Shown here: one piece after another, positions 1 through 64,000 of the stretch | Numbering within the stretch: position 1 is the first letter of the stretch | How the letters are laid out: every line of letters begins with the position of its first letter | Assembly: GCF_000308655.1 (NCBI RefSeq) | Contig: NZ_BAGC01000008.1 | Coordinates: 1 to 64,000, forward strand | Length of the DNA stretch: 64,000 bases | Source: Nocardia niigatensis NBRC 100131 | GTDB taxonomy: Bacteria; Actinomycetota; Actinomycetes; Mycobacteriales; Mycobacteriaceae | Reading direction: 5' to 3' | Program-made: the position numbers and the translations under genes | The notes under the pieces: model-generated | Databases searched by the model: none | Seen by the model: the letters and a program-made list of their open reading frames with translations, nothing else | Told to the model about the DNA's origin: nothing

Positions 1-1
1 G

Positions 2-3000
2 GTCGACGTCACCTATCACGAGGTGACCGACGCCGACACGGTGTCGGTCCCGATCGGGCGGCCGGTCTTCAATACCGCGCTGTACGTGCTGGATTCACGC
101 CTGCGACCGGTCGCGCCCGGCGTCGCGGGCGAGCTGTATCTCGCCGGTGACCAGCTGGCCATCGGCTATGTGGCCCGCCCGGACCTGACCGCCGACCGGT
201 TCGTCGCCAACCCGTTCGGGCACGGTGCGCGCATGTACCGCACCGGCGACCTCGTGAAGTGGCGGGCCGACGGTGAACTGGAATATCTGGGCCGCACCGA
301 CTTCCAGGTGAAGCTGCGCGGTCTGCGCATCGAACTGGGCGAGATCGAGGCCGCGCTGCTGGCGCAGCCGGGCGTGACCCAGTCGGTCGTGGTGGTGCGC
401 GCCGACGCGCAGGGCGGTGACCAGCTGGTCGGCTATGTGACCCGCGACCCCGCCGCGCAGGTCGACCCTACCCAGGTGAAAGTTGCGCTGGCGCAACTGC
501 TCCCGGCCTACATGGTGCCCTCGTCGATCGCGGTGATGGACGCCTTCCCGCTCAATGCCTCCGGCAAGCTGGACCGCCGGGCCCTGCCCGCCCCGGTCTT
601 CGAGCCCCGGCGTTTCCGCGCGCCGTCGACCCCGATCGAGGAGATCGTGGCGGGCGTCTTCACGGATCTGCTCGGCGCGGACCGGGTCGGCGCGGACGAC
701 GACTTCTTCGAACTCGGCGGCAATTCGCTGATCGCCACCCGCGCGGTCTCCCGGATCAACGAGGCCCTCGAGGCCACCGTCTCGGTGCGCGAACTCTTCG
801 AGACCGCAACGGTTTCCGGGCTGGCCGCCCGGATCGTGCCGGGCGCCGCTGGTGGCGCCCGCCCGCCGCTGGTGGCGGGGGAGCGGCCGGCGCGGGTGCC
901 GTTGTCGCTGGCCCAGCAGCGCATGTGGGTGCTCAACCAGCTGGATCCGGACTCCCCGGCCTACAACATCCCCATGGTCATCCGCCTCACCGGCACCCTC
1001 GACACGGCGGCGCTGGCCCGGGCCGCCGAGGACGTCCTGACCCGGCACGAGGTGCTGCGCACCCGCTACCCGGAATCGGTTCCCGGCGGCGCGCCGTACC
1101 AGGAGGTGCTCTCGGTCGCCGAGGCCCTCGCCGGCGGTCTCGAGATGGAGCGCGCCCGCGACATCGGCGCGCGGGTGCAGGAGCTCATCTACGCCGGATT
1201 CGATGTCGCGCACCAGGTTCCGGTGCGCATGCGACTACTCACCGGGGACGCGCCCGACGACTACCTGCTGATCCTGGTCGCCCATCACATCGCCGCCGAC
1301 GGCGCTTCCTTCGCGCCGCTGGCCCGCGATCTCATGATCGCCTACACCGCGCGCGCGGCGGGGGAGACGCCCGGCTGGGCGCCGCTGCCCGTGCAGTACG
1401 CGGACTTCGCGCTGTGGCAGCACGCGGTGATCGGCTCGGACACCGACGAGAACTCCGTCGCCGCAGCACAATTGGACTACTGGCGGGACCAGCTCGCCGG
1501 CCTGCCCACGCGGCCGCTGCTGCCGCTGGACCGGCCGCGCCCGCCGGTGCCGTCCATGGCGGGCGCGCTGGTCGACTACGTGGTGCCCGCCGAGGTGCAC
1601 GCCGAGCTGAATCGCATTGCGCGCCGCCATAATGCGTCGCTGTTCATGGTGATGCACGCGGCCGTCGCGGTCCTGCTGGCGCGACTGTCGGGCAGCCCGG
1701 ACGTCGTCGTCGGCACGCCGATCGCGGGCCGCGGCGAGCAGGTGCTCGACGGCCTGGTCGGCATGTTCGTCAATACCCTCACCCTGCGCACGACGGTCGA
1801 TCCCGCCGCGTCCTTCGACGATCTGGTGGCCGCCGCCCGGGAAACCGATCTGTCGGCCTTCGCCCACGCGGACGTCCCGTTCGAGCGCGTGGTGGAGGCG
1901 GCCGCGCCCGGCCGCGGCCAGGCCGATCCGCTGCTGCAGGTGGTACTGGCGTTGCAGCACAACGAGGTAGCGGAGCTGGAACTGCCCGGCCTGTCGGTCT
2001 CCGGTGTGGACGCGGCGCTCGAAGCCGCCAAGTTCGATCTGCAGATCGGCGTCGAGTCCGCGCCGAACGCCGCGGACGGCACGCCCGGTGACCTCATCGT
2101 CGTGTTCTCCTATGCCACCGAGCTGTTCGACGAATCCACGATCGAGGCCCTCGGCGCCCGCCTGGTGCGCATCCTGGCCGCGGTCGCCGGTGACTCGCAT
2201 ATGGCGGTGGGCGACCTCGACATTCCGAGTCCGGCCGAGCGCGCCGGCGTCCGCGCGCTGCCCGCACCCGCACCGGCGGTGACCACCGGCACCGCGCACG
2301 GCACCGCCCTGCCGCAGTCGCTCTCGGCCTCGGTCGAGGACGACCCTGACGGTCCGGCCCTGGTCTGGGGCGAGGAGGTGGTGTCCTACGGCGATCTCGA
2401 CGCCCGCTCGTCGCGGCTGGCCCGGTTCCTGATCAGCCGTGGCTGCGGGCCCGGTACCGGTGTCGCCATGCGGCTGGATCGGGGAGCCGATCTGGCGGTG
2501 GCCACCTGGGCCGTGCTCAAGACCGGTGCGGCGGTGGTGCCGCTGGCCGGTCTGGACCGGCTGCCGCCCAGCGGCCTGGATGTGAAGGTGGGCCTGACCG
2601 CCGGGAAACCGGTCGCCGTGCCCGGCATCGACTGGCTCGCGCTGGACGATCCGGGGGTGGCCGCCGAGGTCGCCACCGAATCGGCCCGGCCGGTCACCTA
2701 CGCGCACCGCATTCGCGCGCTGCGTGGCGACGACACCGCCTTCGCGGCACCGGGACGGGCCTCGCTGAGCTATGACGAGGTCGCGGCCATGGTGGATCGG
2801 GTGCGCGCCGGTTCCGAGCTGACCTTCGAATCACGCACCTACTGGTCCGGATCGGCGGATCACCCGTTCACCCTCCTCGAACCGATCGCCGCGGGCGGCG
2901 TCGGGGCGTCGATGGTCCTGGCGGAGGCCGGCGCCGATCTCACCGAGACGCTCGCCGACGAATGGGTCACCCACCTGTTCGCCGACCGCGCCCGGCTGGA

Positions 3001-3121
3001 CGGGGCCGACCCGGCGGAACTGGACGATCTCACCGCCCTCGTGGTGGACGGCCTGCCCGTCCCCGCCCGGTGGTCGGGTCTCACCGTCGTCGCCGTCCCG
3101 GGGGCCGCCGGCCCCCGCTGA
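2..3121 (+). CDS. Non-ribosomal peptide synthetase, 3' part, ...A-T-C-A*
   Basis: This is the C-terminal part of an NRPS whose start lies before the window. In order it holds the end of an adenylation domain (YRTGDLV near base 232, NASGKLDRR near 553), a thiolation domain (LGGNSL near 711-728), and a condensation domain from about 892 whose active site HHIAADG lies near 1283. From about 2309 a last adenylation-like region keeps only the N-terminal subdomain signature ([16 protein letters not shown]). It has no TSGSTG loop, no YGPTE, no YRTGD and no carrier site, and ends at TGA 3119-3121. The module is therefore split: the condensation domain is here and the working A-T pair opens the next gene, 131 or more bases downstream. 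The product is unknown. The family call is secure; the role of the degenerate end is not known to me. Confidence 0.93.
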
Positions 3122-3322
3122 GCCCCTGGTGAGCGGCCCGGAGTGGCCCTCCCGCCCGCAGGACTGAATACTCCTTGGGGAAGCGCGCGTGACCGGTCCC
3201 TCCGCGGGGGCCGACAGCCCTGCCACCAGCGGGGTCGAGTAACGCGGCCTGCGTGAACCCGATGAACAATGTCGGTGCACGCGGCGGTATGGGCAATGAC
3301 GGACAGGATGAGGACAGGCTGC

Positions 3323-3376
3323 ATGATTCGGGTGGTCGGCGACCGGAAGATCGAGTTCGTGGCGGTGGCGGCATGA
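3323..3376 (+). CDS. Possible 17-residue leader peptide
   Basis: ATG 3323 opens a short frame encoding [17 protein letters not shown]. Its TGA (3374-3376) overlaps ATG 3373 of the giant NRPS as ATGA, the overlap expected for translational coupling. A purine-rich stretch (GGATGAGGACAGG) precedes the ATG. It favours 3373 as the NRPS start if translated. There is no homology support and the frame could be chance. Confidence 0.2.
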
Positions 3377-6300
3377 CCCGCACGGCTCGCGTACGTCCCA
3401 CCCGGACCCGCCGTGGACCCCATATTCCGACACTGCCGCAGCTGCTGGCGACCGCGGTGGAGGCCAATCCGGGGGGCCTCGCCGTCACGGTCGCCGATGC
3501 CGACGCCACCCTGGTCGGCCTGAGCTACGCCGAACTCGACGAGCGGTCGAACCGGCTGGCCCGCCTGCTCATCACCCGCGGCATCGGCCCGGAGGATCTG
3601 GTGGCGGTCGGCATCCGCCGCTCGCTGGAGTCGGTGGTGGCGGTGTGGGCGGTCGCCAAGACCGGTGCGGGCTTCGTCCCCGTCGACCCCAACTATCCCG
3701 CCGATCGCGTGCAGCACATGATCTCGGACTCGCGGGCCGTGCTGGGCCTGACCGTGGCCGACACCCGTGAGGTCCTGCCGACCACGCTGCCGTGGCTGGA
3801 GCTGGACACCGAGGAGATCGCGGCCGCCGCGCAGGGGTATCCGGCCGAACCGGTCACCAATGCCGACCGGGCGCGCCCGCTGCGGGCCGAGCATCCGGCC
3901 TACGCCATCTACACCTCGGGATCGACCGGCCTGCCCAAGGGCGTGGTCGTCACCCACACCGGCCTGGCCGCGCTGACCGCGGAGATGCGCGAGCGCTTCG
4001 GCATCGGCCCGGAGTCGCGGGTGCTGCAGGTCGCCACCCCCTCCTTCGACGCCTCGATCATGGAACTGCTGATGGCCATCGGCGCGGCCGCGACCATGGT
4101 GGTCGCGGTGCCCGAGGTGTACGGCGGCGACGAACTGGGCCGACTGATCGCCCGGGAGCGGGTGACCCACGGCCTGATCACGCCGTCGGTGCTGGCCTCG
4201 CTGGATCCGGATCAGCTCACCACCATGGAGGCCATTGCCGGTGGCGGCGAGGCCATTTCGGCCGAGCTGGTGCGTCGCTGGTCCGGCGACGCGTCCGGTC
4301 GCCGCCGCTTCCACAACGCCTACGGCCCGACCGAGGCGACCATCGCCACCAATATCTCCGACCCGCTGTCCCCGGACCGGCCGGTCACCATCGGCGCCCC
4401 CATCCGCGGCGCCGGCGCGTACGTGCTGGACGAATGGCTGCGGCCGGTGCCGGTCGGCGCCCCGGGCGAGCTGTACATCGCCGGTGCGCTGCTGGCGCGC
4501 GGGTATCATGCCCGGCCCGAACTGACCGCGGCCCGCTTCGTCGCGAACCCGTTCGACGGGGCCGCGGGCGCGCGGCTGTACCGCACCGGTGACCTGGTGC
4601 GCGCCAATGCCGCCGGTGAGCTGGAGTATGTGGGCCGCAACGACTTCCAGGTGAAGATCCGCGGCCTGCGCATCGAGCTGGGCGAGATCGACGCGGTGCT
4701 CGCCGGGCACGAGTCGGTCGACTTCGCGGTCACCGTCGGCCATGAGGTGAACGGCCGCGCCACCGCGCTGGTCTCGTATGTGCATGCGGCCCCGGGCTTC
4801 TCGGTGGACACCGCGGTGCTGTCGGAGCTGGCCGAGCGGACCCTGCCCGCGCACATGGTGCCCGCCACCATCATCGAGCTCGACGCCATTCCGCTGACGC
4901 CCGCGGGCAAGCTGGATCGCCGCGCGCTGCCCGAGCCGGAACTCGAGGTCACCGAGTACCGCGCGCCCGAGACCGCGGCCCAGCGGGCGGTGGCCGAGGT
5001 CATCGCCGAGGTGCTGCGCCTGGATCGGGTCGGCCTCGACGACGACTTCTTCACGCTCGGCGTGGATTCCATCACCGCCATCCAGATCGTGTCCCGGGCG
5101 CGCGCCCGGGGGCTGGGCTTCAAGCCCAAGGAGATGTTCGCCGCCCGCACCGTGGCCGCGCTGGCCGAGGTCGCGGTGCCGGTCGACAATGCCTCCGCCA
5201 CCGAGGAACTCGCGACCGGGCCGCTGGTCGAGTTGTCCGCCGAGGACGAGGCGCGGCTGCGCGAGCGCTACCCGAACCTGTCGGAGGTGTGGCCGCTCAC
5301 CCCGCTGCAGACCGGCATGCTGTTCCACGCGCGGCTGGCCGAATCCTCCGTCGACGCCTACATGGTGCAGTTCGCCCTCGATCTGGCCGGTGAGATCGAC
5401 GTGCCGCGTGTGCACGCCGCCGCCCGCGCGATGCTGGACCGGCACGTCAACCTGCGGGTGGTCTTCGCCGAGGACAGCGCCGGCACGCCGCTGCAGGTCG
5501 TCCTCGACGACGTCGAACTGCCCTGGCAGTACCTGGATCTCAGTGATCGGGTGCCCGCCGAGGCGCTGGCCGAGGTCGACCGCCTGATGGCCTTCGAGGT
5601 GGCCCGCCACTTCGACATGGGCGCCGGGCCGCTGCTGCGGGTGGCGCTCTACCGCACCGCCGCCGACCGCTACCGGGTGTGTGTCACCAGCCACCACATC
5701 CTCATCGACGGCTGGTCCATGCCGTTGCTCATCCAGGACATGCTGCTGCTGTACGCGGCCGGCGGCGACGCCGCGCACATTCCGGCGGTGCGGCCCTACC
5801 GCGACTACCTGGCCTGGCTGGCCGCCCGCGACCACGGCGCGGCCCGCGAGGCGTGGCGCGAGACCCTCGACGGTTTCACCGAGCCGACACCGCTCGCCGC
5901 CGTCGACCCCTCGCGCGAGATCACCTCCGGCATCGGCGAAGTCACCTTCCAGCTGTCCGAGGACGACACCGCCGCGCTGACCAAGATCGCGCACGAGGCG
6001 GGTGTCACCCTCAATACCGTCGTGCAGGCGGCGTGGGGTCTGCTCATCGGCCGCAGCACCGACCGTGACGACGTGGTCTTCGGCGCCACCGTGTCCGGTC
6101 GTCCGCCGCAGCTGGCGGGCATCGAGACCATGATCGGCCTGTTCCTCAACGCCATCCCGGTGCGGGTGCGGCTGCATCCCGGCAGCACGCTCACCGAGGT
6201 GCTGCGGGACCTGCAGCACGAGCAGGCCGCGCTGCTCGACCACCACCACGTCGGGCTGGGCGAGATCCAGGAGATCGCCGGAGTCGACGGGCTTTTCGAC

Positions 6301-9300
6301 TCCCTCGTGGTGTTCGCCTCCTTCCCGGTGGACGAGGAATCCCTCGACGACGCCGCCGCGCCCATCGATGGCGCCGGCATCCTCGGCGCGTCCGCGACCA
6401 ACGGCACCCACTACCCGCTCACCGTCATGGTGCAGCCGCGTGGCAAGGGTCTCGGCTTCGGCGTGAAGTACCTGCGCGACCTCTTCACGGAGGACGCGGC
6501 ACAGGCCATCGCGCAACGGCTTTCGGCGCTGCTGTCCCGCATCGCCGCCGATCCGCGGGCGCGGGTGTCCGCGGTGGACGCGCTGCTCGACGGCGAACGC
6601 CGCGAACTGGCGGCCGTCAACGCCACCGACGTGCCGGAGCTGCTGGACGATTCGACGCTGCTCACCCTGTTCGACGCCCAGGTGGCGCGGACCCCGGACG
6701 CCCCGGCCGTCCACTTCGGCCGCACCACCCTGACCTACGCCGAGCTCGACGCCCGCTCCCGCCGCCTCGCGCAGGAACTCACCCTGCGCGGCGTGGGCGC
6801 GGAATCCCGGGTGGCCGTGGCCATGCGGCGCGGCATCGACCTGGTGGTCGCCATCTACGCGGTGCTGCGCTCCGGCGGCGCGTACGTGCCGGTGGATCCC
6901 GACCACCCGGCCGAGCGCAACGAGTACGTGCTCGCGGGCTCCGCGCCGGTGTGCGTGCTCACCCGCGCCGCCGACGACTTCGAAACCGCCTCCGGCGTAC
7001 CGCTGTTCTTCGTGGACGCCCTCGCGGGCGCGGACCCGTTCGTGGAGGTAGCCCCCGCGGGCGTGCGCCCGGACAACGCCGCGTACGTCATCTACACCTC
7101 CGGCTCCACCGGCCGCCCCAAGGGCGTGGTCATCACGCACCGGCAGATGGCCAACCAGTTCCGCTGGGCCCAGCGCACCTACCCGCATCGCGCGGGCGAC
7201 GTGGTGCTGCACAAGACGCCCATCACCTTCGACATCTCCACCTGGGAGCTGTTCTGGCCGCTGCAGACCGGCGCGGCCGTGGTGGTGGCCGAGCCCGACG
7301 GGCACCGTGACCCGGCCTACATCGCGCGGATGATCGACGAATACGCCGTCACCTCCGTGCATTTCGTGCCGTCCATGCTCGACGCCTACCTCGACGGCGC
7401 GGCCCGGCGGCACCCCTCGCTGCGCTGGGTGTTCGCCGCCGGTGAGGCGCTCACGGCGGAGAGCGCCGCGAAATTCACCGCCGCGCTGCCGGATACCGAA
7501 CTGGTGAACTGGTACGGCCCGGCCGAGGCCACCGTGGTCACCGCCCACCCGGCCGAGCGCGCCCACGGCGGCGCGGTGCCGATCGGCAGCCCCGTCGCCA
7601 ATACCCGTGTGCTGGTGCTGGACCGGCAGCTGCGGCCGGTGCCGTTCGGCGCGGCCGGCGAACTCTATGTCGCCGGTGTGCAATTGGCGCGCGGCTACCT
7701 CGGCGCGCCCGCGCTGACCGCCGAGCGCTTCGTCGCCCACGAGGCCGGGCAGCGGCTCTACCGCACCGGCGACGTCGTCCGCTGGATCCATGACGGCGTC
7801 TCGCACGCCCTGGAATACCTGGGCCGCAGCGACTTCCAGGTGAAGTTGCGCGGTCAGCGCATCGAGTTGGGTGAGATCGAGACCGTCCTGCTCGGCCACG
7901 CGGCCGTGCACCGCGCCGCCGTCTCCCTGGTCCGCGGCGCCGGCGGCGACCGTCTTGTCGCCTACCTGGTGCTCGAGGACAGCGCGCAGGTCACCGACGC
8001 CGAACTGCTCTCGCACACCCGCGAATCCGTGCCGTCCTACATGGTGCCCTCGGCCGTGGTGCGGCTGGACGCCATGCCGCTCAACGCCTCCGGCAAGCTG
8101 GACCGCAAGGCGCTGCCGGTGCCGCAGTTCCAGGCTCGCGAGTACCGCGAGCCCGCCACCGCCGCCGAGCGCACGGTGGCCGAGGTCTTCGCGGCCGTGC
8201 TGCACCTGGACCGGGTGGGCGCGGACGACGACTTCTTCGAGCTGGGCGGCAACTCGCTCAACGCCACCCGGGTGGTCGCGCGGCTGGGCGCCGCGGTCGG
8301 CGGCCGGGTGCCGGTGCGTGCCCTGTTCGAGGCGCCCACCGTCGCCGAACTCGCGAATTCGCTGGGCGCGCTGGATGATACGGCCGTCGCACCGCTGCGG
8401 CCGATGCCGCGGCCGGAGCTGGTGCCGCTGTCCTACGCGCAGCAGCGCATGTGGTTCCTCAACCGCCTCGACACCGAGGCCGCCACCTACAACCTGCCCA
8501 TCGCACTGCGCGTCACCGGCCCGCTGGACGTGCCCGCGCTGCGCGCCGCCGTGGCCGACCTGGTCGCCCGGCACGAGGTGCTGCGCACCTACTATCCCGA
8601 GCACGAGGGCGTCGGCCACCAGTTGATCCTGGACGTCCACGCGCCCGACGCCATGCCGTCGCTGCCGGTCGTCCCGGTCACCGAAGCCGAAGTGGCACAG
8701 GTGGTCTCGGAGATCGCCTTCGCGCCCTTCGACGTGACCACCGCCCCGCCGCTGCGGCTGCGGCTGCTGCGTCTGGACGCCGAGGACCACGTGCTGGTCT
8801 GCGTGGTCCACCACATCGCCGGTGACGGCTTCTCCGGCGGCCCGCTCACCCGCGACCTGATGACCGCCTACTTCGGCCGCATGCAGGGGCAGGAACCGTC
8901 GTGGGCCCCGCTGCCCGTGCAGTACGCCGACTACGCGCTGTGGCAGCGCGAAAGCCTCGGCGACGAGCACGATTCCGGCTCGCTGCTGGCCCGCCAGTTC
9001 GACTACTGGCGCTCCGCCCTGGCCGGCCTGCCCGATCAGCTGGAGCTGCCGACCGACCGGCCCCGGCCGGCGGTGGCCTCCGGGCGCGGCGCGGTGCACG
9101 CCTTCGATATCGACCCGCATGTGCACGGCGCCCTGAACCGGGTTGCGCAGCAGCACAATACGACGCTGTTCATGGTGCTGCACACCGCCTTCGCGGTACT
9201 GCTGGCGCGCGTCACCGGCACCCGCGACATCGCCATCGGCGCGCCCATCGCGGGCCGCGGCGAGGCCGACCTGGACAACCTGATCGGCATGTTCGTCAAC

Positions 9301-12300
9301 ACCCTGGTGCTGCGCACCCGGGTGGACCCGAACAACAGCTTCGCCGAACTGCTCGCCGCCGTGCGGCAGACCGACCTGGCCGCCTTCGAGCACGCCGACG
9401 CGCCGTTCGAACGCATTGTGGAACTGCTGGATCCGCCGCGCTCGCAGGCCCGGCACCCGCTGTTCCAGGTGTCGCTGACCGTGCAGAACATGACCCCGGC
9501 CGTATTCGAACTGCCCGGCGTCACCGTCTCCGACGTCGACCTGACCGTGCCGGTCGCCAAGTTCGACCTGGACCTGACCCTGGTGGAGCGCACCACCGCC
9601 GACGGTGTGGCACAGGGCATCTCGGCGGCGTTCACCTACGCCACCGACCTGTTCGACCCGGAGTCCCTGGACCGCCTGGCCGAGCGCCTGCGCCGCACCC
9701 TGGTCGCGGTGGCCACCCATCCGGAGCGGGCCGTCGGCGACTTCGACCTGCTGGCCGTCGACGAACGGCAGCGGGTGCTGGCGGACTGGAACGCCACCAC
9801 CGTCGACATCGCCGCCGGGCAGCCCCGCGCCGCCACCACGACCCTGGTGTCGCTGTTCGAGACCCAGGCGCTGCGCACCCCCGGCGAGGTCGCCCTGGTC
9901 CAGGATGGCGAGCGGCTCACCTACGCCGAGTTCTCGGCCCGCGTCCACCGCCTGGCCCGGCGCCTCATCGCCGAGGGCGTCGGACCGGAATCCCTGGTGG
10001 CCCTGCACATCCGGCGTTCGCTGGACTTCGTGACCGCGGTCTACGCCGTGCTGGCCGCCGGTGGCGCGTACGTGCCGCTGGACCCGGACCAGCCCGCCGA
10101 GCGCATCGCGCACGTGCTGGACACCGCGAACCCCGTCCGCGTGCTCACCACCTCCCGCGACGCCTTCGACGCGGGCGCGCACCCGGTGCTCGAGGTCGAC
10201 ACCGCGATCCTCGCCGGATACGCCGACCACCCGGTCATCGACGTGGAACGCCGGGCGCCGCTGCGCCCGGAGAACACCGCCTACGTCATCTTCACCTCGG
10301 GCTCGACCGGCCGCCCCAAGGGCGTGGCGGTGCCGCACGCGGCGGCCGTGAACCAGATCCGCTGGATCACCGCCGAGTACGGGCTCGACGGCGACGACAT
10401 CGTGCTGTTCAAGACCCCGGCCACCTTCGACGTGTCGGTGTGGGAACTGTTCGGCCCCTTGGCCACCGGCGGCCGCATGGTCGTCGCCACGCCCGACGGG
10501 CACCGCGACCCCCTGTATCTGGCCGATGTCATAGCCGCCGAACGGGTCACCCTCACCTCGTTCGTGCCGTCCATGCTGCGCGCCTTCTCGGCGGCCGCCG
10601 ATCCCACGCTGCTGGGCTCGCTGCGGGCGCTGCTGGTGGCGGGTGAGGCGTTCACCTCCGACGCCGTCGACGCCTTCCGCGCGATCAGCCCGGCCGCACT
10701 GCACAACCTGTACGGCCCCACCGAATTCACCGTGCACGCCACCTACGCGCCGGTCGCCGCCGACGTCTCCGGCGCCGTGCCGATCGGCGGCCCGGTCTGG
10801 AACTCCCGTGCCTACGTGCTGGATTCCCGCCTGCACCCGGTCGCCCCCGGCCTGGTGGGCGAGCTGTACCTGGCGGGCGCTCAGCTGGCCCGCGGCTATG
10901 TCGGCCGCCCCGACCTGACCGCGGATCGCTTCGTGGCCAGCCCCTTCCGTCGCGGCGAGCGCATGTATCGCACCGGCGACCTGGTGCGGTGGAACGCCGA
11001 CGGCAAGCTGGTCTACCTGGGCCGCACCGACTTCCAGGTGAAGCTGCGCGGCCTGCGCATCGAGCTCGGCGAGATCGAGGCCGCGCTCACCTCGCACGCC
11101 GCCGTGGACCAGGCCGTCGTGGTGATGCGGTCCGACTCGGACCGCGGCGACCAGCTCGTGGGCTACGTGGTTCCAGAGAGGGAGCGAAGCGAAGGCCAAA
11201 TAGACACCGCCGCGCTCAAGGCTCATCTGGCGGCCAGGCTGCCGTCCTACATGGTGCCCGCCGCCCTGGTGGTGCTGGACGCCATGCCGGTCAACGCCAA
11301 CGGCAAGCTGGACCGGAAGGCGCTGCCCGCACCGGAATTCGAGGCGCGCGAGTTCCGTGCGCCGGTGTCCCCGGTCGAGCAGACCGTCGCCACCGTCTTC
11401 GCCGAGACCCTCGGCCTCGGCCACCCGGTCGGTCGCGACGACGACTTCTTCGCGCTCGGCGGCAACTCGCTGGTCGCCACCCAGGTGGTCGCCCGCCTCG
11501 GCGCGGCCCTCGACACCCGCGTCCCGGTGCGGATCCTCTTCGACGCGCCGTCGGTGGCGGCGCTGGCCGCCGCCCTCGAATCGGCCACCGGCACCGGCCG
11601 CCGCGCCCTGGTGGCCGGTCCGCGCCCGGAGCGCATTCCGCTGTCCCCGGCGCAGCAGCGCATGTGGTTCCTCAACCGCTTCGACACCGAGTCGGCCGCC
11701 TACAACATTCCCGCCGCGGTCCGGCTCACCGGCGCCCTGGACGTGGACGCCCTGCGCGCGGCGGTCTCGGATGTGGTTGCCCGCCACGAGATCCTGCGCA
11801 CCATCTACCCCGAGACCGAAGACGGTCCGGTGCAGGTCGTGCTCCCCGTCACCCAGGCGACGCCCGAACTCGAGGTCCGCGCCGTCACCTCCGAGCAGGT
11901 CGCGAAAGCGGTGCTCGAGGTGGCGTCGCACCTGTTCGACGTCACCACCGAGGTGCCGCTGCGCATCGCCCTGTTCGAGATCACCGACGCCCCAGGCGAA
12001 TACGTGCTGGCCCTGGTGATCCACCACATCTCCGGCGACGGCTCCTCAGTGACGCCGCTGACCCGGGACCTCATGGTGGCCTACGCCGCCCGGTCCCTGG
12101 CTCTGGAACCGGCCTGGCAGCCGCTGCCGGTCCAGTACGCCGACTACGCCATCTGGCAGCGCGAACTGCTCGGCGACGAGCACGATCCGGAATCGGTGGC
12201 CGCCGCCCAGATCGGGTACTGGCAGCAGGCGCTGGCCGGCCTGCCCGACCAGCTGGACCTGCCGTCGGACCGGCCGCGACCGGCCGTGCAGTCCTTCCAC

Positions 12301-15300
12301 GGCGGCAAGGTCGAGCTGAACATCGACGCCGCCGCCCACCGCGCGCTGGTGGACCTGGCCCGCGCCGAGGGCGCGACCCTGTTCATGGTCGTGCACACCG
12401 CGCTGGCCGTGCTGCTGGCCCGCCTCTCCGGCACCGACGACATCGCCATCGGCACCCCGATCGCGGGCCGCGGCGAGGCCGAGCTGGACGACCTCATCGG
12501 CATGTTCGTCAACACCCTGGTCTTCCGCACCCGGGTGGACGCGGGCGCGAGCTTCACCGACCTGCTCGCCCGGCAGCGCGAGACCGATCTCGCCGCCTTC
12601 GCGCACGCCGACGTGCCGTTCGAGCGCCTGGTCGAGGTGCTCAACCCGGTGCGCTCCACGGCCCGCCACCCGCTGTTCCAGGTGGGCCTGTCGTTCCAGA
12701 ACCACAGCCAGGCCGGGCTGGAACTGCCGGAGCTGACCGTCGCGGGCCTCGACATCGACACCGAGCTGTCGCAGTTCGACCTGCACCTCATCGCCGCCGA
12801 CCGCTACAGCGAAACCGGCGAGCCCGCAGGGATTCTCGGACACTTCACCTACGCGACGGCCCTGTTCGACCAGGGCACCGTCGAAGGGTTCGTCGAACGC
12901 TTCGTGCGACTGCTGAGCAGCGTCGCCGCCGCGCCCGCCACCCCGGTGGGCGAGGTGGAACTGCTCGCGGCCGACGAGCGGGCGCGAATCCTGCAGGGCT
13001 GGAACGACACCCGGCACGAGGTCGACACCCGCGCCACGCTGGCGTCCCTGCTCGACCGGACCGCGCGCGAGCACGCCGGACGGACCGCCCTGGTCGCCGA
13101 CGGCGAGGGCGAACTGACCTACGCCGAACTCGCGCAGCGCGTGAATCGCCTGGCCCGCCGCCTGATCTCGCTGGGCGTCGGCCCCGAGTCCCGCGTGGCG
13201 CTGGCCCTGCGGCGCTCGACCGACCTGGTGGTCGCCATGTACGCGGTCACCGCGGCGGGCGGCGCGTACGTGCCCGTGGATCCGGATCAGCCTGCCGAGC
13301 GCACCGGCCACATCCTGGAGTCGGCCGCGCCGGTGTGCGTCCTCACCACCGCCGCGACCGGTTTCACGACCGGCCTCGCGCCGCTGGTCCGAATGGACGA
13401 GCCGGCAACGGATTCGGTCCCCGCCGGGCCGATCACCGACGCCGAGCGGGTCGCGCCGCTGCGCCCGGAGAACACCGCCTACGTCATCTTCACCTCCGGC
13501 TCGACCGGCCGCCCCAAGGGCGTGGCCGTGCCGCACGCGGCGATCGTCAACCAGTTGCTGTGGAAGACGGCCGAATTCGACCTGGGCGTCGATGACGCGG
13601 TGCTGCTCAAGACGGCGTCCACGTTCGACCTGTCGGTATGGGAATTCTGGTCCGCCGCAGTCTCGGGCGGCCGCCTGGTCATCGCCGAGCCCGAGGGCCA
13701 CCGCGACCCGGTGTACCTGAACGCGCTCATGGCGCGCGCGGCCGTGACCGTGCTGCACACGGTGCCGTCCATGCTGGACGCGCTACTGGCCGAATCGAAT
13801 TCGGCCGCCGGACTGGGCGCGCTGCGGCGCGTGCTGGCCATCGGCGAGGCCCTGCCCGGGACGCTGGCACAGCGGTTCCGCACCGCCTTCCCGGCGGTCG
13901 GCCTGTTCAACCTGTACGGCCCGACCGAGGCCGCGGTGTCCATCACCAACCATGAGGTCACCGCTGCCGACCGCGTCTCGGTGCCGATCGGCGCACCCGA
14001 ATGGAACAGCCGCGTCTACGTGCTCGACGCCCGGCTGCGTCCGGTGCCCGCCGGGGTGCCGGGCGAGTTGTACCTCGCCGGTGCGCAGCTGGCGCGCGGC
14101 TACTTCGGCCGTCCGGACCTGACCGCGGATCGCTTCGTGGCCGACCCGTTCGCTGTCGGGGAGCGGATGTACCGGACCGGTGACCTGGTGGCCTGGAACG
14201 CGATCGGTGAGCTGGAGTACCGGGGCCGTACCGACTTCCAGGTGAAGATCCGTGGTTTCCGTATCGAGCTCGGCGAGATCGAGGCGGCGCTGCTGGCGCT
14301 GCCGGAGATCGCGCAGACCGCGGTGCTGGCCAAGACCGACGCCAAGACCGGTGACCGGCTGGTGGCCTACCTGGTGCCGTCCGGCTCGGGTGTCGATGTG
14401 CCGCTGGTGAAGTCGGCCCTGTCGGCGGCGCTGCCGTCATACATGGTCCCCGCCGCCTTCGTTGTTCTCGACGCCCTGCCGCTGAACGTCAACGGCAAGC
14501 TGGACCGCACCGCGCTGCCCGACCCCGCCTTCGAGGCGGCCGTCTTCCGGGCCCCGGCCACCGCGCTGGAACAGACCGTGGCGGAGGTCTTCGCCGACGT
14601 CCTCGGTCTCGAGCGGGTCGGCGCGGACGACGACTTCTTCACCCTCGGCGGCAACTCGCTGCTGGCCACCCAGGTGGCGAGCCGGCTGCGCACCCTGACC
14701 GGCGCCGAGGTCCGGGTCGCGTGGTTCTTCACCGCGCCGACCGTGGCCGGACTCGGCGCGCAGATCCTGGCCGCGCTCGAGGGCGAGCACGACTTCGACT
14801 CCAATTCCGAAGCGGGCCTGCAGGTCGTGCTGCCGATTCGGGCCACGGGCACCCGGACACCGCTCTTCTGCGCCCCGCCCATGTCCGGAATGTCGTGGTG
14901 CTACGCCGGTCTGGCGCGCTTCCTCCCCGAGGACCAGCCGCTGCTCGGCCTGCAGTCGCCCGCCCTCACCGAGGCCGACTACGACCCGGCCGACCTGGCC
15001 GACGTCGCCCGCCGCTACGCCGCCGAAATGCGTGCGATCCAGCCGGAGGGCCCCTACCGGGTGCTCGGCTACTCGCTCGGCGGCATCCTGGCCTACGCCA
15101 TCGCCACCGAACTGCAGGCCGCCGGCCAGCAGGTCGACCTGGTCGCCATCCTGGACTCCTACCCGGAATCCAAGTCCGACTTCCGGACCTCGATCCTGGA
15201 CGAGTTCGCCACCATCGGCGTCGGCCCCGACGCCTTCCCCGACGGCGACCTGCTGAACCTGAGCGAGGAGGCGCTCATCGCGCTGCACGGCGCGGTGCCG

Positions 15301-18231
15301 CCGGACCTCGGGGTCCTCACCCTGGACCGCCTGCGCCGCATCTACCGCGGCGCGGTGCGCAGCCTCGAACTCGAATCGCAGTATCGGCCGCGGCATTTCG
15401 ACGGCCGCGTCGAACTGTTCCGGGCCGAGTTCCTGAGCGCCGGTGTCCCGCAGTCGAAGTCGTCCGCCGACTGGCGGCCCTACGTCAGCGGGACCGTGGG
15501 CGAGCACCCGGTGCCCGGCACCCACCAGATGATGACCACGGCCGAGACCCTCGCCGTGATCGGACCGGTGCTGGCCGGCCTCATCGATCAGGCGGACACC
15601 GCACCGGCCGAACCGGCCGCCCCGATCGGCGGCGCCACCGCCGCCGCGCCGACCGGGACCCTGCCCGAACTCATGACCGCGGCGGTCGAGGCGAATCCGG
15701 ACGGCGCGGCCGTGATCATCCGCGGCCGGGCCTTCACCTACGCTCAGCTCGACGCCGAATCCTCGCGCCTGGCCCGGGTTCTCATCGACGAGGGCGTCGG
15801 TCCCGGCACCCGGGTGGCCGTGGCGCTGCCCCGCTCGGTCGCGCTCATCCTCGCGGTGTGGGCCGTCGCCAAATCCGGTGCCACCGTGCTGCCGGTGGAC
15901 CCGGCCACCGGCGACACCGCGGTGATCGACCACCGGACCACGCACGGCCTGACCCTCAGTTCCGCGGTGGCCGCGCTGCCGGCGCTGGGCGATGGCGGTG
16001 CCTGGCTCGTGGTCGACGACCCGCGCGTGGGCGCGGACGTCGAATCCCGTTCGGCCGCACCGGTCGCCGACTCGGACCGCCGCGCACCCGTCGAGCCCGG
16101 CCACGCGTCCTGGATCGAACAGGCCGCCGACGGCTCCGGCGAGGTGGTGCTCACGCAGGCGGACCTGCACGCCATCGCCACCCGGACGCTGTCCTTCGGC
16201 CTGCGCGACGACGCGCGGGGGCTCTATCTCGCGGAGGCCGGTTCGAGCCTGTCGCCGCTGGAACCGCTGCTGCCGCTCGGCGCCGCCGCGGCCCTGGTGG
16301 TCGCGCAGCACCGGGACTACGCGTCCGGCGAACTCGCCGAACTGCTCACCCGCGAATCGGTGACCCACCTGGTCCTCGCCGCGCCGGTGCGGGACGCGCT
16401 GTCCCCGGCGGTCCCGGCGGGCGTGCGGGTCATCGCCGCCGAGGACCTGCGGACCCGGCTCACCACCGGGGCCGCCACCAGCGGCTCCGCGTTCACCGGT
16501 GCCGAGCAGGCCTGCGCCCCGAGCGAATCGGCGTCCGCCCCGAGCGAATCGGCCTCCGCCACAGGCCAGTCCGAGGAGCTCGAGATCGACTGGGCCACCA
16601 CCGCGGTACTCCCGGTGATCCGGCCGGAGGATCTCGAACGGTCGGTGAAGCTGCACGATCCGGAACAGCCCGCCGACGCCGAATCGGTCCGGGAGCCCGA
16701 GCCCGACATCGCGTTCCGGCTGGACGCGACCCCGGAGCCGGAGCGCCGGGCCGACCCCGCCACGCCGGAGGACGAGGTGACGACCGCGCCCGCGGCGCCG
16801 ACCGCGCCCGCGACCACCGCGCCGAACGCATCCGAATCCACCGCGTCCGCGCACGCCACCCCGTCCGAGCCGAAGCGCATGACCGTCGAGACGCCGGTCA
16901 TGGGCCCGAGACTCAGTGCGGTGGGCGAGGTTTCGCCGCTGCCCGCGGGCGCCATGAGCCTGCTCGAGGTGGAACCGTCCGGCGTGTGGGTCCGGGCCAT
17001 CACCCTCGACATCGCCGCCGGCATCTCCGGCACCCGGGTGCGCCGTTCGGTCGCCGGGCTGCTGGACCGGCATCCGGGCCTGTGGGCGCGGTTGCGTCGC
17101 AACGGCGACGCGGTGGCGCTCGACATTCCGTCGGCCCAGCCGCGCGGCGCCGCCGTCGTCTGGCAGATCGACCCCAACCTCGAGGCGGTCGGCGACCCCA
17201 TCGAGGCCGTGATCCACGCCGCCGCCGCCGAATTGGACCCCGAGAAGGGGTACAACATGCGGTTCGTGCTGGTGGAGAACGTCGCGGGCGGTCCGGCGGA
17301 GGACCCGGAGGACCGGCCTGCCGCCGTGCTCGTCGTGGTCGCCAACGGCCTGGTCGTGGACGACGCCTCCTGGCGCACCGTCATCGAGGACCTCACCGCC
17401 TCCTGGTCCGGCGGCCACGCCACCCCGCCCAGCGCGGATGCCCACCCGCTCGGCATCGCCCGCGCGCTGGCCGCCCGCGCCATGGACGCCGACACCGTCG
17501 ACGAATTGGACTGGTGGCGCGACCGGCTCGCCGACGTCGCGGAGGGGCTGTCGCCGGAGCACGTGCTCGGCGACGCCGATTCCGGGGCCCGCGGCCGGGT
17601 CTCGGTGTCCATCACCGGCGAGGGCGCGGCGGCCGTCGACGGCGTGGCCCGCCGCTACGGCGCCAGCATCGACCACGTGCTGCTGGCGGCCCTGGCCGCC
17701 ACCCTGCTCGACCCGGCCGCCGAAACCCTGCGCGACACACTGGGTTCGGTGGTCCGGCTGATCGCAGACGGGCGCACCCCCGGCGATCCGGCCGGACTGC
17801 GCACGGTCGGCGCGTTCAGCACCACCTACCCGTTCCCGCTGCGGCTGGACGGCCTCGACCTCGCCGAGGTGCGGGCCGGCGGCCCGGCGGCGGGCGCGGT
17901 CATCGAGCAGATCCGCGACCGGTCCCGCGAAGTGCCTTCGCAGGGTGTCGGTTTCGGGCTGCTGCGGCACCTGAACCCGGAAACGGTGGCGGAGATCGCG
18001 GCACTTCCGGTGGGCCGCATCGGTTTCCGCTACCGCGACCTGCGCCCGGCCCGGGTCTACCCGGAACCGGTCGCCGACGACCTGTACCTGGACATCACCG
18101 TCGACACCACCCAGGACGGCCTCATCGCCCGCTTCGACTTCGTCGGCACGGTGCTGGGGCTGGACCAGGTCAAACAGCTGGTCGAGGGCTGGGTGCAGGC
18201 ACTGGGCGGACTCGCCGAGCACGGACGCTGA
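3373..18231 (+). CDS. Giant NRPS: A-T-C-A-T-C-A-T-C-A-T-TE-A*-E*
   Basis: A 4,952-residue synthetase, numbered from ATG 3373. GTG 3253, ATG 3262 and ATG 3289 are also in frame, but the N-terminus before 3373 looks non-conserved. Domains: A1 (TSGSTG near residue 181), T1 (Ser566 in LGVDS), C1 (HHILIDGW near 773), A2, T2 (Ser1628), C2 (HHIAGDG), A3, T3 (Ser2699), C3 (HHISGDG), A4, T4 (Ser3762), and a thioesterase at about 3823-4075 (Ser3901 in GYSLGG, His in GTHQMM). An unusual tail follows: a degenerate A-like region (about 4095-4375) without TSGSTG or YGPTE, an acidic Pro/Ala/Thr-rich linker, and an epimerase-like domain (about 4506-4952) whose active-site HH is replaced by NG. By-eye GrsA-position readouts are A1 DAMSAGAIAK, A2 DIWSFAWVVK, A3 DVWSLALVHK and A4 DLWSLILVSK; I assign no substrates. 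No MbtH-like gene adjoins it. Confidence 0.95.
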
Positions 18232-18235
18232 CACC

Positions 18236-18270
18236 CTCCGCTGTCCGCCGGCCACCGGCGGACAGCGGAG
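18236..18270 (+). terminator. Rho-independent-type hairpin after the giant NRPS
   Basis: A perfect 16-bp inverted repeat (CTCCGCTGTCCGCCGG and its complement) with a 3-base loop begins 4 bases after the NRPS stop. There is no T-run, as is usual for actinobacterial terminators. The rest of the gap to 18460 shows nothing else clear. Confidence 0.8.
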
Positions 18271-18460
18271 CGGCCAGGGAACACTTCACATATCCGACGC
18301 GCGGCGGGCCGATCGAGACCGCCGCGCGATCGACCCGTAACATTGGGCGCTGTCGCGGCGATGGGATAGGCCATATGGCCTATCGGGTTCCAGAGAACCG
18401 GATAACCCGGCCGCGGGTCGCCGACCAGCTGAATTCGACGCGAGATGAAGGTGCGAAACA

Positions 18461-19537
18461 TTGATTCGTCGACATGTCCGGAGCGGGCGGCGCGGGGTGC
18501 GAGCCGCGGCCTTCCTCGCTGCCACGGCGGTTCTGACCGGTCTCATGACCGGCGTCGGTGGCGGCTCGGCCTCCGCTGACCCGATCATCGACGGCAAGAA
18601 GCTGCTGGCCGACCCGGTCTCGGCGGACGGTTCGAAGATCACCAAGGCCGAGATGAAGGACGACCGGAACATCCGGCTCTACGTCTACTCCGCGGCCATG
18701 GGCGCCACCTACCCGGTCGACGTGCAGCGGCCCGCCGACGCCTCGGTGCCGCGCCCGACCCTGTACCTGCTCAACGGCGCGGGCGGCGGTCAGGACGACG
18801 CCTCCTGGGTCAAGAAGACGAACATCGTCAACGGCTTCCTGGGCGACAAGAACGTCAATGTCATCCAGCCCATCGGAGGCAAGTGGTCCTACTACCAGGA
18901 CTGGGACAACGATGATCCGGTCCTCGGCCGCAACAAGTGGACCACCTTCTTCAGCGAGGAACTGCCCCCGCTGATCGACGCCGCTCTCGGCACCAACGGC
19001 GTCAACGCCATCGCCGGCATCTCCACCTCCGGCACCACCGTGCTCACCCTCGCCGAGGCCAAGCCGGACCTGTACAAGTCCGTCGCCGCCTACTCCGGCT
19101 GTGCGCAGATGGCCGACCCGCAGGGCCAGGAGTTCATGCGCCTGACCGTCGAGACCTGGGGTGGGGGCAAGCTCGAGAACATGTACGGTCCCGTGAGTTC
19201 GCCCGAGTGGGCCGAGCACGATCCGGTCCTCAACGCCGAGAAGCTGCGCGGCATCAACCTCTACATCTCCTCCGGTAGCGGTCTGCCCGGTCAGTACGAC
19301 GCCCTCAACGGCCCGTACGCGCTGCCCGGCTCCTACGGCCTGGCTAACCAGATCATCATTGGTGGCGTGATCGAGGCCGGCACCAACTACTGCAGCCACA
19401 ACCTGGCGAACAAGCTGAACTCGCTGGGCATCCCGGCCACCTACAACTTCCGGGCCACCGGCACCCACTCGTGGGGCTACTGGAACGACGAGTTCATCAA
19501 TTCGTGGCCGGTTCTGGCCCAGGGCCTCGGCATCTAG
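18461..19537 (+). CDS. Antigen-85-type mycolyltransferase (esterase family)
   Basis: A secreted alpha/beta-hydrolase of the antigen 85/FbpA family, which moves mycolic acids between trehalose esters and arabinogalactan outside the membrane. The TTG start at 18461 is chosen because GAAGG (18447-18451) sits 9 bases upstream; GTG 18497 is an in-frame alternative. An Arg-rich N-terminus, hydrophobic stretch and Ala-rich cleavage region ending SASADP form a signal peptide. The nucleophile region reads GISTSG (Ser about 188) where Ag85 has GLSMAG, and the C-terminal GTHSWGYW matches the catalytic-His GTHSWEYW region. Length (358) is normal. It follows the NRPS in the same direction but is separated by a strong hairpin, so it is probably independent. 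Substrate preference among paralogues cannot be read. Confidence 0.9.
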   Translation: MIRRHVRSGRRGVRAAAFLAATAVLTGLMTGVGGGSASADPIIDGKKLLADPVSADGSKITKAEMKDDRNIRLYVYSAAMGATYPVDVQRPADASVPRPTLYLLNGAGGGQDDASWVKKTNIVNGFLGDKNVNVIQPIGGKWSYYQDWDNDDPVLGRNKWTTFFSEELPPLIDAALGTNGVNAIAGISTSGTTVLTLAEAKPDLYKSVAAYSGCAQMADPQGQEFMRLTVETWGGGKLENMYGPVSSPEWAEHDPVLNAEKLRGINLYISSGSGLPGQYDALNGPYALPGSYGLANQIIIGGVIEAGTNYCSHNLANKLNSLGIPATYNFRATGTHSWGYWNDEFINSWPVLAQGLGI

Positions 19538-19557
19538 CCGAAAGTCCACGTGCGCAT

Positions 19558-19599
19558 CGCGACACGGCCCGGCACCGGAAGGTGCCGGGCCGTGTCGCG
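19558..19599 (+). terminator. Strong hairpin after the mycolyltransferase gene
   Basis: A perfect 19-bp stem (left arm 19558-19576, right arm 19581-19599) closes a GGAA tetraloop about 20 bases after the stop codon. It separates this gene from mntH. Confidence 0.85.
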
Positions 19600-19645
19600 T
19601 TATGGCTGTGGTCACAGGTTGGTAGGAAGGGCTAAACAAAAAGTT

Positions 19646-19668
19646 CGGGTACCCGTAAACTCAGGGGG
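19646..19668 (+). promoter_or_regulatory. Candidate leaderless promoter and operator of mntH
   Basis: A perfect palindrome CGGGTACCCG (19646-19655) abuts a -10-like TAAACT (19656-19661). The GTG start of mntH at 19668 lies 7 bases after the -10, where transcription would begin, so the mRNA is probably leaderless. The palindrome is placed where a metal-responsive repressor could block the promoter; which one is not shown. Confidence 0.4.
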
Positions 19669-20918
19669 TGAGTACCACTTTGGCCCATCGGCGCAGCCCG
19701 TTCCAGCGAGCGCGATCGGCCACGGTGCTGCTGGGGCCCGCGTTCGTCGCGGCCATCGCCTACGTCGATCCGGGCAATGTCGCGTCCAATATCAGCGCCG
19801 GCGCACAGCACGGCTACCTGCTGGTGTGGGTCGTCGTCATGGCCAATGTGATGGCCGGGCTGGTCCAGTTCCTGTCCGCGAAGCTCGGCCTGGTGACCGG
19901 TAGATCGCTGCCCGAGGTGGTGCGGGAGCGGTCGAGCCGCCCGGTGCGCCTGGCCTACTGGGGGCAGGCCGAGACCGTCGCGGTGGCCACCGATCTCGCC
20001 GAGGTGGTCGGCGGGGCGATCGCGCTGAACCTGCTGTTCAAGTTGCCGCTCATGGTCGGCGGCATCATCACCGGCGTCGTGTCGATGATCCTGCTGCTGG
20101 TCCAGAACCTAGGCGGGCAGCGGCCTTTCGAGCGCGTGATCACCGGCCTGCTCGGGATCATCGCGATCGGATTCCTCGCCTCTCTCGTGTTCTCGCCGCC
20201 GTCGGCCTCCGAAACCGTCGGTGGCCTGGTACCCCGCTTCGACGGCGCCGGCAGTGTGCTGCTGGCCGCCGCCATGATCGGCGCGACCGTCATGCCGCAC
20301 GTCGTCTACCTGCACTCCGGCATGTCCCGCGACCGGCACGGCCACCCCGAGGTGGGTGCGGCCCGAAATCGGTTGCTGCGCATCACCCGCTACGACGTCA
20401 GCCTCGCCATGCTGCTGGCGGGCGCGGTGAACCTGGCCATGCTGCTCATGGCGGCGAGCACGCTGCGCGGGCGCGAGGGCGTGGACACCATCGCGGGCGC
20501 GCATGCCGCGGTGCAGCAGGTGCTCGGCCCGGTCGCCGGGCTGTTGCTCGCGGTCGGTCTGCTCGCCTCGGGTCTGGCGTCCACCTCGGTAGGGGCCTAT
20601 GCGGGGGCCATGATCATGCAGGGCCTGCTGGACCGGCGCATTCCCCTGGTGGTGCGCCGCGTGATCACCCTGATTCCGGCGCTCGTGGTGCTCGCGCTGG
20701 GCGTCGATCCCACTCGCGCCCTGATCATTTCGCAGGTGGTGCTGTCGTTCGGCATCCCGTTCGCGCTCATCCCGCTGGTGCGGTTCACCAGCGACGCCGG
20801 GCTGATGGGCGCGAACGTCAACCACCGCGTCACCACCGGACTGGCCTGGCTGGTGGCCGCGATCATTACCGCCCTGAACGTGGTCCTGATCTACCTGACC
20901 GCCGCCGGAAAGGGCTGA
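19668..20918 (+). CDS. mntH: Nramp-family divalent metal importer
   Basis: A proton-coupled Mn(II)/Fe(II) importer of the Nramp/MntH family in the cytoplasmic membrane, 416 residues with about eleven hydrophobic helices. The helix-1 metal-site motif DPGN is present in IAYVDPGNVASN, and the helix-6 motif reads MPHVVYLHS, close to the classic MPHNLYLHS. GTG at 19668 is the only start keeping the whole first helix; it has no well-spaced ribosome site, which fits the leaderless promoter proposed just upstream. It converges on the enoyl-CoA hydratase gene with a 9-base gap and no hairpin between. Mn versus Fe preference cannot be settled from sequence, though the genome invests heavily in iron uptake at the right end of this window. 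Confidence 0.93.
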   Translation: MSTTLAHRRSPFQRARSATVLLGPAFVAAIAYVDPGNVASNISAGAQHGYLLVWVVVMANVMAGLVQFLSAKLGLVTGRSLPEVVRERSSRPVRLAYWGQAETVAVATDLAEVVGGAIALNLLFKLPLMVGGIITGVVSMILLLVQNLGGQRPFERVITGLLGIIAIGFLASLVFSPPSASETVGGLVPRFDGAGSVLLAAAMIGATVMPHVVYLHSGMSRDRHGHPEVGAARNRLLRITRYDVSLAMLLAGAVNLAMLLMAASTLRGREGVDTIAGAHAAVQQVLGPVAGLLLAVGLLASGLASTSVGAYAGAMIMQGLLDRRIPLVVRRVITLIPALVVLALGVDPTRALIISQVVLSFGIPFALIPLVRFTSDAGLMGANVNHRVTTGLAWLVAAIITALNVVLIYLTAAGKG

Positions 20919-20927
20919 GCCGCCTCG

Positions 20928-21722
20928 CTATTCGGCGAAGACCGCCTTGCGCTTCTGCAGCATGGCGGACGCGCCCTCGGCGAAATCGGCCGAGCCGAGG
21001 AGTTCGCACTGACCGGCCTTCTCGGCGGCCAGTGCGGCGTCGAGCGAGGTCAGCGCCGCCGTGTTGAGGGCCCGCTTGGTGAGTTCCAGGGCGCGGCGCG
21101 GACCGTGCGCGAGCTTGGCGACCGCCGCCTCCACCTTCGCGTCGAGTTCCGCGTCGTCGTATACGCCCGCGATCAGGCTGTGCTCCAAGGCCTTTCGCGC
21201 CGGAAGCCGCTCGCCGAGCAGTGCCATCTCCGCGGCCAGCGGGCGACCCGCCGCGGCCGCGACAAGGGCCGCCGCGCCGCCGTCGGGCATCAGGCCGATA
21301 TTGATGAAGGCCAGCAGCAGGTATGAGTCCTCGGACGCGTAGGCCAGATCGGCGGCCAGCGCGAAGGCCACGCCCACCCCGGCCGCCGCGCCCTTCACCC
21401 GGGCGATGACCGGAATCGGCGCGTCGACGATGGCCTTGATCATCCGGTTGGCCACGTCCATGGTCATCTCGGGCGTGATGCCGCGTTCCTTCTCGCCTGG
21501 GGCGGCGGCCAGATCCGCGCCGGTGCAGAAGTCGCCGCCTTCGCCGGTGAGCACGATGACCCGCACGGCCGGATCCTTCGAGGCCGCGAGCACGGTGTCG
21601 CCCAGGCCTGCCATGGTGTCGTAGCTGAGCGCGTTCTTGCGCTTGGGATTGGTGATGGTGATGCGCAGCACCCGCCCGTCCTGAATCGCGGTGTAGCCCG
21701 GCGTGGTCGCGATATTGGTCAT
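20928..21722 (-). CDS. Enoyl-CoA hydratase/isomerase family protein
   Basis: A 264-residue crotonase-fold protein, the usual size for an enoyl-CoA hydratase. The CoA/oxyanion region reads GEGGDFCTGADLAAAPG and the second oxyanion loop KGAAAGVGVAFALAADLAYASE. Members hydrate or isomerise acyl-CoA thioesters in fatty-acid or aromatic-acid degradation. At the positions holding the two catalytic Glu of classical hydratases I see no clear pair, so isomerase or another crotonase activity is possible. It is transcribed away from the double-TetR regulator gene; the 129-base gap between their starts makes that regulator a natural candidate controller, though this is inferred from position only. Confidence 0.85.
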   Translation of the reverse strand: MTNIATTPGYTAIQDGRVLRITITNPKRKNALSYDTMAGLGDTVLAASKDPAVRVIVLTGEGGDFCTGADLAAAPGEKERGITPEMTMDVANRMIKAIVDAPIPVIARVKGAAAGVGVAFALAADLAYASEDSYLLLAFINIGLMPDGGAAALVAAAAGRPLAAEMALLGERLPARKALEHSLIAGVYDDAELDAKVEAAVAKLAHGPRRALELTKRALNTAALTSLDAALAAEKAGQCELLGSADFAEGASAMLQKRKAVFAE

Positions 21723-21851
21723 CGGGCGCTCCCCAGATATATATGCGGCGAGGATGCCGCAGACTGTGTTCAGCTTTGCGAATTGTGGTTAACTTAGGGG
21801 GCTTCGTCCGGCACTGTCAACAGCCGGTGTTCATCGAGAAGGAGAAACTGT

Positions 21852-23102
21852 ATGGTCGCCGATCGCAGCGAGGGCACCCTCGCTTCCGCGCGACCGACCG
21901 GTAACTCCGGGCCCACGGAGGGCGAACCCGGCCCCCGCCGCCGTCCCAAGAACCGCAAGGCCCAAATCGTGCGGGTAGCGGCCCGCGCCTTCGCCGAACG
22001 CGGCTACCACCCGGTCGGCGTGGACGAGATCGCGGCCGAGGTCGGCATTTCCGGACCGGCGCTGTACCGCCACTTCACCAATAAATACGCGCTGCTGGTG
22101 GCCGCCGCGGAAATGGGCGCGCAGCAATTGCTCGACGCCGCCAAGGCCGCCGACCATCCCGAGCTGGAACCGGAACCACGACTCACCGCGCTGATCCGCG
22201 GCATCGCCGAGCACACCATCGAGGCGCGCCGCGAGGGCGGCCTGTACCGGTGGGAACGCCGTTACCTGGAACGTGCGGACCGCGACCGCATCCGCGTCCT
22301 CTACAACGAACTGCGCGCCACCATGGCTGCCCCGATCGCCGAGCTGTACCCCGACGCCGAACCGGCCGACATCCAGCTGCGCGCGGCCGCGGTCCTGAGC
22401 GCCATCGGCTCCATCACCGCGCACCGCACCGCGCTGTCGACCACCCGCCTGGTCAACCTGCTCACCGAGATCTGCTGGGATCTGCTGCGCTGCGAACTGC
22501 CGCCCGCGCCCGCCCCGGCCGCCGAAGACCCGCTGGTGCGCGGCCTGCCCGTCATCTCCAAGCGCGAGCAACTGCTCACCGAGGCCATCCGCATCTTCGG
22601 CCGGCAGGGCTACCACGAGGCCAGCATCGAGGAGATCGGCGCGGCCGCCGGCATCAACGCCTCCAGCGTCTACCGTTACTTCGCCAGCAAGGCCGACCTG
22701 CTGGCCGCCGCCTTCCACCGCACCGGCGAACGGGTCGCCATCGCCAACAACGAGGCCCTGGCCGAGGCCACCAGCCGCGCCGACGCCGCCGTGCGGATCG
22801 CCGACCGGTTCTCCCGCATGACCTTCCTCATGCCCGAGATCCTGCCGGTCTACTTCTCCGAGTTCTCCAATCTGCCCGCCTCCGAACAGCATCGGCTGCG
22901 CTCGGTGCAGCGGCAGAACGTGCTCGAATGGGCCAACCTGCTCGAGGGCGATCAGGTCGAGGCCCGATTCCGGGTGCACGCGGCCATCGCACAGGTCATC
23001 GACGTGGGCCGGCGCATCCACTTCGACGGGCGGCCGGAGAACCTGGCCCGGGTGAGCGCGCTCATGCGGGCGGTGCTGCTGGGCGTACCCGCCGCCGAAT
23101 AG
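21852..23102 (+). CDS. Tandem TetR-family regulator with two DNA-binding domains
   Basis: A 416-residue protein, about twice the usual TetR length, because two TetR repressors are joined head to tail. The first helix-turn-helix is near residues 40-85 (AFAERGYHPVGVDEIAAEVG, then ALYRHFTNK). The second is near 245-290 (IFGRQGYHEASIEEIGAAAG, then SVYRYFASK). Each is followed by a helical ligand/dimerisation region. ATG 21852 has AAGGAG at 21839-21844. It diverges from the enoyl-CoA hydratase gene. Double TetRs occur in mycolic-acid actinobacteria, where several act in acyl-CoA or lipid metabolism; the ligand here is unknown. One chain could bind two half-sites as a monomer or bridge operators as a dimer. 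Confidence 0.9.
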   Translation: MVADRSEGTLASARPTGNSGPTEGEPGPRRRPKNRKAQIVRVAARAFAERGYHPVGVDEIAAEVGISGPALYRHFTNKYALLVAAAEMGAQQLLDAAKAADHPELEPEPRLTALIRGIAEHTIEARREGGLYRWERRYLERADRDRIRVLYNELRATMAAPIAELYPDAEPADIQLRAAAVLSAIGSITAHRTALSTTRLVNLLTEICWDLLRCELPPAPAPAAEDPLVRGLPVISKREQLLTEAIRIFGRQGYHEASIEEIGAAAGINASSVYRYFASKADLLAAAFHRTGERVAIANNEALAEATSRADAAVRIADRFSRMTFLMPEILPVYFSEFSNLPASEQHRLRSVQRQNVLEWANLLEGDQVEARFRVHAAIAQVIDVGRRIHFDGRPENLARVSALMRAVLLGVPAAE

Positions 23103-23128
23103 CCTTCGGCGGCAGCCACTTTCCCCGG

Positions 23129-24610
23129 TCAGACCCGGTGCCGCATCCGGAACAGCGCACGCGCCACCCGCAACCGGCGCGGATGCTTCTCGAAGGTCCC
23201 CGAGGTGATCTGGTCCGGCGAATGCTTGTCGGTGATCGTCTGCGGCCGCGCGAACTCCCGCAGGGAGCGCGGATCGCGAATCCGGCCCGGCCCGTTGACC
23301 CCGTAGACCGGGACCGCGTTGACCGTGATGAGCTCGCTGCGCAGGCGGGCCGCGAACTCCGGGACGCTGCGGACGTCACGCGTGAAAACCGAGACCGCGC
23401 ACGGCCTTTCGACGGCGTTCACGTGATCGGCGGCCTCGTCCATGGTCGCCACCCGATTCACCACCAGCACCGGTCCCACCGCATCCCCGGTGACCGCGGT
23501 GCTCACCTCGGGCACGTCGGTGAGCACGATCGGCTCGATGTACGGCTCGCGGATCGACTCCAGGCTGCCGACCACCAGCCGCGCGCCCCGGGTGACGGCG
23601 TCGCGGACCTGACGGCGCACCACCTCGATCTGGGCGTCCAGGATCATCGGGCCGTAGGAGGCGCGGCGGTCCGCGCCGGGGCGCAACCGCCGCGCCTGAT
23701 CGGCCACCAGCTCCAGGAACGGCTCGTACACCGAGTCGGCCACGTACACGCACTGCACGCCCGCGGGCTGCTGACCGGAATTGGCCATGGCGCCGTACAC
23801 CGCGGCTGCCGCGGCGGTATCGAGCTTGGCGTCGACCTGCACCACCATCGACCCGCGCCCACCCTGCTCGACGTGCAGGGGAGTGGACGCCTGGGCGGCC
23901 AGCGTGGCCACCTCCCGCGCTCCCGCACCGGATCCGGCGTAGGCCAGCTTGTCCACGCGGGCGCGGCACAGGGCCGCGGCGGTGCCGCTGTCGCCGGTGA
24001 CCACCTGCAGCACAGGCTGATTCGGGGCCAGATGGTTCCAGGTGTCGGCCAGCCACGCGCCCACCCCGGGGGTGAGCTCGCTGGGTTTGAACACCACCGC
24101 GTTGCCGGACGCCATGGCGCCGGCGATCGAATTCATCGGTGTGAGAACGGGATTCTGCCAGGGGCCGAGCACGCCGATCACGCCCAGCGGCAGGTAGCCG
24201 ACGGTGCCGGTGGCCCCGCGACGCAGGGACGCGCCCAGCCGGGTGGTGCGGCTCAGCGTCTTCTCCGCATGCCGCGCAACCCAATCCAGATGTTCCACCG
24301 CCAGTGTCACCTCGATGGCGGCGTCCATCCGCGGCTTGCCGGTCTCCCGGCTGATCAGCTCGACCAGGTCGCGCGTACCGCGGGCCAGGCTGCGTTTCCA
24401 GTCCAGCAGCCAGCGCTTGCGCGCGTCGAATCCCAGTGCCGCCCACCATTGTTCGGCGCTGCGCGCCGAGCGGACGGTGCGGGTGAGCTCACCCGCGCCC
24501 ATGCTGGCGTACTCGCCCACGACCTCCCCGGTCCGTGGGTCGAAGGACGTCAGCACCTTGGATCGGCGCGCATCGGCGCGCCCTGTTGCCGGCTGCGCCG
24601 ACTCGGCCAT
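23129..24610 (-). CDS. Aldehyde dehydrogenase superfamily protein lacking the catalytic Cys
   Basis: A 493-residue ALDH-fold protein. NAD-binding features are clear: the PLGVIGVLGPWQNP segment, the adenosine-binding FKPSE, and the Glu of VEQGG where the family has LELGG. The catalytic loop, usually N-x-GQxC, reads ANSGQQPAGVQC, so the nucleophilic Cys position is Pro; the nearest Cys is five residues later, where the family usually has Arg. The FTGS nucleotide loop is YAGSGAGA. The bases around 23745-23790 read cleanly with no sign of a frameshift. It may be a pseudoenzyme, use the displaced Cys, or act without forming a thiohemiacetal. It starts at ATG 24610-24608, divergent from the ABC exporter operon, and ends 26 bases from the double-TetR gene. 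Confidence 0.88.
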   Translation of the reverse strand: MAESAQPATGRADARRSKVLTSFDPRTGEVVGEYASMGAGELTRTVRSARSAEQWWAALGFDARKRWLLDWKRSLARGTRDLVELISRETGKPRMDAAIEVTLAVEHLDWVARHAEKTLSRTTRLGASLRRGATGTVGYLPLGVIGVLGPWQNPVLTPMNSIAGAMASGNAVVFKPSELTPGVGAWLADTWNHLAPNQPVLQVVTGDSGTAAALCRARVDKLAYAGSGAGAREVATLAAQASTPLHVEQGGRGSMVVQVDAKLDTAAAAAVYGAMANSGQQPAGVQCVYVADSVYEPFLELVADQARRLRPGADRRASYGPMILDAQIEVVRRQVRDAVTRGARLVVGSLESIREPYIEPIVLTDVPEVSTAVTGDAVGPVLVVNRVATMDEAADHVNAVERPCAVSVFTRDVRSVPEFAARLRSELITVNAVPVYGVNGPGRIRDPRSLREFARPQTITDKHSPDQITSGTFEKHPRRLRVARALFRMRHRV

Positions 24611-24942
24611 GGTCTACCTCTCGTGGCCTGTGAATGTCTCTCCCCCCGTAAGCCAGACTATGGTTCGAGTCGCAGATGCGACAAGGTAGCGAAATCACCG
24701 CATACCGGCCGGTCTGCGCCTGGATCAGCGGCTATGCCTGGACCCTTCGGTTTGTGGCCAAGCACACAGTTTGGAAAATGCTGCTTCGGCAAAGAAACGG
24801 CCTCGTTTGGGATGCGCCGGTAACATCACGGCCGGCGGTGCGGATCATCCCGGCGGGCGGTAGGAACTTATCCCTGCGGGATGTGGGGACCCGCCGAACG
24901 GGGCGACATCGTCAGCCCAGACCAGCCAATAGTGGAGAGTTG
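24611..24942. other. Intergenic region between divergent genes
   Basis: About 330 bases separate the aldehyde dehydrogenase homologue and the ABC exporter starts. An open frame runs through part of it, in phase with the ABC gene from 24676, but its translation has no ABC-like content. I see no confident promoter boxes or RNA gene. The ribosome site GGAG at 24934-24937 belongs to the ABC gene. Confidence 0.5.
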
Positions 24943-25962
24943 ATGCCCAGCCTGGACAAACCGCAACCCGTAGCACCCGATGATCCGGCCGTGTTCGTAG
25001 AAGACGTCCGCAAATCCTTCGGCGAGGTGCACGCGCTGCAGGGGATCAGCTTCACCGCCGCGCGGGGACAGGTCCTCGGCATTCTCGGTCCCAACGGGGC
25101 GGGCAAGACCACCACGGTCAAGATCCTGTCCACCCTGCTGCGCCCCGACTCCGGCATCGCCCGCATCGCCGGGCACGACGTGCGCCAGGACCCCGCCGCG
25201 GTGCGCCGCTCGATCATGATGACCGGGCAGTACGCGGCCCTCGACGAGAACCTCTCCGGCCGCGAGAACCTCGAACTCTTCGGCCGGCTGATGGGCCTGC
25301 CGCGCAAGGCCGCCCGCCGGCGCGCCGACACCCTGCTCGAGGAATTCGACCTCACCGGCGCCGGCCGCCGCGCGGTCCGCCACTACTCCGGCGGCATGCG
25401 CCGCCGCGTCGACATCGCCTGCGGCCTCGTGGTCCGGCCCGAGGTGGTGTTCCTCGACGAACCCACCACCGGCCTGGATCCCCGCAGCCGCCAGGGTGTC
25501 TGGGACCTCGTCACCGCGCTCAAGAACCAGGGCATCACCGTCCTGCTGACCACGCAGTACCTCGAAGAGGCCGACGTGCTCAGCGACAACATCATCGTCA
25601 TCGACAAGGGCACGGTGATCGCCGAGGGCACCGCCGATGCCCTCAAGGAGAAGACCGGCGGCAGCTACTGCGAGGTCGTGCCGCTCGACCCGACCCGGCT
25701 CGCCGCGGTCGCCGACGCGCTCGGCGATCTCGTGCCCGCCGCGGTCCGCGCGGAACTGGACGGCGGCGACCGGCTCTCGATCCCGGCGCCCGACGGCGCC
25801 GCCACGCTCTCCGAGGCGCTGCGCCGGCTCGACGGCGCCGGCATCGAACTCGCCGACATCGGTCTGCGGCGGCCCTCCCTCGATGACGTCTTCCTCTCCC
25901 TCACCGGACACTCCGGCAGCCACGAGACCGCCGCGACCGCCGACGCCGCGGGCGCGGCATGA
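24943..25962 (+). CDS. ABC exporter ATP-binding protein, DrrA-like
   Basis: A 339-residue ATPase subunit of a drug/lipid ABC exporter. It shows Walker A GPNGAGKTT, the signature YSGGMRRR, Walker B VVFLDEP and the H-loop region read as TTQYLEEAD, and it keeps the DrrA-type C-terminal extension ending in RRPSLDDVFLSLTG. The start at ATG 24943 is set by GGAG five bases upstream; in-frame codons further upstream add residues with no family likeness. It overlaps the next gene by four bases and forms a three-gene operon with two permeases. DrrA-type pumps export daunorubicin in Streptomyces and wall lipids in mycobacteria; this substrate is unknown. Confidence 0.93.
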   Translation: MPSLDKPQPVAPDDPAVFVEDVRKSFGEVHALQGISFTAARGQVLGILGPNGAGKTTTVKILSTLLRPDSGIARIAGHDVRQDPAAVRRSIMMTGQYAALDENLSGRENLELFGRLMGLPRKAARRRADTLLEEFDLTGAGRRAVRHYSGGMRRRVDIACGLVVRPEVVFLDEPTTGLDPRSRQGVWDLVTALKNQGITVLLTTQYLEEADVLSDNIIVIDKGTVIAEGTADALKEKTGGSYCEVVPLDPTRLAAVADALGDLVPAAVRAELDGGDRLSIPAPDGAATLSEALRRLDGAGIELADIGLRRPSLDDVFLSLTGHSGSHETAATADAAGAA

Positions 25963-26768
25963 GTGCCCCCGCGGCCGACGCCGCCGACCTCTTCGCCGGG
26001 GTACCACCCGCCCGGCCCAGCAGCTTCGCCCAGTGGCGCGCCCTCACCGGCCGCGTCGTCTGGGTGATGGCCACCAAGGGCGAACTCGCCGTCGCGGTGA
26101 TCGTGCCGCTGGTGTTCACCCTCGGCTTCTACCTGCCGCTCAAGTACGTCATGCAGGTCCGCGGCATCCACTACGCGCAGTTCGTCATGCCGATCATCGT
26201 GCTGCAGACCATGTCCTTCACCATGATGTCGAACGCACAGCTCGCCGCGTTCGAGGCCATGACCGGGCTCAACACCCGCATGCAGACCATGCCCATCGGC
26301 AAACTGGTGCCGCTGCTGTCCCGGCTCTCCGCGGGCCTGGTGCGCTCGGTGGTCTCGCTCATCGCCGCTCTCGGCTGGGGCCACCTGATCGGCTTCCGAT
26401 TCGTCGCCGGCTGGGGACAGGCCGTGCTGTTCTGCGTGTTCTCCCTCGCCGTCGGCACCATCCTGGCCATCGGCGCAGACGGGCTCGGGTCACTGACCAA
26501 GAGCCCCGAATCCCTGAGCCAGGCCCTGACCCTGCCGACCCTCATCTTCGGCATGCTTTCCTGCGGCTTCGTACCCGAGACCGGCTTCCCCGCGTGGGTG
26601 CGGCCGTTCGTGCGCAATCAGCCCATCTCGCAGTTCTCCTTCGCACTGCGGGACATGGCCGAGCACGGCGTGACGTGGCAGGTGTTGTGGGTGCCGCTGG
26701 TGTGGCTGGGCGGCCTCGCGGTCGTCTTCACGCCGATGGCGATCTGGGCGAGTGTGAGGCGATCATGA
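25959..26768 (+). CDS. ABC-2 type permease, DrrB-like
   Basis: A 269-residue membrane protein with six predicted helices, of the ABC-2 permease type that pairs with DrrA-like ATPases. The conserved ABC-2 region before the last loop reads LIFGMLSCGFVPETGFPAWV followed by RNQPISQ, matching the pattern PLxFxSxxFvPxxxxPxWL...NPvt in this family. It starts inside the ATPase gene and ends inside the next permease gene, both through ATGA overlaps, so the three proteins are translationally coupled. It should form one half of the membrane channel. Confidence 0.88.
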   Translation: MSAPAADAADLFAGVPPARPSSFAQWRALTGRVVWVMATKGELAVAVIVPLVFTLGFYLPLKYVMQVRGIHYAQFVMPIIVLQTMSFTMMSNAQLAAFEAMTGLNTRMQTMPIGKLVPLLSRLSAGLVRSVVSLIAALGWGHLIGFRFVAGWGQAVLFCVFSLAVGTILAIGADGLGSLTKSPESLSQALTLPTLIFGMLSCGFVPETGFPAWVRPFVRNQPISQFSFALRDMAEHGVTWQVLWVPLVWLGGLAVVFTPMAIWASVRRS

Positions 26769-27664
26769 GCAGTGCGGTGACGGCCAAAGTGGACGAACAG
26801 GATTCGGTGACCGAGCAGCGGCCGGTGGCCACGCAGGACTCGTGGGCCGGCCATCAGCCGCTGCCCGCGGTGGCGCCGCGGTCGGAGCGCGCGTTCTCGA
26901 TCTGGCTGGAGCAGAGCCTGATTCAGTGCAAACGCCTGCTCATCGGCTGGATGCGTGATCCCGCGACCACCATCCAGACCCTCATCTATCCGGCGGCCAC
27001 GCTGATCATGTTCCGGATCGTGCTGGGCGACTCCATCACCCAGGCCACCGGCATGCCCAGCATCTACGGCACCGTCCCGATGGTCATGCTGGTCGCGGCC
27101 ATGTCCGGTTCGGTGGTGAGCGCGCTCGGCTTCAAGACCGAGAAGGCCACCGGACTGCTCGGCCGGTTCTACACCATGCCCATCCACCGCGCGGCCGGAC
27201 TCACCGGACGACTGCTCGCCGAGGCGCTGCGAGTGCTCGTCACCTCGGTGTTCGTCCTCATCGTGGGCGTGTGCATCGGCTTTCGGTTCTGGTACGGGCC
27301 CGCGGCTTCGATTGCCATGCTGGCGATTCCGATCCTGTTCGCCATCGGGTTCGCGGTCCTGGTGACCGCGCTGGCCACGCTCACCGAGGGCGTGCTGCTG
27401 GTCTCGCTGATCGGCATCGTCAACACCCTGCTGATGTTCTTCAACTCCGGTTTCGTGCCGGTGTTCGCCTACCCGGTGTGGCTGCAGCAGACAGTCGAGA
27501 ACCAGCCCATGAGCACCGCCATCGACGCCATGCGCGGACTGTCCTACGACGGTCCGATCGCCACGCCGCTGTGGAAGACCGTGGCATGGTCGGTCGGCAT
27601 GATCGTGGTGTGCGCCTACCCCGCGATTCGCGGCTACCGGCGGGCGGCGGAAACCGGAGCGTAG
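26765..27664 (+). CDS. ABC-2 type permease, DrrC-like
   Basis: A 299-residue second permease of the operon. A polar N-terminus of about 60 residues precedes six helices. The conserved ABC-2 motif reads FFNSGFVPVFAYPVWLQQTVENQPMS. ATG 26765 overlaps the preceding stop as ATGA. With the DrrB-like protein it should make a heterodimeric channel driven by the ATPase. No terminator is obvious before the SDR gene 70 bases downstream, which could be co-transcribed. Confidence 0.88.
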   Translation: MSSAVTAKVDEQDSVTEQRPVATQDSWAGHQPLPAVAPRSERAFSIWLEQSLIQCKRLLIGWMRDPATTIQTLIYPAATLIMFRIVLGDSITQATGMPSIYGTVPMVMLVAAMSGSVVSALGFKTEKATGLLGRFYTMPIHRAAGLTGRLLAEALRVLVTSVFVLIVGVCIGFRFWYGPAASIAMLAIPILFAIGFAVLVTALATLTEGVLLVSLIGIVNTLLMFFNSGFVPVFAYPVWLQQTVENQPMSTAIDAMRGLSYDGPIATPLWKTVAWSVGMIVVCAYPAIRGYRRAAETGA

Positions 27665-27734
27665 ACACGCCCGGCCGGTTTCCCCGGGGCCGCACCGGAG
27701 TTGGAGTGGCGCGCGTCACGTTAAGGTGGGCGCC

Positions 27735-28763
27735 ATGACTTACCTGGTTACCGGGGCAACTGGGTTCATCGGTCGATTTCTTGTTCCAGAACTTCTGAAA
27801 CGCGGCTCGGAGGTCCACGTCCTGCTACGGCCGGGCGAGGACTCCGTGCTGCGTTTCAACCGCTGCCTGCGCGAGTGGGACGCCGCCGACCGGGTCAGCC
27901 CGGTGCGCGGCGACCTGGGCGCGCCCGGGCTCGGGATCGACGCGGGCTGGATTGCGGCGCATCGCGGTTCGATCGACCACGTCTTCCACCTGGCCGCCGG
28001 TTTCGACGCCGGCGGCACGGGCGACGGCACCCGGCGGGTGGCCGAACTCGCGGGCGCGCTGGAAGCCGGACGGCTGCACCATGTTTCGACGGTGCGTGTG
28101 GCCGGGGCCTGGGAGGGCCTGTTCACCGAGGACATGACCGACGTCGGGCAGCTGCTGCCCACCCCCTACCAGCGGGCCATGCTGCGGGCCGAACAGGACG
28201 TGCGCGACCAGACCGCGGTGCCGTGGCGGATCTACCGGCCGGCCATCGTGATCGGCCATTCCCGTACCGGCGAGATCGACCGCATCGATGGCCCCTACTA
28301 CTTCTTCCGGCTGCTGCGCATGGCCGCGCAGCTGCCCCGCATCCTGCCCGTGATCGCGCCCGAACTCGGCGAAACCAATATGGTCCCGGTCGATTTCGTG
28401 GCCCGCGCCCTCGACCACATCGCGCACCGGCCCGGTGACGGACCCGGCACCTACCACCTGGTGGATCCCCGCGAGCAGAGCGTCGCAGAGGTCTTCAACC
28501 TCTTCGCCGACGAGGCCGGGGCGCCGCACCTGATCGAGGTCATGCCGAAACAGACCCTCGACCTCACCCTGCGGGTGCCCGGCATGGGCTGGGCGCTGCG
28601 GCAGGTCGGGATCCCCATGGACGTCGTCGAGGACTGCGAACTGTCCTGCCGCTTCGACTCCCGCCACACCACGGCCGCGCTCGCCGGCACCGATATCAAG
28701 GTGCCGCCGCTGGCCGCCTACGCCGCGATCATCTGGAAGTACTGGATCGAGAACTGGGTCTGA
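27735..28763 (+). CDS. Extended SDR (epimerase/thioester-reductase-like) with altered active site
   Basis: A 342-residue NAD(P)-dependent extended short-chain dehydrogenase. The nucleotide fold is shown by TGATGFIGRF at residues 6-15 and a VFHLAAGFDA strand end. It resembles the reductase half of mycobacterial fatty-acyl reductases and C-terminal NRPS reductases. The active-site motif, normally Y-x3-K (for example NPYxRSK), reads TPYQRAM here, so the general-base Lys is Met. The upstream Ser region is present (HHVSTVRVAG). Start ATG 27735 has AAGGTGGG just before it. It lies 70 bases after the ABC exporter genes. Loss of Lys suggests weak or altered catalysis, or a binding role. Confidence 0.85.
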   Translation: MTYLVTGATGFIGRFLVPELLKRGSEVHVLLRPGEDSVLRFNRCLREWDAADRVSPVRGDLGAPGLGIDAGWIAAHRGSIDHVFHLAAGFDAGGTGDGTRRVAELAGALEAGRLHHVSTVRVAGAWEGLFTEDMTDVGQLLPTPYQRAMLRAEQDVRDQTAVPWRIYRPAIVIGHSRTGEIDRIDGPYYFFRLLRMAAQLPRILPVIAPELGETNMVPVDFVARALDHIAHRPGDGPGTYHLVDPREQSVAEVFNLFADEAGAPHLIEVMPKQTLDLTLRVPGMGWALRQVGIPMDVVEDCELSCRFDSRHTTAALAGTDIKVPPLAAYAAIIWKYWIENWV

Positions 28764-28824
28764 CAGCGCGTCTGAAAACCCCTGATAGGTCGTTCGGGCA
28801 CCGCCCTTCTCGGGCGTCGTCGGT

Positions 28825-30379
28825 TCACGCCACAGCCGTGGTGTGAACGTCGGTTCCCGCGTCATCCGGGACGGTTTCACCGGCACCCGCAGGGTGTCGG
28901 TCAGCGCCTTCCCGTCGGCGGGCATTGGTGACACGGCCTCCTGCTCGGGGGTCCGGGGATCGGAGAGAGTCTTCGTGTCGGAGCGTCGGCCAGACCGCCA
29001 GGTTGACCGCCGCGTTGAGGTCACGGTCGGCGCGAAACCCACACCCGCAGGCGAACACCCGATCCGACAACGTCAGCTCGGTGTTCACCTTGGTGCAGGC
29101 CGAGCAGCGTTTGCTCGACGCGTACCAGCGATCGGCGGTGACCACCTCACCGCTACGCCACTGTTGTTTGTAGCCCAGTATTCGGGCGAAGTCGCCCCAT
29201 GCGGCGTCGCCGATCGCGCGCGCCAGACGGTGATTGCCGAGCATGCCCGCGACGTTCAGGTCCTCGACCACGAGCCGGTCGTGGGTTTTGACCAGCATGT
29301 TGGTGACCTGATGCAGGAAGTGGCGGCGCATATTGGCGATCTGGTGGTGATGCCGCGCCAGCCCGGCGGCAGCTTCTGTGCGGTTGCGGGATCCTTTCTG
29401 TTTGCGGGACAAAGCTTTCGCCAGCCGCCGCTGCCGACGTAGCCCCCTGGCCAGGGGTTTGGGCGGATTGTCCATACGAGCGACCCCGGTACCGTCCACG
29501 GTGGCGGCGACCGGGAAACTCGACAACCCGCGATCGACACCCACCCTCGATGCCGGACCTGCCGAGTCGCGCCCTACCGCCTCGTCCTCGACCAGGTCCG
29601 CACCGTCGCCCCCGGCGTCGCCGAACTCGCCTGGGCCAACCGCGACTTCCTCATCCGCGCCTGCCGATCAGCCGGAGTCGTCGTCGGCCGCGCGCGGCGG
29701 GTGCTGGAGCGCGGGGTGGAGGTCGGCGGCCTCGACGGTGACGGTGAGCTGCCAGCGGCCCGCCCGCAACGTCACGGTGGTGTAGAGGATTTCGGCGCGT
29801 CCGCTGACGAGTATGCGCCGCAGGCGACGGGTGTCCTCCCGCACCCGGAGGGTTCCGAGACCGGGCAGGGTCACCGAGCGGGGAATCCCGTTGTCGTCGA
29901 TGCGGATCCCCGGACGACCGGCCTGGGAGATCTTGTTACGCAGCCGGAACGCCGGGGTGGTCGAGCTCTTCTTCTTGAATCGAGGAAATCCGACTCTCTT
30001 GCCCTTGCGTTTGCCGGTGCGGGAGTCGGCAAACGCGGTCAGGGCGCGGCCGCAGTCCACGGCGGATTCCTCGAACACCTGCTGGCACACCTCGCCGCGC
30101 CAGGCCAGGCCCGTCACCTCGATCGCGGCGATCCCGTGCGGGTCGACGGCGATCACCCGGCCGGCGTCCTCGGTCTTCTTCCAAGCGTTGAAGGCGTTGG
30201 CTGAATCCGGTCCAGGGCACCGGGTGAGCGGGATCTGTTTCGCGTTGGGTGAGTGCGGTTTTGACGAAGTCGAGGGACTTGTTGAACGCGAACCGTGCCG
30301 CGCCGGCGTGGCGGGCGAGCGCCCGTTGCTGCTCGACGGTGGGGTCGAGGCAGTAGCGGAAGGTGGTGTGGCGGCTCAT
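28825..30379 (-). pseudogene. tnpB: Broken IS605-type TnpB (RNA-guided nuclease of a mobile element)
   Basis: Read on the minus strand from ATG 30379, the N-terminus (MSRHTTFRYCLDPT, then a WNKS-like FAFNKSLDF) is TnpB. Near 30200 the frame shifts: the family's FDLINAFNAWK is represented by GF in one frame and NAFNAWKKTEDAG in the next. Translation would resume as VIAVDPHG. This second piece runs to 29668 and stops in DDDSG. About 140 foreign bases (roughly 29553-29695) precede the third piece (29544-28825), which carries RuvC Asp (GVDRG), RuvC Glu (VVEDLNVAG), a CSAC...CGCG zinc finger and the last RuvC Asp (RADRDLNAAVNLA). The nuclease residues survive but no continuous frame does. No TnpA is nearby. 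Any guide-RNA end would lie just below 28825. Confidence 0.85.
29553..29695 (+). other. Foreign segment inside the TnpB gene
   Basis: This stretch interrupts the TnpB reading between its zinc-finger-free middle and its RuvC domain. On the plus strand it reads openly as RLVLDQVRTVAPGVAELAWA and then NRDFLIRACRSAGVVVGRAR, which looks like real protein rather than TnpB read backwards. I do not recognise the source; it may be a scrap of another mobile element. Boundaries are approximate. Confidence 0.4.
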
Positions 30380-30419
30380 CATCGGAGAGTGTGACACGCA
30401 CCACTGACAACAACTCGTT

Positions 30420-31664
30420 CTACTGCGTGGTGTCCCCGGGTAGCAGGTCCTTCCGGGGTAGCAGCAGGTCGTCCAGCGAGCGCGGACGGCCGTAATCCCA
30501 ACCCACCCAGCGGTTCCGGTTGGTCCAGCCGACCAGGTCGTAGCGCCAGCGGAACGGGTGGGTGGTGCCGACCGTCATGAACAGCGCCGTGCCCAGCGCC
30601 GAGTAGTCGTCGTGCGCGGACAGCAACGCGCGCTGCTGCCGGGGCGGGCGGGTGAAGAACGCGTCGAACATGGCGATGGACTGGGCGGTCGTCAACCGGC
30701 CCAGCCCGTACACGCCGCGCATGCGCATCCAATGGACCAGCCGCGCCTGCCACGGCCACAGCGCCTCGACCGGATCGTCGCCGCGGCGCACCGCGTCCAG
30801 GGCGGTATCCACCAGCGTCAGCGAATCCGCCACGCAGTAGCCGGTGATCGGATGCATCATGCCGCCGCGCGAGCCGAACGGAATGATCCGGCCGCGACCG
30901 GTTTTCGGCGGCGCCTCGTCGAGCGGATAGTGGGCGGCCTCCGACGGCTCGTCACCGCGCAGCCGAATGCCGTGCGCCGCCAGCCGATTCAGGGTGCGCC
31001 GCCGCAGCTCGTGCTGCGGCATGCCGCCGCGCAGGCCCAGGCTGGTCTCCTCGAAAATCACCGTGCCGTCCCCGAGCGGCACCGAATACAGGAACGACGG
31101 CGGCTCGTCCGGGCCCGCGCCGTTCTCGTCGCGCCAGTCCAGCAGCAGGCCCTCACCGGCGGTCACCATCGGGGCGGCGATGTCCTCGTCCACGAAGATG
31201 CCGTGCGCGCTGGCGGTGCGCCGCGCGCCCGGCGCGGCCTGGCCGCGAGTGTCGAAAACGGTGGCGGCGCGCACCTCGGTGCCGTCGGCCAGCTCTACCC
31301 GGTGGGCTTCCACGGTGCGCGCGCGGCCCGCCACGACCGTCGCGTCGTCCAGCGGCAGCGCGTCGAACAGGCCCTGCTTGGACAGCACACAGTAGGGGCG
31401 CGGAATCTTGTGCTCGGTGGTGGTCCACACCGCGGGCGCCTCGATGCGGCTGGCAATCGCGCCGTGCCCCAACCACTCCGGCAGTTCGTCCACCCAGCAC
31501 GAGTAGGTCGGCGCCCACAGCCGATCGGGCCGCGGATCCACCGCGACCACGTTCATCCCCGCCGCCATGGCGCGATGCGCCAAGGCCCGCCCCGTGGGAC
31601 CGAGCCCCACCACGCACACGTCGGCGGCCCCGCCGACCTCCCGGCCACTCATACCCGCATTCAA
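30420..31664 (-). CDS. Lycopene-cyclase-like flavoprotein (CrtL/Lcy family)
   Basis: A 414-residue protein of the plant/cyanobacterial-type lycopene cyclase family. The N-terminal dinucleotide fold VCVVGLGPTGRALAHRAMAAG is followed by SCWVDELPEW, and the FLYSVPLGDGTVIFEETSL and GGMMHPITGY segments are hallmarks of this family. Such enzymes cyclise the ends of lycopene to give beta-carotene-type pigments. MSG at 31652 is an alternative start. No other carotenoid genes are in the window, so lycopene supply must come from elsewhere. The TnpB relic starts only 41 bases from the stop codon but does not cut the gene. Confidence 0.85.
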   Translation of the reverse strand: MNAGMSGREVGGAADVCVVGLGPTGRALAHRAMAAGMNVVAVDPRPDRLWAPTYSCWVDELPEWLGHGAIASRIEAPAVWTTTEHKIPRPYCVLSKQGLFDALPLDDATVVAGRARTVEAHRVELADGTEVRAATVFDTRGQAAPGARRTASAHGIFVDEDIAAPMVTAGEGLLLDWRDENGAGPDEPPSFLYSVPLGDGTVIFEETSLGLRGGMPQHELRRRTLNRLAAHGIRLRGDEPSEAAHYPLDEAPPKTGRGRIIPFGSRGGMMHPITGYCVADSLTLVDTALDAVRRGDDPVEALWPWQARLVHWMRMRGVYGLGRLTTAQSIAMFDAFFTRPPRQQRALLSAHDDYSALGTALFMTVGTTHPFRWRYDLVGWTNRNRWVGWDYGRPRSLDDLLLPRKDLLPGDTTQ

Positions 31665-31826
31665 ACAGCCGCGTCTCGGCCCTGCCAGGGCGGCTCCGAC
31701 TTCGCACCCCCCGCGCTGTGCGGCCGAATCCGCGTCGCGCGCGGCGCCCCTCGGCAGTTATTGTCACTTGCTATCGTGCGAGCCGTGGGTGACCGGCGGG
31801 ATGCGATGCAGTGGGGGAGAAGTGGA

Positions 31827-32150
31827 ATGAACACCGGCAAGCGGTACTGGTGGGTGCCGCCGACCGCGTCATCGGTGCTGTTCGGGTTCGGCCTGCCCGT
31901 CTACTTCGCGCTCTTCGTGCTCAGCGGGTTCGCCACCGACTCGTGCAACGGCCGCGACACCTGCCCGAACACCTTCGGCCACCTCGACAAGGCGCAGCAT
32001 CTGCTGCTGTTCGGGCTGCTCGCGGTGACCGCGCAATGGGCGGTCGCCTACTGGGCGCCGTGGGCGGTGCGCATCATGCTGGCGGTGGTGCCGATCGGGC
32101 TGGGTTTCGCGGCCCTGGTCATGCTGATGAGCATCCCGGTCGGCGAATAG
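31827..32150 (+). CDS. Small membrane protein
   Basis: A 107-residue protein with about three hydrophobic segments: residues around 8-30, 50-68 and 78-100. A short outside loop holds two Cys (SCNGRDTC) that could form a disulfide. ATG 31827 is chosen over ATG 31806 because GGGGGAGAAG lies just before it. It diverges from the lycopene-cyclase-like gene. I recognise no family. The pattern of loops resembles VanZ-like small membrane proteins (an HLDKAQHLLLFG segment), which is a weak hint only. Confidence 0.7.
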   Translation: MNTGKRYWWVPPTASSVLFGFGLPVYFALFVLSGFATDSCNGRDTCPNTFGHLDKAQHLLLFGLLAVTAQWAVAYWAPWAVRIMLAVVPIGLGFAALVMLMSIPVGE

Positions 32151-32229
32151 CCGGACTCGGGACGGGCGGCAAGTCCGGTGCGGGACAGCGGACTTGCCGG
32201 CCATCGAACGTTCGGTGTGACGGAGCGGC

Positions 32230-32331
32230 TCACTTGGCCGGCGTCGCCGACGGGGCCGCGGGCGGAGCGCCGGCGCCGTCCCGGGCCGGGCCGGGACGGG
32301 AACTGGCTGCGGTGGGGGGTGAATCTGTCAT
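32230..32331 (-). CDS. Possible 33-residue Pro/Ala-rich peptide
   Basis: A short minus-strand frame starts at ATG (32331-32329) and stops at TGA (32232-32230). It encodes an Ala/Pro-rich sequence beginning MTDSPPTAASSRPGPARDG. Composition is typical of chance frames in this GC range and no family is recognised. The remainder of 32151-32404 shows nothing else. Confidence 0.15.
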   Translation of the reverse strand: MTDSPPTAASSRPGPARDGAGAPPAAPSATPAK

Positions 32332-32404
32332 GGCCGCAACGCTATTGACGGTAGCCGTGAGGTACCTCGGCGTCGGCTGATGAGTCACTTTCAGCCGGGT
32401 GTGA

Positions 32405-32881
32405 CTACTTCGGCGTCACCCAGGTGGTGATGTCGGCGTGCACGACCTCCAGGCCCGACTTGTCGAAGATCGACACCGGCACCGTCAGCTCCTGCCCCTC
32501 GGTGATCTGGGTGAAGTCCGGAACCTCCGGCAACTTCGCCACGGCCCGCAGCCCCGAGTTGGCCTTCGCCAGGTACTGCACGTTCATGGCCTTGGGAATC
32601 CACCGATGGGTCTCCGGCACCGTCGCCTCGGACAGCATTCCCATCGCCACCTCGGCCAGATTGCAGGCCGCGATCGCGTGGAACGTGCCCAGATGATTGT
32701 GAATACCGAACCACTTCGGTGCGGTCACCTCGCACAAGCCCGGCTCCAGCCGCACCACGCTGGGCAGCACGGTCCCGAAGTACGGCACCCGCGCCACCAT
32801 CCCGAGCGAGAACAACGTGTGCCCGATCCGATTGTCGGGAAGCTTCTTCCACCCGCGATACGTAGCGGTCTCTTTGGCCAT
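32405..32881 (-). CDS. Hotdog-fold thioesterase-like protein (DUF4442-like)
   Basis: A 158-residue single hotdog-fold protein. The segment HNHLGTFHAIAACNLAEVAMG is the long central helix region, with an acidic residue placed as in acyl-CoA thioesterases, and the length suits DUF4442/PaaI-like proteins. The probable activity is hydrolysis of an acyl-CoA, but no substrate is suggested by neighbours. A short dyad (CTTACT-CAGA-AGTAAG, 32890-32905) lies immediately upstream of the start and looks like a repressor site. Confidence 0.8.
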   Translation of the reverse strand: MAKETATYRGWKKLPDNRIGHTLFSLGMVARVPYFGTVLPSVVRLEPGLCEVTAPKWFGIHNHLGTFHAIAACNLAEVAMGMLSEATVPETHRWIPKAMNVQYLAKANSGLRAVAKLPEVPDFTQITEGQELTVPVSIFDKSGLEVVHADITTWVTPK

Positions 32882-32889
32882 GCCCGTAT

Positions 32890-32905
32890 CTTACTCAGAA
32901 GTAAG
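32890..32905 (-). promoter_or_regulatory. Inverted repeat before the hotdog gene, possible TetR-type operator
   Basis: CTTACT and AGTAAG flank a CAGA centre. The dyad sits 9 bases upstream of the start codon at 32881. Actinobacterial TetR-family sites often have this TTACT-N4-AGTAA form. No TetR gene adjoins it. Confidence 0.4.
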
Positions 32906-33070
32906 TTCTCCGGAAGCCTCGCGCCGTATCGGTCGGCGAATCAGTAGGCGGCTTGCCTCGACGCGCGAAACCGGCCAGTTGCTTGTTATCTGGATGGGCC
33001 GCGCCGGGGGTGCGGCTGGGAGTCGACGCCACACGGGTCGGCTATCGGGGAAATAGGAGTTCTCGAAATC

Positions 33071-33487
33071 ATGCGTATTCGCACCGCGGTGGCCACCGTT
33101 GGCATCGCACTCGCGGGGGCGGCCCTCGCCGCCACCGCATCCGCCGGTTCGGCTGCGGCCTTCACGCCGTACATCAACCCGGGCCACGGCATCTACGTCG
33201 CGGTGGACCTCAACCACGACGAGACCGTGGCGCTGTCCAATACCTGGATTCCGGCGGCGATCGACCAAATCAACATGACCCACAACCGGATCGCGCTCGA
33301 CCCGTACTTCTCGGACATCCCGATGGTCGACGGGAAGGTGTACGGCAACCTGACCCAGATCGTCGGCGAGGCCGCGGACACTCCCGGCGGTCAGGTCAGC
33401 GTGGCCCTGGTCGACCCCGCCGTGCATCACGGCGGCAACTTCCTCTTGGTCGAGGACCTCGGCGGCTGGGACTACTACCTCCGCTGA
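33071..33487 (+). CDS. Small secreted protein of unknown function
   Basis: A 138-residue protein with a clear signal peptide: MRIRT, a hydrophobic run to about residue 25 and an Ala/Ser-rich cleavage region ending GSAAAF. The mature part (about 107 residues) is acidic, without Cys, and contains YINPGHGIYVAVDLNHDETV and HHGGNFLLVEDLGGWDYYLR. I recognise no family; the compact size suggests an exported binding or inhibitor-like protein. AGGAG at 33055-33059 precedes the ATG, and a perfect hairpin follows the stop, so it is a complete single-gene unit. Confidence 0.8.
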   Translation: MRIRTAVATVGIALAGAALAATASAGSAAAFTPYINPGHGIYVAVDLNHDETVALSNTWIPAAIDQINMTHNRIALDPYFSDIPMVDGKVYGNLTQIVGEAADTPGGQVSVALVDPAVHHGGNFLLVEDLGGWDYYLR

Positions 33488-33500
33488 TCGCGAAAGTTGA

Positions 33501-33538
33501 GATGGCCGGTGCGGCAGCCGAGTTCCGCACCGGCCATC
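33501..33538 (+). terminator. Hairpin after the small secreted protein gene
   Basis: A perfect 14-bp inverted repeat (GATGGCCGGTGCGG at 33501-33514, complement at 33525-33538) starts 14 bases after the stop. It isolates the upstream gene from the S10 operon leader. Confidence 0.8.
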
Positions 33539-33609
33539 GCGCTGTCCGGGCCGGGGCGCGTCACCCGGTGTGACCAGGGCCATTGGGCCGGGGTGGGGGA
33601 GGGGGCGAT

Positions 33610-33987
33610 TTGAAGTGCCCGGGGGGCTCGAGGCATACTGTTCGGGTTGCCCACACCGGGTTGCGTCTTTTCCGTTGGATCGGCGCTGGTAGTGGGTGAG
33701 CAAGACCCAATTTTGCACCCCGCTGAATTGCGGCGTGGGTGCGTCCGGAACACTGTTCCGAGGCTTACAGGATTTTGATCCGGGCCGAGGAATGGGCGGC
33801 GGAGCGACACGCCCGACCGCGTGGACCGGATGAACCATGACAGATGAACAGCGGCGATGGATCGGGCCCAGGTGGGCCGGTCGTGTGGTGGCTGATGCGT
33901 CTTCGTGTGTTCGGGCTGTGCAAATGAGGGTGGTGTGAGAGCGAAAGCTCTTGGACCACAACGTAAGCGGAGAAAAGGACACTCAGC
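33610..33987 (+). promoter_or_regulatory. Promoter and long leader of the S10 operon
   Basis: TTGAAG (33610-33615) and CATACT (33634-33639), 18 bases apart, form a sigma-70-like promoter with a start predicted near 33646. That gives an untranslated leader of about 340 bases before rpsJ. The leader contains a GNRA-capped hairpin AGAGC-GAAA-GCTCT (33938-33951) shortly before the AAAAGGA ribosome site. Long S10 leaders in other bacteria carry autogenous control by L4; whether this one does is not shown. Confidence 0.5.
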
Positions 33988-34293
33988 GTGGCGGGACAGA
34001 AGATCCGCATCAGGCTCAAGGCCTACGACCATGAGGCGATCGACGCGTCTGCGCGCAAGATCGTCGAGACGGTGACCCGTACCGGTGCCCGCGTCGTCGG
34101 CCCGGTGCCGTTGCCCACCGAGAAGAACGTGTACTGCGTCATCCGTTCGCCGCACAAGTACAAGGACTCGCGCGAGCACTTCGAGATGCGTACGCACAAG
34201 CGGCTGATCGACATCCTCGACCCGACGCCGAAGACGGTTGACGCCCTGATGCGTATCGACCTGCCGGCCAGCGTCGACGTCAACATTCAGTGA
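33988..34293 (+). CDS. rpsJ: 30S ribosomal protein S10
   Basis: S10 of the small ribosomal subunit (NusE in antitermination), 101 residues as usual. It begins [20 protein letters not shown] and includes [24 protein letters not shown], the conserved core. GTG start at 33988, with AGAAAAGGA (33971-33979) as ribosome site. It is the first gene of the operon and is preceded by a long leader. Confidence 0.99.
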
Positions 34294-34307
34294 CGGGGAC
34301 TTCGAAT

Positions 34308-34973
34308 ATGACTGACAACAAGAGCCGTCCGGCCGCGGGCATCCTGGGCACCAAGCTCGGCATGACCCAGGTCTTCGACGAGAAGAACCGCGTCGTTCCC
34401 GTGACCGTCGTGAAGGCGGGCCCGAACGTCGTTACCCAGATTCGCACGGTCGAGCGTGACGGCTACTCCGCCGTCCAGGTCGCCTACGGCGCCATCGACC
34501 CGCGCAAGGTGAACAAGCCGGTCTCCGGCCAGTTCGCCAAGGCCAACGTCACCCCGCGCCGCCACATCGCCGAGCTCCGCCTCGCCGACGTGTCCAACCT
34601 CGAGGTCGGCCAGGAACTCGGCGCCGACATCTTCGAGGCGGGCGCCTACGTCGACGTGACCGGCACCTCCAAGGGCAAGGGCTTCGCGGGCACCATGAAG
34701 CGCCACGGCTTCCGTGGTCAGGGTGCCTCGCACGGTGCGCAGGCCGTGCACCGTCGTCCGGGTTCCATCGGCGGTTGCTCCACCCCGGGTCGCGTGTTCA
34801 AGGGCATGCGCATGTCCGGCCGGATGGGTAACGACCGCGTCACCACGCAGAACCTCTCGGTCCACAAGGTGGACGCCGAGAACGGTCTGCTGCTGATCAA
34901 GGGCGCGATCCCGGGCCGCACCGGCGGCATCGTGATCGTCAAGAGTGCAGTGAAGGGTGGTGCCCGGGCATGA
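34308..34973 (+). CDS. rplC: 50S ribosomal protein L3
   Basis: L3, an early large-subunit assembly protein, 221 residues. [15 protein letters not shown] at the N-terminus and the conserved loop with [13 protein letters not shown] and RPGSIGG identify it. ATG 34308 is preferred over the GTG at 34290 because it gives the standard N-terminus and has GGGG a few bases upstream. It ends in a 4-base overlap with rplD. Confidence 0.98.
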
Positions 34974-35641
34974 GCACCGAGACCAAGACCAACCTGACGC
35001 TCACGGTCAAGGCCGCTGGCGGCAAGACCGAGGGCACCGTCGAGCTCCCCGCGGAGATCTTCGACGTGACCGCGAACATCGCGCTGATGCACCAGGTCGT
35101 CGTGGCCCAGCAGGCCGCGGCTCGCCAGGGCACGCACGCCACCAAGACCCGCGGCATGGTCCGCGGTGGTGGCAAGAAGCCGTACCGCCAGAAGGGCACC
35201 GGCCGTGCGCGCCAGGGTTCGACCCGTGCGCCGCAGTTCGCCGGCGGTGGCACCGTCCACGGCCCGCAGCCGCGCGACTACAGCCAGCGCCTGCCCAAGA
35301 AGATGAAGGTCGCCGCGCTGCGTGGCGCTCTGTCGGACCGGGCTCGCAACGAGCGCATCCACGTGATCACCGAACTGGTGTCGGGTCAGACCCCGTCGAC
35401 CAAGTCGGCCAAGTCCTTCCTCGCCGAGCTGTCGGACCGGAAGAACATCCTGGTCGTCGTCGGTCGTGAAGATGTCACCGCGTGGAAGAGCGTGGCGAAC
35501 CTGCAGGGCGTGCACCCGATCGCCCCGGACCAGCTGAACACCTACGACGTTCTCAAGAGCGATGAAATCGTGTTCTCGGTCGAGGCGCTCAACGCCTTCG
35601 TGCACGGCCCCGCCGAAGCTGCACAGGAGGAGAGCAAGTGA
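34970..35641 (+). CDS. rplD: 50S ribosomal protein L4
   Basis: L4, lining the exit tunnel, 223 residues. The tunnel-loop region contains [20 protein letters not shown] and [20 protein letters not shown], both conserved. In many bacteria L4 also represses its own operon. Overlaps with rplC and rplW by ATGA/GTGA junctions indicate coupled translation. Confidence 0.98.
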
Positions 35642-35943
35642 CCACCATCGCCGATCCCCGCGACATCCTGCTCGCGCCGGTGATCTCCGAGAAGTCCTAC
35701 GGACTGATCGAAGAGGGCACCTACACCTTCCTGGTGCACCCGGATTCGAACAAGACGCAGATCAAGATCGCCGTTGAGAAGGTTTTCGGTGTGAAGGTCA
35801 CGAGCGTCAACACCGCCAACCGTCAGGGCAAGCGCAAGCGGACCCGCTTCGGTTACGGCAAGCGCAAGGACACCAAGCGCGCGCTCGTGACCATCTCGGC
35901 CGACAGCAAGCCCATCGAGATCTTCGGAGGCCCGGTCGCGTAA
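35638..35943 (+). CDS. rplW: 50S ribosomal protein L23
   Basis: L23, at the exit-tunnel rim where trigger factor and SRP dock, 101 residues. [14 protein letters not shown] and [20 protein letters not shown] are conserved. It starts with GTG overlapping the rplD stop. Confidence 0.98.
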
Positions 35944-35976
35944 GCGGCTGGAGCTCCAGAAAGCAGAGAAGAACTC

Positions 35977-36807
35977 ATGGCAATCCGTAAGTACAAGCCG
36001 ACAACCCCGGGTCGCCGCGGTGCCTCGGTCTCGGACTTCGCCGAGATCACCCGCTCGACCCCCGAGAAGTCGCTGCTGCGTCCGCTCACCAAGACCGGTG
36101 GCCGTAACGCGCAGGGCCGCATCACCACTCGTCACAAGGGTGGCGGTCACAAGCGTGCCTACCGTCTGATCGACTTCCGTCGACTGGACAAGGACGGCAT
36201 CCCGGCCAAGGTCGCGCACATCGAGTACGACCCCAACCGCACCGCCAACATCGCGCTGCTGCACTTCGCCGACGGCGAGAAGCGCTACATCATCGCGCCC
36301 AAGGGCATCTCCCAGGGCACGAAGATCGAGTCGGGCGCCGGCGCGGACATCAAGCCGGGCAACAACCTGCCGCTGCGCTCGATCCCGACCGGTACCACCG
36401 TGCACGCGGTGGAGCTGCGTCCGGGCGGTGGCGCCAAGCTGGCTCGTGCCGCGGGCATGTCCATCCAGCTGCTGGGTAAGGAAGGCGCCTACGCCGTCCT
36501 GCGTATGCCCTCCGGTGAGATCCGTCGCGTCGATGTGCGTTGCCGCGCCACCATCGGCGAGGTCGGCAACGCCGAGCAGTCGAACATCAACTGGGGCAAG
36601 GCCGGCCGTATGCGGTGGAAGGGCGTTCGCCCGACCGTCCGTGGTGTGGTCATGAACCCGGTCGACCACCCGCACGGTGGTGGTGAGGGTAAGACCTCCG
36701 GTGGTCGCCACCCGGTCTCCCCGTGGGGTAAGCCCGAGGGCCGCACCCGTAAGCCCAACCGTCCCAGCGACAAGCTCATCGTCCGCCGCCGCGGCAAGAA
36801 GCGTTAA
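35977..36807 (+). CDS. rplB: 50S ribosomal protein L2
   Basis: L2, near the peptidyl-transferase centre, 276 residues. [36 protein letters not shown] and the [18 protein letters not shown] loop with the functional His are all intact. The 33-base gap after rplW contains a ribosome site. Confidence 0.99.
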
Positions 36808-36821
36808 GGAGGAGGTTAGAC

Positions 36822-37103
36822 ATGCCACGCAGCCTGAAGAAGGGCCCGTTCGTCGACGAACACCTCCTCAAGAAGGTGGACGTCCAGAACGAGAAGGGCA
36901 CGAAGCAGGTCATCAAGACCTGGTCGCGTCGTTCCACCATCATCCCGGATTTCATCGGCCACACGTTCTCGGTCCACGACGGCCGCAAGCACGTGCCGGT
37001 GTTCGTGTCCGAGAACATGGTTGGACACAAGCTCGGTGAATTCGCGCCGACTCGCACGTTCAAGAGCCACGTCAAGGAAGATCGGAAGAGCAAGCGGCGA
37101 TGA
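36822..37103 (+). CDS. rpsS: 30S ribosomal protein S19
   Basis: S19 of the small-subunit head, 93 residues. [19 protein letters not shown] and HNGRK-like [23 protein letters not shown] are typical. AAGGAGG (36806-36812) provides a strong ribosome site. Confidence 0.99.
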
Positions 37104-37501
37104 GCACTGAAACTCAGAACCCGACCGCGCGCGCGACCGCCAAGCACGTTCGCGTGACGCCGATGAAGGCCCGCCGCGTCGTGGACCTGGTCCGTGGCCG
37201 CCGTGTCGAGGATGCGCTGAACATCCTGAAGTTCGCGCCGCAGGCCGCGAGCGAGCCGGTCGCCAAGGTGGTGGCCTCGGCCGCCGCCAATGCGGAGAAC
37301 AACCTCGGCCTGAACCCGGCCACGCTGGTCATCTCGACCGCGTACGTCGACGAGGGCGCGACCATGAAGCGTTTCCAGCCGCGGGCCCAGGGCCGCGCGT
37401 TCCGGATCCGCAAGCGCACCAGCCACATCACCATCGAGGTCGAGAGCGTGCCCACCGCCGGCGCTGCCACTCGTAGCCGCCGGAAGGGAGGGGCAAAGTA
37501 A
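37100..37501 (+). CDS. rplV: 50S ribosomal protein L22
   Basis: L22, with a hairpin lining the exit tunnel, 133 residues. [20 protein letters not shown] and [21 protein letters not shown] mark the family; the macrolide-contact beta hairpin is the [19 protein letters not shown] region. It overlaps rpsS by four bases. Confidence 0.99.
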
Positions 37502-38308
<807 letters not shown>

Positions 38309-38311
38309 CCT

Positions 38312-38728
38312 ATGTTGATGCCCCGCAAGGTCAAGCACCGCAAGCAGCATCACCCGAAGCGCTCCGGTATGGCCAAGGGCGGCACCGCGGTTTCGTTCGG
38401 CGAGTTCGGCATCCAGGCTCTGGAGCCCGCCTACGTGACCAACCGTCAGATCGAGTCCGCTCGTATCGCGATGACCCGCCACATCAAGCGTGGCGGCAAG
38501 GTCTGGATCAACATCTACCCGGACCGCCCGCTCACCAAGAAGCCGGCCGAAACCCGAATGGGTTCCGGTAAGGGTTCGCCGGAGTGGTGGATCGCGAACG
38601 TGAAGCCCGGTCGGGTCATGTTCGAGCTTTCTTACCCGAACGAGGAGACCGCTCGTGAGGCCCTGCGCCGCGCGATGCACAAGCTCCCGATGAAGTGCAG
38701 GATCGTGACCCGAGAGGAGCAGTTCTGA
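38312..38728 (+). CDS. rplP: 50S ribosomal protein L16
   Basis: L16, contacting the A-site tRNA, 138 residues. [19 protein letters not shown] and [18 protein letters not shown] are characteristic. AGGAGGG lies about 10 bases upstream. The stop overlaps the rpmC start. Confidence 0.99.
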
Positions 38729-38967
38729 TGGCTACCGCCAATCCGGCCGCAGAGCTCCGCGAGCTCGACAATGACGCGCTCGTCGCGAAACTGCGCGAAT
38801 CCAAGGAAGAGCTGTTCAACCTGCGCTTCCAGATGGCGACCGGCCAGTTGCAGAACAACCGGCGCCTGCGTGTGGTCCGCCACGAGATCGCGCGCATCTA
38901 CACGGTCATGCGTGAGCGCGAGCTCGGCCTGGCCTCCGGTCCTGAAGGCAAGGGAGACGCGGCATGA
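38728..38967 (+). CDS. rpmC: 50S ribosomal protein L29
   Basis: L29, 79 residues. ATG 38728 overlaps the rplP stop and follows GAGAGGAGC; upstream in-frame codons belong to rplP in another frame. [27 protein letters not shown] and [19 protein letters not shown] are conserved. Confidence 0.98.
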
Positions 38968-39260
38968 GTGACGCCAAGGGCCCGGCCAAGACGCCGGCCA
39001 AGCAGGAGGAGCGGGGCCAGCGCAAGGTGCGCATCGGCTACGTCGTCTCCGACAAGATGACCAAGACCATCGTGGTCGAGCTGGAAGATCGCGTGAAGCA
39101 CCCGCTTTACGGCAAGATCATCCGCACCACCTCGAAGGTGAAGGCCCACGACGAGAACGAGATCGCCGGTGTCGGCGACCGCGTGCAGCTGATGGAGACC
39201 CGTCCGCTGTCCGCCACCAAGCGGTGGCGTCTCGTTGAGGTCCTGGAGAAGGCCAAGTAA
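38964..39260 (+). CDS. rpsQ: 30S ribosomal protein S17
   Basis: S17, 98 residues. [34 protein letters not shown] is the core; the N-terminus has a short Lys/Ala/Pro extension. It is the last gene of this operon. A strong hairpin follows instead of rplN, so the spc operon must be elsewhere, as in mycobacteria where other genes intervene. Confidence 0.98.
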
Positions 39261-39293
39261 GCCTGCTCCATGACTTGATCGAGTCATGAACAC

Positions 39294-39323
39294 CGGCCCG
39301 CTTCCCAATAGGGAAGCGGGCCG
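39294..39323 (+). terminator. Terminator of the S10 operon
   Basis: A perfect 13-bp stem (CGGCCCGCTTCCC and its complement) with an AATA loop, followed by ATGTGTTT. It lies 33 bases after the rpsQ stop. The following bases to 39511 show no further gene. Confidence 0.88.
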
Positions 39324-39511
39324 ATGTGTTTGGCGGGTGTGGTGGACTCCGCTTCCTGAATCGGGAGAACCAAGGCCGTCTTCATGTGCGTGTTTTTCTG
39401 CGGGTCGGCAGGTCCTATGCGTGACCGGCCGGTAGTGTGATCAAACTGAAACCCTATATATCCGAACGGAATTGGCGTGTCGCCCCGGTGAAGCGCTAGT
39501 TTTGTCTGGCT

Positions 39512-40102
39512 ATGAGGGATGCTGCAACAACTTCCGGGGCTTGGCGGATCGACGACCGGACCGCGGTGACATTCCGCGAAGCGGCGGTGGCGTGGGCGCT
39601 GGCCGCCCACGAGGTACTGGCCGAATGTGCTTCCGGCTACGGTCATTTCGTCACCATCAATGAGCTGGCCGAGCGTGCGCAGGAGATGTCGGGCATCCGT
39701 ACCGACGCTCCCACCCGCACCTGGATGGACGCGATCCTGCGCAAGGTCGCGCGCCGCTGCCACAATGCCGGCGAGCCGCCGCTGACGGCGTTGTGCGTCA
39801 AGCAGAACCACAAGGTGAGCGACAGCTACAAGTACGTGCTGGAACTGGCTCACCTGCCCATCCCGGCCGACCTCGAGGTGCACGCCGCTTACGCCCGCTG
39901 GCAGTGCTACGCCGCCTACGGCGCGGACATCCCCTCCGACGGCGGCATCCCGCCCCTGATCCCGCGCAACGGCGGCGCCCCCCGCCGGGTCACCCCCGCC
40001 GGCCCGGTCTCGACCCCGAAGCCGGACGCGGAGCCCCGCAAGGCGGTCTGCACCTCCTGTTTCACCGAGCTCCCCGCGAACGGCGTCTGCTACTACTGCT
40101 GA
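39512..40102 (+). CDS. Conserved-looking hypothetical with C-terminal zinc ribbon
   Basis: A 196-residue soluble protein I do not recognise. Residues 15-110 are mostly helical and contain a stretch (INELAERAQEMSGIRTDAPT) that could be a winged-helix DNA-binding segment. A Pro/Gly-rich linker follows, then a C-terminal CTSC...CYYC pair of CxxC knuckles eight residues apart, as in a small zinc ribbon. The combination suggests nucleic-acid or protein binding. It stands alone between two hairpins, just after the ribosomal operon. Confidence 0.7.
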   Translation: MRDAATTSGAWRIDDRTAVTFREAAVAWALAAHEVLAECASGYGHFVTINELAERAQEMSGIRTDAPTRTWMDAILRKVARRCHNAGEPPLTALCVKQNHKVSDSYKYVLELAHLPIPADLEVHAAYARWQCYAAYGADIPSDGGIPPLIPRNGGAPRRVTPAGPVSTPKPDAEPRKAVCTSCFTELPANGVCYYC

Positions 40103-40122
40103 CCTGCGGTCGAGCCGGAACT

Positions 40123-40154
40123 CGAAGGCCCGCTTCCCCCGGAGCGGGCCTTCG
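40123..40154 (+). terminator. Hairpin after the zinc-ribbon gene
   Basis: CGAAGGCCCGCT (40123-40134) pairs with its complement at 40143-40154 across an 8-base loop, starting 20 bases after the stop codon. Confidence 0.75.
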
Positions 40155-40157
40155 CGT

Positions 40158-40370
40158 CTGCTCGACGCCGCGGAGACGCTGTTGACGACCGGTGGTATCG
40201 ACACTGTGACCGTCGAAGCCGTCACACGCATATCGCAGGTCGCCCGCACCACATCGTCTTCGCCCACCTCGCCGGCGTGCGCGCCATCGACCACGATGAC
40301 CGCGTACGTCTTGTCGACGATTTCATCGCGGCCCGTATGGCGCGAAAACCTGTGGATCCGGCGAAGTAGA
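40158..40370 (+). pseudogene. TetR-family regulator relic
   Basis: From 40158 the plus strand reads LLDAAETLLTTGGIDTVTVE and then AVTRISQVARTT, a typical TetR helix-turn-helix that should continue into an LYRHF-like helix. Instead the frame breaks at about 40255, and a second frame reads HHIVFAHLAGVRAIDHDDRV followed by RLVDDFIAARMARKPVDPAK and a stop at 40370. No start codon precedes it: the 5' end runs straight out of the upstream terminator. It is a truncated, frame-broken gene with the effector-domain middle deleted. Confidence 0.55.
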
Positions 40371-40633
40371 ATGCGGCCGCCCGGGCTCCGGAGGCCGGCG
40401 AAAGTTGTTCAAGCTGTGCGCGATACGACAGTCTCGACCTCGATCTGGTGGGCGCTGCCTGTGTCGCGCCGGCGGATGAGTTCGATACGCCACTCCAACG
40501 CACTATTGTCGACAATACCGGCTAAGCGGACATACCGAACCGTTCATTCTTGAGTGCTTATCGGAGCCGCTGCTAACCTCGCCACCGTGTCCGGATTCGG
40601 TCACGGCTAATCGAGCGCGATCGGTGAGTTGGC
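40371..40633. other. Region without a recognised gene before the fusion gene
   Basis: No intact gene is seen. One plus-strand frame reads DSLDLDLVGAACVAPADEFD and TPLQRTIVDNTG before a stop and may be another decayed coding scrap. No confident promoter or hairpin is visible; the local base composition is less GC-rich than the flanks. Confidence 0.4.
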
Positions 40634-43600
40634 ATGCTCGACAATGTTTTACGGATCGCCATTGTTGGAATGGGACCGCGGGGTCTGAATGTTTTCGAAC
40701 GTCTCTGCGCGAACGCGCGGCAGTTAGGCATCTCGGCCGGGGTCGAGCTGGTGGTCATCGACTCGAAACGGGTTGGGACCGGGGCGGTCTGGCGCACCGA
40801 CCAATCCGCGCACCTGCTGATGAACACCGTTGCCGAGCAGGTCACCGTATTCACCGATGACACCGTGGAGATGGCGGGCCCGGTGGATCGCGGTCCCAGC
40901 CTCTACGAGTGGTCGAACTTCCTGGCGAAAATCGGCAATTTCGCGGGACTGCCCAGCGGGGCGTTCGGCGCGGCAATGCGGATTTCCCCGGATAGCTATC
41001 CGCCGCGCGCCTATTACGGCCATTACCTGCGTTGGGCCTTCGAACGCACCCGTGACCGCTATGCCGAATGGGTGCGGGTGCGCGAAATCGTGGCAACCGT
41101 GGTGGACCTGCGCGACGGACCCGGCGGATTCCAGGAACTGGAACTCGGCACCGGCGAACGAGTGCGCGGCCTGCACGCGGTGGTGCTCACCCAGGGCCAT
41201 CTGTCCGAGGCGCCGCCCGCCACCGCCGGGTCGATGGCCGACACCGCACATCGCCTGGGCCTCACCTACATCCCGCCCGGCAATGCCGCCGACGTTGATC
41301 TGGACTGCGTCCCCGAGCGGGAGCCGGTCATCATCCGCGGCCTGGGCCTCACCTTCTTCGACTATCTGGCCCTGCTGACGGCGGGCCGGGGCGGCCGGTT
41401 CAAGGAGTCCGAGGCCGGGCTGGAGTACATCGCTTCGGGCCGGGAGCCGCTCATCGTGACCGGCTGCCGCCGCGGCGTCCCGCATCACGCGCGCGGCGAG
41501 CATCAGAAGGGTGTGGACGGTCGCTACGAGCCCCTGCTGCTGAACCGTGACCGCATCGACCGATTGCGGCAGCGGGCCAGGAAATTCGGCGACGTCTCCT
41601 TCCGGCGCGACGTCTGGCCGCACATCGCGCGCGAGGTCGAGTCGGTCTACTACACCCGCTTGATCGCGGATCGGGTCAGCCCGCGCCGCCTGGCCTCCTT
41701 CCGCGACCGCTACCTGATCGCCCCGACCGCCGAGGCCGGCGACGAGCTGCTGAACCGTTTCGGTATTCCGGAGCGGGACCGCTGGGACTGGAGCGCGCTC
41801 GCCGACCCCACCGGCGGCCGCTGCTTCACCGATCCCGCGGACTTCCACGGCTGGCTGCTGGCCTACCTCGACGCGGATGTGCGGCAGGCCCGCCTGGGCA
41901 ATGTGCACGGCCCCGTGAAGGCGGCCCTGGACGTCCTGCGCGACCTGCGCAACGAGGTGCGCCTGGTGGTCGACCACGGCGGCATAGCGGGCTCCTCCTA
42001 TCGGGACGACCTCGATCGCTGGTACACGCCGATGAACGCCTTCCTGTCCATCGGCCCACCGGCACAACGGATCTCGGAACTGGCGGCACTGATTCGCGCG
42101 GGTGTGGTGCGGGTCGCCGGTCCCGGCATGCGGGTCCGGGCGGACACCAGGCACGAGTGCTTCGTCGCCGATTCACCGCTGGTCGGTGAGTCGGTGGCGT
42201 CGGCACGGACTCTCATCGATGCCTGGATGCCCGCGCCGGACCTGCATCGCACCGGAGATCCCCTGCTGCGCAACCTGTTGCGCCGCGAGGAGGTGCGGGC
42301 CTACGTCTTCGCCTCCCCGGACGGCAGTCGCTACCGCACCGGTGGGCTCGCGCTGGCGCCGGGTTCGTTCCATCCGGTGGACACTCTGGGGCGAATCCAC
42401 CCGCGCCGCTACGCCTTCGGAGTGCCGACCGAGGCCGTGCGCTGGGTGACCGCGGCGGGCGCGCGCCCCGGGGTCAATTCGGTGACATTGGCCGACGGTG
42501 ACGCCATCGCCCGCGAGATCCTCACCGCCCACCGCTACGAGGGTCCGGCGATCCCGTCGAATCAGCATGGGATGCGCAGGCATTCCGAATTCGCGCACGA
42601 GTGTGAAAGGCACGGCGACATGGAATGCGGTCTGCTGGCCCCGGTCGGGGTGGGCACCCCGGTGGAGTCCCTGCTGAGCGACGACGCCTGGATCGAGGCC
42701 ATGCTGGAGGTGGAGCTGGCGCTGGCGCGCGCCGAGGCCCGCCTGGGCATGGTGCCCGACACCGTCACCGATCATCTGGCGGTGGCGGTGCGCGAGCACG
42801 CCTTCGACGCCCGCGAGATCGCCCAGGCTTCGCGCGGCGCCGCCAATCCGGTGGTGACCTTCGTGGAACGGCTGCACGACGCGGTGGCGGACGTGGATCC
42901 GGTGAGCGCCAACTATGTGCACTACGGCTCCACCAGTCAGGACATTCTCGACACCGCGACCATGGTGATCGCCTCCCGGGTGCTGGCCGTCGTGATCGCC
43001 GATCTGGACACGGCGGTCGCCGCGCTGGCCGAGCTGGCCCGCCGCCACCGCACCACGCCCATCGCGGGCCGCACCCTCGCCATGCACGCGGTGCCGACGA
43101 CGTTCGGCGCGAAGGTGGCGGTGTGGATGCAGGGCCTGCTCGACGCCCGCGAACGCCTGGATCGGGTGCGCGGTACGCTGCCGGTCCAATTGGGCGGTGC
43201 GGCAGGCACTCTGGCGTCCTATATCGAGTGTGCGCGATGTGCGGACTCGGAGCTGGCGCAGGCGCCCGCCGGTGAGATCGTGGAGCGCCTCACCCGCGAG
43301 TTCGCCGCCGAACTCGCACTCGCGGTGAGCGCCGCCCCCTGGCACACGGTGCGCACCCCGATCGCCGATCTGGCCGCGGCTCTGGCCCTCACCTCGGGGA
43401 CGCTCGGCAAGCTGGCCGTGGACGTGATCTCCCAGTCCCGCAACGAAACCGCCGAATTGCTGGAGCCGGTCGCCCCGGGCCGCGGCGAGTCCTCGGCCAT
43501 GCCACAGAAGCGAAACCCGGTGCTGAGCACCATGATTCGGGCGGCGGCGCTGCAGGTGCCCGCGCTGGCCTCGACGCTGTTCGGTGCGCTGCTGGCCGAG

Positions 43601-44002
43601 GACGAGCGTCCGGCCGGCGCCTGGCATGCCGAATGGCAGCCGTTGCGCGAATGCCTGCTGCTGGTCGGCGGCGCCGCCCACACCGCGGTCGAACTCGCCT
43701 CCGGGCTGATGGCCGACGCCGATCGCATGACCGAGAACCTCGCGCTCACCGAGGGGCAGATCGTCGCCGAACGCCTCTCGAGCCGCCTGGCGCCGTTGCT
43801 GGGCAAGCCGATCGCGAAGAAGGCCCTGCAAGCCGCCTCGTTCGAGGCGCAGACCACGACGCGGCCGCTGGCCGATGTGCTCGCCGAATCTCCCGATATC
43901 GCCGGGTATCTCACCAAACCCGAACTGGCCGAGCTGCTCCGCCCCGAGAACTACCTCGGCGCCGCGCCCGACCTGGTCGACCGGGTGCTGCGGAGATTAT
44001 GA
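40634..44002 (+). CDS. CreE-like flavin monooxygenase fused to a CreD-like lyase
   Basis: A 1,122-residue two-enzyme fusion. Residues 1 to about 640 are an NAD_binding_9-type flavoprotein: FAD fold VGMGPRGLNVFERLCANAR at 10-28, then a MNTVAEQVTVF region and GLGLTFFDYLALLT. Residues 663-1122 are an adenylosuccinate-lyase/PcaB-type lyase: HYGSTSQD near 762 and the signature loop SSAMPQKRNP near 952, containing the catalytic Ser. The pair matches CreE (aspartate to nitrosuccinate) and CreD (nitrosuccinate to fumarate and nitrite) of the nitrous-acid pathway, known to me as separate proteins. ATG 42620 at the lyase start has AAAGG nine bases upstream, so the lyase may also be made alone. No diazotising partner gene adjoins it. 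Both family calls are firm; the Cre assignment is probable. Confidence 0.7.
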   Translation: MLDNVLRIAIVGMGPRGLNVFERLCANARQLGISAGVELVVIDSKRVGTGAVWRTDQSAHLLMNTVAEQVTVFTDDTVEMAGPVDRGPSLYEWSNFLAKIGNFAGLPSGAFGAAMRISPDSYPPRAYYGHYLRWAFERTRDRYAEWVRVREIVATVVDLRDGPGGFQELELGTGERVRGLHAVVLTQGHLSEAPPATAGSMADTAHRLGLTYIPPGNAADVDLDCVPEREPVIIRGLGLTFFDYLALLTAGRGGRFKESEAGLEYIASGREPLIVTGCRRGVPHHARGEHQKGVDGRYEPLLLNRDRIDRLRQRARKFGDVSFRRDVWPHIAREVESVYYTRLIADRVSPRRLASFRDRYLIAPTAEAGDELLNRFGIPERDRWDWSALADPTGGRCFTDPADFHGWLLAYLDADVRQARLGNVHGPVKAALDVLRDLRNEVRLVVDHGGIAGSSYRDDLDRWYTPMNAFLSIGPPAQRISELAALIRAGVVRVAGPGMRVRADTRHECFVADSPLVGESVASARTLIDAWMPAPDLHRTGDPLLRNLLRREEVRAYVFASPDGSRYRTGGLALAPGSFHPVDTLGRIHPRRYAFGVPTEAVRWVTAAGARPGVNSVTLADGDAIAREILTAHRYEGPAIPSNQHGMRRHSEFAHECERHGDMECGLLAPVGVGTPVESLLSDDAWIEAMLEVELALARAEARLGMVPDTVTDHLAVAVREHAFDAREIAQASRGAANPVVTFVERLHDAVADVDPVSANYVHYGSTSQDILDTATMVIASRVLAVVIADLDTAVAALAELARRHRTTPIAGRTLAMHAVPTTFGAKVAVWMQGLLDARERLDRVRGTLPVQLGGAAGTLASYIECARCADSELAQAPAGEIVERLTREFAAELALAVSAAPWHTVRTPIADLAAALALTSGTLGKLAVDVISQSRNETAELLEPVAPGRGESSAMPQKRNPVLSTMIRAAALQVPALASTLFGALLAEDERPAGAWHAEWQPLRECLLLVGGAAHTAVELASGLMADADRMTENLALTEGQIVAERLSSRLAPLLGKPIAKKALQAASFEAQTTTRPLADVLAESPDIAGYLTKPELAELLRPENYLGAAPDLVDRVLRRL

Positions 44003-44057
44003 GCAGCGCTCAGCGTGGACGGTGTGAGCAGCGCTCGATGCGGACTGTGAGCAGCGC

Positions 44058-44477
44058 TCAGTTGCCGAAGCGGTTCTTGGGCGGGCGGTTGGAGGCGGCG
44101 CGGCGGGCGGCCTCCTTGTCCTTGACCCGCTCGGCCTCCTTGCGCACGGCGATCAGGTTGTCGCGTTCGCGCAGCAGCCATTCCGGCGGGTCGGCGAGCA
44201 GGGCGGCGATCTCGTCGGCGGTGAGGGCGTCGGTGACGCCGCCGCGAGCCAGGCCGGAGTTGGAGACGCCGAGCTTGCGGGCCACCACATCGCGCGGGAA
44301 GGGGCCGTTGGCGCGCAGGTCGATCAGCCACTGCGGGGGATCGGTGCGCAGTTCCTCGAGCTGGGCGCGGGTGACGGGTGAGTTCCGGAACTCCGCGGGG
44401 GTTGCCGCGAGGTAGATGCCGAGTTTGTTCGCCGCGGTGAGCGGCTTCATGGTCTGGGGGTTCTTTTCCGGGCTCAC
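44058..44477 (-). CDS. DUF5997-family protein
   Basis: A 139-residue actinobacterial protein of unknown function. The pattern MKPLTAANKLGIYLAATP, PPQWLIDLRANGPFPRDVVA, RKLGVSNSGLARGGVTDALT and DPPEWLLRERDNL matches DUF5997 as I remember it. The KLGVS-GLARGG stretch resembles a DNA-binding helix pair. The GTG start at 44477 leaves only 60 bases to the divergent LysR gene, an arrangement I recall as common, so the two probably share control. The C-terminus is Lys/Arg-rich. Confidence 0.75.
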   Translation of the reverse strand: MSPEKNPQTMKPLTAANKLGIYLAATPAEFRNSPVTRAQLEELRTDPPQWLIDLRANGPFPRDVVARKLGVSNSGLARGGVTDALTADEIAALLADPPEWLLRERDNLIAVRKEAERVKDKEAARRAASNRPPKNRFGN

Positions 44478-44537
44478 TGATCAAGGGTATCGGGCGGGTG
44501 GGGCGAACCTCCTGGCCGGTGCAATACCGTGGACGCC

Positions 44538-45524
44538 ATGAGCCGGTTGGAGTCCATCGATCTGACGCGCCTGCGCTGGTTCGTCGCGGTTGCCGAGGAA
44601 TTGCATTTCGCCCGGGCGGCGCGTGGCCTCGGGATTTCGCGGCAGCGATTGAGCGGGACGGTCATCGAGCTGGAGGAAGAGCTCGATACCAAGCTGTTCG
44701 TGCCGGGCGCGCAGCCGACCGAGTTGAGCGAGGACGGGCGGGTGCTGCTCGACGAGGCCCGTGCCCTGCTCGCGGCCGCCGCGGCCGCGGAACCGGAGTC
44801 GCGGCCGGCCGCGGCGAACCGCCTGCGCGTCGGTTTCGTCCCGGGTGTGACGGTCACCAAATGGGAGCGCATCTGGCGTGAGCGGTTCCCCGAGATCGCG
44901 CTGGAACTCACGCCGATTCCGATGAAGGAGCAGGAGCAGGCGCTGCGCGCCGACACGGTCGACATGTGTTTCGTGCGGCTGCCGATCGACCGCGACGGCG
45001 TGAGCGCGATTCCGCTGTACCGCGAACTCCCGGTCGTGGTCGTCCCGAAGGATCATCCGATCGCCCTGTTCGAGCAGGTCGCCACGGCCGATCTGGCCGA
45101 CGAGCGCATGCAGGACGCGGCCGACCTGGACGATGCCGCCATGACCATGGAGCTGGTAGCCGCGGTGAGCGGGGCGGCCATCGTGCCGCACTCGATCGCC
45201 CGCCTGCACCACCGCAAGGATCTGGTCTACCGGACCGTCACCGATGTGCCCGAGACGGAGATCGCGCTGGCCTGGCCCGCCGACCGCACCACCGAGCTGG
45301 TGGAGGAGTTCGTGGGTGTGGTGCGCGGCCGTTCCGCGCGCAGTTCCCGTTCTTCGTCGGGTCAGCCGGACAAGCCTGCGCGGCAACAGCATTCATCCGG
45401 AAAGCCCGCTGCCGCGAAGGCCGGGAGCGGGGCGCGGAAGCAGGCCGGTGCGAAGAAGCCCGCGGCCGCCGCGAAGTCGAAGCAGGGCGGCGCGAAGAAG
45501 CCCGGCAAGCGGCGTGGCCGCTAG
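44538..45524 (+). CDS. LysR-family transcription regulator with Lys/Ala-rich tail
   Basis: A 328-residue LysR regulator. The helix-turn-helix lies in residues 7-60 (RLRWFVAVAEELHFARAARG, then SRQRLSGTVIELEEEL). The effector domain is short, with the RVGFVPGVTVTKW strand and VDMCFVRLPID. From about residue 265 the chain becomes a Lys/Ala/Ser-rich tail (GARKQAGAKKPAAAAKSKQG and on to KRRGR), similar to histone-H1-like or HupB tails and not part of the LysR fold. ATG 44538 is preferred; GTG 44529 adds three residues. It diverges from the DUF5997 gene. Confidence 0.87.
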   Translation: MSRLESIDLTRLRWFVAVAEELHFARAARGLGISRQRLSGTVIELEEELDTKLFVPGAQPTELSEDGRVLLDEARALLAAAAAAEPESRPAAANRLRVGFVPGVTVTKWERIWRERFPEIALELTPIPMKEQEQALRADTVDMCFVRLPIDRDGVSAIPLYRELPVVVVPKDHPIALFEQVATADLADERMQDAADLDDAAMTMELVAAVSGAAIVPHSIARLHHRKDLVYRTVTDVPETEIALAWPADRTTELVEEFVGVVRGRSARSSRSSSGQPDKPARQQHSSGKPAAAKAGSGARKQAGAKKPAAAAKSKQGGAKKPGKRRGR

Positions 45525-45547
45525 CGACCTACCCCGGTCGAACCCCG

Positions 45548-45581
45548 AAGGGCCCGCCTCCCGCTGTGGAGGCGGGCCCTT
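45548..45581 (+). terminator. Hairpin after the LysR gene
   Basis: A perfect 14-bp stem (AAGGGCCCGCCTCC and its complement) with a CGCTGT loop, 24 bases after the stop. Confidence 0.85.
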
Positions 45582-45633
45582 CCGGATTCTCAGGGACGAC
45601 CTGGAGAAAGTTCAGGGTCGAGTCAGGGTTGCG

Positions 45634-45657
45634 CTATACGTATACGTCTACTTATAG
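45634..45657 (+). promoter_or_regulatory. 24-bp dyad, candidate operator of the EXLDI-MMPL operon
   Basis: The sequence starts CTATACGTATACG and ends TCTACTTATAG; read against its own reverse complement, 20 of 24 positions match. The inner TATACGTATA is a perfect palindrome. It lies about 127 bases before the EXLDI gene in an AT-rich spot typical of a promoter. The cognate repressor is not in the immediate neighbourhood. Confidence 0.5.
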
Positions 45658-45783
45658 TGGCTGAAGACGGGAAATGACCGTCCGGAACCCTGAGATGCGC
45701 AGCGGCACAGCGGATGTCGACCCACAGCGCCGCGTTGTTCACGCATGCCCATATGCGCATTCACTGATGATTTGGAGCACCCC

Positions 45784-46332
45784 ATGGCCCTCGATATGGA
45801 CAAGTCCAACGACGCCGACCCGCAGGAGGCCCCCGCCCCGGCTGTCACCGATCTGGTCCCGGACCCGCTGCCCGAGGGCATGCGCGAGATCACCCTGCGC
45901 GTGGGCCCGGGCGGCGGCCGCACCCAGCGCTTCGTCGGCCGGCGACTGGCCGGGGCCCAGCACGTGACGAAGGAGGGCAGCGAGTCCGTTCAGGTCTTCC
46001 TGAGCCGCAAGGGCAAGCTGGTCGTCCACCGTCACTACGTCGAGTGGTCGGACTTCGCGCAGGCCTCCAAGCTGGCCGCGCGGGAGCGGAAGGAAGAGTT
46101 CCGCACCGCCCGAAACAGTTCCGACCAGTCGGACCTCACGGTATTCACGAACTGGGCCAAGGGATTTAAGAACTGGCGCGAATTCCTCGGTCTGGACGAG
46201 GATGGTTACGGCGACTTCACACTGGAGATCGTGGATTCGCTCGCGGAGCTGCGCGACCGCATTCCGGCGAAGGTCCACCGCACCGTCGCCGACGTGGTGG
46301 AGAACCCGTCCTCGCAGGTCCTCGATATCTGA
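45784..46332 (+). CDS. EXLDI-family protein
   Basis: A 182-residue soluble protein ending SSQVLDI, which resembles the C-terminal E-x-L-D-I signature of the EXLDI family, with Gln in place of the usual Glu. The middle (EITLRVGPGGGRTQRFVGRR, then a FLSRKGKLVVHRH segment) also fits that family as I remember it. Function is unknown. ATG 45784 has GGAG about seven bases upstream; an earlier ATG at 45745 is possible. It lies 35 bases before the MMPL gene, so the two are probably one operon controlled from the dyad at 45634-45657. Confidence 0.7.
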   Translation: MALDMDKSNDADPQEAPAPAVTDLVPDPLPEGMREITLRVGPGGGRTQRFVGRRLAGAQHVTKEGSESVQVFLSRKGKLVVHRHYVEWSDFAQASKLAARERKEEFRTARNSSDQSDLTVFTNWAKGFKNWREFLGLDEDGYGDFTLEIVDSLAELRDRIPAKVHRTVADVVENPSSQVLDI

Positions 46333-46367
46333 ATAGCGCGGCCGAACCCGGAAAGGACTTCTCCCGC

Positions 46368-48533
46368 ATGTTCTCCCGCTTGGGGCGCTTGGTCGTCCGA
46401 TTCCCGTGGTTGGTGATCGCCGCGTGGCTGATCGCCATTGTCGCGGTGGTCGCCACGGCGCCGAAGCTCACCGCCACCACCGACCAATCCGACTTCCTGC
46501 CTTCGCATTACGAATCCATCCAGGCAGCGAAGCTGCAGCAGCAGGCATTTCCCAACAGCAATACGCCGGCTGCGCTCATCGTCTTCGAGCGTTCCGACGG
46601 CGCCCCGATGACCGACTCCGACACGGCCGAGGTGTCCGCCGCCGCGACCAAGCTGTCGGAACGGAACATCAAGGACGTCACCGGAATCCAGGCGGTGCCC
46701 CCGGCGGAGAACCGGGCGGTCGAGGTGGTCGCGGTGCAGATGACCAAGGTCACCGGTGCCAATGACACCCACCAGTCCGACGCGGTGAAGTCCCTCCGGG
46801 ACGCGCTCAAGGAACAGGTCGGCGGCACCGACCTGAAGGCCGGCATCACCGGCACCGCCGCGCAGACCCTGGATCAGCAGGATTCCAGTACCAAGGGCCT
46901 GATCATCATCGGCGTGGCGACGGTCGTGCTGATCCTGTTGCTGCTGTTGCTCATCTTCCGCAGTCCGATCATCGCGCTGCTGCCCATCCTGGTCATCTTC
47001 GTCGCGGTGTCCCCGCTGGCCAGTGGTCTGATCGCGATCGCCAGCGACACCTTCGACCTCGCCATCGACAGCTCCGTGCAGTCGCTGCTGGTGGTGGTGC
47101 TGTTCGGTGTCGGCACGGACTACATCCTCTTCCTGATGTTCCGCTTCCGGGAGCGCCTGCGCGCCGGGGAGGACGCCAAGACGGCTGTGGTCAGCGCGGT
47201 CACCCGGGTCGGTGAGGCCATCACCTCGGCAGCCGCGGCGGTGATCATCGCCTTCGGCGCGCTGACGCTGTCGACGCTCGGCATGTTCCGGTCCATGGGC
47301 ATCGCCCTGGCCATCGCGGTGGCGGTGGCGTTGCTGGCCGGGCTCACGCTCATCCCCGCGATCGTCTCGCTGTTGGGCACCAAGGTGTTCTGGCCGTCGA
47401 AGGCCTGGCAGGTGGAGCCGACCGGGGCGCGGTTCGCGGCCGTGGGCGGTGCGCTGGGCAAGCGGCCGGGCCTGTTCGCCGTCGCGTCCGGCGGTGTCCT
47501 GATCGCCCTGGGCGTCTTCTCCTTCGGCTTCAATCCGACCTTCGATCTGAGCTCGGGTTCGACCTCGGGCAGTTCCGAATCCGTGGTCTACGGCAAGGAA
47601 TTGCTCAAGAGCATGCCTGCGGGCAGCACCCAGCCTTCGCAGGTGTACCTGCGCAGTGAGCACGGCGCGCTGAGCGCCGATGAGCTGAACACTTTCGGCG
47701 CGGTCCTGCGCGGCGTGCCCGGGGTGGGCGAGGTGGGTCCGCAGCCCGCGCTCTCGGCCGACAAGACGGTGGCCGAATATCAGGTCACGCTGAGCGACAA
47801 GCCGGAATCCGATCCGGCGCTGAAGACCGTGAAGGGTCCGCTCCGGGATGCCGCCCACGCCGCGGCGCCGGTCGGCACCTCGGCGGTGGTGGGCGGCATG
47901 ACCTCGGTGTTCGTGGACTTCCAGCACGCCATGAACCGGGACTACACGGTGGTCTTCCCGGTGGCGGCCATCCTGATCATGATCGTGCTGGCGCTGCTGC
48001 TCCGCAGCGTGGTGGCGCCCTGGTATCTGATGGCCTCGGTGTTCCTCGGTTTCGCCGCGACGCTGGGTTCCGCGGTGCTGGCTTTCCAGCACCTGCAAGG
48101 GGATTCGGGTCTGATCTTCACGCTGCCGCTGATCATGTATCTGTTCGTCGTCGCCCTCGGGACGGACTACAACATCCTCATGGTCGCCCGGTTGCGGGAG
48201 GAGGCGCGCGAGGGCAACGACCCGCACCGCGCCGCCGCCCTGGCCCTGCGCCACACCGGCCCGACGGTGGCGGCCGCCGGCGTCATCCTGGCGGGCACCT
48301 TCGCCTCGATGATGCTGGCGGGCAACGACACTCTGTCGCAGATGGGCTTCGCCATCTCGGTCGGCATCGCTATCGCCGCGTTCGTCATGGCGATGTTCTT
48401 CACCCCCGCGGTGACCGCCCTGATCGGCCGGCGCGCCTGGTGGCCCGGCCACGGTGGTGACGCGGAGCGGCAGCAGCCGCAATGGGATGCGGAATGGTCG
48501 CAGACCGAGGCGGTAACCGACGCTCGCCGTTGA
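46368..48533 (+). CDS. MMPL-family RND-type exporter
   Basis: A 721-residue membrane transporter with the MMPL layout: helix 1 (residues 12-32), an outside porter loop, helices 2-6, then the pattern repeated, giving two pseudo-repeats. Conserved membrane motifs are GVGTDYILFLMFRFRE in the first half and ALGTDYNILMVARLREEA in the second, each with the Asp-Tyr pair of the proton relay. Such transporters move lipids, siderophores or drugs in mycolic-acid bacteria. Its operon mate is the EXLDI gene; the cargo is not evident. Confidence 0.92.
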   Translation: MFSRLGRLVVRFPWLVIAAWLIAIVAVVATAPKLTATTDQSDFLPSHYESIQAAKLQQQAFPNSNTPAALIVFERSDGAPMTDSDTAEVSAAATKLSERNIKDVTGIQAVPPAENRAVEVVAVQMTKVTGANDTHQSDAVKSLRDALKEQVGGTDLKAGITGTAAQTLDQQDSSTKGLIIIGVATVVLILLLLLLIFRSPIIALLPILVIFVAVSPLASGLIAIASDTFDLAIDSSVQSLLVVVLFGVGTDYILFLMFRFRERLRAGEDAKTAVVSAVTRVGEAITSAAAAVIIAFGALTLSTLGMFRSMGIALAIAVAVALLAGLTLIPAIVSLLGTKVFWPSKAWQVEPTGARFAAVGGALGKRPGLFAVASGGVLIALGVFSFGFNPTFDLSSGSTSGSSESVVYGKELLKSMPAGSTQPSQVYLRSEHGALSADELNTFGAVLRGVPGVGEVGPQPALSADKTVAEYQVTLSDKPESDPALKTVKGPLRDAAHAAAPVGTSAVVGGMTSVFVDFQHAMNRDYTVVFPVAAILIMIVLALLLRSVVAPWYLMASVFLGFAATLGSAVLAFQHLQGDSGLIFTLPLIMYLFVVALGTDYNILMVARLREEAREGNDPHRAAALALRHTGPTVAAAGVILAGTFASMMLAGNDTLSQMGFAISVGIAIAAFVMAMFFTPAVTALIGRRAWWPGHGGDAERQQPQWDAEWSQTEAVTDARR

Positions 48534-48583
48534 GCTTTCGGATAAGTACCCGATCAGCTGTTGAATCCGTCTCCGAATAGGTT

Positions 48584-48613
48584 GACCCGCTTCTGCTTCC
48601 GCGGAAGCGGGTC
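48584..48613 (+). terminator. Hairpin after the MMPL gene
   Basis: GACCCGCTTC (48584-48593) pairs with its complement at 48604-48613 over a 10-base loop, 50 bases after the stop. Confidence 0.65.
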
Positions 48614-48682
48614 GATCTGTTGTTACGGTGTCCGGCAGTCGATCCCGGTGGCAGTGGGATCGCGGTGAGGGGATAACAAAAT

Positions 48683-49681
48683 ATGAGAAAGTCGATCCAG
48701 GCTGCTCAGGAGGGTTCCTGTAGCGGCGGCGACCGATATACCGAGGGCTTTCAGGTATTCGAGCAGTGGCAGCTGCAGCGGTACCACAATGAGAGCCATC
48801 TCGCGCATCCCTGGCGCAGCGCACGCCTGGGCTGGCGTTACCTGACGCTGGAGCATTATTTCGGGGCCGTGCCCCCGATTCGATTATGGTGGCGCGGGAA
48901 GTTCGGCGGTCCGCGGGCCGTCCCGGATTTCACGTGTGTGGGCGCGCTCAAGAGCGGAACCACCGATCTGGCCGCGTATCTCATGCAGCATCCGAGCATT
49001 GTCGCGCCGCTGACCAAGGAGATCGGTCACGGTTTTCCGGCGGGCTGGGGTCCGTATCTCCCGACCGAACGGGAGAAGGCGGCGGTGGCCGAGCGCACGG
49101 GCCGGGCGCTGGTCGGGCATTTCGATCCGCTGCTGCACGATGTGCCGCTGATCGACAATCTGCGCGAGTCCAGTCCGGACGCGAAAGTCGTGCTCATGCT
49201 TCGTGATCCGGTGCGGCGGGCGTATTCGCACTACAAGTGGGATCTGTTCCTGAGCGGTCAGCACGGTTTGCGCACCGGGCGGTACGGTCGGACCTTCGCC
49301 GAGTATGTGTCGCTGGCGCTGGGGGCCTTCCCGGGTCCGCCGCCGCCGACCATGCTGCCGACCATGCCGATGCTGGCGGCGGGGATCTACGTGAATTCGG
49401 TGCGGCGCTGGCTGGACACCTACGGCCGGGCGAACCTGCACCTGGTCGCGGCGGAGGACTTCTTCGCCGATGTGTCGAAGACGGTGTGCGGCATCCACGA
49501 GTTCCTGGGCCTGCCCGCGATCGCGCCGGCGTTGCACAGCGAGGTCGTGAACCGCAATCCGCTGGAGTTCCCGCCGCCCGAGGACGAGTCGCTGGCGCGG
49601 CTGCGCGAGTTCTACCGCCCGTACAACGAGCGGCTGTTCGAGTTGCTGGACCGCGATCTGGGCTGGAACGACCCGGCCTGA
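48683..49681 (+). CDS. Sulfotransferase domain protein
   Basis: A 332-residue PAPS-dependent sulfotransferase. The 5'-phosphosulfate loop reads VGALKSGTTDLAAYLMQHP (about residues 93-111) and the 3'-phosphate site MLRDPVRRAYSHYKWD (about 173-188), both intact. The end resembles heparan/chondroitin-type sulfotransferases (FYRPYNERLFELLDRDLGW). It should place sulfate on a hydroxyl of a glycan, lipid or peptide. ATG 48683 has GAGGGGA eight bases upstream. A hairpin follows, so it is probably a single-gene unit; a small peptide gene begins 163 bases downstream. Confidence 0.88.
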   Translation: MRKSIQAAQEGSCSGGDRYTEGFQVFEQWQLQRYHNESHLAHPWRSARLGWRYLTLEHYFGAVPPIRLWWRGKFGGPRAVPDFTCVGALKSGTTDLAAYLMQHPSIVAPLTKEIGHGFPAGWGPYLPTEREKAAVAERTGRALVGHFDPLLHDVPLIDNLRESSPDAKVVLMLRDPVRRAYSHYKWDLFLSGQHGLRTGRYGRTFAEYVSLALGAFPGPPPPTMLPTMPMLAAGIYVNSVRRWLDTYGRANLHLVAAEDFFADVSKTVCGIHEFLGLPAIAPALHSEVVNRNPLEFPPPEDESLARLREFYRPYNERLFELLDRDLGWNDPA

Positions 49682-49690
49682 CGGCTGCCG

Positions 49691-49733
49691 GAATCGCTCC
49701 CGGTACGGGTGCTGACCTGCCCGGGAGCGATTC
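49691..49733 (+). terminator. Hairpin after the sulfotransferase gene
   Basis: GAATCGCTCCCGG pairs perfectly with its complement (49721-49733) across a 17-base loop, 9 bases after the stop. Confidence 0.7.
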
Positions 49734-49844
49734 TGACAGAAACGTGTTTCAGTATTTTCCCAAAAGTGCCACGCGATGAACTGGACAACCGATACAGTTC
49801 GCCGGACCGCATACGAAGCGGGTTGGCACCGAGGAGCGGAAGAT

Positions 49845-50054
49845 ATGGACGACAACGTCGCGGTCATCGCGGGTAGTCCGATCGCCCCGCGGAACCGGCG
49901 CGCCACCATCCGGTCGACCCCGAAGAGTGCGGGCGCCCACACCCTGTCGACCCTGCGGGGTTCGGCCTGGGAGCCGAGGGTGAACGTGCTCGAGCCCACC
50001 CTGACCGGCAGCGCCGCCTGCGGCGCGGGCCCGCTCGGATTCCCGGGCTGCTGA
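49845..50054 (+). CDS. Small peptide with Gly/Cys-rich end, possible modified-peptide precursor
   Basis: A 69-residue frame starting at ATG 49845, with GAGGAG at 49831-49836 giving a good ribosome site; ATG 49776 would add 23 residues. The first 50 residues are Arg-rich and leader-like without a hydrophobic signal. The last 16 read TGSAACGAGPLGFPGC, two Cys ten positions apart in a Gly/Ala/Pro setting, like a precursor core. A strong hairpin follows. Neighbours are a sulfotransferase upstream and, convergent, a CPBP protease of the class often linked to bacteriocin processing or immunity. No lanthionine, lasso or radical-SAM enzyme is in the window. The gene itself is fairly likely; the peptide role is a guess. 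Confidence 0.5.
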   Translation: MDDNVAVIAGSPIAPRNRRATIRSTPKSAGAHTLSTLRGSAWEPRVNVLEPTLTGSAACGAGPLGFPGC

Positions 50055-50095
50055 AGACTCGGTTCGGTGTGGGCCTGACCCGCCGAACCGTCCCC

Positions 50096-50138
50096 GGGCC
50101 GACTGACCATAATCCTCTGTTCCCAGGTCAGTCGGCCC
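50096..50138. terminator. Bidirectional hairpin between the peptide and protease genes
   Basis: GGGCCGACTGACC (50096-50108) pairs perfectly with 50126-50138. It stands between two convergent genes and can serve both. Confidence 0.75.
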
Positions 50139-50167
50139 CTCTGCTTCTCAGCGCACGGGACTGCTTC

Positions 50168-50935
50168 TCAGTGCACGGTGACGTGCCAGACCACGGCCGC
50201 GGCCAGCGCGCCGGCGCCGTTCACCGCCCAGTGCAGGGCGATCGGCGCGAGCAGGCTGCCGCTGCGCCGACGCAGCCAGGTGAACACGACGCCCGCCCCG
50301 GCGGTCGCGAGGACCGCGAGCCCGATGCCGAGGATCTGCCCGGCCGGGCCGCTGCCGAGGAATCCGGTCAGCCCCTTGTTCCCGCTGGTCAATCCCAGCG
50401 ACGAGGCAATGTGCCAGAGCCCGAACAACATTGATCCCGCCGTGAACACCCCGCGCGCTCCGGCGACCCGGTCGAGGGTGCCGTGCAGCACGCCGCGGAA
50501 GGCGAGTTCCTCCGGGATCGCGGTCTGCAGGGGGATCACGATCATGGACGCGATGAGCGCGCCCGAGATCGCGGCGTAGCGGTCGTTGAGGAAGAAGGGC
50601 CGGGTGATCGGCAGGGCCGCGCCGATGGCGACGGCCGCGAGCACCACGCCGACGGCCGCCAGCGCCCACAGCGACCCGCGTCGCCACTGGCGTGGCGACA
50701 ACCCGAGGTCCTCCCACCCGAGTCCGCGGCGGCGTACCAGGGCGACCAGCACCAGTGCGGCAATCGGCACGGTGAAAATGGCGGCCCACTTGTTCGTGAA
50801 ATGCGCGATCAGATTCGTGCAGATCAGGACGACAACGACGACAGCCACATCGACATAGGCGTGCAGCTTGCGGCCGGGCAGCGTGGGCGGGTCAGGGAGC
50901 ACCGCGACCGCACCGTTATCGTTTCGAGACATCAC
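50168..50935 (-). CDS. CPBP (CAAX/Abi) family intramembrane metalloprotease
   Basis: A 255-residue polytopic membrane protease with about seven helices. The catalytic motifs are complete: EELAFRG (EExxxR, about residues 142-148), FGLWH, and APIALHWAVNG with the final His and Asn. CPBP proteases cleave substrates inside the membrane; some prokaryotic members process or give immunity to peptide bacteriocins, others have general roles. It converges on the small peptide gene and shares a hairpin with it. It lies just downstream of the RluA-type synthase, 43 bases away and in the same direction. Confidence 0.9.
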   Translation of the reverse strand: MMSRNDNGAVAVLPDPPTLPGRKLHAYVDVAVVVVVLICTNLIAHFTNKWAAIFTVPIAALVLVALVRRRGLGWEDLGLSPRQWRRGSLWALAAVGVVLAAVAIGAALPITRPFFLNDRYAAISGALIASMIVIPLQTAIPEELAFRGVLHGTLDRVAGARGVFTAGSMLFGLWHIASSLGLTSGNKGLTGFLGSGPAGQILGIGLAVLATAGAGVVFTWLRRRSGSLLAPIALHWAVNGAGALAAAVVWHVTVH

Positions 50936-50978
50936 GGCCAGTGTACGAGCGGATTCTTGGAACGGCCTTCGAATGTGG

Positions 50979-51947
50979 TCAATCCCGCTGCGCGGAATAC
51001 CCGGCGGCCGGCGCCCGTTCCGCGGCCCAGCCCTCCGGATCGTCCCAGGCCTGCAGCGTGCGCGCGGTGTCGAAGCGCCGCGGCTCGCCAGTGATGGGAT
51101 CGGTGAATTCCAGCGTCGCAGCCAGCAGTTGCAGCGGCCGAGTGTAGTCGTCGACCGGTTTGTCGGTGAGCTCGGGATAGAAGTCGTCGCCGAGGATCGG
51201 GATCCCGAGACTGTTCATATGAAGCCGGAGTTGATGAGTCCGCCCGGTCCGCGGCCGCAGCCGGTAGCGTCCCAATTCGTTGCGCTGCTCGGCCAATTCG
51301 ACCAGGGTCTCGGCGTTCGGTTCGCCCTCGGTCTCGTAGGCGCGCAGCACCTGCCGTTCCTTGACGATCCGGCTGATGATCGTGCGTGGCAGCGCCAGAT
51401 CCGGATCGAAGCGTGCGAGCGCCTCGTACTCCTTGTGGACGAGGCGCTTGTGGAACATGGTCTGATACGCCCCGCGCACCGCCGGATTCACGATGAACAG
51501 CACCAATCCGGCGGTGACTCGGTCGAGCCGGTGGGCGGGCACCAGATCGGGCAGGTCCAGATCGCGGCGCAGTTTCACCAGAGCCGTCTGCAGAATGTGC
51601 TGCCCGCGCGGGATGGTGGAGAGGAAGTGCGGCTTGTCCGCGACGAGGATGTCGTCGTCGCGGTAGACGATGCCGATCGGGAACGGCACCTCGGTCTCCT
51701 CCGGGAGATCGCGGTGGAACCACACCGCGCCGCCGGGCGCGTAGGGCGTGTCGAGGGCGATCGGGCCGTCCAGGTCGACGATGCCGCCGGTGCGCAGCAG
51801 TTCGTCGATGCGTTCGGGGCGCACGCGCGGCAACCGCTCCACGAGGTGGTCGCGGATGGTCGCCCAGTCGCCGTCCTCGGGTAGCCGCAACCGGGCCGGA
51901 TCGAGGCCGTGCCGCTTGGGTAGCGGTGGTTGCTGCCTGCGTCTCAC
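50979..51947 (-). CDS. RluA-family pseudouridine synthase
   Basis: A 322-residue RNA pseudouridine synthase. The catalytic motif is PAHRLDRVTAGLVLF, with the essential Asp in HRLD, and the later RPRTGRTHQLRLHM is the second RluA signature. YRDDDILVADKP starts the catalytic domain. The N-terminal 80 residues may form an S4-like RNA-binding segment. It would isomerise uridines in 23S rRNA or tRNA; the exact site is not readable. It diverges from the DUF4190-like gene with 94 bases between starts. Confidence 0.9.
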   Translation of the reverse strand: MRRRQQPPLPKRHGLDPARLRLPEDGDWATIRDHLVERLPRVRPERIDELLRTGGIVDLDGPIALDTPYAPGGAVWFHRDLPEETEVPFPIGIVYRDDDILVADKPHFLSTIPRGQHILQTALVKLRRDLDLPDLVPAHRLDRVTAGLVLFIVNPAVRGAYQTMFHKRLVHKEYEALARFDPDLALPRTIISRIVKERQVLRAYETEGEPNAETLVELAEQRNELGRYRLRPRTGRTHQLRLHMNSLGIPILGDDFYPELTDKPVDDYTRPLQLLAATLEFTDPITGEPRRFDTARTLQAWDDPEGWAAERAPAAGYSAQRD

Positions 51948-52041
51948 TCGCCAAACCCTAGTCCCCGACTTTGTCCGGACCAGGGGGTACGGTTGGCCAA
52001 CGCCCGGAATGTCCGGGTCAGAACGAGAGATCGGGGGTCTC

Positions 52042-52881
52042 GTGTACCCGAACGACCAACAGCCGCAAGGGGTGCCGGGCCAGCCGGACTACGGCCAGAT
52101 TCCACCGCCCCCGCAACCGGACTACGGCCAGTCGGCATATCCGCAACCCGGCTACGGCCAGGGGCAGTGGGAGTACGGGCAGCCCGGTCAGCCCGGCTAC
52201 GCGCCCGGGTACCAGCCGATGCCGCCCGCCTATCCCATGGCTCCGCCGCCCCCGCAGGGCACCAATGGCCTGGCCATCGCCTCCCTCATCCTCGGCCTGA
52301 TCGGCGGCTGTCTACTGGCCGTCCCGTTCGGCATCATCGCGCTGTCCCAGATCAAGCAGCGCAATCAGAACGGCAGGGGCCTGGCCATCGGCGGCCTGGT
52401 CGCCTCCGGTGTATGGGCGCTGATCGCCGTGCTCCTGGTCGTCGTGGGCGCGGTGAACGGATCGGACAACTCGGCGTCGCAGGACAATTCGACCCGCACC
52501 TCGGCCTTGCCGGATTCGCCGACCTCGATCTCGGTCGACGAGGTGAAGGTCGGTGACTGCCTGCAGACGGTCGAGGAGAACAACCACATTCGCAAGGTGA
52601 CCGTGCTGCCGTGCGATTCGTCGCACGATGCCGAGGTGATCGCGCAGGTGCATCTGCCGGGTTCCTGGCCGGGTTCGCTGGACGCGTCGTTCCAGAAGGC
52701 CAATGACGCCTGCCTGGACGAGATCGACAAGCAGCTGAGCAAGAGCTCGATGTACGACCAGCTGGAGACGTTCATCCTCTATCCGGCCAACGAGACCCAG
52801 TGGGACAAGCTCAATGGCCGCGCGACGTGCATGGTGCACGACGCAGGCGGCAAGAAGCTGACCGGAAAGGTGCCGCGCTGA
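52042..52881 (+). CDS. DUF4190-like membrane protein with septum-formation-type domain
   Basis: A 279-residue envelope protein. Residues 1-75 are Pro/Gln/Tyr/Gly-rich with imperfect PDYGQ/PGYGQ repeats. Two membrane helices follow (GLAIASLILGLIGGCLLAVP and GLVASGVWALIAVLLVVVG) joined by a short basic turn (IALSQIKQRNQNG), the DUF4190 pattern. After a Ser-rich spacer, an outside domain of about 110 residues has VKVGDCLQ and VLPCDSSHDAEVIAQ, typical of the septum-formation/DUF4333-like group. GTG 52042 gives the usual MYP-type start; ATG 52009 adds eleven residues. Confidence 0.78.
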   Translation: MYPNDQQPQGVPGQPDYGQIPPPPQPDYGQSAYPQPGYGQGQWEYGQPGQPGYAPGYQPMPPAYPMAPPPPQGTNGLAIASLILGLIGGCLLAVPFGIIALSQIKQRNQNGRGLAIGGLVASGVWALIAVLLVVVGAVNGSDNSASQDNSTRTSALPDSPTSISVDEVKVGDCLQTVEENNHIRKVTVLPCDSSHDAEVIAQVHLPGSWPGSLDASFQKANDACLDEIDKQLSKSSMYDQLETFILYPANETQWDKLNGRATCMVHDAGGKKLTGKVPR

Positions 52882-52902
52882 CCGTCGGTATGGCCGTTCA
52901 AC

Positions 52903-52921
52903 GAAAGTTAGCCTAACCTAC
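52903..52921 (+). promoter_or_regulatory. Iron box (IdeR/DtxR type) before the ABC remnant
   Basis: GAAAGTTAGCCTAACCTAC matches the mycobacterial IdeR consensus TTAGGTTAGGCTAACCTAA at 14 of 19 positions, including the whole right arm. It sits 55 bases before the ABC gene start. Confidence 0.65.
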
Positions 52922-52975
52922 CTTATCGCCGGAGCTCGTGGGAGCGCCGGACCGAGCAAGGTGGGAGGTGGACTG

Positions 52976-53908
52976 ATGACGGTCGAGTCACCGCCCGCGG
53001 TCGAGGCGCACGCGGGCTGGTTCGACGACCGGCACGCGGGGGAGCTGTCACGGGTGATGGTCGAGAACGTCCGCGAGGCGCGGGGCCTGATCGCATATCT
53101 GCTGGCGGAACCGGCACTGCCGCAGCCGGATTCACCGGTGACGCCGGGCGCCCCGCAGGTGGAGTTCGATCAGGTCGGTTTCGGCTACGGGCCGGACAAG
53201 ACGGTGCTGCAGGACATCTCGTTCACCGCCGCGCCCGGCACCACGACCGCCATCGTGGGCCCCAGCGGCGCGGGCAAATCCACGCTGCTGCGCTTGGCCG
53301 CCCATTTCCACGACGCCGATTCCGGTCGCGTACTGGTCGGTGGCCACGATGTGCGCGAGCAGCCGGCGGAGTCGCTGCTGGGCCGCCTGGCCCTGGTGTT
53401 CCAGAACGTCTATCTCTTCGATCGCTCCGTGCTGGAGAACATCCGGGCCGGCCGTCCGGACGCGACCGAGGCCGAGGTCCTCGCGGCCGGACGGGTAGCG
53501 CGGGTGGACGAGATCGCCGAGCGGCTGCCCGACGGCTGGCATACCGCGGTCGGCGAGGCCGGTTCGGCGCTGTCCGGCGGTGAGCGCCAGCGGGTTTCGA
53601 TCGCGCGGGCCCTGGTCGAGGATGCTCCGATCGTGCTGCTGGACGAGGCCACCAGTGCCCTGGACCCGCACAACGAGGCGGCCGTGGTGCGCGGTGTGCA
53701 CGAGCTCACCCGCGGCAGAACGGTTCTGGTGGTGGCGCATCGGCCGGCGACCATCGCGCACGCCGATCAGATCCTGTTCATGGACGGCGGTCGCATCGTC
53801 GAACGCGGCACGCACGCGGACTGCTCGCGCTCGGGGGGGCGCTACTCCGCTTTCTGGTGCGAGCGCACCCGTGCGTCCGGATGGCGGCTGGCGCCGGTGC
53901 CCGCGTAG
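52976..53908 (+). CDS. ABC exporter remnant: ATPase domain with most of the membrane domain deleted
   Basis: A 310-residue protein with an intact nucleotide-binding domain: Walker A VGPSGAGKS, Q-loop VFQNVYLFD, signature LSGGERQR, Walker B IVLLDEATSALD and an H-loop His in VVAHRPATIA. The first 45 residues are membrane-domain scraps: HAGWFDDRHAGELSRVMVEN, which belongs near the second helix of such exporters, runs straight into ARGLIAYLLAEPALPQP, the segment that normally ends the domain. About 200 residues holding the remaining helices are missing in frame. The ATPase type resembles siderophore exporters/importers such as IrtB. ATG 52976 has GGAGG seven bases upstream, and an iron box lies before it, so it is still iron-controlled. 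Confidence 0.8.
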   Translation: MTVESPPAVEAHAGWFDDRHAGELSRVMVENVREARGLIAYLLAEPALPQPDSPVTPGAPQVEFDQVGFGYGPDKTVLQDISFTAAPGTTTAIVGPSGAGKSTLLRLAAHFHDADSGRVLVGGHDVREQPAESLLGRLALVFQNVYLFDRSVLENIRAGRPDATEAEVLAAGRVARVDEIAERLPDGWHTAVGEAGSALSGGERQRVSIARALVEDAPIVLLDEATSALDPHNEAAVVRGVHELTRGRTVLVVAHRPATIAHADQILFMDGGRIVERGTHADCSRSGGRYSAFWCERTRASGWRLAPVPA

Positions 53909-53992
53909 CCGGACGGCCCCGGAATCCCCGCGCCAGTCCGGGGCCGTTCACGGGTGGGTCACTGTCGAAGCGCCCGAGTCACTCTCGAAGGA

Positions 53993-54457
53993 TCAGAGGC
54001 TGCAGGGCAGCATGGCGACGCTCGCGACGGTGCACTCGGCGTCGCGGGACAGCTTCCAGTTGCCGTCGATGAGCTTCCAGGTGAGCGGGAAGGTGAACGG
54101 GTCGAACCCGTCCACGGCGGTCTGCAGCGTGGCCGAGAGGGTGTCGCCATCCTCGGTGACCGGGCCGAGGATGGACCAGCGGAAGCTGGGTGGGGCGGCG
54201 TTCATGGCGGTGCCGACCTGGTCGAGCAGCGGCAGGCCGGCCTCGCCGGCCTCGAGCTCGGCGGCTCGGGTGGCGGCCGGGGCGCCGGTGTCGAGGGCGG
54301 TCTGCAGCTTGGCCTTCAGGTCGCCGGTGCCGGGGGTGGCGGTGCGCGCGGCGGCGAAAACCGGTGCGGCCGTGGCGGTCGCCGCGCTGACTCCGGTTCC
54401 GGCGAGCAGGGCGGCGGCGGTGAGCGCGGCACCGAGGAGGCGTGAAGTACGGGGCAT
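53993..54457 (-). CDS. Secreted MTB12-like low-molecular-weight antigen
   Basis: A 154-residue exported protein. A signal peptide (MPRTSRLLGAALTAAALLAG to VSAATATAAP) precedes a mature domain with DLKAKLQTALDTGAP, PPSFRWSILGPV and FPLTWKLIDGNWKLS, which resembles the mycobacterial MTB12/CFP-2 antigen and its NTF2-like fold. ATG at 54457 is preferred to the upstream in-frame start at 54496 because it places the signal peptide at the N-terminus. It diverges from nbtG, and the iron box between the two genes could regulate both. Function of this family is unknown. Confidence 0.8.
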   Translation of the reverse strand: MPRTSRLLGAALTAAALLAGTGVSAATATAAPVFAAARTATPGTGDLKAKLQTALDTGAPAATRAAELEAGEAGLPLLDQVGTAMNAAPPSFRWSILGPVTEDGDTLSATLQTAVDGFDPFTFPLTWKLIDGNWKLSRDAECTVASVAMLPCSL

Positions 54458-54512
54458 TGTGTGCTGTCCAATCTTTTCGTCTCGAGCGCTTCGCAAGCGC
54501 TGCCAAGCAATA

Positions 54513-54531
54513 TAAGGTAAGGCTATGCAAA
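54513..54531. promoter_or_regulatory. Iron box between the MTB12-like gene and nbtG
   Basis: TAAGGTAAGGCTATGCAAA matches the IdeR consensus at 14 of 19 positions, including the central AGGCTA. It lies 62 bases before nbtG and 56 bases before the divergent secreted-protein gene. Confidence 0.6.
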
Positions 54532-54592
54532 CCTAAAGTGGTTGGCGGGTTGTGCGAGGCGGGCAACAGTGAGCAACTGGGACGGAGAACCG

Positions 54593-55888
54593 GTGGAAAC
54601 GCTTCTGGTGGTCGGCGCGGGGCCGAAAGCCCTGGCGGTAGCGGCCAAGTCGCATGTGCTGCGAGAACTCGGCCTGCCCGCGCCGCGGGTGACCGTGGTC
54701 GAGGCACAGACGGTCGGCGGAAACTGGCTACCCACCGGCGGCTGGACCGACGGCCGGCACCGCCTGGGCACCAGCCCCGAGAAGGACGTCGGCTTCCCAT
54801 ACCGCTCGACCTGGGCGCGCGGCCGCAACCGCGATATCGACACGGCCATGCGGGCTTTCAGCTGGACCGCCTTCCTCGTCGAGCACGGCACCTACGCCGA
54901 ATGGATCGATCGCGGCCGGCCCAGCCCGCAGCATCACGTCTGGGCCAAGTACCTGCAGTGGGTAGCCCGGCGCATCGACCTGGATCTGGTGCAGGGCGCG
55001 GTCACCGGTATCGCCGCCGCGGCCGACGGCTGGCTGGTGTCGGTCACCGATGCCGACGGCGGCGTGGACGAGCTCGATTGCGACGCGGTGATGATCACCG
55101 GACCCGGCCGCAGCGACCGCGCGCTGGCCGAGCATCCGAAGGTGCTCAGCATCAACGAGTTCTGGGAGCTCGCGGGCCGCCGCGCCCTGCCCGCGTCCTC
55201 GCGGGTGGCGGTGATCGGCGGCGGTGAGACCGCGGGGTCGGCGCTGGACGAGCTGGTCCGCCACGAGATGCTCACCGTCTCGGTGATCTCGCCCAAGGCG
55301 ACGCTGTACACGCGTGGTGAAAGCTATTTCGAGAACTCGCTCTACAGTGATCCGACCAAGTGGGCGGGCCTGGGCATGGCCGAGCGTCGCGATGTCATCC
55401 GGCGGACCGACCGCGGCGTGTTCTCGGTGCGGGTGCAGGAAAGCCTGCTGGGGGACAACAGGGTTCACCATCTGCAGGGCCGGGTCGTGCACCTCGCCGA
55501 CCAGGACGGTCGGGTCGTGCTGACCCTGCGCAACGAGCTGCGCGCCGATCAGAACCACACCTTCGATCTGGTGGTGGACGCCACCGGCGGTCAGCCGCTG
55601 TGGTTCCTGGACCTGTTCGACGCCGCCGCCACCGATCTGCTGGAGCTGGCGGTCGGGGGCCCGCTGGAGTCGTCCCGGCTGGAGGCGGCCATCGGCTACG
55701 ACCTGGCGGTGTCCGGGCTGGACGCCAAGCTGTATCTGCCCAACATGGCCGCCATGGCGCAGGGTCCGGGTTTCCCGAATCTCAGCTGCCTGGGCGAGCT
55801 GTCGGACCGGATCCTGCAACCGGCGCCGAATCCGGGTCCGCGCTACCGGATCTCGGGCAGGTCGGCCGCGGTGCGAGGCAGCGCGTAG
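54593..55888 (+). CDS. nbtG: Lysine N6-hydroxylase of nocobactin synthesis
   Basis: A 431-residue FAD/NADPH N-hydroxylating monooxygenase, homologous to mycobacterial MbtG, which oxidises the lysine side-chain amine so that it can become a hydroxamate iron ligand. Motifs: FAD fold VVGAGPKALAVAAK at the N-terminus, GGWTDGRHRLGTSPEKDVGF nearly identical in character to MbtG, NADPH fold VIGGGETAGSALDEL, and the C-terminal PNMAAMAQGPGFPNLSCLG. GTG 54593 gives the MbtG-like N-terminus with GGAG just upstream; GTG 54569 is in frame too. The gene is iron-boxed and its end overlaps nbtH tail to tail by 46 bases. Confidence 0.93.
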   Translation: METLLVVGAGPKALAVAAKSHVLRELGLPAPRVTVVEAQTVGGNWLPTGGWTDGRHRLGTSPEKDVGFPYRSTWARGRNRDIDTAMRAFSWTAFLVEHGTYAEWIDRGRPSPQHHVWAKYLQWVARRIDLDLVQGAVTGIAAAADGWLVSVTDADGGVDELDCDAVMITGPGRSDRALAEHPKVLSINEFWELAGRRALPASSRVAVIGGGETAGSALDELVRHEMLTVSVISPKATLYTRGESYFENSLYSDPTKWAGLGMAERRDVIRRTDRGVFSVRVQESLLGDNRVHHLQGRVVHLADQDGRVVLTLRNELRADQNHTFDLVVDATGGQPLWFLDLFDAAATDLLELAVGGPLESSRLEAAIGYDLAVSGLDAKLYLPNMAAMAQGPGFPNLSCLGELSDRILQPAPNPGPRYRISGRSAAVRGSA

Positions 55889-56499
55889 AGCGAGATGCGC
55901 CGATCCGGCCGGACGTCGAAGTCGCCCAGATGTTGCCACCCGATCTTCTCCAGCGCCTTCCGCATGGGGATGTTGCGATGATCCGGTTCGCACAGCAGCC
56001 GGCGGCATTCGGGTTCGGCCGCCAGGATCGCCTGCCCCAGCAGGCGCATCCAGCCCGACATGACGCCGCGGCCCAGCAGCGTGGTGTCCGCGGTGGCGAT
56101 GTGGAACCCCATGTCGCGGGGGTCGGCGTCGTAGAGGCGCGCGATCTCGTCCTTGGCAGGCCGGTACAGCTCGACGTAGGCCACCTCGCGGTTGCCCAGT
56201 TCGGGCCGGTCCAGGGCGGCGAAGTCGTATTCGAGAAGGCAAGGGCGGGAGAAGGTTCCGTCGAGTTGCGCCCCGCAGTCGGCGCGGCGCCGGTCGGCGT
56301 CCCAGGCCTGTTCCCAGGTCTCGAGCAGGTGCGGCCGGTGCATCCACTCGGTGATGGTCTCCGGATCGCGGGAGTCGACGTCCACGAGCCGCAGCCTGAA
56401 GGGCGCGGCGAACTCGGGCACCACCGGCGCGGGCGCGCGGCGGACGCGGTCGGGACGGTCCGTGAGTTCGCGCGCGAGGACGTAGGTCGTCCGGTTCAT
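55843..56499 (-). CDS. nbtH: Lysine N-acyltransferase of nocobactin synthesis (MbtK-like)
   Basis: A 218-residue GNAT-like acyltransferase of the IucB/RhbD/MbtK type, which transfers an acyl chain to the hydroxylated lysine amine. FRLRLVDVDSRDPETITEWM, the HPxxxETW-like RPHLLETWEQAW, YVELYRPAKDEIA and MGFHIATADTTLLGRGVMSG are the family landmarks; C-terminal RRLLCEPDHRNIPMRKALEK is the acyl-CoA cleft region. ATG 56499 has GGAG eight bases upstream. It diverges from nbtA and lies just left of an iron box, and converges on nbtG with overlapping ends. Confidence 0.9.
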   Translation of the reverse strand: MNRTTYVLARELTDRPDRVRRAPAPVVPEFAAPFRLRLVDVDSRDPETITEWMHRPHLLETWEQAWDADRRRADCGAQLDGTFSRPCLLEYDFAALDRPELGNREVAYVELYRPAKDEIARLYDADPRDMGFHIATADTTLLGRGVMSGWMRLLGQAILAAEPECRRLLCEPDHRNIPMRKALEKIGWQHLGDFDVRPDRRISLYALPRTAADLPEIR

Positions 56500-56539
56500 C
56501 GCTGTGGCGCTCCGTTCGTCGGTTAGCTTGATCACCCCA

Positions 56540-56558
56540 GTTAGTAAGGCTAGCCTAT
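56540..56558. promoter_or_regulatory. Iron box between nbtH and the nbtA operon
   Basis: GTTAGTAAGGCTAGCCTAT matches the IdeR consensus at 13 of 19 positions with an intact centre AAGGCTA-GCCTA. Further TTAG/CTAA half-sites flank it (56522-56572), so an extended or double site is possible. It sits between the divergent nbtH and nbtA starts. Confidence 0.65.
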
Positions 56559-56655
56559 ACTAACTAGGTGGTGTTACGGTTGCCCGGACATTGCAAGGGG
56601 GACAAGCGGAACCGGCGCCCACTGTGGTCGGGCAGTTGTAGGAGAGATTCGGAAA

Positions 56656-57411
56656 ATGGCACGGGAACTCGGCTGGATCAGGCAATTTCAGGCCCCGAGT
56701 GCGGAATCCGCGCCACCGCTGCTGGTCTTCCCGCACGCCGGTGCGGGCGCCTCGGCCTATCGGGTGTTCGCCAAGACCATGGCCGCCGACTTCGATGTCG
56801 TGGTGTTCCAGTACCCGGGCCGTCAGGACCGGGCCCGCGAGGCCGCCATGGAGACGCTGCCCGAGATCGCGGCCGGCGCCTTCGCCGCCTTCCGGGAATC
56901 CGCGCACGAAACCGGTGTTCCCCTCACCATTTTCGGGCACAGCATGGGCGCGGTCATCGCGTTCGAATTCGCCCGCCTGGCCGAGGCCGCGGGGCTGGGC
57001 GTGCGGCTGCTGGTCGCCTCCTCGGCCGCCGCACCCGCCCGGATCGCCGACCTGCCGGGGCATCCCACCGAGGACGAAGCCCTGCTCGACCACATGTCGG
57101 CGCTCAACGGCACCGGCGCGGAGGTACTGGGCAGCCGCGACGTGCTGCGCATGGCGCTTCCGGTCATGAAGGCCGACTACCGTGCCTTCGACGCCTATTC
57201 GTGCGCGGCCGACATCGCGGTGGACGCGCCGATCCTGGTGCTGGGCGGTGACGAGGACGAATTCGTCGCGCCGCGCGATCTGTACGCGTGGGAAGGCCAC
57301 AGCCGCGGCGGAATTCGCGTCACCCTGTTCACGGGCGGGCACTTCTACCTCGACGACCATGTGCACGGCATCGCCGAACTGCTGGCCGCGGAGAAGAGCG
57401 TCGTCGCATGA
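56656..57411 (+). CDS. nbtA: Type II thioesterase of nocobactin synthesis
   Basis: A 251-residue stand-alone thioesterase that would remove wrong or stalled acyl groups from NRPS/PKS carrier domains. The nucleophile is Ser96 in FGHSMGAV, PHAGAGASAY forms the oxyanion region, an acidic residue lies in GGDEDEFV and the catalytic His in TGGHFYL (near 229). GGAGAG at 56641 precedes ATG 56656. First gene of the nbtA-nbtB-nbtC-nbtD operon, coupled to nbtB by an ATGA overlap, and just right of an iron box. The symbol follows the Nocardia farcinica naming as I recall it. Confidence 0.88.
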   Translation: MARELGWIRQFQAPSAESAPPLLVFPHAGAGASAYRVFAKTMAADFDVVVFQYPGRQDRAREAAMETLPEIAAGAFAAFRESAHETGVPLTIFGHSMGAVIAFEFARLAEAAGLGVRLLVASSAAAPARIADLPGHPTEDEALLDHMSALNGTGAEVLGSRDVLRMALPVMKADYRAFDAYSCAADIAVDAPILVLGGDEDEFVAPRDLYAWEGHSRGGIRVTLFTGGHFYLDDHVHGIAELLAAEKSVVA

Positions 57412-58721
57412 GCGCGCCGGATTCCGGCGATCCCATCGTGATCGTCGGCATGGGTATCGAGGCGCCCGGCGGCATCGACACCCTGCCGGAATTCTGGGCG
57501 GCCCTGGCGGCCGGGCGGGAACTGATCGGTCCCTTTCCCCGTGATCGGGAATGGCCGCTGGCCGAATTGCTGACCTTGGACCGCCACGAGGGCTGGGCCG
57601 CGGTGCCCGACGCCGGCGGATTCCTGACCGGCGCCGCAGATTTCGATCCGCTGTTCTTCGGCATCACCCCGCGCGAGGCGGTGGCCATGGATCCGCAGCA
57701 GCGGGTCGGCCTGCGGGTGGCCTGGCGGGCGCTCGAGCAGGCCGGAATCAATCCCGATGCGGTGGACGGTGATTCGGCCGGGTGCTGGATGGGCGCCTCG
57801 GTCATGGAGTACGGGCCGCGGGCGGCCTCGGTCAACGAGTACAGCGGGTACCGGGCCACCGGCACCGCGCTGGGCGCGGTGGCCGGGCGGATCTCGCACG
57901 GGCTGGGCCTGACCGGGCCGTCGGTCACCGTCGACACCGCGTGCGCCTCCGCGCTCACCGCCGTGCATCAGGCGGCCGCCGCCCTCCGGGCGGGGGAGTG
58001 CGAGTGGGCGCTCGCGGGCGGCGTGTGCGTCATGGGTTCGCCGGGCGCGTTCTACGAGTTCTCCAAGAACAACGCGCTGGCAGCCGACGGGCACTGCCGC
58101 TCCTACTCCGCCGACGCTACCGGCACGCTCTGGGGTGAGGGTGCGGGAGTCGTTGTGCTGGAACGGGAGTCGCGGGCGCGGGCGCTCGGGCATCGGGTGT
58201 ACGGGCGGCTGCTGGGCTCGCGCGTCAACCACAATGGCAAGGGCGCGCCGATCGCGGTGCCGAGCGCGGCGGCGCAGGAGCGCCTCATTCGCGACACCCT
58301 GGCCGCATCCGGTGTCGCCGCCGAACAGGTCGGGCTCATCGAGGGCCACGGCACCGGGACCCCGGTCGGCGACCCGCTCGAATTGACCGCGCTCGCAGCC
58401 ACTTACGGCGTTCCCGGTGGCGTGGCGCGGCTGGGCTCGGTGAAGTCCAACGCCGGCCACGCGCAGGCCGCCTCCGGACTGCTGGGCCTGATCAAGGTGC
58501 TGCTGGCGGGCGTGCACGGGCAGATCCCGCGCACCCTGCACGCCCAGCGCCCGACCGCCGACATCGAGTGGGCCGGCACCACACTGCGGCTCGCCACCGA
58601 ACTCGAATCCTGGGCCGCCGTGGACGGCATGCGGTACGCGGCCGTGTCCTCGTTCGGTGTCGCGGGCACCAACGCCCACGCCCTCGTCGGCCTGCCCGAG
58701 CTGGAGGAAATCGATGTCTAG
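57408..58721 (+). CDS. nbtB: Stand-alone ketosynthase of nocobactin synthesis (MbtC-like)
   Basis: A 437-residue beta-ketoacyl synthase that should add a malonyl-derived unit to the growing siderophore chain. The triad is complete: Cys179 in DTACASA, His314 in EGHGTGTPVGDP and His351 in KSNAGHAQAASG. It is one KS domain with no AT or carrier, which the next gene supplies, as with mycobacterial mbtC/mbtD. It overlaps nbtA at its start and nbtC at its end, so all are translationally coupled. Confidence 0.92.
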   Translation: MSAPDSGDPIVIVGMGIEAPGGIDTLPEFWAALAAGRELIGPFPRDREWPLAELLTLDRHEGWAAVPDAGGFLTGAADFDPLFFGITPREAVAMDPQQRVGLRVAWRALEQAGINPDAVDGDSAGCWMGASVMEYGPRAASVNEYSGYRATGTALGAVAGRISHGLGLTGPSVTVDTACASALTAVHQAAAALRAGECEWALAGGVCVMGSPGAFYEFSKNNALAADGHCRSYSADATGTLWGEGAGVVVLERESRARALGHRVYGRLLGSRVNHNGKGAPIAVPSAAAQERLIRDTLAASGVAAEQVGLIEGHGTGTPVGDPLELTALAATYGVPGGVARLGSVKSNAGHAQAASGLLGLIKVLLAGVHGQIPRTLHAQRPTADIEWAGTTLRLATELESWAAVDGMRYAAVSSFGVAGTNAHALVGLPELEEIDV

Positions 58722-61700
58722 CCACCGGCTGCCCGATGGCAGCATCCCCGTCCTGCTCTCGTCAGACGCCGCCGACGGCGTGCGCGCCGAGGCTGCGGGC
58801 ATCCTGGCCTACCTGGAGCAGCGGCCCACCGTGACCCCGGATCGGGTGTCGGACATGCTGTTCCGCACCCGCACGGCCCGCCGGCACCGGGCGCTGGCCA
58901 TGGTCACCGGGCGCGAGGAACTCCTCGACGCCCTGGGCGCGATCATCGACGGGGTCTCGCATCCCGCCGTGGTGCTGGGTGACGGTCCCGCCACCGTGCG
59001 CCGGATCGGCTTCGTCTTCCCCGGTCAGGGCAGTCAGCGACCCGGCATGGGCACGCTGTACTATGAGCTGTCCCCGGTCTACCGGGCCGCCGTCGACGAG
59101 TGCGCGGCCGTGCACGCCGAGCGCTTCGGCCACGATCAGCCGCTGCACTATCTGCTCGGCACCGCGGGCGCGTACCAGGACACGGTGTGGGAAGTGCAGC
59201 CCGCCTTGATGTTCCACATGGCCGGGCTGGCCGCCATGTGGCAGGCCGCCGGTGTGAGCCCGGCCGCCACCATCGGTCACAGTCAGGGCGAGCTGGCCGC
59301 CGGCGCGGTCTCGCGGGTCATGTCGGTGCGCGACGCCGTGCTGGTCGTCGCCCACCGCGCGCGCCTGGTCGAGCGCCTCTCGCCGCGCGGCTACGCCATG
59401 GCCGTGCTGGCCATGAACCGCGAGGATTGCGAGGCCCTGCTGGCCCGACATTCCGGCTGGGCCGAGTTGTCGGTGGTGAACGCCCCGCACGTCATGGCCA
59501 TCTCCGGTGACCGCGACACCATCGCCGACATGGTCGCGACCGCCACCGAGCGCGGCCACTTCGCCCGCGAGATCGGAGTCGCCTATCCGGCGCACACCTC
59601 GATCGTGGCGGAGCTGCGCGCGGACTTCGAAGGCTTCCTGGGCGGCGAACTGAGCAGAGCGACCTTCACCGAGACCGAGATCCCCTGCTACGGAGCGACT
59701 CTCGGTGCGCGCATCACCGCCGATCTGATCCAGGAACAGTACTGGTACTGGAACCTGCGCAACCGTGTCCGCTTCGATCGCGCCGTGGTCGCCGCCGCCG
59801 TCGACGGCATCGACACCCTCATCGAGGTCGTCGAGCACCCCGTCCTGCAGCTGGCTCTTCAGGAGAATCTCTCCCTGGTCCCGCGCGACCCTTCGCGCGC
59901 TCCCCGCGACTTCAAGGTCCTGGGCACCTCCCTGCGCACCGCGACCTCGCTGCGGGAATTCACCCGCAACCTGGCCGCCGTCGCCGTCGCCGATCTCGCC
60001 TACGACTGGACCGCACTGCGTACCGGCGCGGCCCCGGCCCTCCCACTGCGCGACTTCCCGCATACGGTCATGAACCCCAAGCGCCTGTGGGCCGCCCCCG
60101 GTTATGCCCCGGAGGCGGTGCACCCGCCGGTCCCGGCCGCACCCAAACCCCAACGCCTGGTGGAGAAATGGACGCCCTGGGAGCGCCGCTCCCTCACCGC
60201 GCCCCGCCACCTGGCCTTCGTCGACCCGACCGGGCGCTGCGCCGATCAGCTCTCGGCCCTGCTCGCCGCCGCCGACCGCTACGGCGCGAACGCGACGGTG
60301 CTCACCGCGCCGAAGTCCGCGGAGGACAGAGCTTCCGGTCGCTTCGATGTGAGCGCGGTCCTGGACCTGGCCGAGATGGCCGCCGTCGTCGCCGAGAACG
60401 GCGCACCGGAAGCCGCCGACGGCGTGCTCGGCGAAATCCTTGCCGCCCAAGCGACTTCGGAACTATCGGCGGAGACCTTCGACAGTGTCGTGATCCTGTG
60501 GCCCGCGCTGCCGGAGGCCACCGGCGCGGCGGCTGTCGCCGAGCTGAGCGAATTCTTCGCCGGGCGCGCGTGGTTGCCCGCGCTCGCCGGCGTGCGCCCG
60601 GGCGGCGACTGCTGGCTGGTGACGGTCGGCGGTGAGGTCGTGGTGCCCGAGGACGTGGTGCCGCACCTGTTCCACGGGGCCGTGGCGTCCGGATTCCGGT
60701 GTATCGGTGTGGAGCGGCCCGGCGTGCTGTTCCGGCATCTGGATCTCGCGGCCGATGCCGGAACCGGTGAAGCGAATCGGATTGTGGCGGCGCTGCATAC
60801 GGCCGGTGAGCCGGACGTGGCGCTGCGCGGCGGAAAGGTGTTCGTCAAGCGGCTGGTCGTGGACGAGTCCGCGCCGGGCGCGCCCGCCGATCTCGATCAT
60901 GTGCTGATCGTGGGCGGCACCGGCAAGCTCGGGCTGCTGTTCGCCGAGGACTTCGCGCGGCAGGGCGCGGGACGGATCACGGTGGTGAGCCGGTCCGGCG
61001 AATCCGGCACGGCCGCCGAGGAAGTGGCGCGGCTGCGGATGCTCGGCGCCACCGAGATCGTGGTCGCGGCCTGCGACATCAGCGATGTGGACGCTGTCGC
61101 GATCCTCGCGGCCGGGCTGGAGCAGCGGCCGGTGAGCCTGCTCGTCCACGCCGCCGTCAACTATGTGGACGCCGGCATCGAGGAGATCACCGCCGAGATG
61201 GTGGCCACCGCCGCCGCCTCGAAGGCGCTGGGCCTGGAGGCCGTGCTCGACGCGGTGCCGCTGGCCCCGGCCGGGCGGGTGCTGCTGTGCTCGTCCATGG
61301 CCGCGACACTCGGCGGGCGCGGGCAGATTCTGTACGCCGTCACCAACCGGATGCTGGACATCCTCGCCCGCCGGGTGCGTGCGCGGGGTATCGATTGCTC
61401 CGCGTTGGAGTGGGGCCTGTGGAGTGTCGCGGGACCGCTCGACGCGGCGGGCATGGCACGGGTCGAGGGCGCCGGCGTGTACCCCATGAACCCGGCCGAT
61501 GCCATCGCCGCCGGATTCACCGGGCAGCCGACCGACGCGGTGGTGATCTCCGCGGACTGGGCGTTCCTGCGCGATGTCATGGGCGCCTTCGGGCAGGCCG
61601 CGGTGCTGTCGGAAGTGCCGGAGCCCGAACCGATGACACCGGCGCGCATCGATGATGCGGCACTGGCGGTTCCGAGCGCGAATCGGGCTGTCGCGGAACC

Positions 61701-61986
61701 GGCTCCGGTATCGCCCGTTGTCGCCGAGCGGCCGGTGGCCGCCGCACCGGCCCTCCCGCTGGCGGATCAGGTGCTCGCCGAACTCGAGCGGGTCATGGGC
61801 ATCGGCGCGGGCGACACCATCGACCGCTCCACGCCGCTGGTCGCACTGGGCCTGGATTCGTTGCAGGCCTTGGACTTCCGCAAGCGGGTGCAGGCGTCGC
61901 TGGACCTGGAGCTGCCGGTCGCGGCGATCCTGGGCGGCGCGTCGCTGGACGATGTCGTGCTGCTGATGGCAGAGAACACCAACTAG
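58714..61986 (+). CDS. nbtC: PKS with AT-KR-ACP of nocobactin synthesis (MbtD-like)
   Basis: A 1,090-residue polyketide synthase without its own ketosynthase. Acyltransferase: FVFPGQGSQRPGMG near residue 100 and Ser190 in GHSQGELAAG; the selectivity region reads YPAH, neither the HAFH of malonyl nor exactly the YASH of methylmalonyl types. Ketoreductase: LIVGGTGKLGLLF near 733, Ser in VLLCSSMAA and Tyr874 in LYAVTN. Acyl carrier: Ser1049 in LGLDSLQ. ATG 58714 has GGAGG upstream and overlaps nbtB. Together NbtB and NbtC make one reducing extension module. Confidence 0.92.
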   Translation: MSSHRLPDGSIPVLLSSDAADGVRAEAAGILAYLEQRPTVTPDRVSDMLFRTRTARRHRALAMVTGREELLDALGAIIDGVSHPAVVLGDGPATVRRIGFVFPGQGSQRPGMGTLYYELSPVYRAAVDECAAVHAERFGHDQPLHYLLGTAGAYQDTVWEVQPALMFHMAGLAAMWQAAGVSPAATIGHSQGELAAGAVSRVMSVRDAVLVVAHRARLVERLSPRGYAMAVLAMNREDCEALLARHSGWAELSVVNAPHVMAISGDRDTIADMVATATERGHFAREIGVAYPAHTSIVAELRADFEGFLGGELSRATFTETEIPCYGATLGARITADLIQEQYWYWNLRNRVRFDRAVVAAAVDGIDTLIEVVEHPVLQLALQENLSLVPRDPSRAPRDFKVLGTSLRTATSLREFTRNLAAVAVADLAYDWTALRTGAAPALPLRDFPHTVMNPKRLWAAPGYAPEAVHPPVPAAPKPQRLVEKWTPWERRSLTAPRHLAFVDPTGRCADQLSALLAAADRYGANATVLTAPKSAEDRASGRFDVSAVLDLAEMAAVVAENGAPEAADGVLGEILAAQATSELSAETFDSVVILWPALPEATGAAAVAELSEFFAGRAWLPALAGVRPGGDCWLVTVGGEVVVPEDVVPHLFHGAVASGFRCIGVERPGVLFRHLDLAADAGTGEANRIVAALHTAGEPDVALRGGKVFVKRLVVDESAPGAPADLDHVLIVGGTGKLGLLFAEDFARQGAGRITVVSRSGESGTAAEEVARLRMLGATEIVVAACDISDVDAVAILAAGLEQRPVSLLVHAAVNYVDAGIEEITAEMVATAAASKALGLEAVLDAVPLAPAGRVLLCSSMAATLGGRGQILYAVTNRMLDILARRVRARGIDCSALEWGLWSVAGPLDAAGMARVEGAGVYPMNPADAIAAGFTGQPTDAVVISADWAFLRDVMGAFGQAAVLSEVPEPEPMTPARIDDAALAVPSANRAVAEPAPVSPVVAERPVAAAPALPLADQVLAELERVMGIGAGDTIDRSTPLVALGLDSLQALDFRKRVQASLDLELPVAAILGGASLDDVVLLMAENTN

Positions 61987-62005
61987 GGCTAGGGGCCAGA
62001 TCTTC

Positions 62006-64000
62006 ATGTCAGACACCGATGCCACCGTGACCGTGGCCGGAACCTCCGTCGCCGACCGCCGCCGGGAGCTGCTGCGGCGCAAGCTCGCCGAGCAGGGTCT
62101 TACCGCCGCCACCGCCGCACCGGTGCGCCGCACCCGGGCCGGGGAGCGGCGTCCGCTGTCGGCCGGGCAGCGTCGCATGTGGTTCCTGCAGACCCGTGAC
62201 CCCGAGGACACCACACTGAACATCTGTGTGGCGTACCGGCTCACCGGCGCGCTCGACGAGCAGCGCCTGCGGACCGCGGTGGCGGCGGTGTTCGCGCGGC
62301 ATGACGTGCTGCGCACCACCTTCGGCGTGGACGCGGACGGCGAGCCGTTCCAGGTGTTCACCGACGACATCGCGCTGCCGTGGCAGTCGCACGATCTGAC
62401 CGATCTGGCCGAGTCCGCCCGCCCGGTGCGAGTGGAGGTGCTGGCGCGCCGGGAATTCGGCCGCCCCTTCGACCTGGCCACCGAGCTGCCGTTGCGAATC
62501 ACGCTGGTGCGCAACGGAACCGCGGAGTGGGTGCTGCTGCTGGCCGCCCACCACGGCTGCTGGGACGACGATGCCTGGGGCGTGTTCTTCACCGACCTCA
62601 ACGCCGCCTACAACGGGGCCGGGACCGCCGCCCCGGCCGCGCAGTTCGTCGACCTCGAGGTCCTGGACGCCCCGGCCGAGGACGCCGCCGACCTCGCCTA
62701 CTGGCGGAACACCCTGCGCCCCTTGCCCGAACCCCTCGAACTCCCCGGCTCGGCCGTGGTCGCACCGTCGAAGCGCGCCGACCGCTGCACGATCGCGCTG
62801 CCCGCCGGTCTCCTGGACCGGGTGGACGGCTTCGCCCGCGAGCACGCGGCCAGCCCGTTCATGGTGCTGCTCGCCGGCTACGCCGCCCTGATCCAGCGCT
62901 ACACCGCCGCCGACGATTTCCTGGTCTCCATTCCGGTCACCAACCGGCGCTCGGCCACCGCCGAACAGCTCATCGGCTATTTCGGCAACACGCTGCTGCT
63001 GCGCGAGACCTTCGACCGCGCCGAGACGTTCGCCGGTCTGGTCGCGGCCACCAAGCGCACCTGCCTGGACGCCTTCGCCCATCAGGCCGTCGGCATCGAC
63101 CGCGTGGTGCGCGAGGTGAACCCGGAGCGCGTCGCCGGCCGCGACGGCATGGATCAGCTGGTGCGCCTGGGCTTCAGCGTTCGCAAGAGCGCCGACGGCT
63201 TCGCGCTGGACGGCGTCACCTCGGCCCAGCTCGACGAGCTGGGCGCGCCCACCGCGCAGGTCCCGCTGGTCCTCGCCGTCGTCACCGAGAGCGCGCACGG
63301 CGCGGTGCTCGAGGCCGAATACCAGGTGGACGTGCTGCACCGGGCGCTGGTACAGCGCATGCTGGAACACTACGCGCGGCTGCTGGACCGGGCGCTGAGC
63401 ACGCCCGGCAGCCGGCTCGCCGACCTCGACATGCTGGGCGGGGACGACCGCCTCGCCATCCTGGAACAGTCGCGCGGCGCGGACGTCCCGGCCGACCCGG
63501 CCACCATGGTCGACCTGTTCGAGGCTGGTGTCGCCGCCGGACCCGAGACCCTGGCCCTGGTCTCCGACGATCTCGAACTCACCTACGCGGAGCTGAACCG
63601 ACGCGCGAACCGGCTGGCGCACTGGCTGATTCGCGAGGGCGTCGGCAGCGAGGACATCGTCGCCCTGCGCATGAGCAACTCGGTCGAGTTCATCGTCGCC
63701 GTGTACGGCGTCCTCAAGGCGGGCGCCGCCTACCTGCCCATCGACCCGGCCTACCCGGACGACCGCATCGACTACCTGATCGCCGACGCGGGCCCGCGCC
63801 TGGTGCTGGGCCGCGTCGAACTCGACGCCGCCGAGGAGGCCGCCGCCGGGCTGCCCGACCGCGATCCCACCGACGCCGACCGCGTCCGCCCGCTGCTGCC
63901 GGCGAACCTGGCCTACGTCATCTACACCTCGGGCTCGACCGGCAGGCCCAAGGGCGTCCCGGTCTCGCACGCCGCTATCGCCGAGCACGTGGTCGGCTTC
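62006..64000 (+). CDS. nbtD: NRPS of nocobactin synthesis, 5' part (MbtE-like)
   Basis: The first 665 residues of an NRPS that continues beyond the window. A short basic N-terminus (SVADRRRELLRRKLAEQGL) leads into a condensation domain (LSAGQRRMWFLQ; active site AAHHGCWDDD, HHxxxDD rather than HHxxxDG, with the catalytic second His kept). An adenylation domain begins near 63510 (LTYAELNRRANRLAHWL), with [10 protein letters not shown] near 63928. ATG 62006 is 19 bases after nbtC with AGGGG upstream. By position it matches MbtE, which activates lysine in mycobactin; the specificity residues lie partly outside the window. Confidence 0.88.
   Translation, partial: MSDTDATVTVAGTSVADRRRELLRRKLAEQGLTAATAAPVRRTRAGERRPLSAGQRRMWFLQTRDPEDTTLNICVAYRLTGALDEQRLRTAVAAVFARHDVLRTTFGVDADGEPFQVFTDDIALPWQSHDLTDLAESARPVRVEVLARREFGRPFDLATELPLRITLVRNGTAEWVLLLAAHHGCWDDDAWGVFFTDLNAAYNGAGTAAPAAQFVDLEVLDAPAEDAADLAYWRNTLRPLPEPLELPGSAVVAPSKRADRCTIALPAGLLDRVDGFAREHAASPFMVLLAGYAALIQRYTAADDFLVSIPVTNRRSATAEQLIGYFGNTLLLRETFDRAETFAGLVAATKRTCLDAFAHQAVGIDRVVREVNPERVAGRDGMDQLVRLGFSVRKSADGFALDGVTSAQLDELGAPTAQVPLVLAVVTESAHGAVLEAEYQVDVLHRALVQRMLEHYARLLDRALSTPGSRLADLDMLGGDDRLAILEQSRGADVPADPATMVDLFEAGVAAGPETLALVSDDLELTYAELNRRANRLAHWLIREGVGSEDIVALRMSNSVEFIVAVYGVLKAGAAYLPIDPAYPDDRIDYLIADAGPRLVLGRVELDAAEEAAAGLPDRDPTDADRVRPLLPANLAYVIYTSGSTGRPKGVPVSHAAIAEHVVGF

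Follow-up and report, generated by a model that had tools for sequence, protein, structure and literature searches.

We identified a single open reading frame in Nocardia niigatensis which very probably encodes the whole aspartate-nitrosuccinate pathway, leading from L-aspartate to nitrite and fumarate. The ORF, 1122 amino acids long, starts with ATG, contains no internal stop codon and lies within a window of 64,000 nucleotides, which is the complete stretch of DNA analyzed here. In our best overall explanation this pathway ORF would be translated in two ways, as a fusion and as free lyase, and would stand alone in the genome, its nitrite being used in trans or as such. We assign this explanation a probability of roughly 0.6. 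For the coordinates of all features see Table 1.

Table 1. Features of the fused gene and its upstream region (window coordinates).
Feature	Position	Strand	Remark
Fused ORF P0001	40634..44002	+	1122 aa; coordinates include the stop codon
FzmM/CreE-like aspartate N-hydroxylase half, residues 1–631	40634..42526	+	assigned by 8cp2 match, residues, tree and fold
Linker, residues 632–662	42527..42619	+	length and sequence vary among copies
Internal Shine-Dalgarno-like site GAAAGG	42605..42610	+	in-frame codons GAA AGG (Glu-Arg) of the fusion
Internal in-frame ATG (Met663)	42620..42622	+	proposed start of free lyase
CreD-like nitrosuccinate lyase half, residues 663–1122	42620..43999	+	assigned by 5xny match, NF052556 and residues
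Likely ribosome-binding site (GGTGAG) of the fused ORF	40623..40628	+	within a stretch invariant in ten aligned loci
Possible −35 element TTGAGT	40550..40555	+	region conserved in ten clade-A loci; promoter role putative
Possible −10 element TAACCT	40574..40579	+	TANNNT in ten aligned loci; promoter role putative
Possible operator TACCGAACCG	40533..40542	+	conserved; shortly before the possible promoter

Overall architecture

The ORF comprises a CreE-like half followed, in the same uninterrupted frame, by a CreD-like half, an arrangement of the SpiED type. Pfam domains were detected for NAD_binding_9 (residues 9–189), Lyase_1 (residues 685–975) and ADSL_C (residues 1041–1118). The original prediction of a flavoprotein and a lyase joined in one frame is borne out by 18 intact fused copies, distributed over 16 of the 150 Nocardia genomes searched, which rule out a chance fusion as well as an assembly or sequencing error. 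Among 16 fused proteins, 28 of the 30 residue columns checked are invariant. Four pairs of copies (among the window copy, N. seriolae, N. concava and N. terrae) gave dN/dS ratios of 0.13–0.15 for the flavoprotein half and 0.07–0.12 for the lyase half; these copies are under purifying selection.

A CreE-CreD fusion is not new in kind. The two enzymes had been taken to be separate proteins throughout, which is incorrect: SpiED from the spinamycin cluster is a natural CreE-CreD fusion according to PMC11705231. Like the window ORF, SpiED (Streptomyces albospinus, WP_189300634.1) is described there as combining CreE-like and CreD-like halves in one protein. In PMC11429834 it appears as "SpiED" in one place and as "SpiD, SpiE" in another, and it is located in a biosynthetic cluster with the CreM-like SpiA7, whereas the window gene stands alone beside the S10 operon. 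No stop-free fusion was found in 392 sampled Streptomyces genomes.

The flavoprotein half

The best solved relative of the flavoprotein half is the L-aspartate N-hydroxylase FzmM/CreE from Streptomyces sp. V2 (8cp2), which aligns with residues 6–631 (E-value 8.8e-166) and is 52% identical to the window protein over 592 positions. We compared the substrate and cofactor residues given in PMC10404684 (R13, W51, N62, R266, R276, R409, R412, N413, R416, V571, R577, R593 and R597 in 8cp2 numbering). Twelve of the 13 are identical in the window protein and the residues of the aspartate entry chamber are all kept. Arg597, located at the mouth of the substrate tunnel, corresponds to Thr631. The predicted fold superimposes on chain A of 8cp2 with a TM-score of 0.95 by target length. 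In a tree of 34 loci and 8cp2, this half falls within one 31-row group with 8cp2 (SH-aLRT 99) and apart from the distant Nocardia flavoproteins L028–L031; the group is represented by 8cp2, CreE itself being absent from the tree. A grouping away from CreE/FzmM, named beforehand as an argument against the assignment, was therefore not observed. The window protein differs from FzmM/CreE in being fused to a lyase and in sitting on its own Nocardiaceae branch.

The lyase half

For the lyase half the best solved relative is the nitrosuccinate lyase CreD from Streptomyces cremeus (5xny; residues 663–1121, E-value 9.1e-133), with 54% identity over 453 positions. All 19 published lyase positions are identical in the window protein. 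The CreD fingerprint, which PMC13411527 gives as E49/H118/D125/H253/R341 together with the loop SSxMPxKRNP, is likewise completely present, and the loop, common to both proteins, begins at residue 953 as SSAMPQKRNP. Of the 16 fused proteins, L040 and L041 have glutamine at the H253 position, and L110 has histidine instead of the loop residue Arg960. The predicted fold agrees with 5xny (TM-score 0.94 by target length). The half scores 607.8 bits with the NCBIfam model NF052556 and does not reach its curated cut-off of 650; this family is still the top one of 13, by a margin of more than 220 bits. Our claim is therefore that this half would work like a nitrosuccinate lyase, rather than one of formal NCBIfam membership. 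Compared to CreD, the window lyase is carried on a flavoprotein and has its own start signal within the frame. Sequence, residues, tree and predicted fold agree with the CreE-like and CreD-like nature proposed for the two halves.

The internal start signal

The frame is open across the linker in 17 genes, with linker lengths of 24, 25, 37 and 38 residues. In the predicted structure the pLDDT is below 50 for residues 635–668, i.e. the linker is predicted to be disordered. It contains the codon pair GAA-AGG. Among the 174,752 codon pairs from 28 loci there are 13 of this kind, and 12 of them lie at the linker. AGG is a rare codon (2% of Arg codons) and is kept while the neighboring residues vary. 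At a distance of −20 to −6, GAAAGG precedes 21 of 582 called gene starts. It precedes none of 582 control offsets and none of 2808 other in-frame internal ATGs, a count from which 11 sites were omitted, all of them linker sites. The called starts stem from our own gene caller, which grants a small bonus to Shine-Dalgarno-like sites. Since many of the loci are close relatives, these counts are not independent.

Across the 17 fused genes the Shine-Dalgarno-like site is GAAAGG (13), GAAGGG (3) or GAGAGG (1), and the internal start codon is ATG (14), GTG (2) or TTG (1); N. brasiliensis and N. vulneris have GTG or TTG. This codon is found 3 to 6 residues ahead of a conserved Gly-Leu-Leu in all 17, without being fixed to one column. 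Its distance from the Shine-Dalgarno-like site is 6 to 9 nt in 14 genes and 12 nt, which is long for a start, in L040, L041 and L053. The 18th fused copy (G116) also has GAAAGG and ATG in its linker. Calculated duplex energies count against the internal start: in only 4 of the 17 genes does the linker start outrank every other in-frame internal site, and in 13 there is stronger pairing elsewhere. Its rank is 1 of 83 in the window gene and 10 of 95 in the worst case (L038), and we do not regard this ranking as decisive. The pattern of the 16S rRNA tail had no match in the draft genome.

A conserved Shine-Dalgarno-like site and start codon inside the frame point to two products from one gene, the 1122-aa fusion and a free lyase, and we consider it rather likely that the start at 42620 is used. 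This bears on the original prediction that the fusion channels unstable nitrosuccinate. Channelling by simple fusion is weakened, because the internal ribosome-binding site and start imply free lyase and the linker is predicted to be disordered; it is not refuted.

Distribution, fusion and fission

Among the named records examined, the fusion occurs in Nocardia and in Antrihabitans stalagmiti. Clade A contains 11 intact fused copies including that of the window. Separate, overlapping gene pairs (L048–L052, from N. transvalensis, N. brasiliensis, N. vulneris and Antrihabitans cavernicola) belong to the same clade as fused copies. Their lyase genes are preceded by GAAAGG-N9-ATG, as in the window linker, and their flavoprotein frame is shifted and reaches a stop 11 nt past the lyase ATG, so that two proteins are expected. 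A topology test with 29 rows, 16 of them fused, rejected a single clade of these fused copies (p-AU 0.0094), and the tree favors one fusion followed by one split. Two further trees contained 57 of the 88 rows that have both halves: a fixed set, mainly of Nocardiaceae, and every second one of the remaining rows. L020, L028–L031 and L079 had been dropped before the count of 88. The ribosomal-site copy of G116 was outside all trees and alignments, and its linker and place were inspected separately.

The fused gene is dispensable, as it is deleted in the near relative G023, where a 173-bp remnant is left at the same site, and broken in G149. In the ten clade-A copies aligned, the checked residues are invariant.

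Genomic location and fate of nitrite

In 11 Nocardia genomes, that of the window included, a fused copy lies by itself next to the S10 ribosomal operon. Within the reach of each locus, all 11 intact clade-A copies are located between S17 and the LysR region. The upstream region is conserved in the ten clade-A loci aligned; the possible operator reads TACCGTACCG in three close relatives and is similar in the remaining loci. A scan of this region with the sigma-70 consensus yielded no site. The fused gene probably has its own promoter and, as it also stands alone, its nitrite would not be made for a neighboring cluster. Related loci carry MFS, MarR and glyoxalase genes, no remnants of which were detected in the upstream gap of the window at an E-value of 1e-3. 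Two Rfam matches upstream are both below their gathering scores, the better one (E-value 8e-4) being on the minus strand.

The window also contains NRPS genes (23–18231), on the far side of the ribosomal operon, and hydroxamate-siderophore-like genes from position 54569 on, approximately 10 kb downstream of the fused gene. The gene order at the latter differs from that of the other clade-A loci reaching there, and they are therefore not linked to the fused gene. On these grounds a biosynthetic cluster in the window was set aside as the user of nitrite.

A Pfam scan covered 37 of the 46 called window genes, the other nine being eight ribosomal proteins and a 69-aa ORF. AMP-binding domains were found in NRPS-type genes only, and no CreM/AvaA6-type diazotase was detected near the fused gene among the 37 scanned, in agreement with the original prediction. 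The genome search suggested there gave no match in this genome either, neither to the AvaA6-type diazotase model NF058622 at an E-value of 1e-40 (best 38 candidates scored per genome; match in 1 of 23 genomes overall) nor to model A1, which represents ligases near other fused copies, at 1e-60 (best 53 candidates per genome). Within clade A, model A1 matched in G116 only, near the second fused copy of this genome, and 9 of the 11 stand-alone genomes had no match to either model among their best candidates. Both searches would overlook ligases that are weaker or more divergent; the ligase near L110 reaches 8.4e-40 on the AvaA6 model. We regard the chances that this genome has no dedicated N-N partner as evenly balanced.

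Formation of NO by a copper nitrite reductase was set aside, with 0 of 13 genomes exceeding the cut-off of TIGR02376 and one sub-threshold match (153 bits) in this genome. NirB is present in 13 of 13 genomes including G023, where the fused gene is lost, so recycling of nitrite to ammonia tells nothing specific.

Proposed mechanism and alternatives

Based on these results we propose the following mechanism. The N-terminal flavoprotein would oxidize L-aspartate stepwise to nitrosuccinate, using FAD, NADPH and O2, and the C-terminal lyase, which belongs to a family of homotetramers, would cleave nitrosuccinate to nitrite and fumarate. The mRNA may be read in two ways: translation from 40634 would give the 1122-aa fusion, and translation from the internal ribosome-binding site and ATG at 42620 a free lyase of 460 residues. 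Lyase tetramers would then mix fused and free subunits. The nitrite would be consumed in trans, or it would serve directly or in the form of a product derived from it.

The gene may instead encode a plain bifunctional fusion, with the 1122-aa protein as its only product and the GAAAGG-ATG of the linker as a vestige or as a ribosome pause site for stepwise folding. The open frame across linkers of all four lengths and the stronger predicted pairing at other internal sites are in line with this, as is the description of SpiED simply as a fused protein in PMC11705231. A vestige should decay, however, yet the rare AGG is kept amid varying residues, and a pause site needs no start codon, yet ATG, GTG or TTG precedes Gly-Leu-Leu in every one of the 17 genes; we consider a plain fusion unlikely. 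Somewhat less doubtful is that the nitrite feeds an N-N product from another locus, via an enzyme outside the scope of both ligase models, such as an AzpL-type membrane protein, a KinJ-type heme enzyme or a divergent CreM. The azamerone producer has its creE-creD operon away from the product cluster (according to PMC11705231), nitrite-using KinJ homologues occur in Nocardia (as stated in PMC12154649), and other fused Nocardia copies lie near AMP-ligases. The failure of both ligase models to match among the best candidates of this genome argues against such a product, and we treat it as a possible, though not the preferred, route.

Two further explanations are far less probable. The gene could be a functionless relict on its way out, having left a biosynthetic cluster for its place at the ribosomal operon; the remnant in G023, the broken copy in G149 and the lack of partner genes at the locus fit this picture. 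The low dN/dS ratios in both halves, the invariant residues, the conserved upstream region and the 11 intact clade-A copies make it very improbable. Slightly less credible still is a different chemistry, with nitrosuccinate being released and decarboxylating to 3-nitropropionate, or with another amine as the substrate. Hydroxylases of the family make nitrosuccinate and fungal relatives are predicted to lead to 3-nitropropionate (passages of PMC10404684), and CreD can work in the synthetic direction (PMC13411527). Against this, the aspartate entry chamber is kept and the lyase residue set is full, including SSAMPQKRNP.

Beyond the proposed two-product, stand-alone pathway gene, a more specific picture may be drawn, which we regard as rather unlikely in its entirety. 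One gene would be built for a fused nitrous-acid generator plus spare free lyase, assembling into tetramers with a variable number of flavoprotein arms, and would at the same time be a stand-alone nitrite source under its own promoter, serving the cell itself in a Nocardia clade (as nitrite/NO signal, stress agent or weapon) rather than a secondary-metabolite cluster.

If both proteins are made from one ORF, the gene would be a natural case of a fusion providing free subunits for its tetrameric partner. It would also exemplify how fusion and fission can stay interchangeable because the second gene has always kept its start signal. For biocatalysis the fused enzyme would be convenient, as it would supply nitrite from a single gene. 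The probable nitrite source that stands by itself in 11 Nocardia genomes, 9 of them with no match to either ligase model among their best candidates, makes it testable what nitrous acid does outside N-N natural products.

Domains and fold of the fused protein

The original prediction placed a flavoprotein and a lyase in a single frame, and this was confirmed by the open reading frame and by Pfam. In the encoded protein of 1122 residues (P0001), Pfam finds an N-terminal FAD/NAD-binding domain followed by a lyase domain and its C-terminal domain. A PDB search half by half resulted in near full-length matches to the aspartate N-hydroxylase 8cp2 (FzmM according to the PDB title) and to the nitrosuccinate lyase CreD (5xny). 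An AlphaFold2 model based on an alignment of 38 window and locus sequences has a mean pLDDT of 84 and a pTM of 0.58. Most of both halves is modeled with confidence; pLDDT falls below 50 at residues 635–668 and in part of the catalytic loop (947–958). Comparison of the modeled halves with known structures gave target TM-scores of 0.95 (8cp2) and 0.94 (5xnz). The mutual placement of the two halves was not read from this model. For the coordinates of individual features see the table.

Coordinates of features in the window and in the compared loci
Feature	Location	Strand	Remarks
Fused gene, P0001	window 40634-44002	+	flavoprotein half 1-631, lyase half 663-1122
TACCGAACCG / TACCGTACCG element	window 40533-40542		conserved in clade A, upstream of possible promoter
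EXLDI protein (TIGR04342)	window 45784-46332		between LysR regulator and MMPL transporter
Two NRPS genes	window 23-18231		one encodes 4989 aa, including at least 4 condensation domains and a thioesterase
IS605 OrfB/TnpB-like protein	window 28825-29544	-	short, 239 aa, probably incomplete
Lys/Orn monooxygenase, GNAT acetyltransferase, thioesterase, ketosynthase, AT-KR-ACP protein, condensation-adenylation protein	window 54569-64000		which we take to resemble a nocobactin/mycobactin-type siderophore cluster
N. brasiliensis/N. vulneris cluster around fused gene	L040:2085-13321		likewise in L041 and L053
Flavoprotein and lyase in one frame, single TGA between	L039:9947-13291		Nocardia sp. CDC159
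Remnant of fused gene, 173 bp	L153:9242-9400		genome G023, ribosomal-operon site

Predicted chemistry

Mapped via alignment, 12 of 13 hydroxylase residues are identical to the published set (available part of PMC10404684), as are all 19 of 19 lyase residues to theirs (available part of PMC13411527). Among 16 fused proteins 28 of the 30 checked columns are invariant. The variable ones are H904, a glutamine in loci L040 and L041, and R960, a histidine in L110. The glutamine replaces H253 of the CreD fingerprint (H904 in P0001), and the lyase chemistry of these two proteins may differ. On the NCBIfam nitrosuccinate lyase model the lyase half scores 607.8 bits, below the cut-off of 650. The flavoprotein half had been expected to be CreE/FzmM-like, and our tree indeed groups it with 8cp2 and the actinobacterial pairs, apart from distant Nocardia flavoproteins. 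Based on this grouping and on the residue identity, there is strong sequence evidence that P0001 would convert aspartate to nitrosuccinate and further to nitrite and fumarate.

Distribution of the fusion

At a threshold of E 1e-60, 73 of 150 Nocardia genomes contain a match, mostly to one half only; 18 intact fused copies are found in 16 of the 150. A phylum-wide sample yielded matches in 7 of 396 genomes at 1e-150, fused in the N. niigatensis genome only. In an earlier Streptomyces sample 97 of 199 genomes match at E 1e-120, the best match being a single half (2.1e-199). No stop-free fusion turned up in the 392 Streptomyces genomes sampled; two chained matches at E 1e-210 (L173 and L174) contain one TGA each, which parts the flavoprotein and lyase of one frame as it does in Nocardia sp. 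CDC159.

The original prediction took CreE and CreD to be separate proteins in the known pathway. This does not hold throughout, since SpiED of the spinamycin cluster of Streptomyces is a fusion described earlier, according to the available parts of PMC11705231 and PMC11429834; the fusion as such is thus already known. In a library with few subscription papers we found none pairing Nocardia with aspartate-nitrosuccinate, and no mention of a Nocardia fusion in the available parts of those pairing it with diazo/CreM.

A possible start signal within the linker

The linker DNA of all 17 fused genes compared contains a Shine-Dalgarno-like hexamer (GAAAGG in 13, GAAGGG in 3, GAGAGG in 1) located 6 to 12 nt ahead of an in-frame start codon (ATG in 14, GTG in 2, TTG in 1), which precedes the conserved Gly-Leu-Leu of the lyase by 3 to 6 residues. 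An 18th copy, at the ribosomal site of genome G116, has GAAAGG, nine bases and ATG. The same arrangement lies ahead of the lyase in the separate pairs L048–L052, where, unlike in the fused copies, the flavoprotein frame is shifted and stops 11 nt beyond the lyase ATG. L054 and L055, separate pairs that branch earlier, lack it.

AGG accounts for 2% of arginine codons and TTG for 8% of leucine codons. The pair GAA-AGG occurs 13 times among 174,752 codon pairs (601 called genes from 28 related loci, which are not independent), and 12 of these are linker sites. This codon choice shows that it is the nucleotides of the linker site that are conserved. Among 582 called starts, 21 have GAAAGG between −20 and −6 (24 of 583 with a slightly wider range), versus 0 of 582 control offsets. 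Ahead of other in-frame internal ATGs it occurs at −20 to −6 in 0 of 2808 cases, the 11 sites excluded from this count all being linker sites. Against an internal lyase start, however, the linker site tops the duplex-energy ranking in only 4 of the 17 genes, and the called starts come from a custom gene caller with a small Shine-Dalgarno bonus.

Genomic location and loss

In the 11 genomes of clade A, the fused gene follows S17 of the S10 operon as a single gene and, wherever the locus extends that far, precedes the DUF5997/LysR region. The clade comprises the window, N. seriolae, N. concava, N. terrae, N. yamanashiensis, N. inohanensis, N. acidivorans, two more named records, L115 and G116. 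In some of these species S17 and the fused gene are separated by a short ORF or by MFS, MarR and glyoxalase genes. Clade-A loci long enough to cover it share the LysR/EXLDI/MMPL arrangement. About 110 bp upstream of the fused gene are conserved in clade A, including the TACCGTACCG-like element, and possibly hold a promoter; an automatic promoter scan of this region found none.

Of the related genomes, G023 retains a remnant of the fused gene at the same site, and G149 (L114) a broken copy, from which we infer that the gene is repeatedly lost there. In L154 and L155 the same flanks enclose different genes, and no vestige of the fused gene is seen.

Evolutionary history

Trees of each half contain one Nocardiaceae group composed of the fused copies, the stop-split pair L039, the overlapping pairs and the separate pairs L054–L056, which branch earlier. 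The separate Nocardia pair L113 falls outside it. On the tree of the joined halves the fused label requires two changes. The simplest reading is a single fusion early in the ancestry of the group and one later split, a step made easy because the lyase retained its own start. Several fusions within the group are a possible alternative. A topology with all fused copies as one clade was rejected for 16 fused rows (p-AU 0.0094).

Neighbors and possible users of nitrite

Fused copies outside the clade-A site lie in surroundings that resemble clusters. The order in N. brasiliensis and N. vulneris is KASIII-like genes, a protein without Pfam domain, an ABC1 kinase-GSA-type aminotransferase fusion, an AMP-ligase, an FMO-like flavoprotein and the fused gene, a candidate cluster for an N-N natural product. 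Three further genomes have an AMP-ligase within ~7 kb of a fused copy. A model of four ligases neighboring fused copies (A1) matched 8 of 27 genomes at E 1e-60; among the 11 intact-copy clade-A genomes only G116 matched, 1.7 kb from its second fused copy. Other A1-type ligases (G092:C12, G131:C2, G067:C1:4848208) are on different contigs or far from fused or paired genes. The AvaA6 diazotase model (E 1e-40) matched 1 of 23 genomes, G111, 2.8 kb from a separate pair. Nine of the 11 clade-A genomes match neither model at these thresholds. N. niigatensis is one of them. No copper nitrite reductase scored above cut-off in 13 genomes, and assimilatory NirB is present in 13 of 13. KinJ-type heme enzymes use nitrite and are present in Nocardia (available part of PMC12154649).

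Judged from these comparisons, the fused gene is a real and conserved one-gene pathway to nitrous acid that probably works. Its new points are the absence of a partner recognised by the models searched, the stand-alone site at the ribosomal operon and the proposed lyase start embedded in the fused frame.
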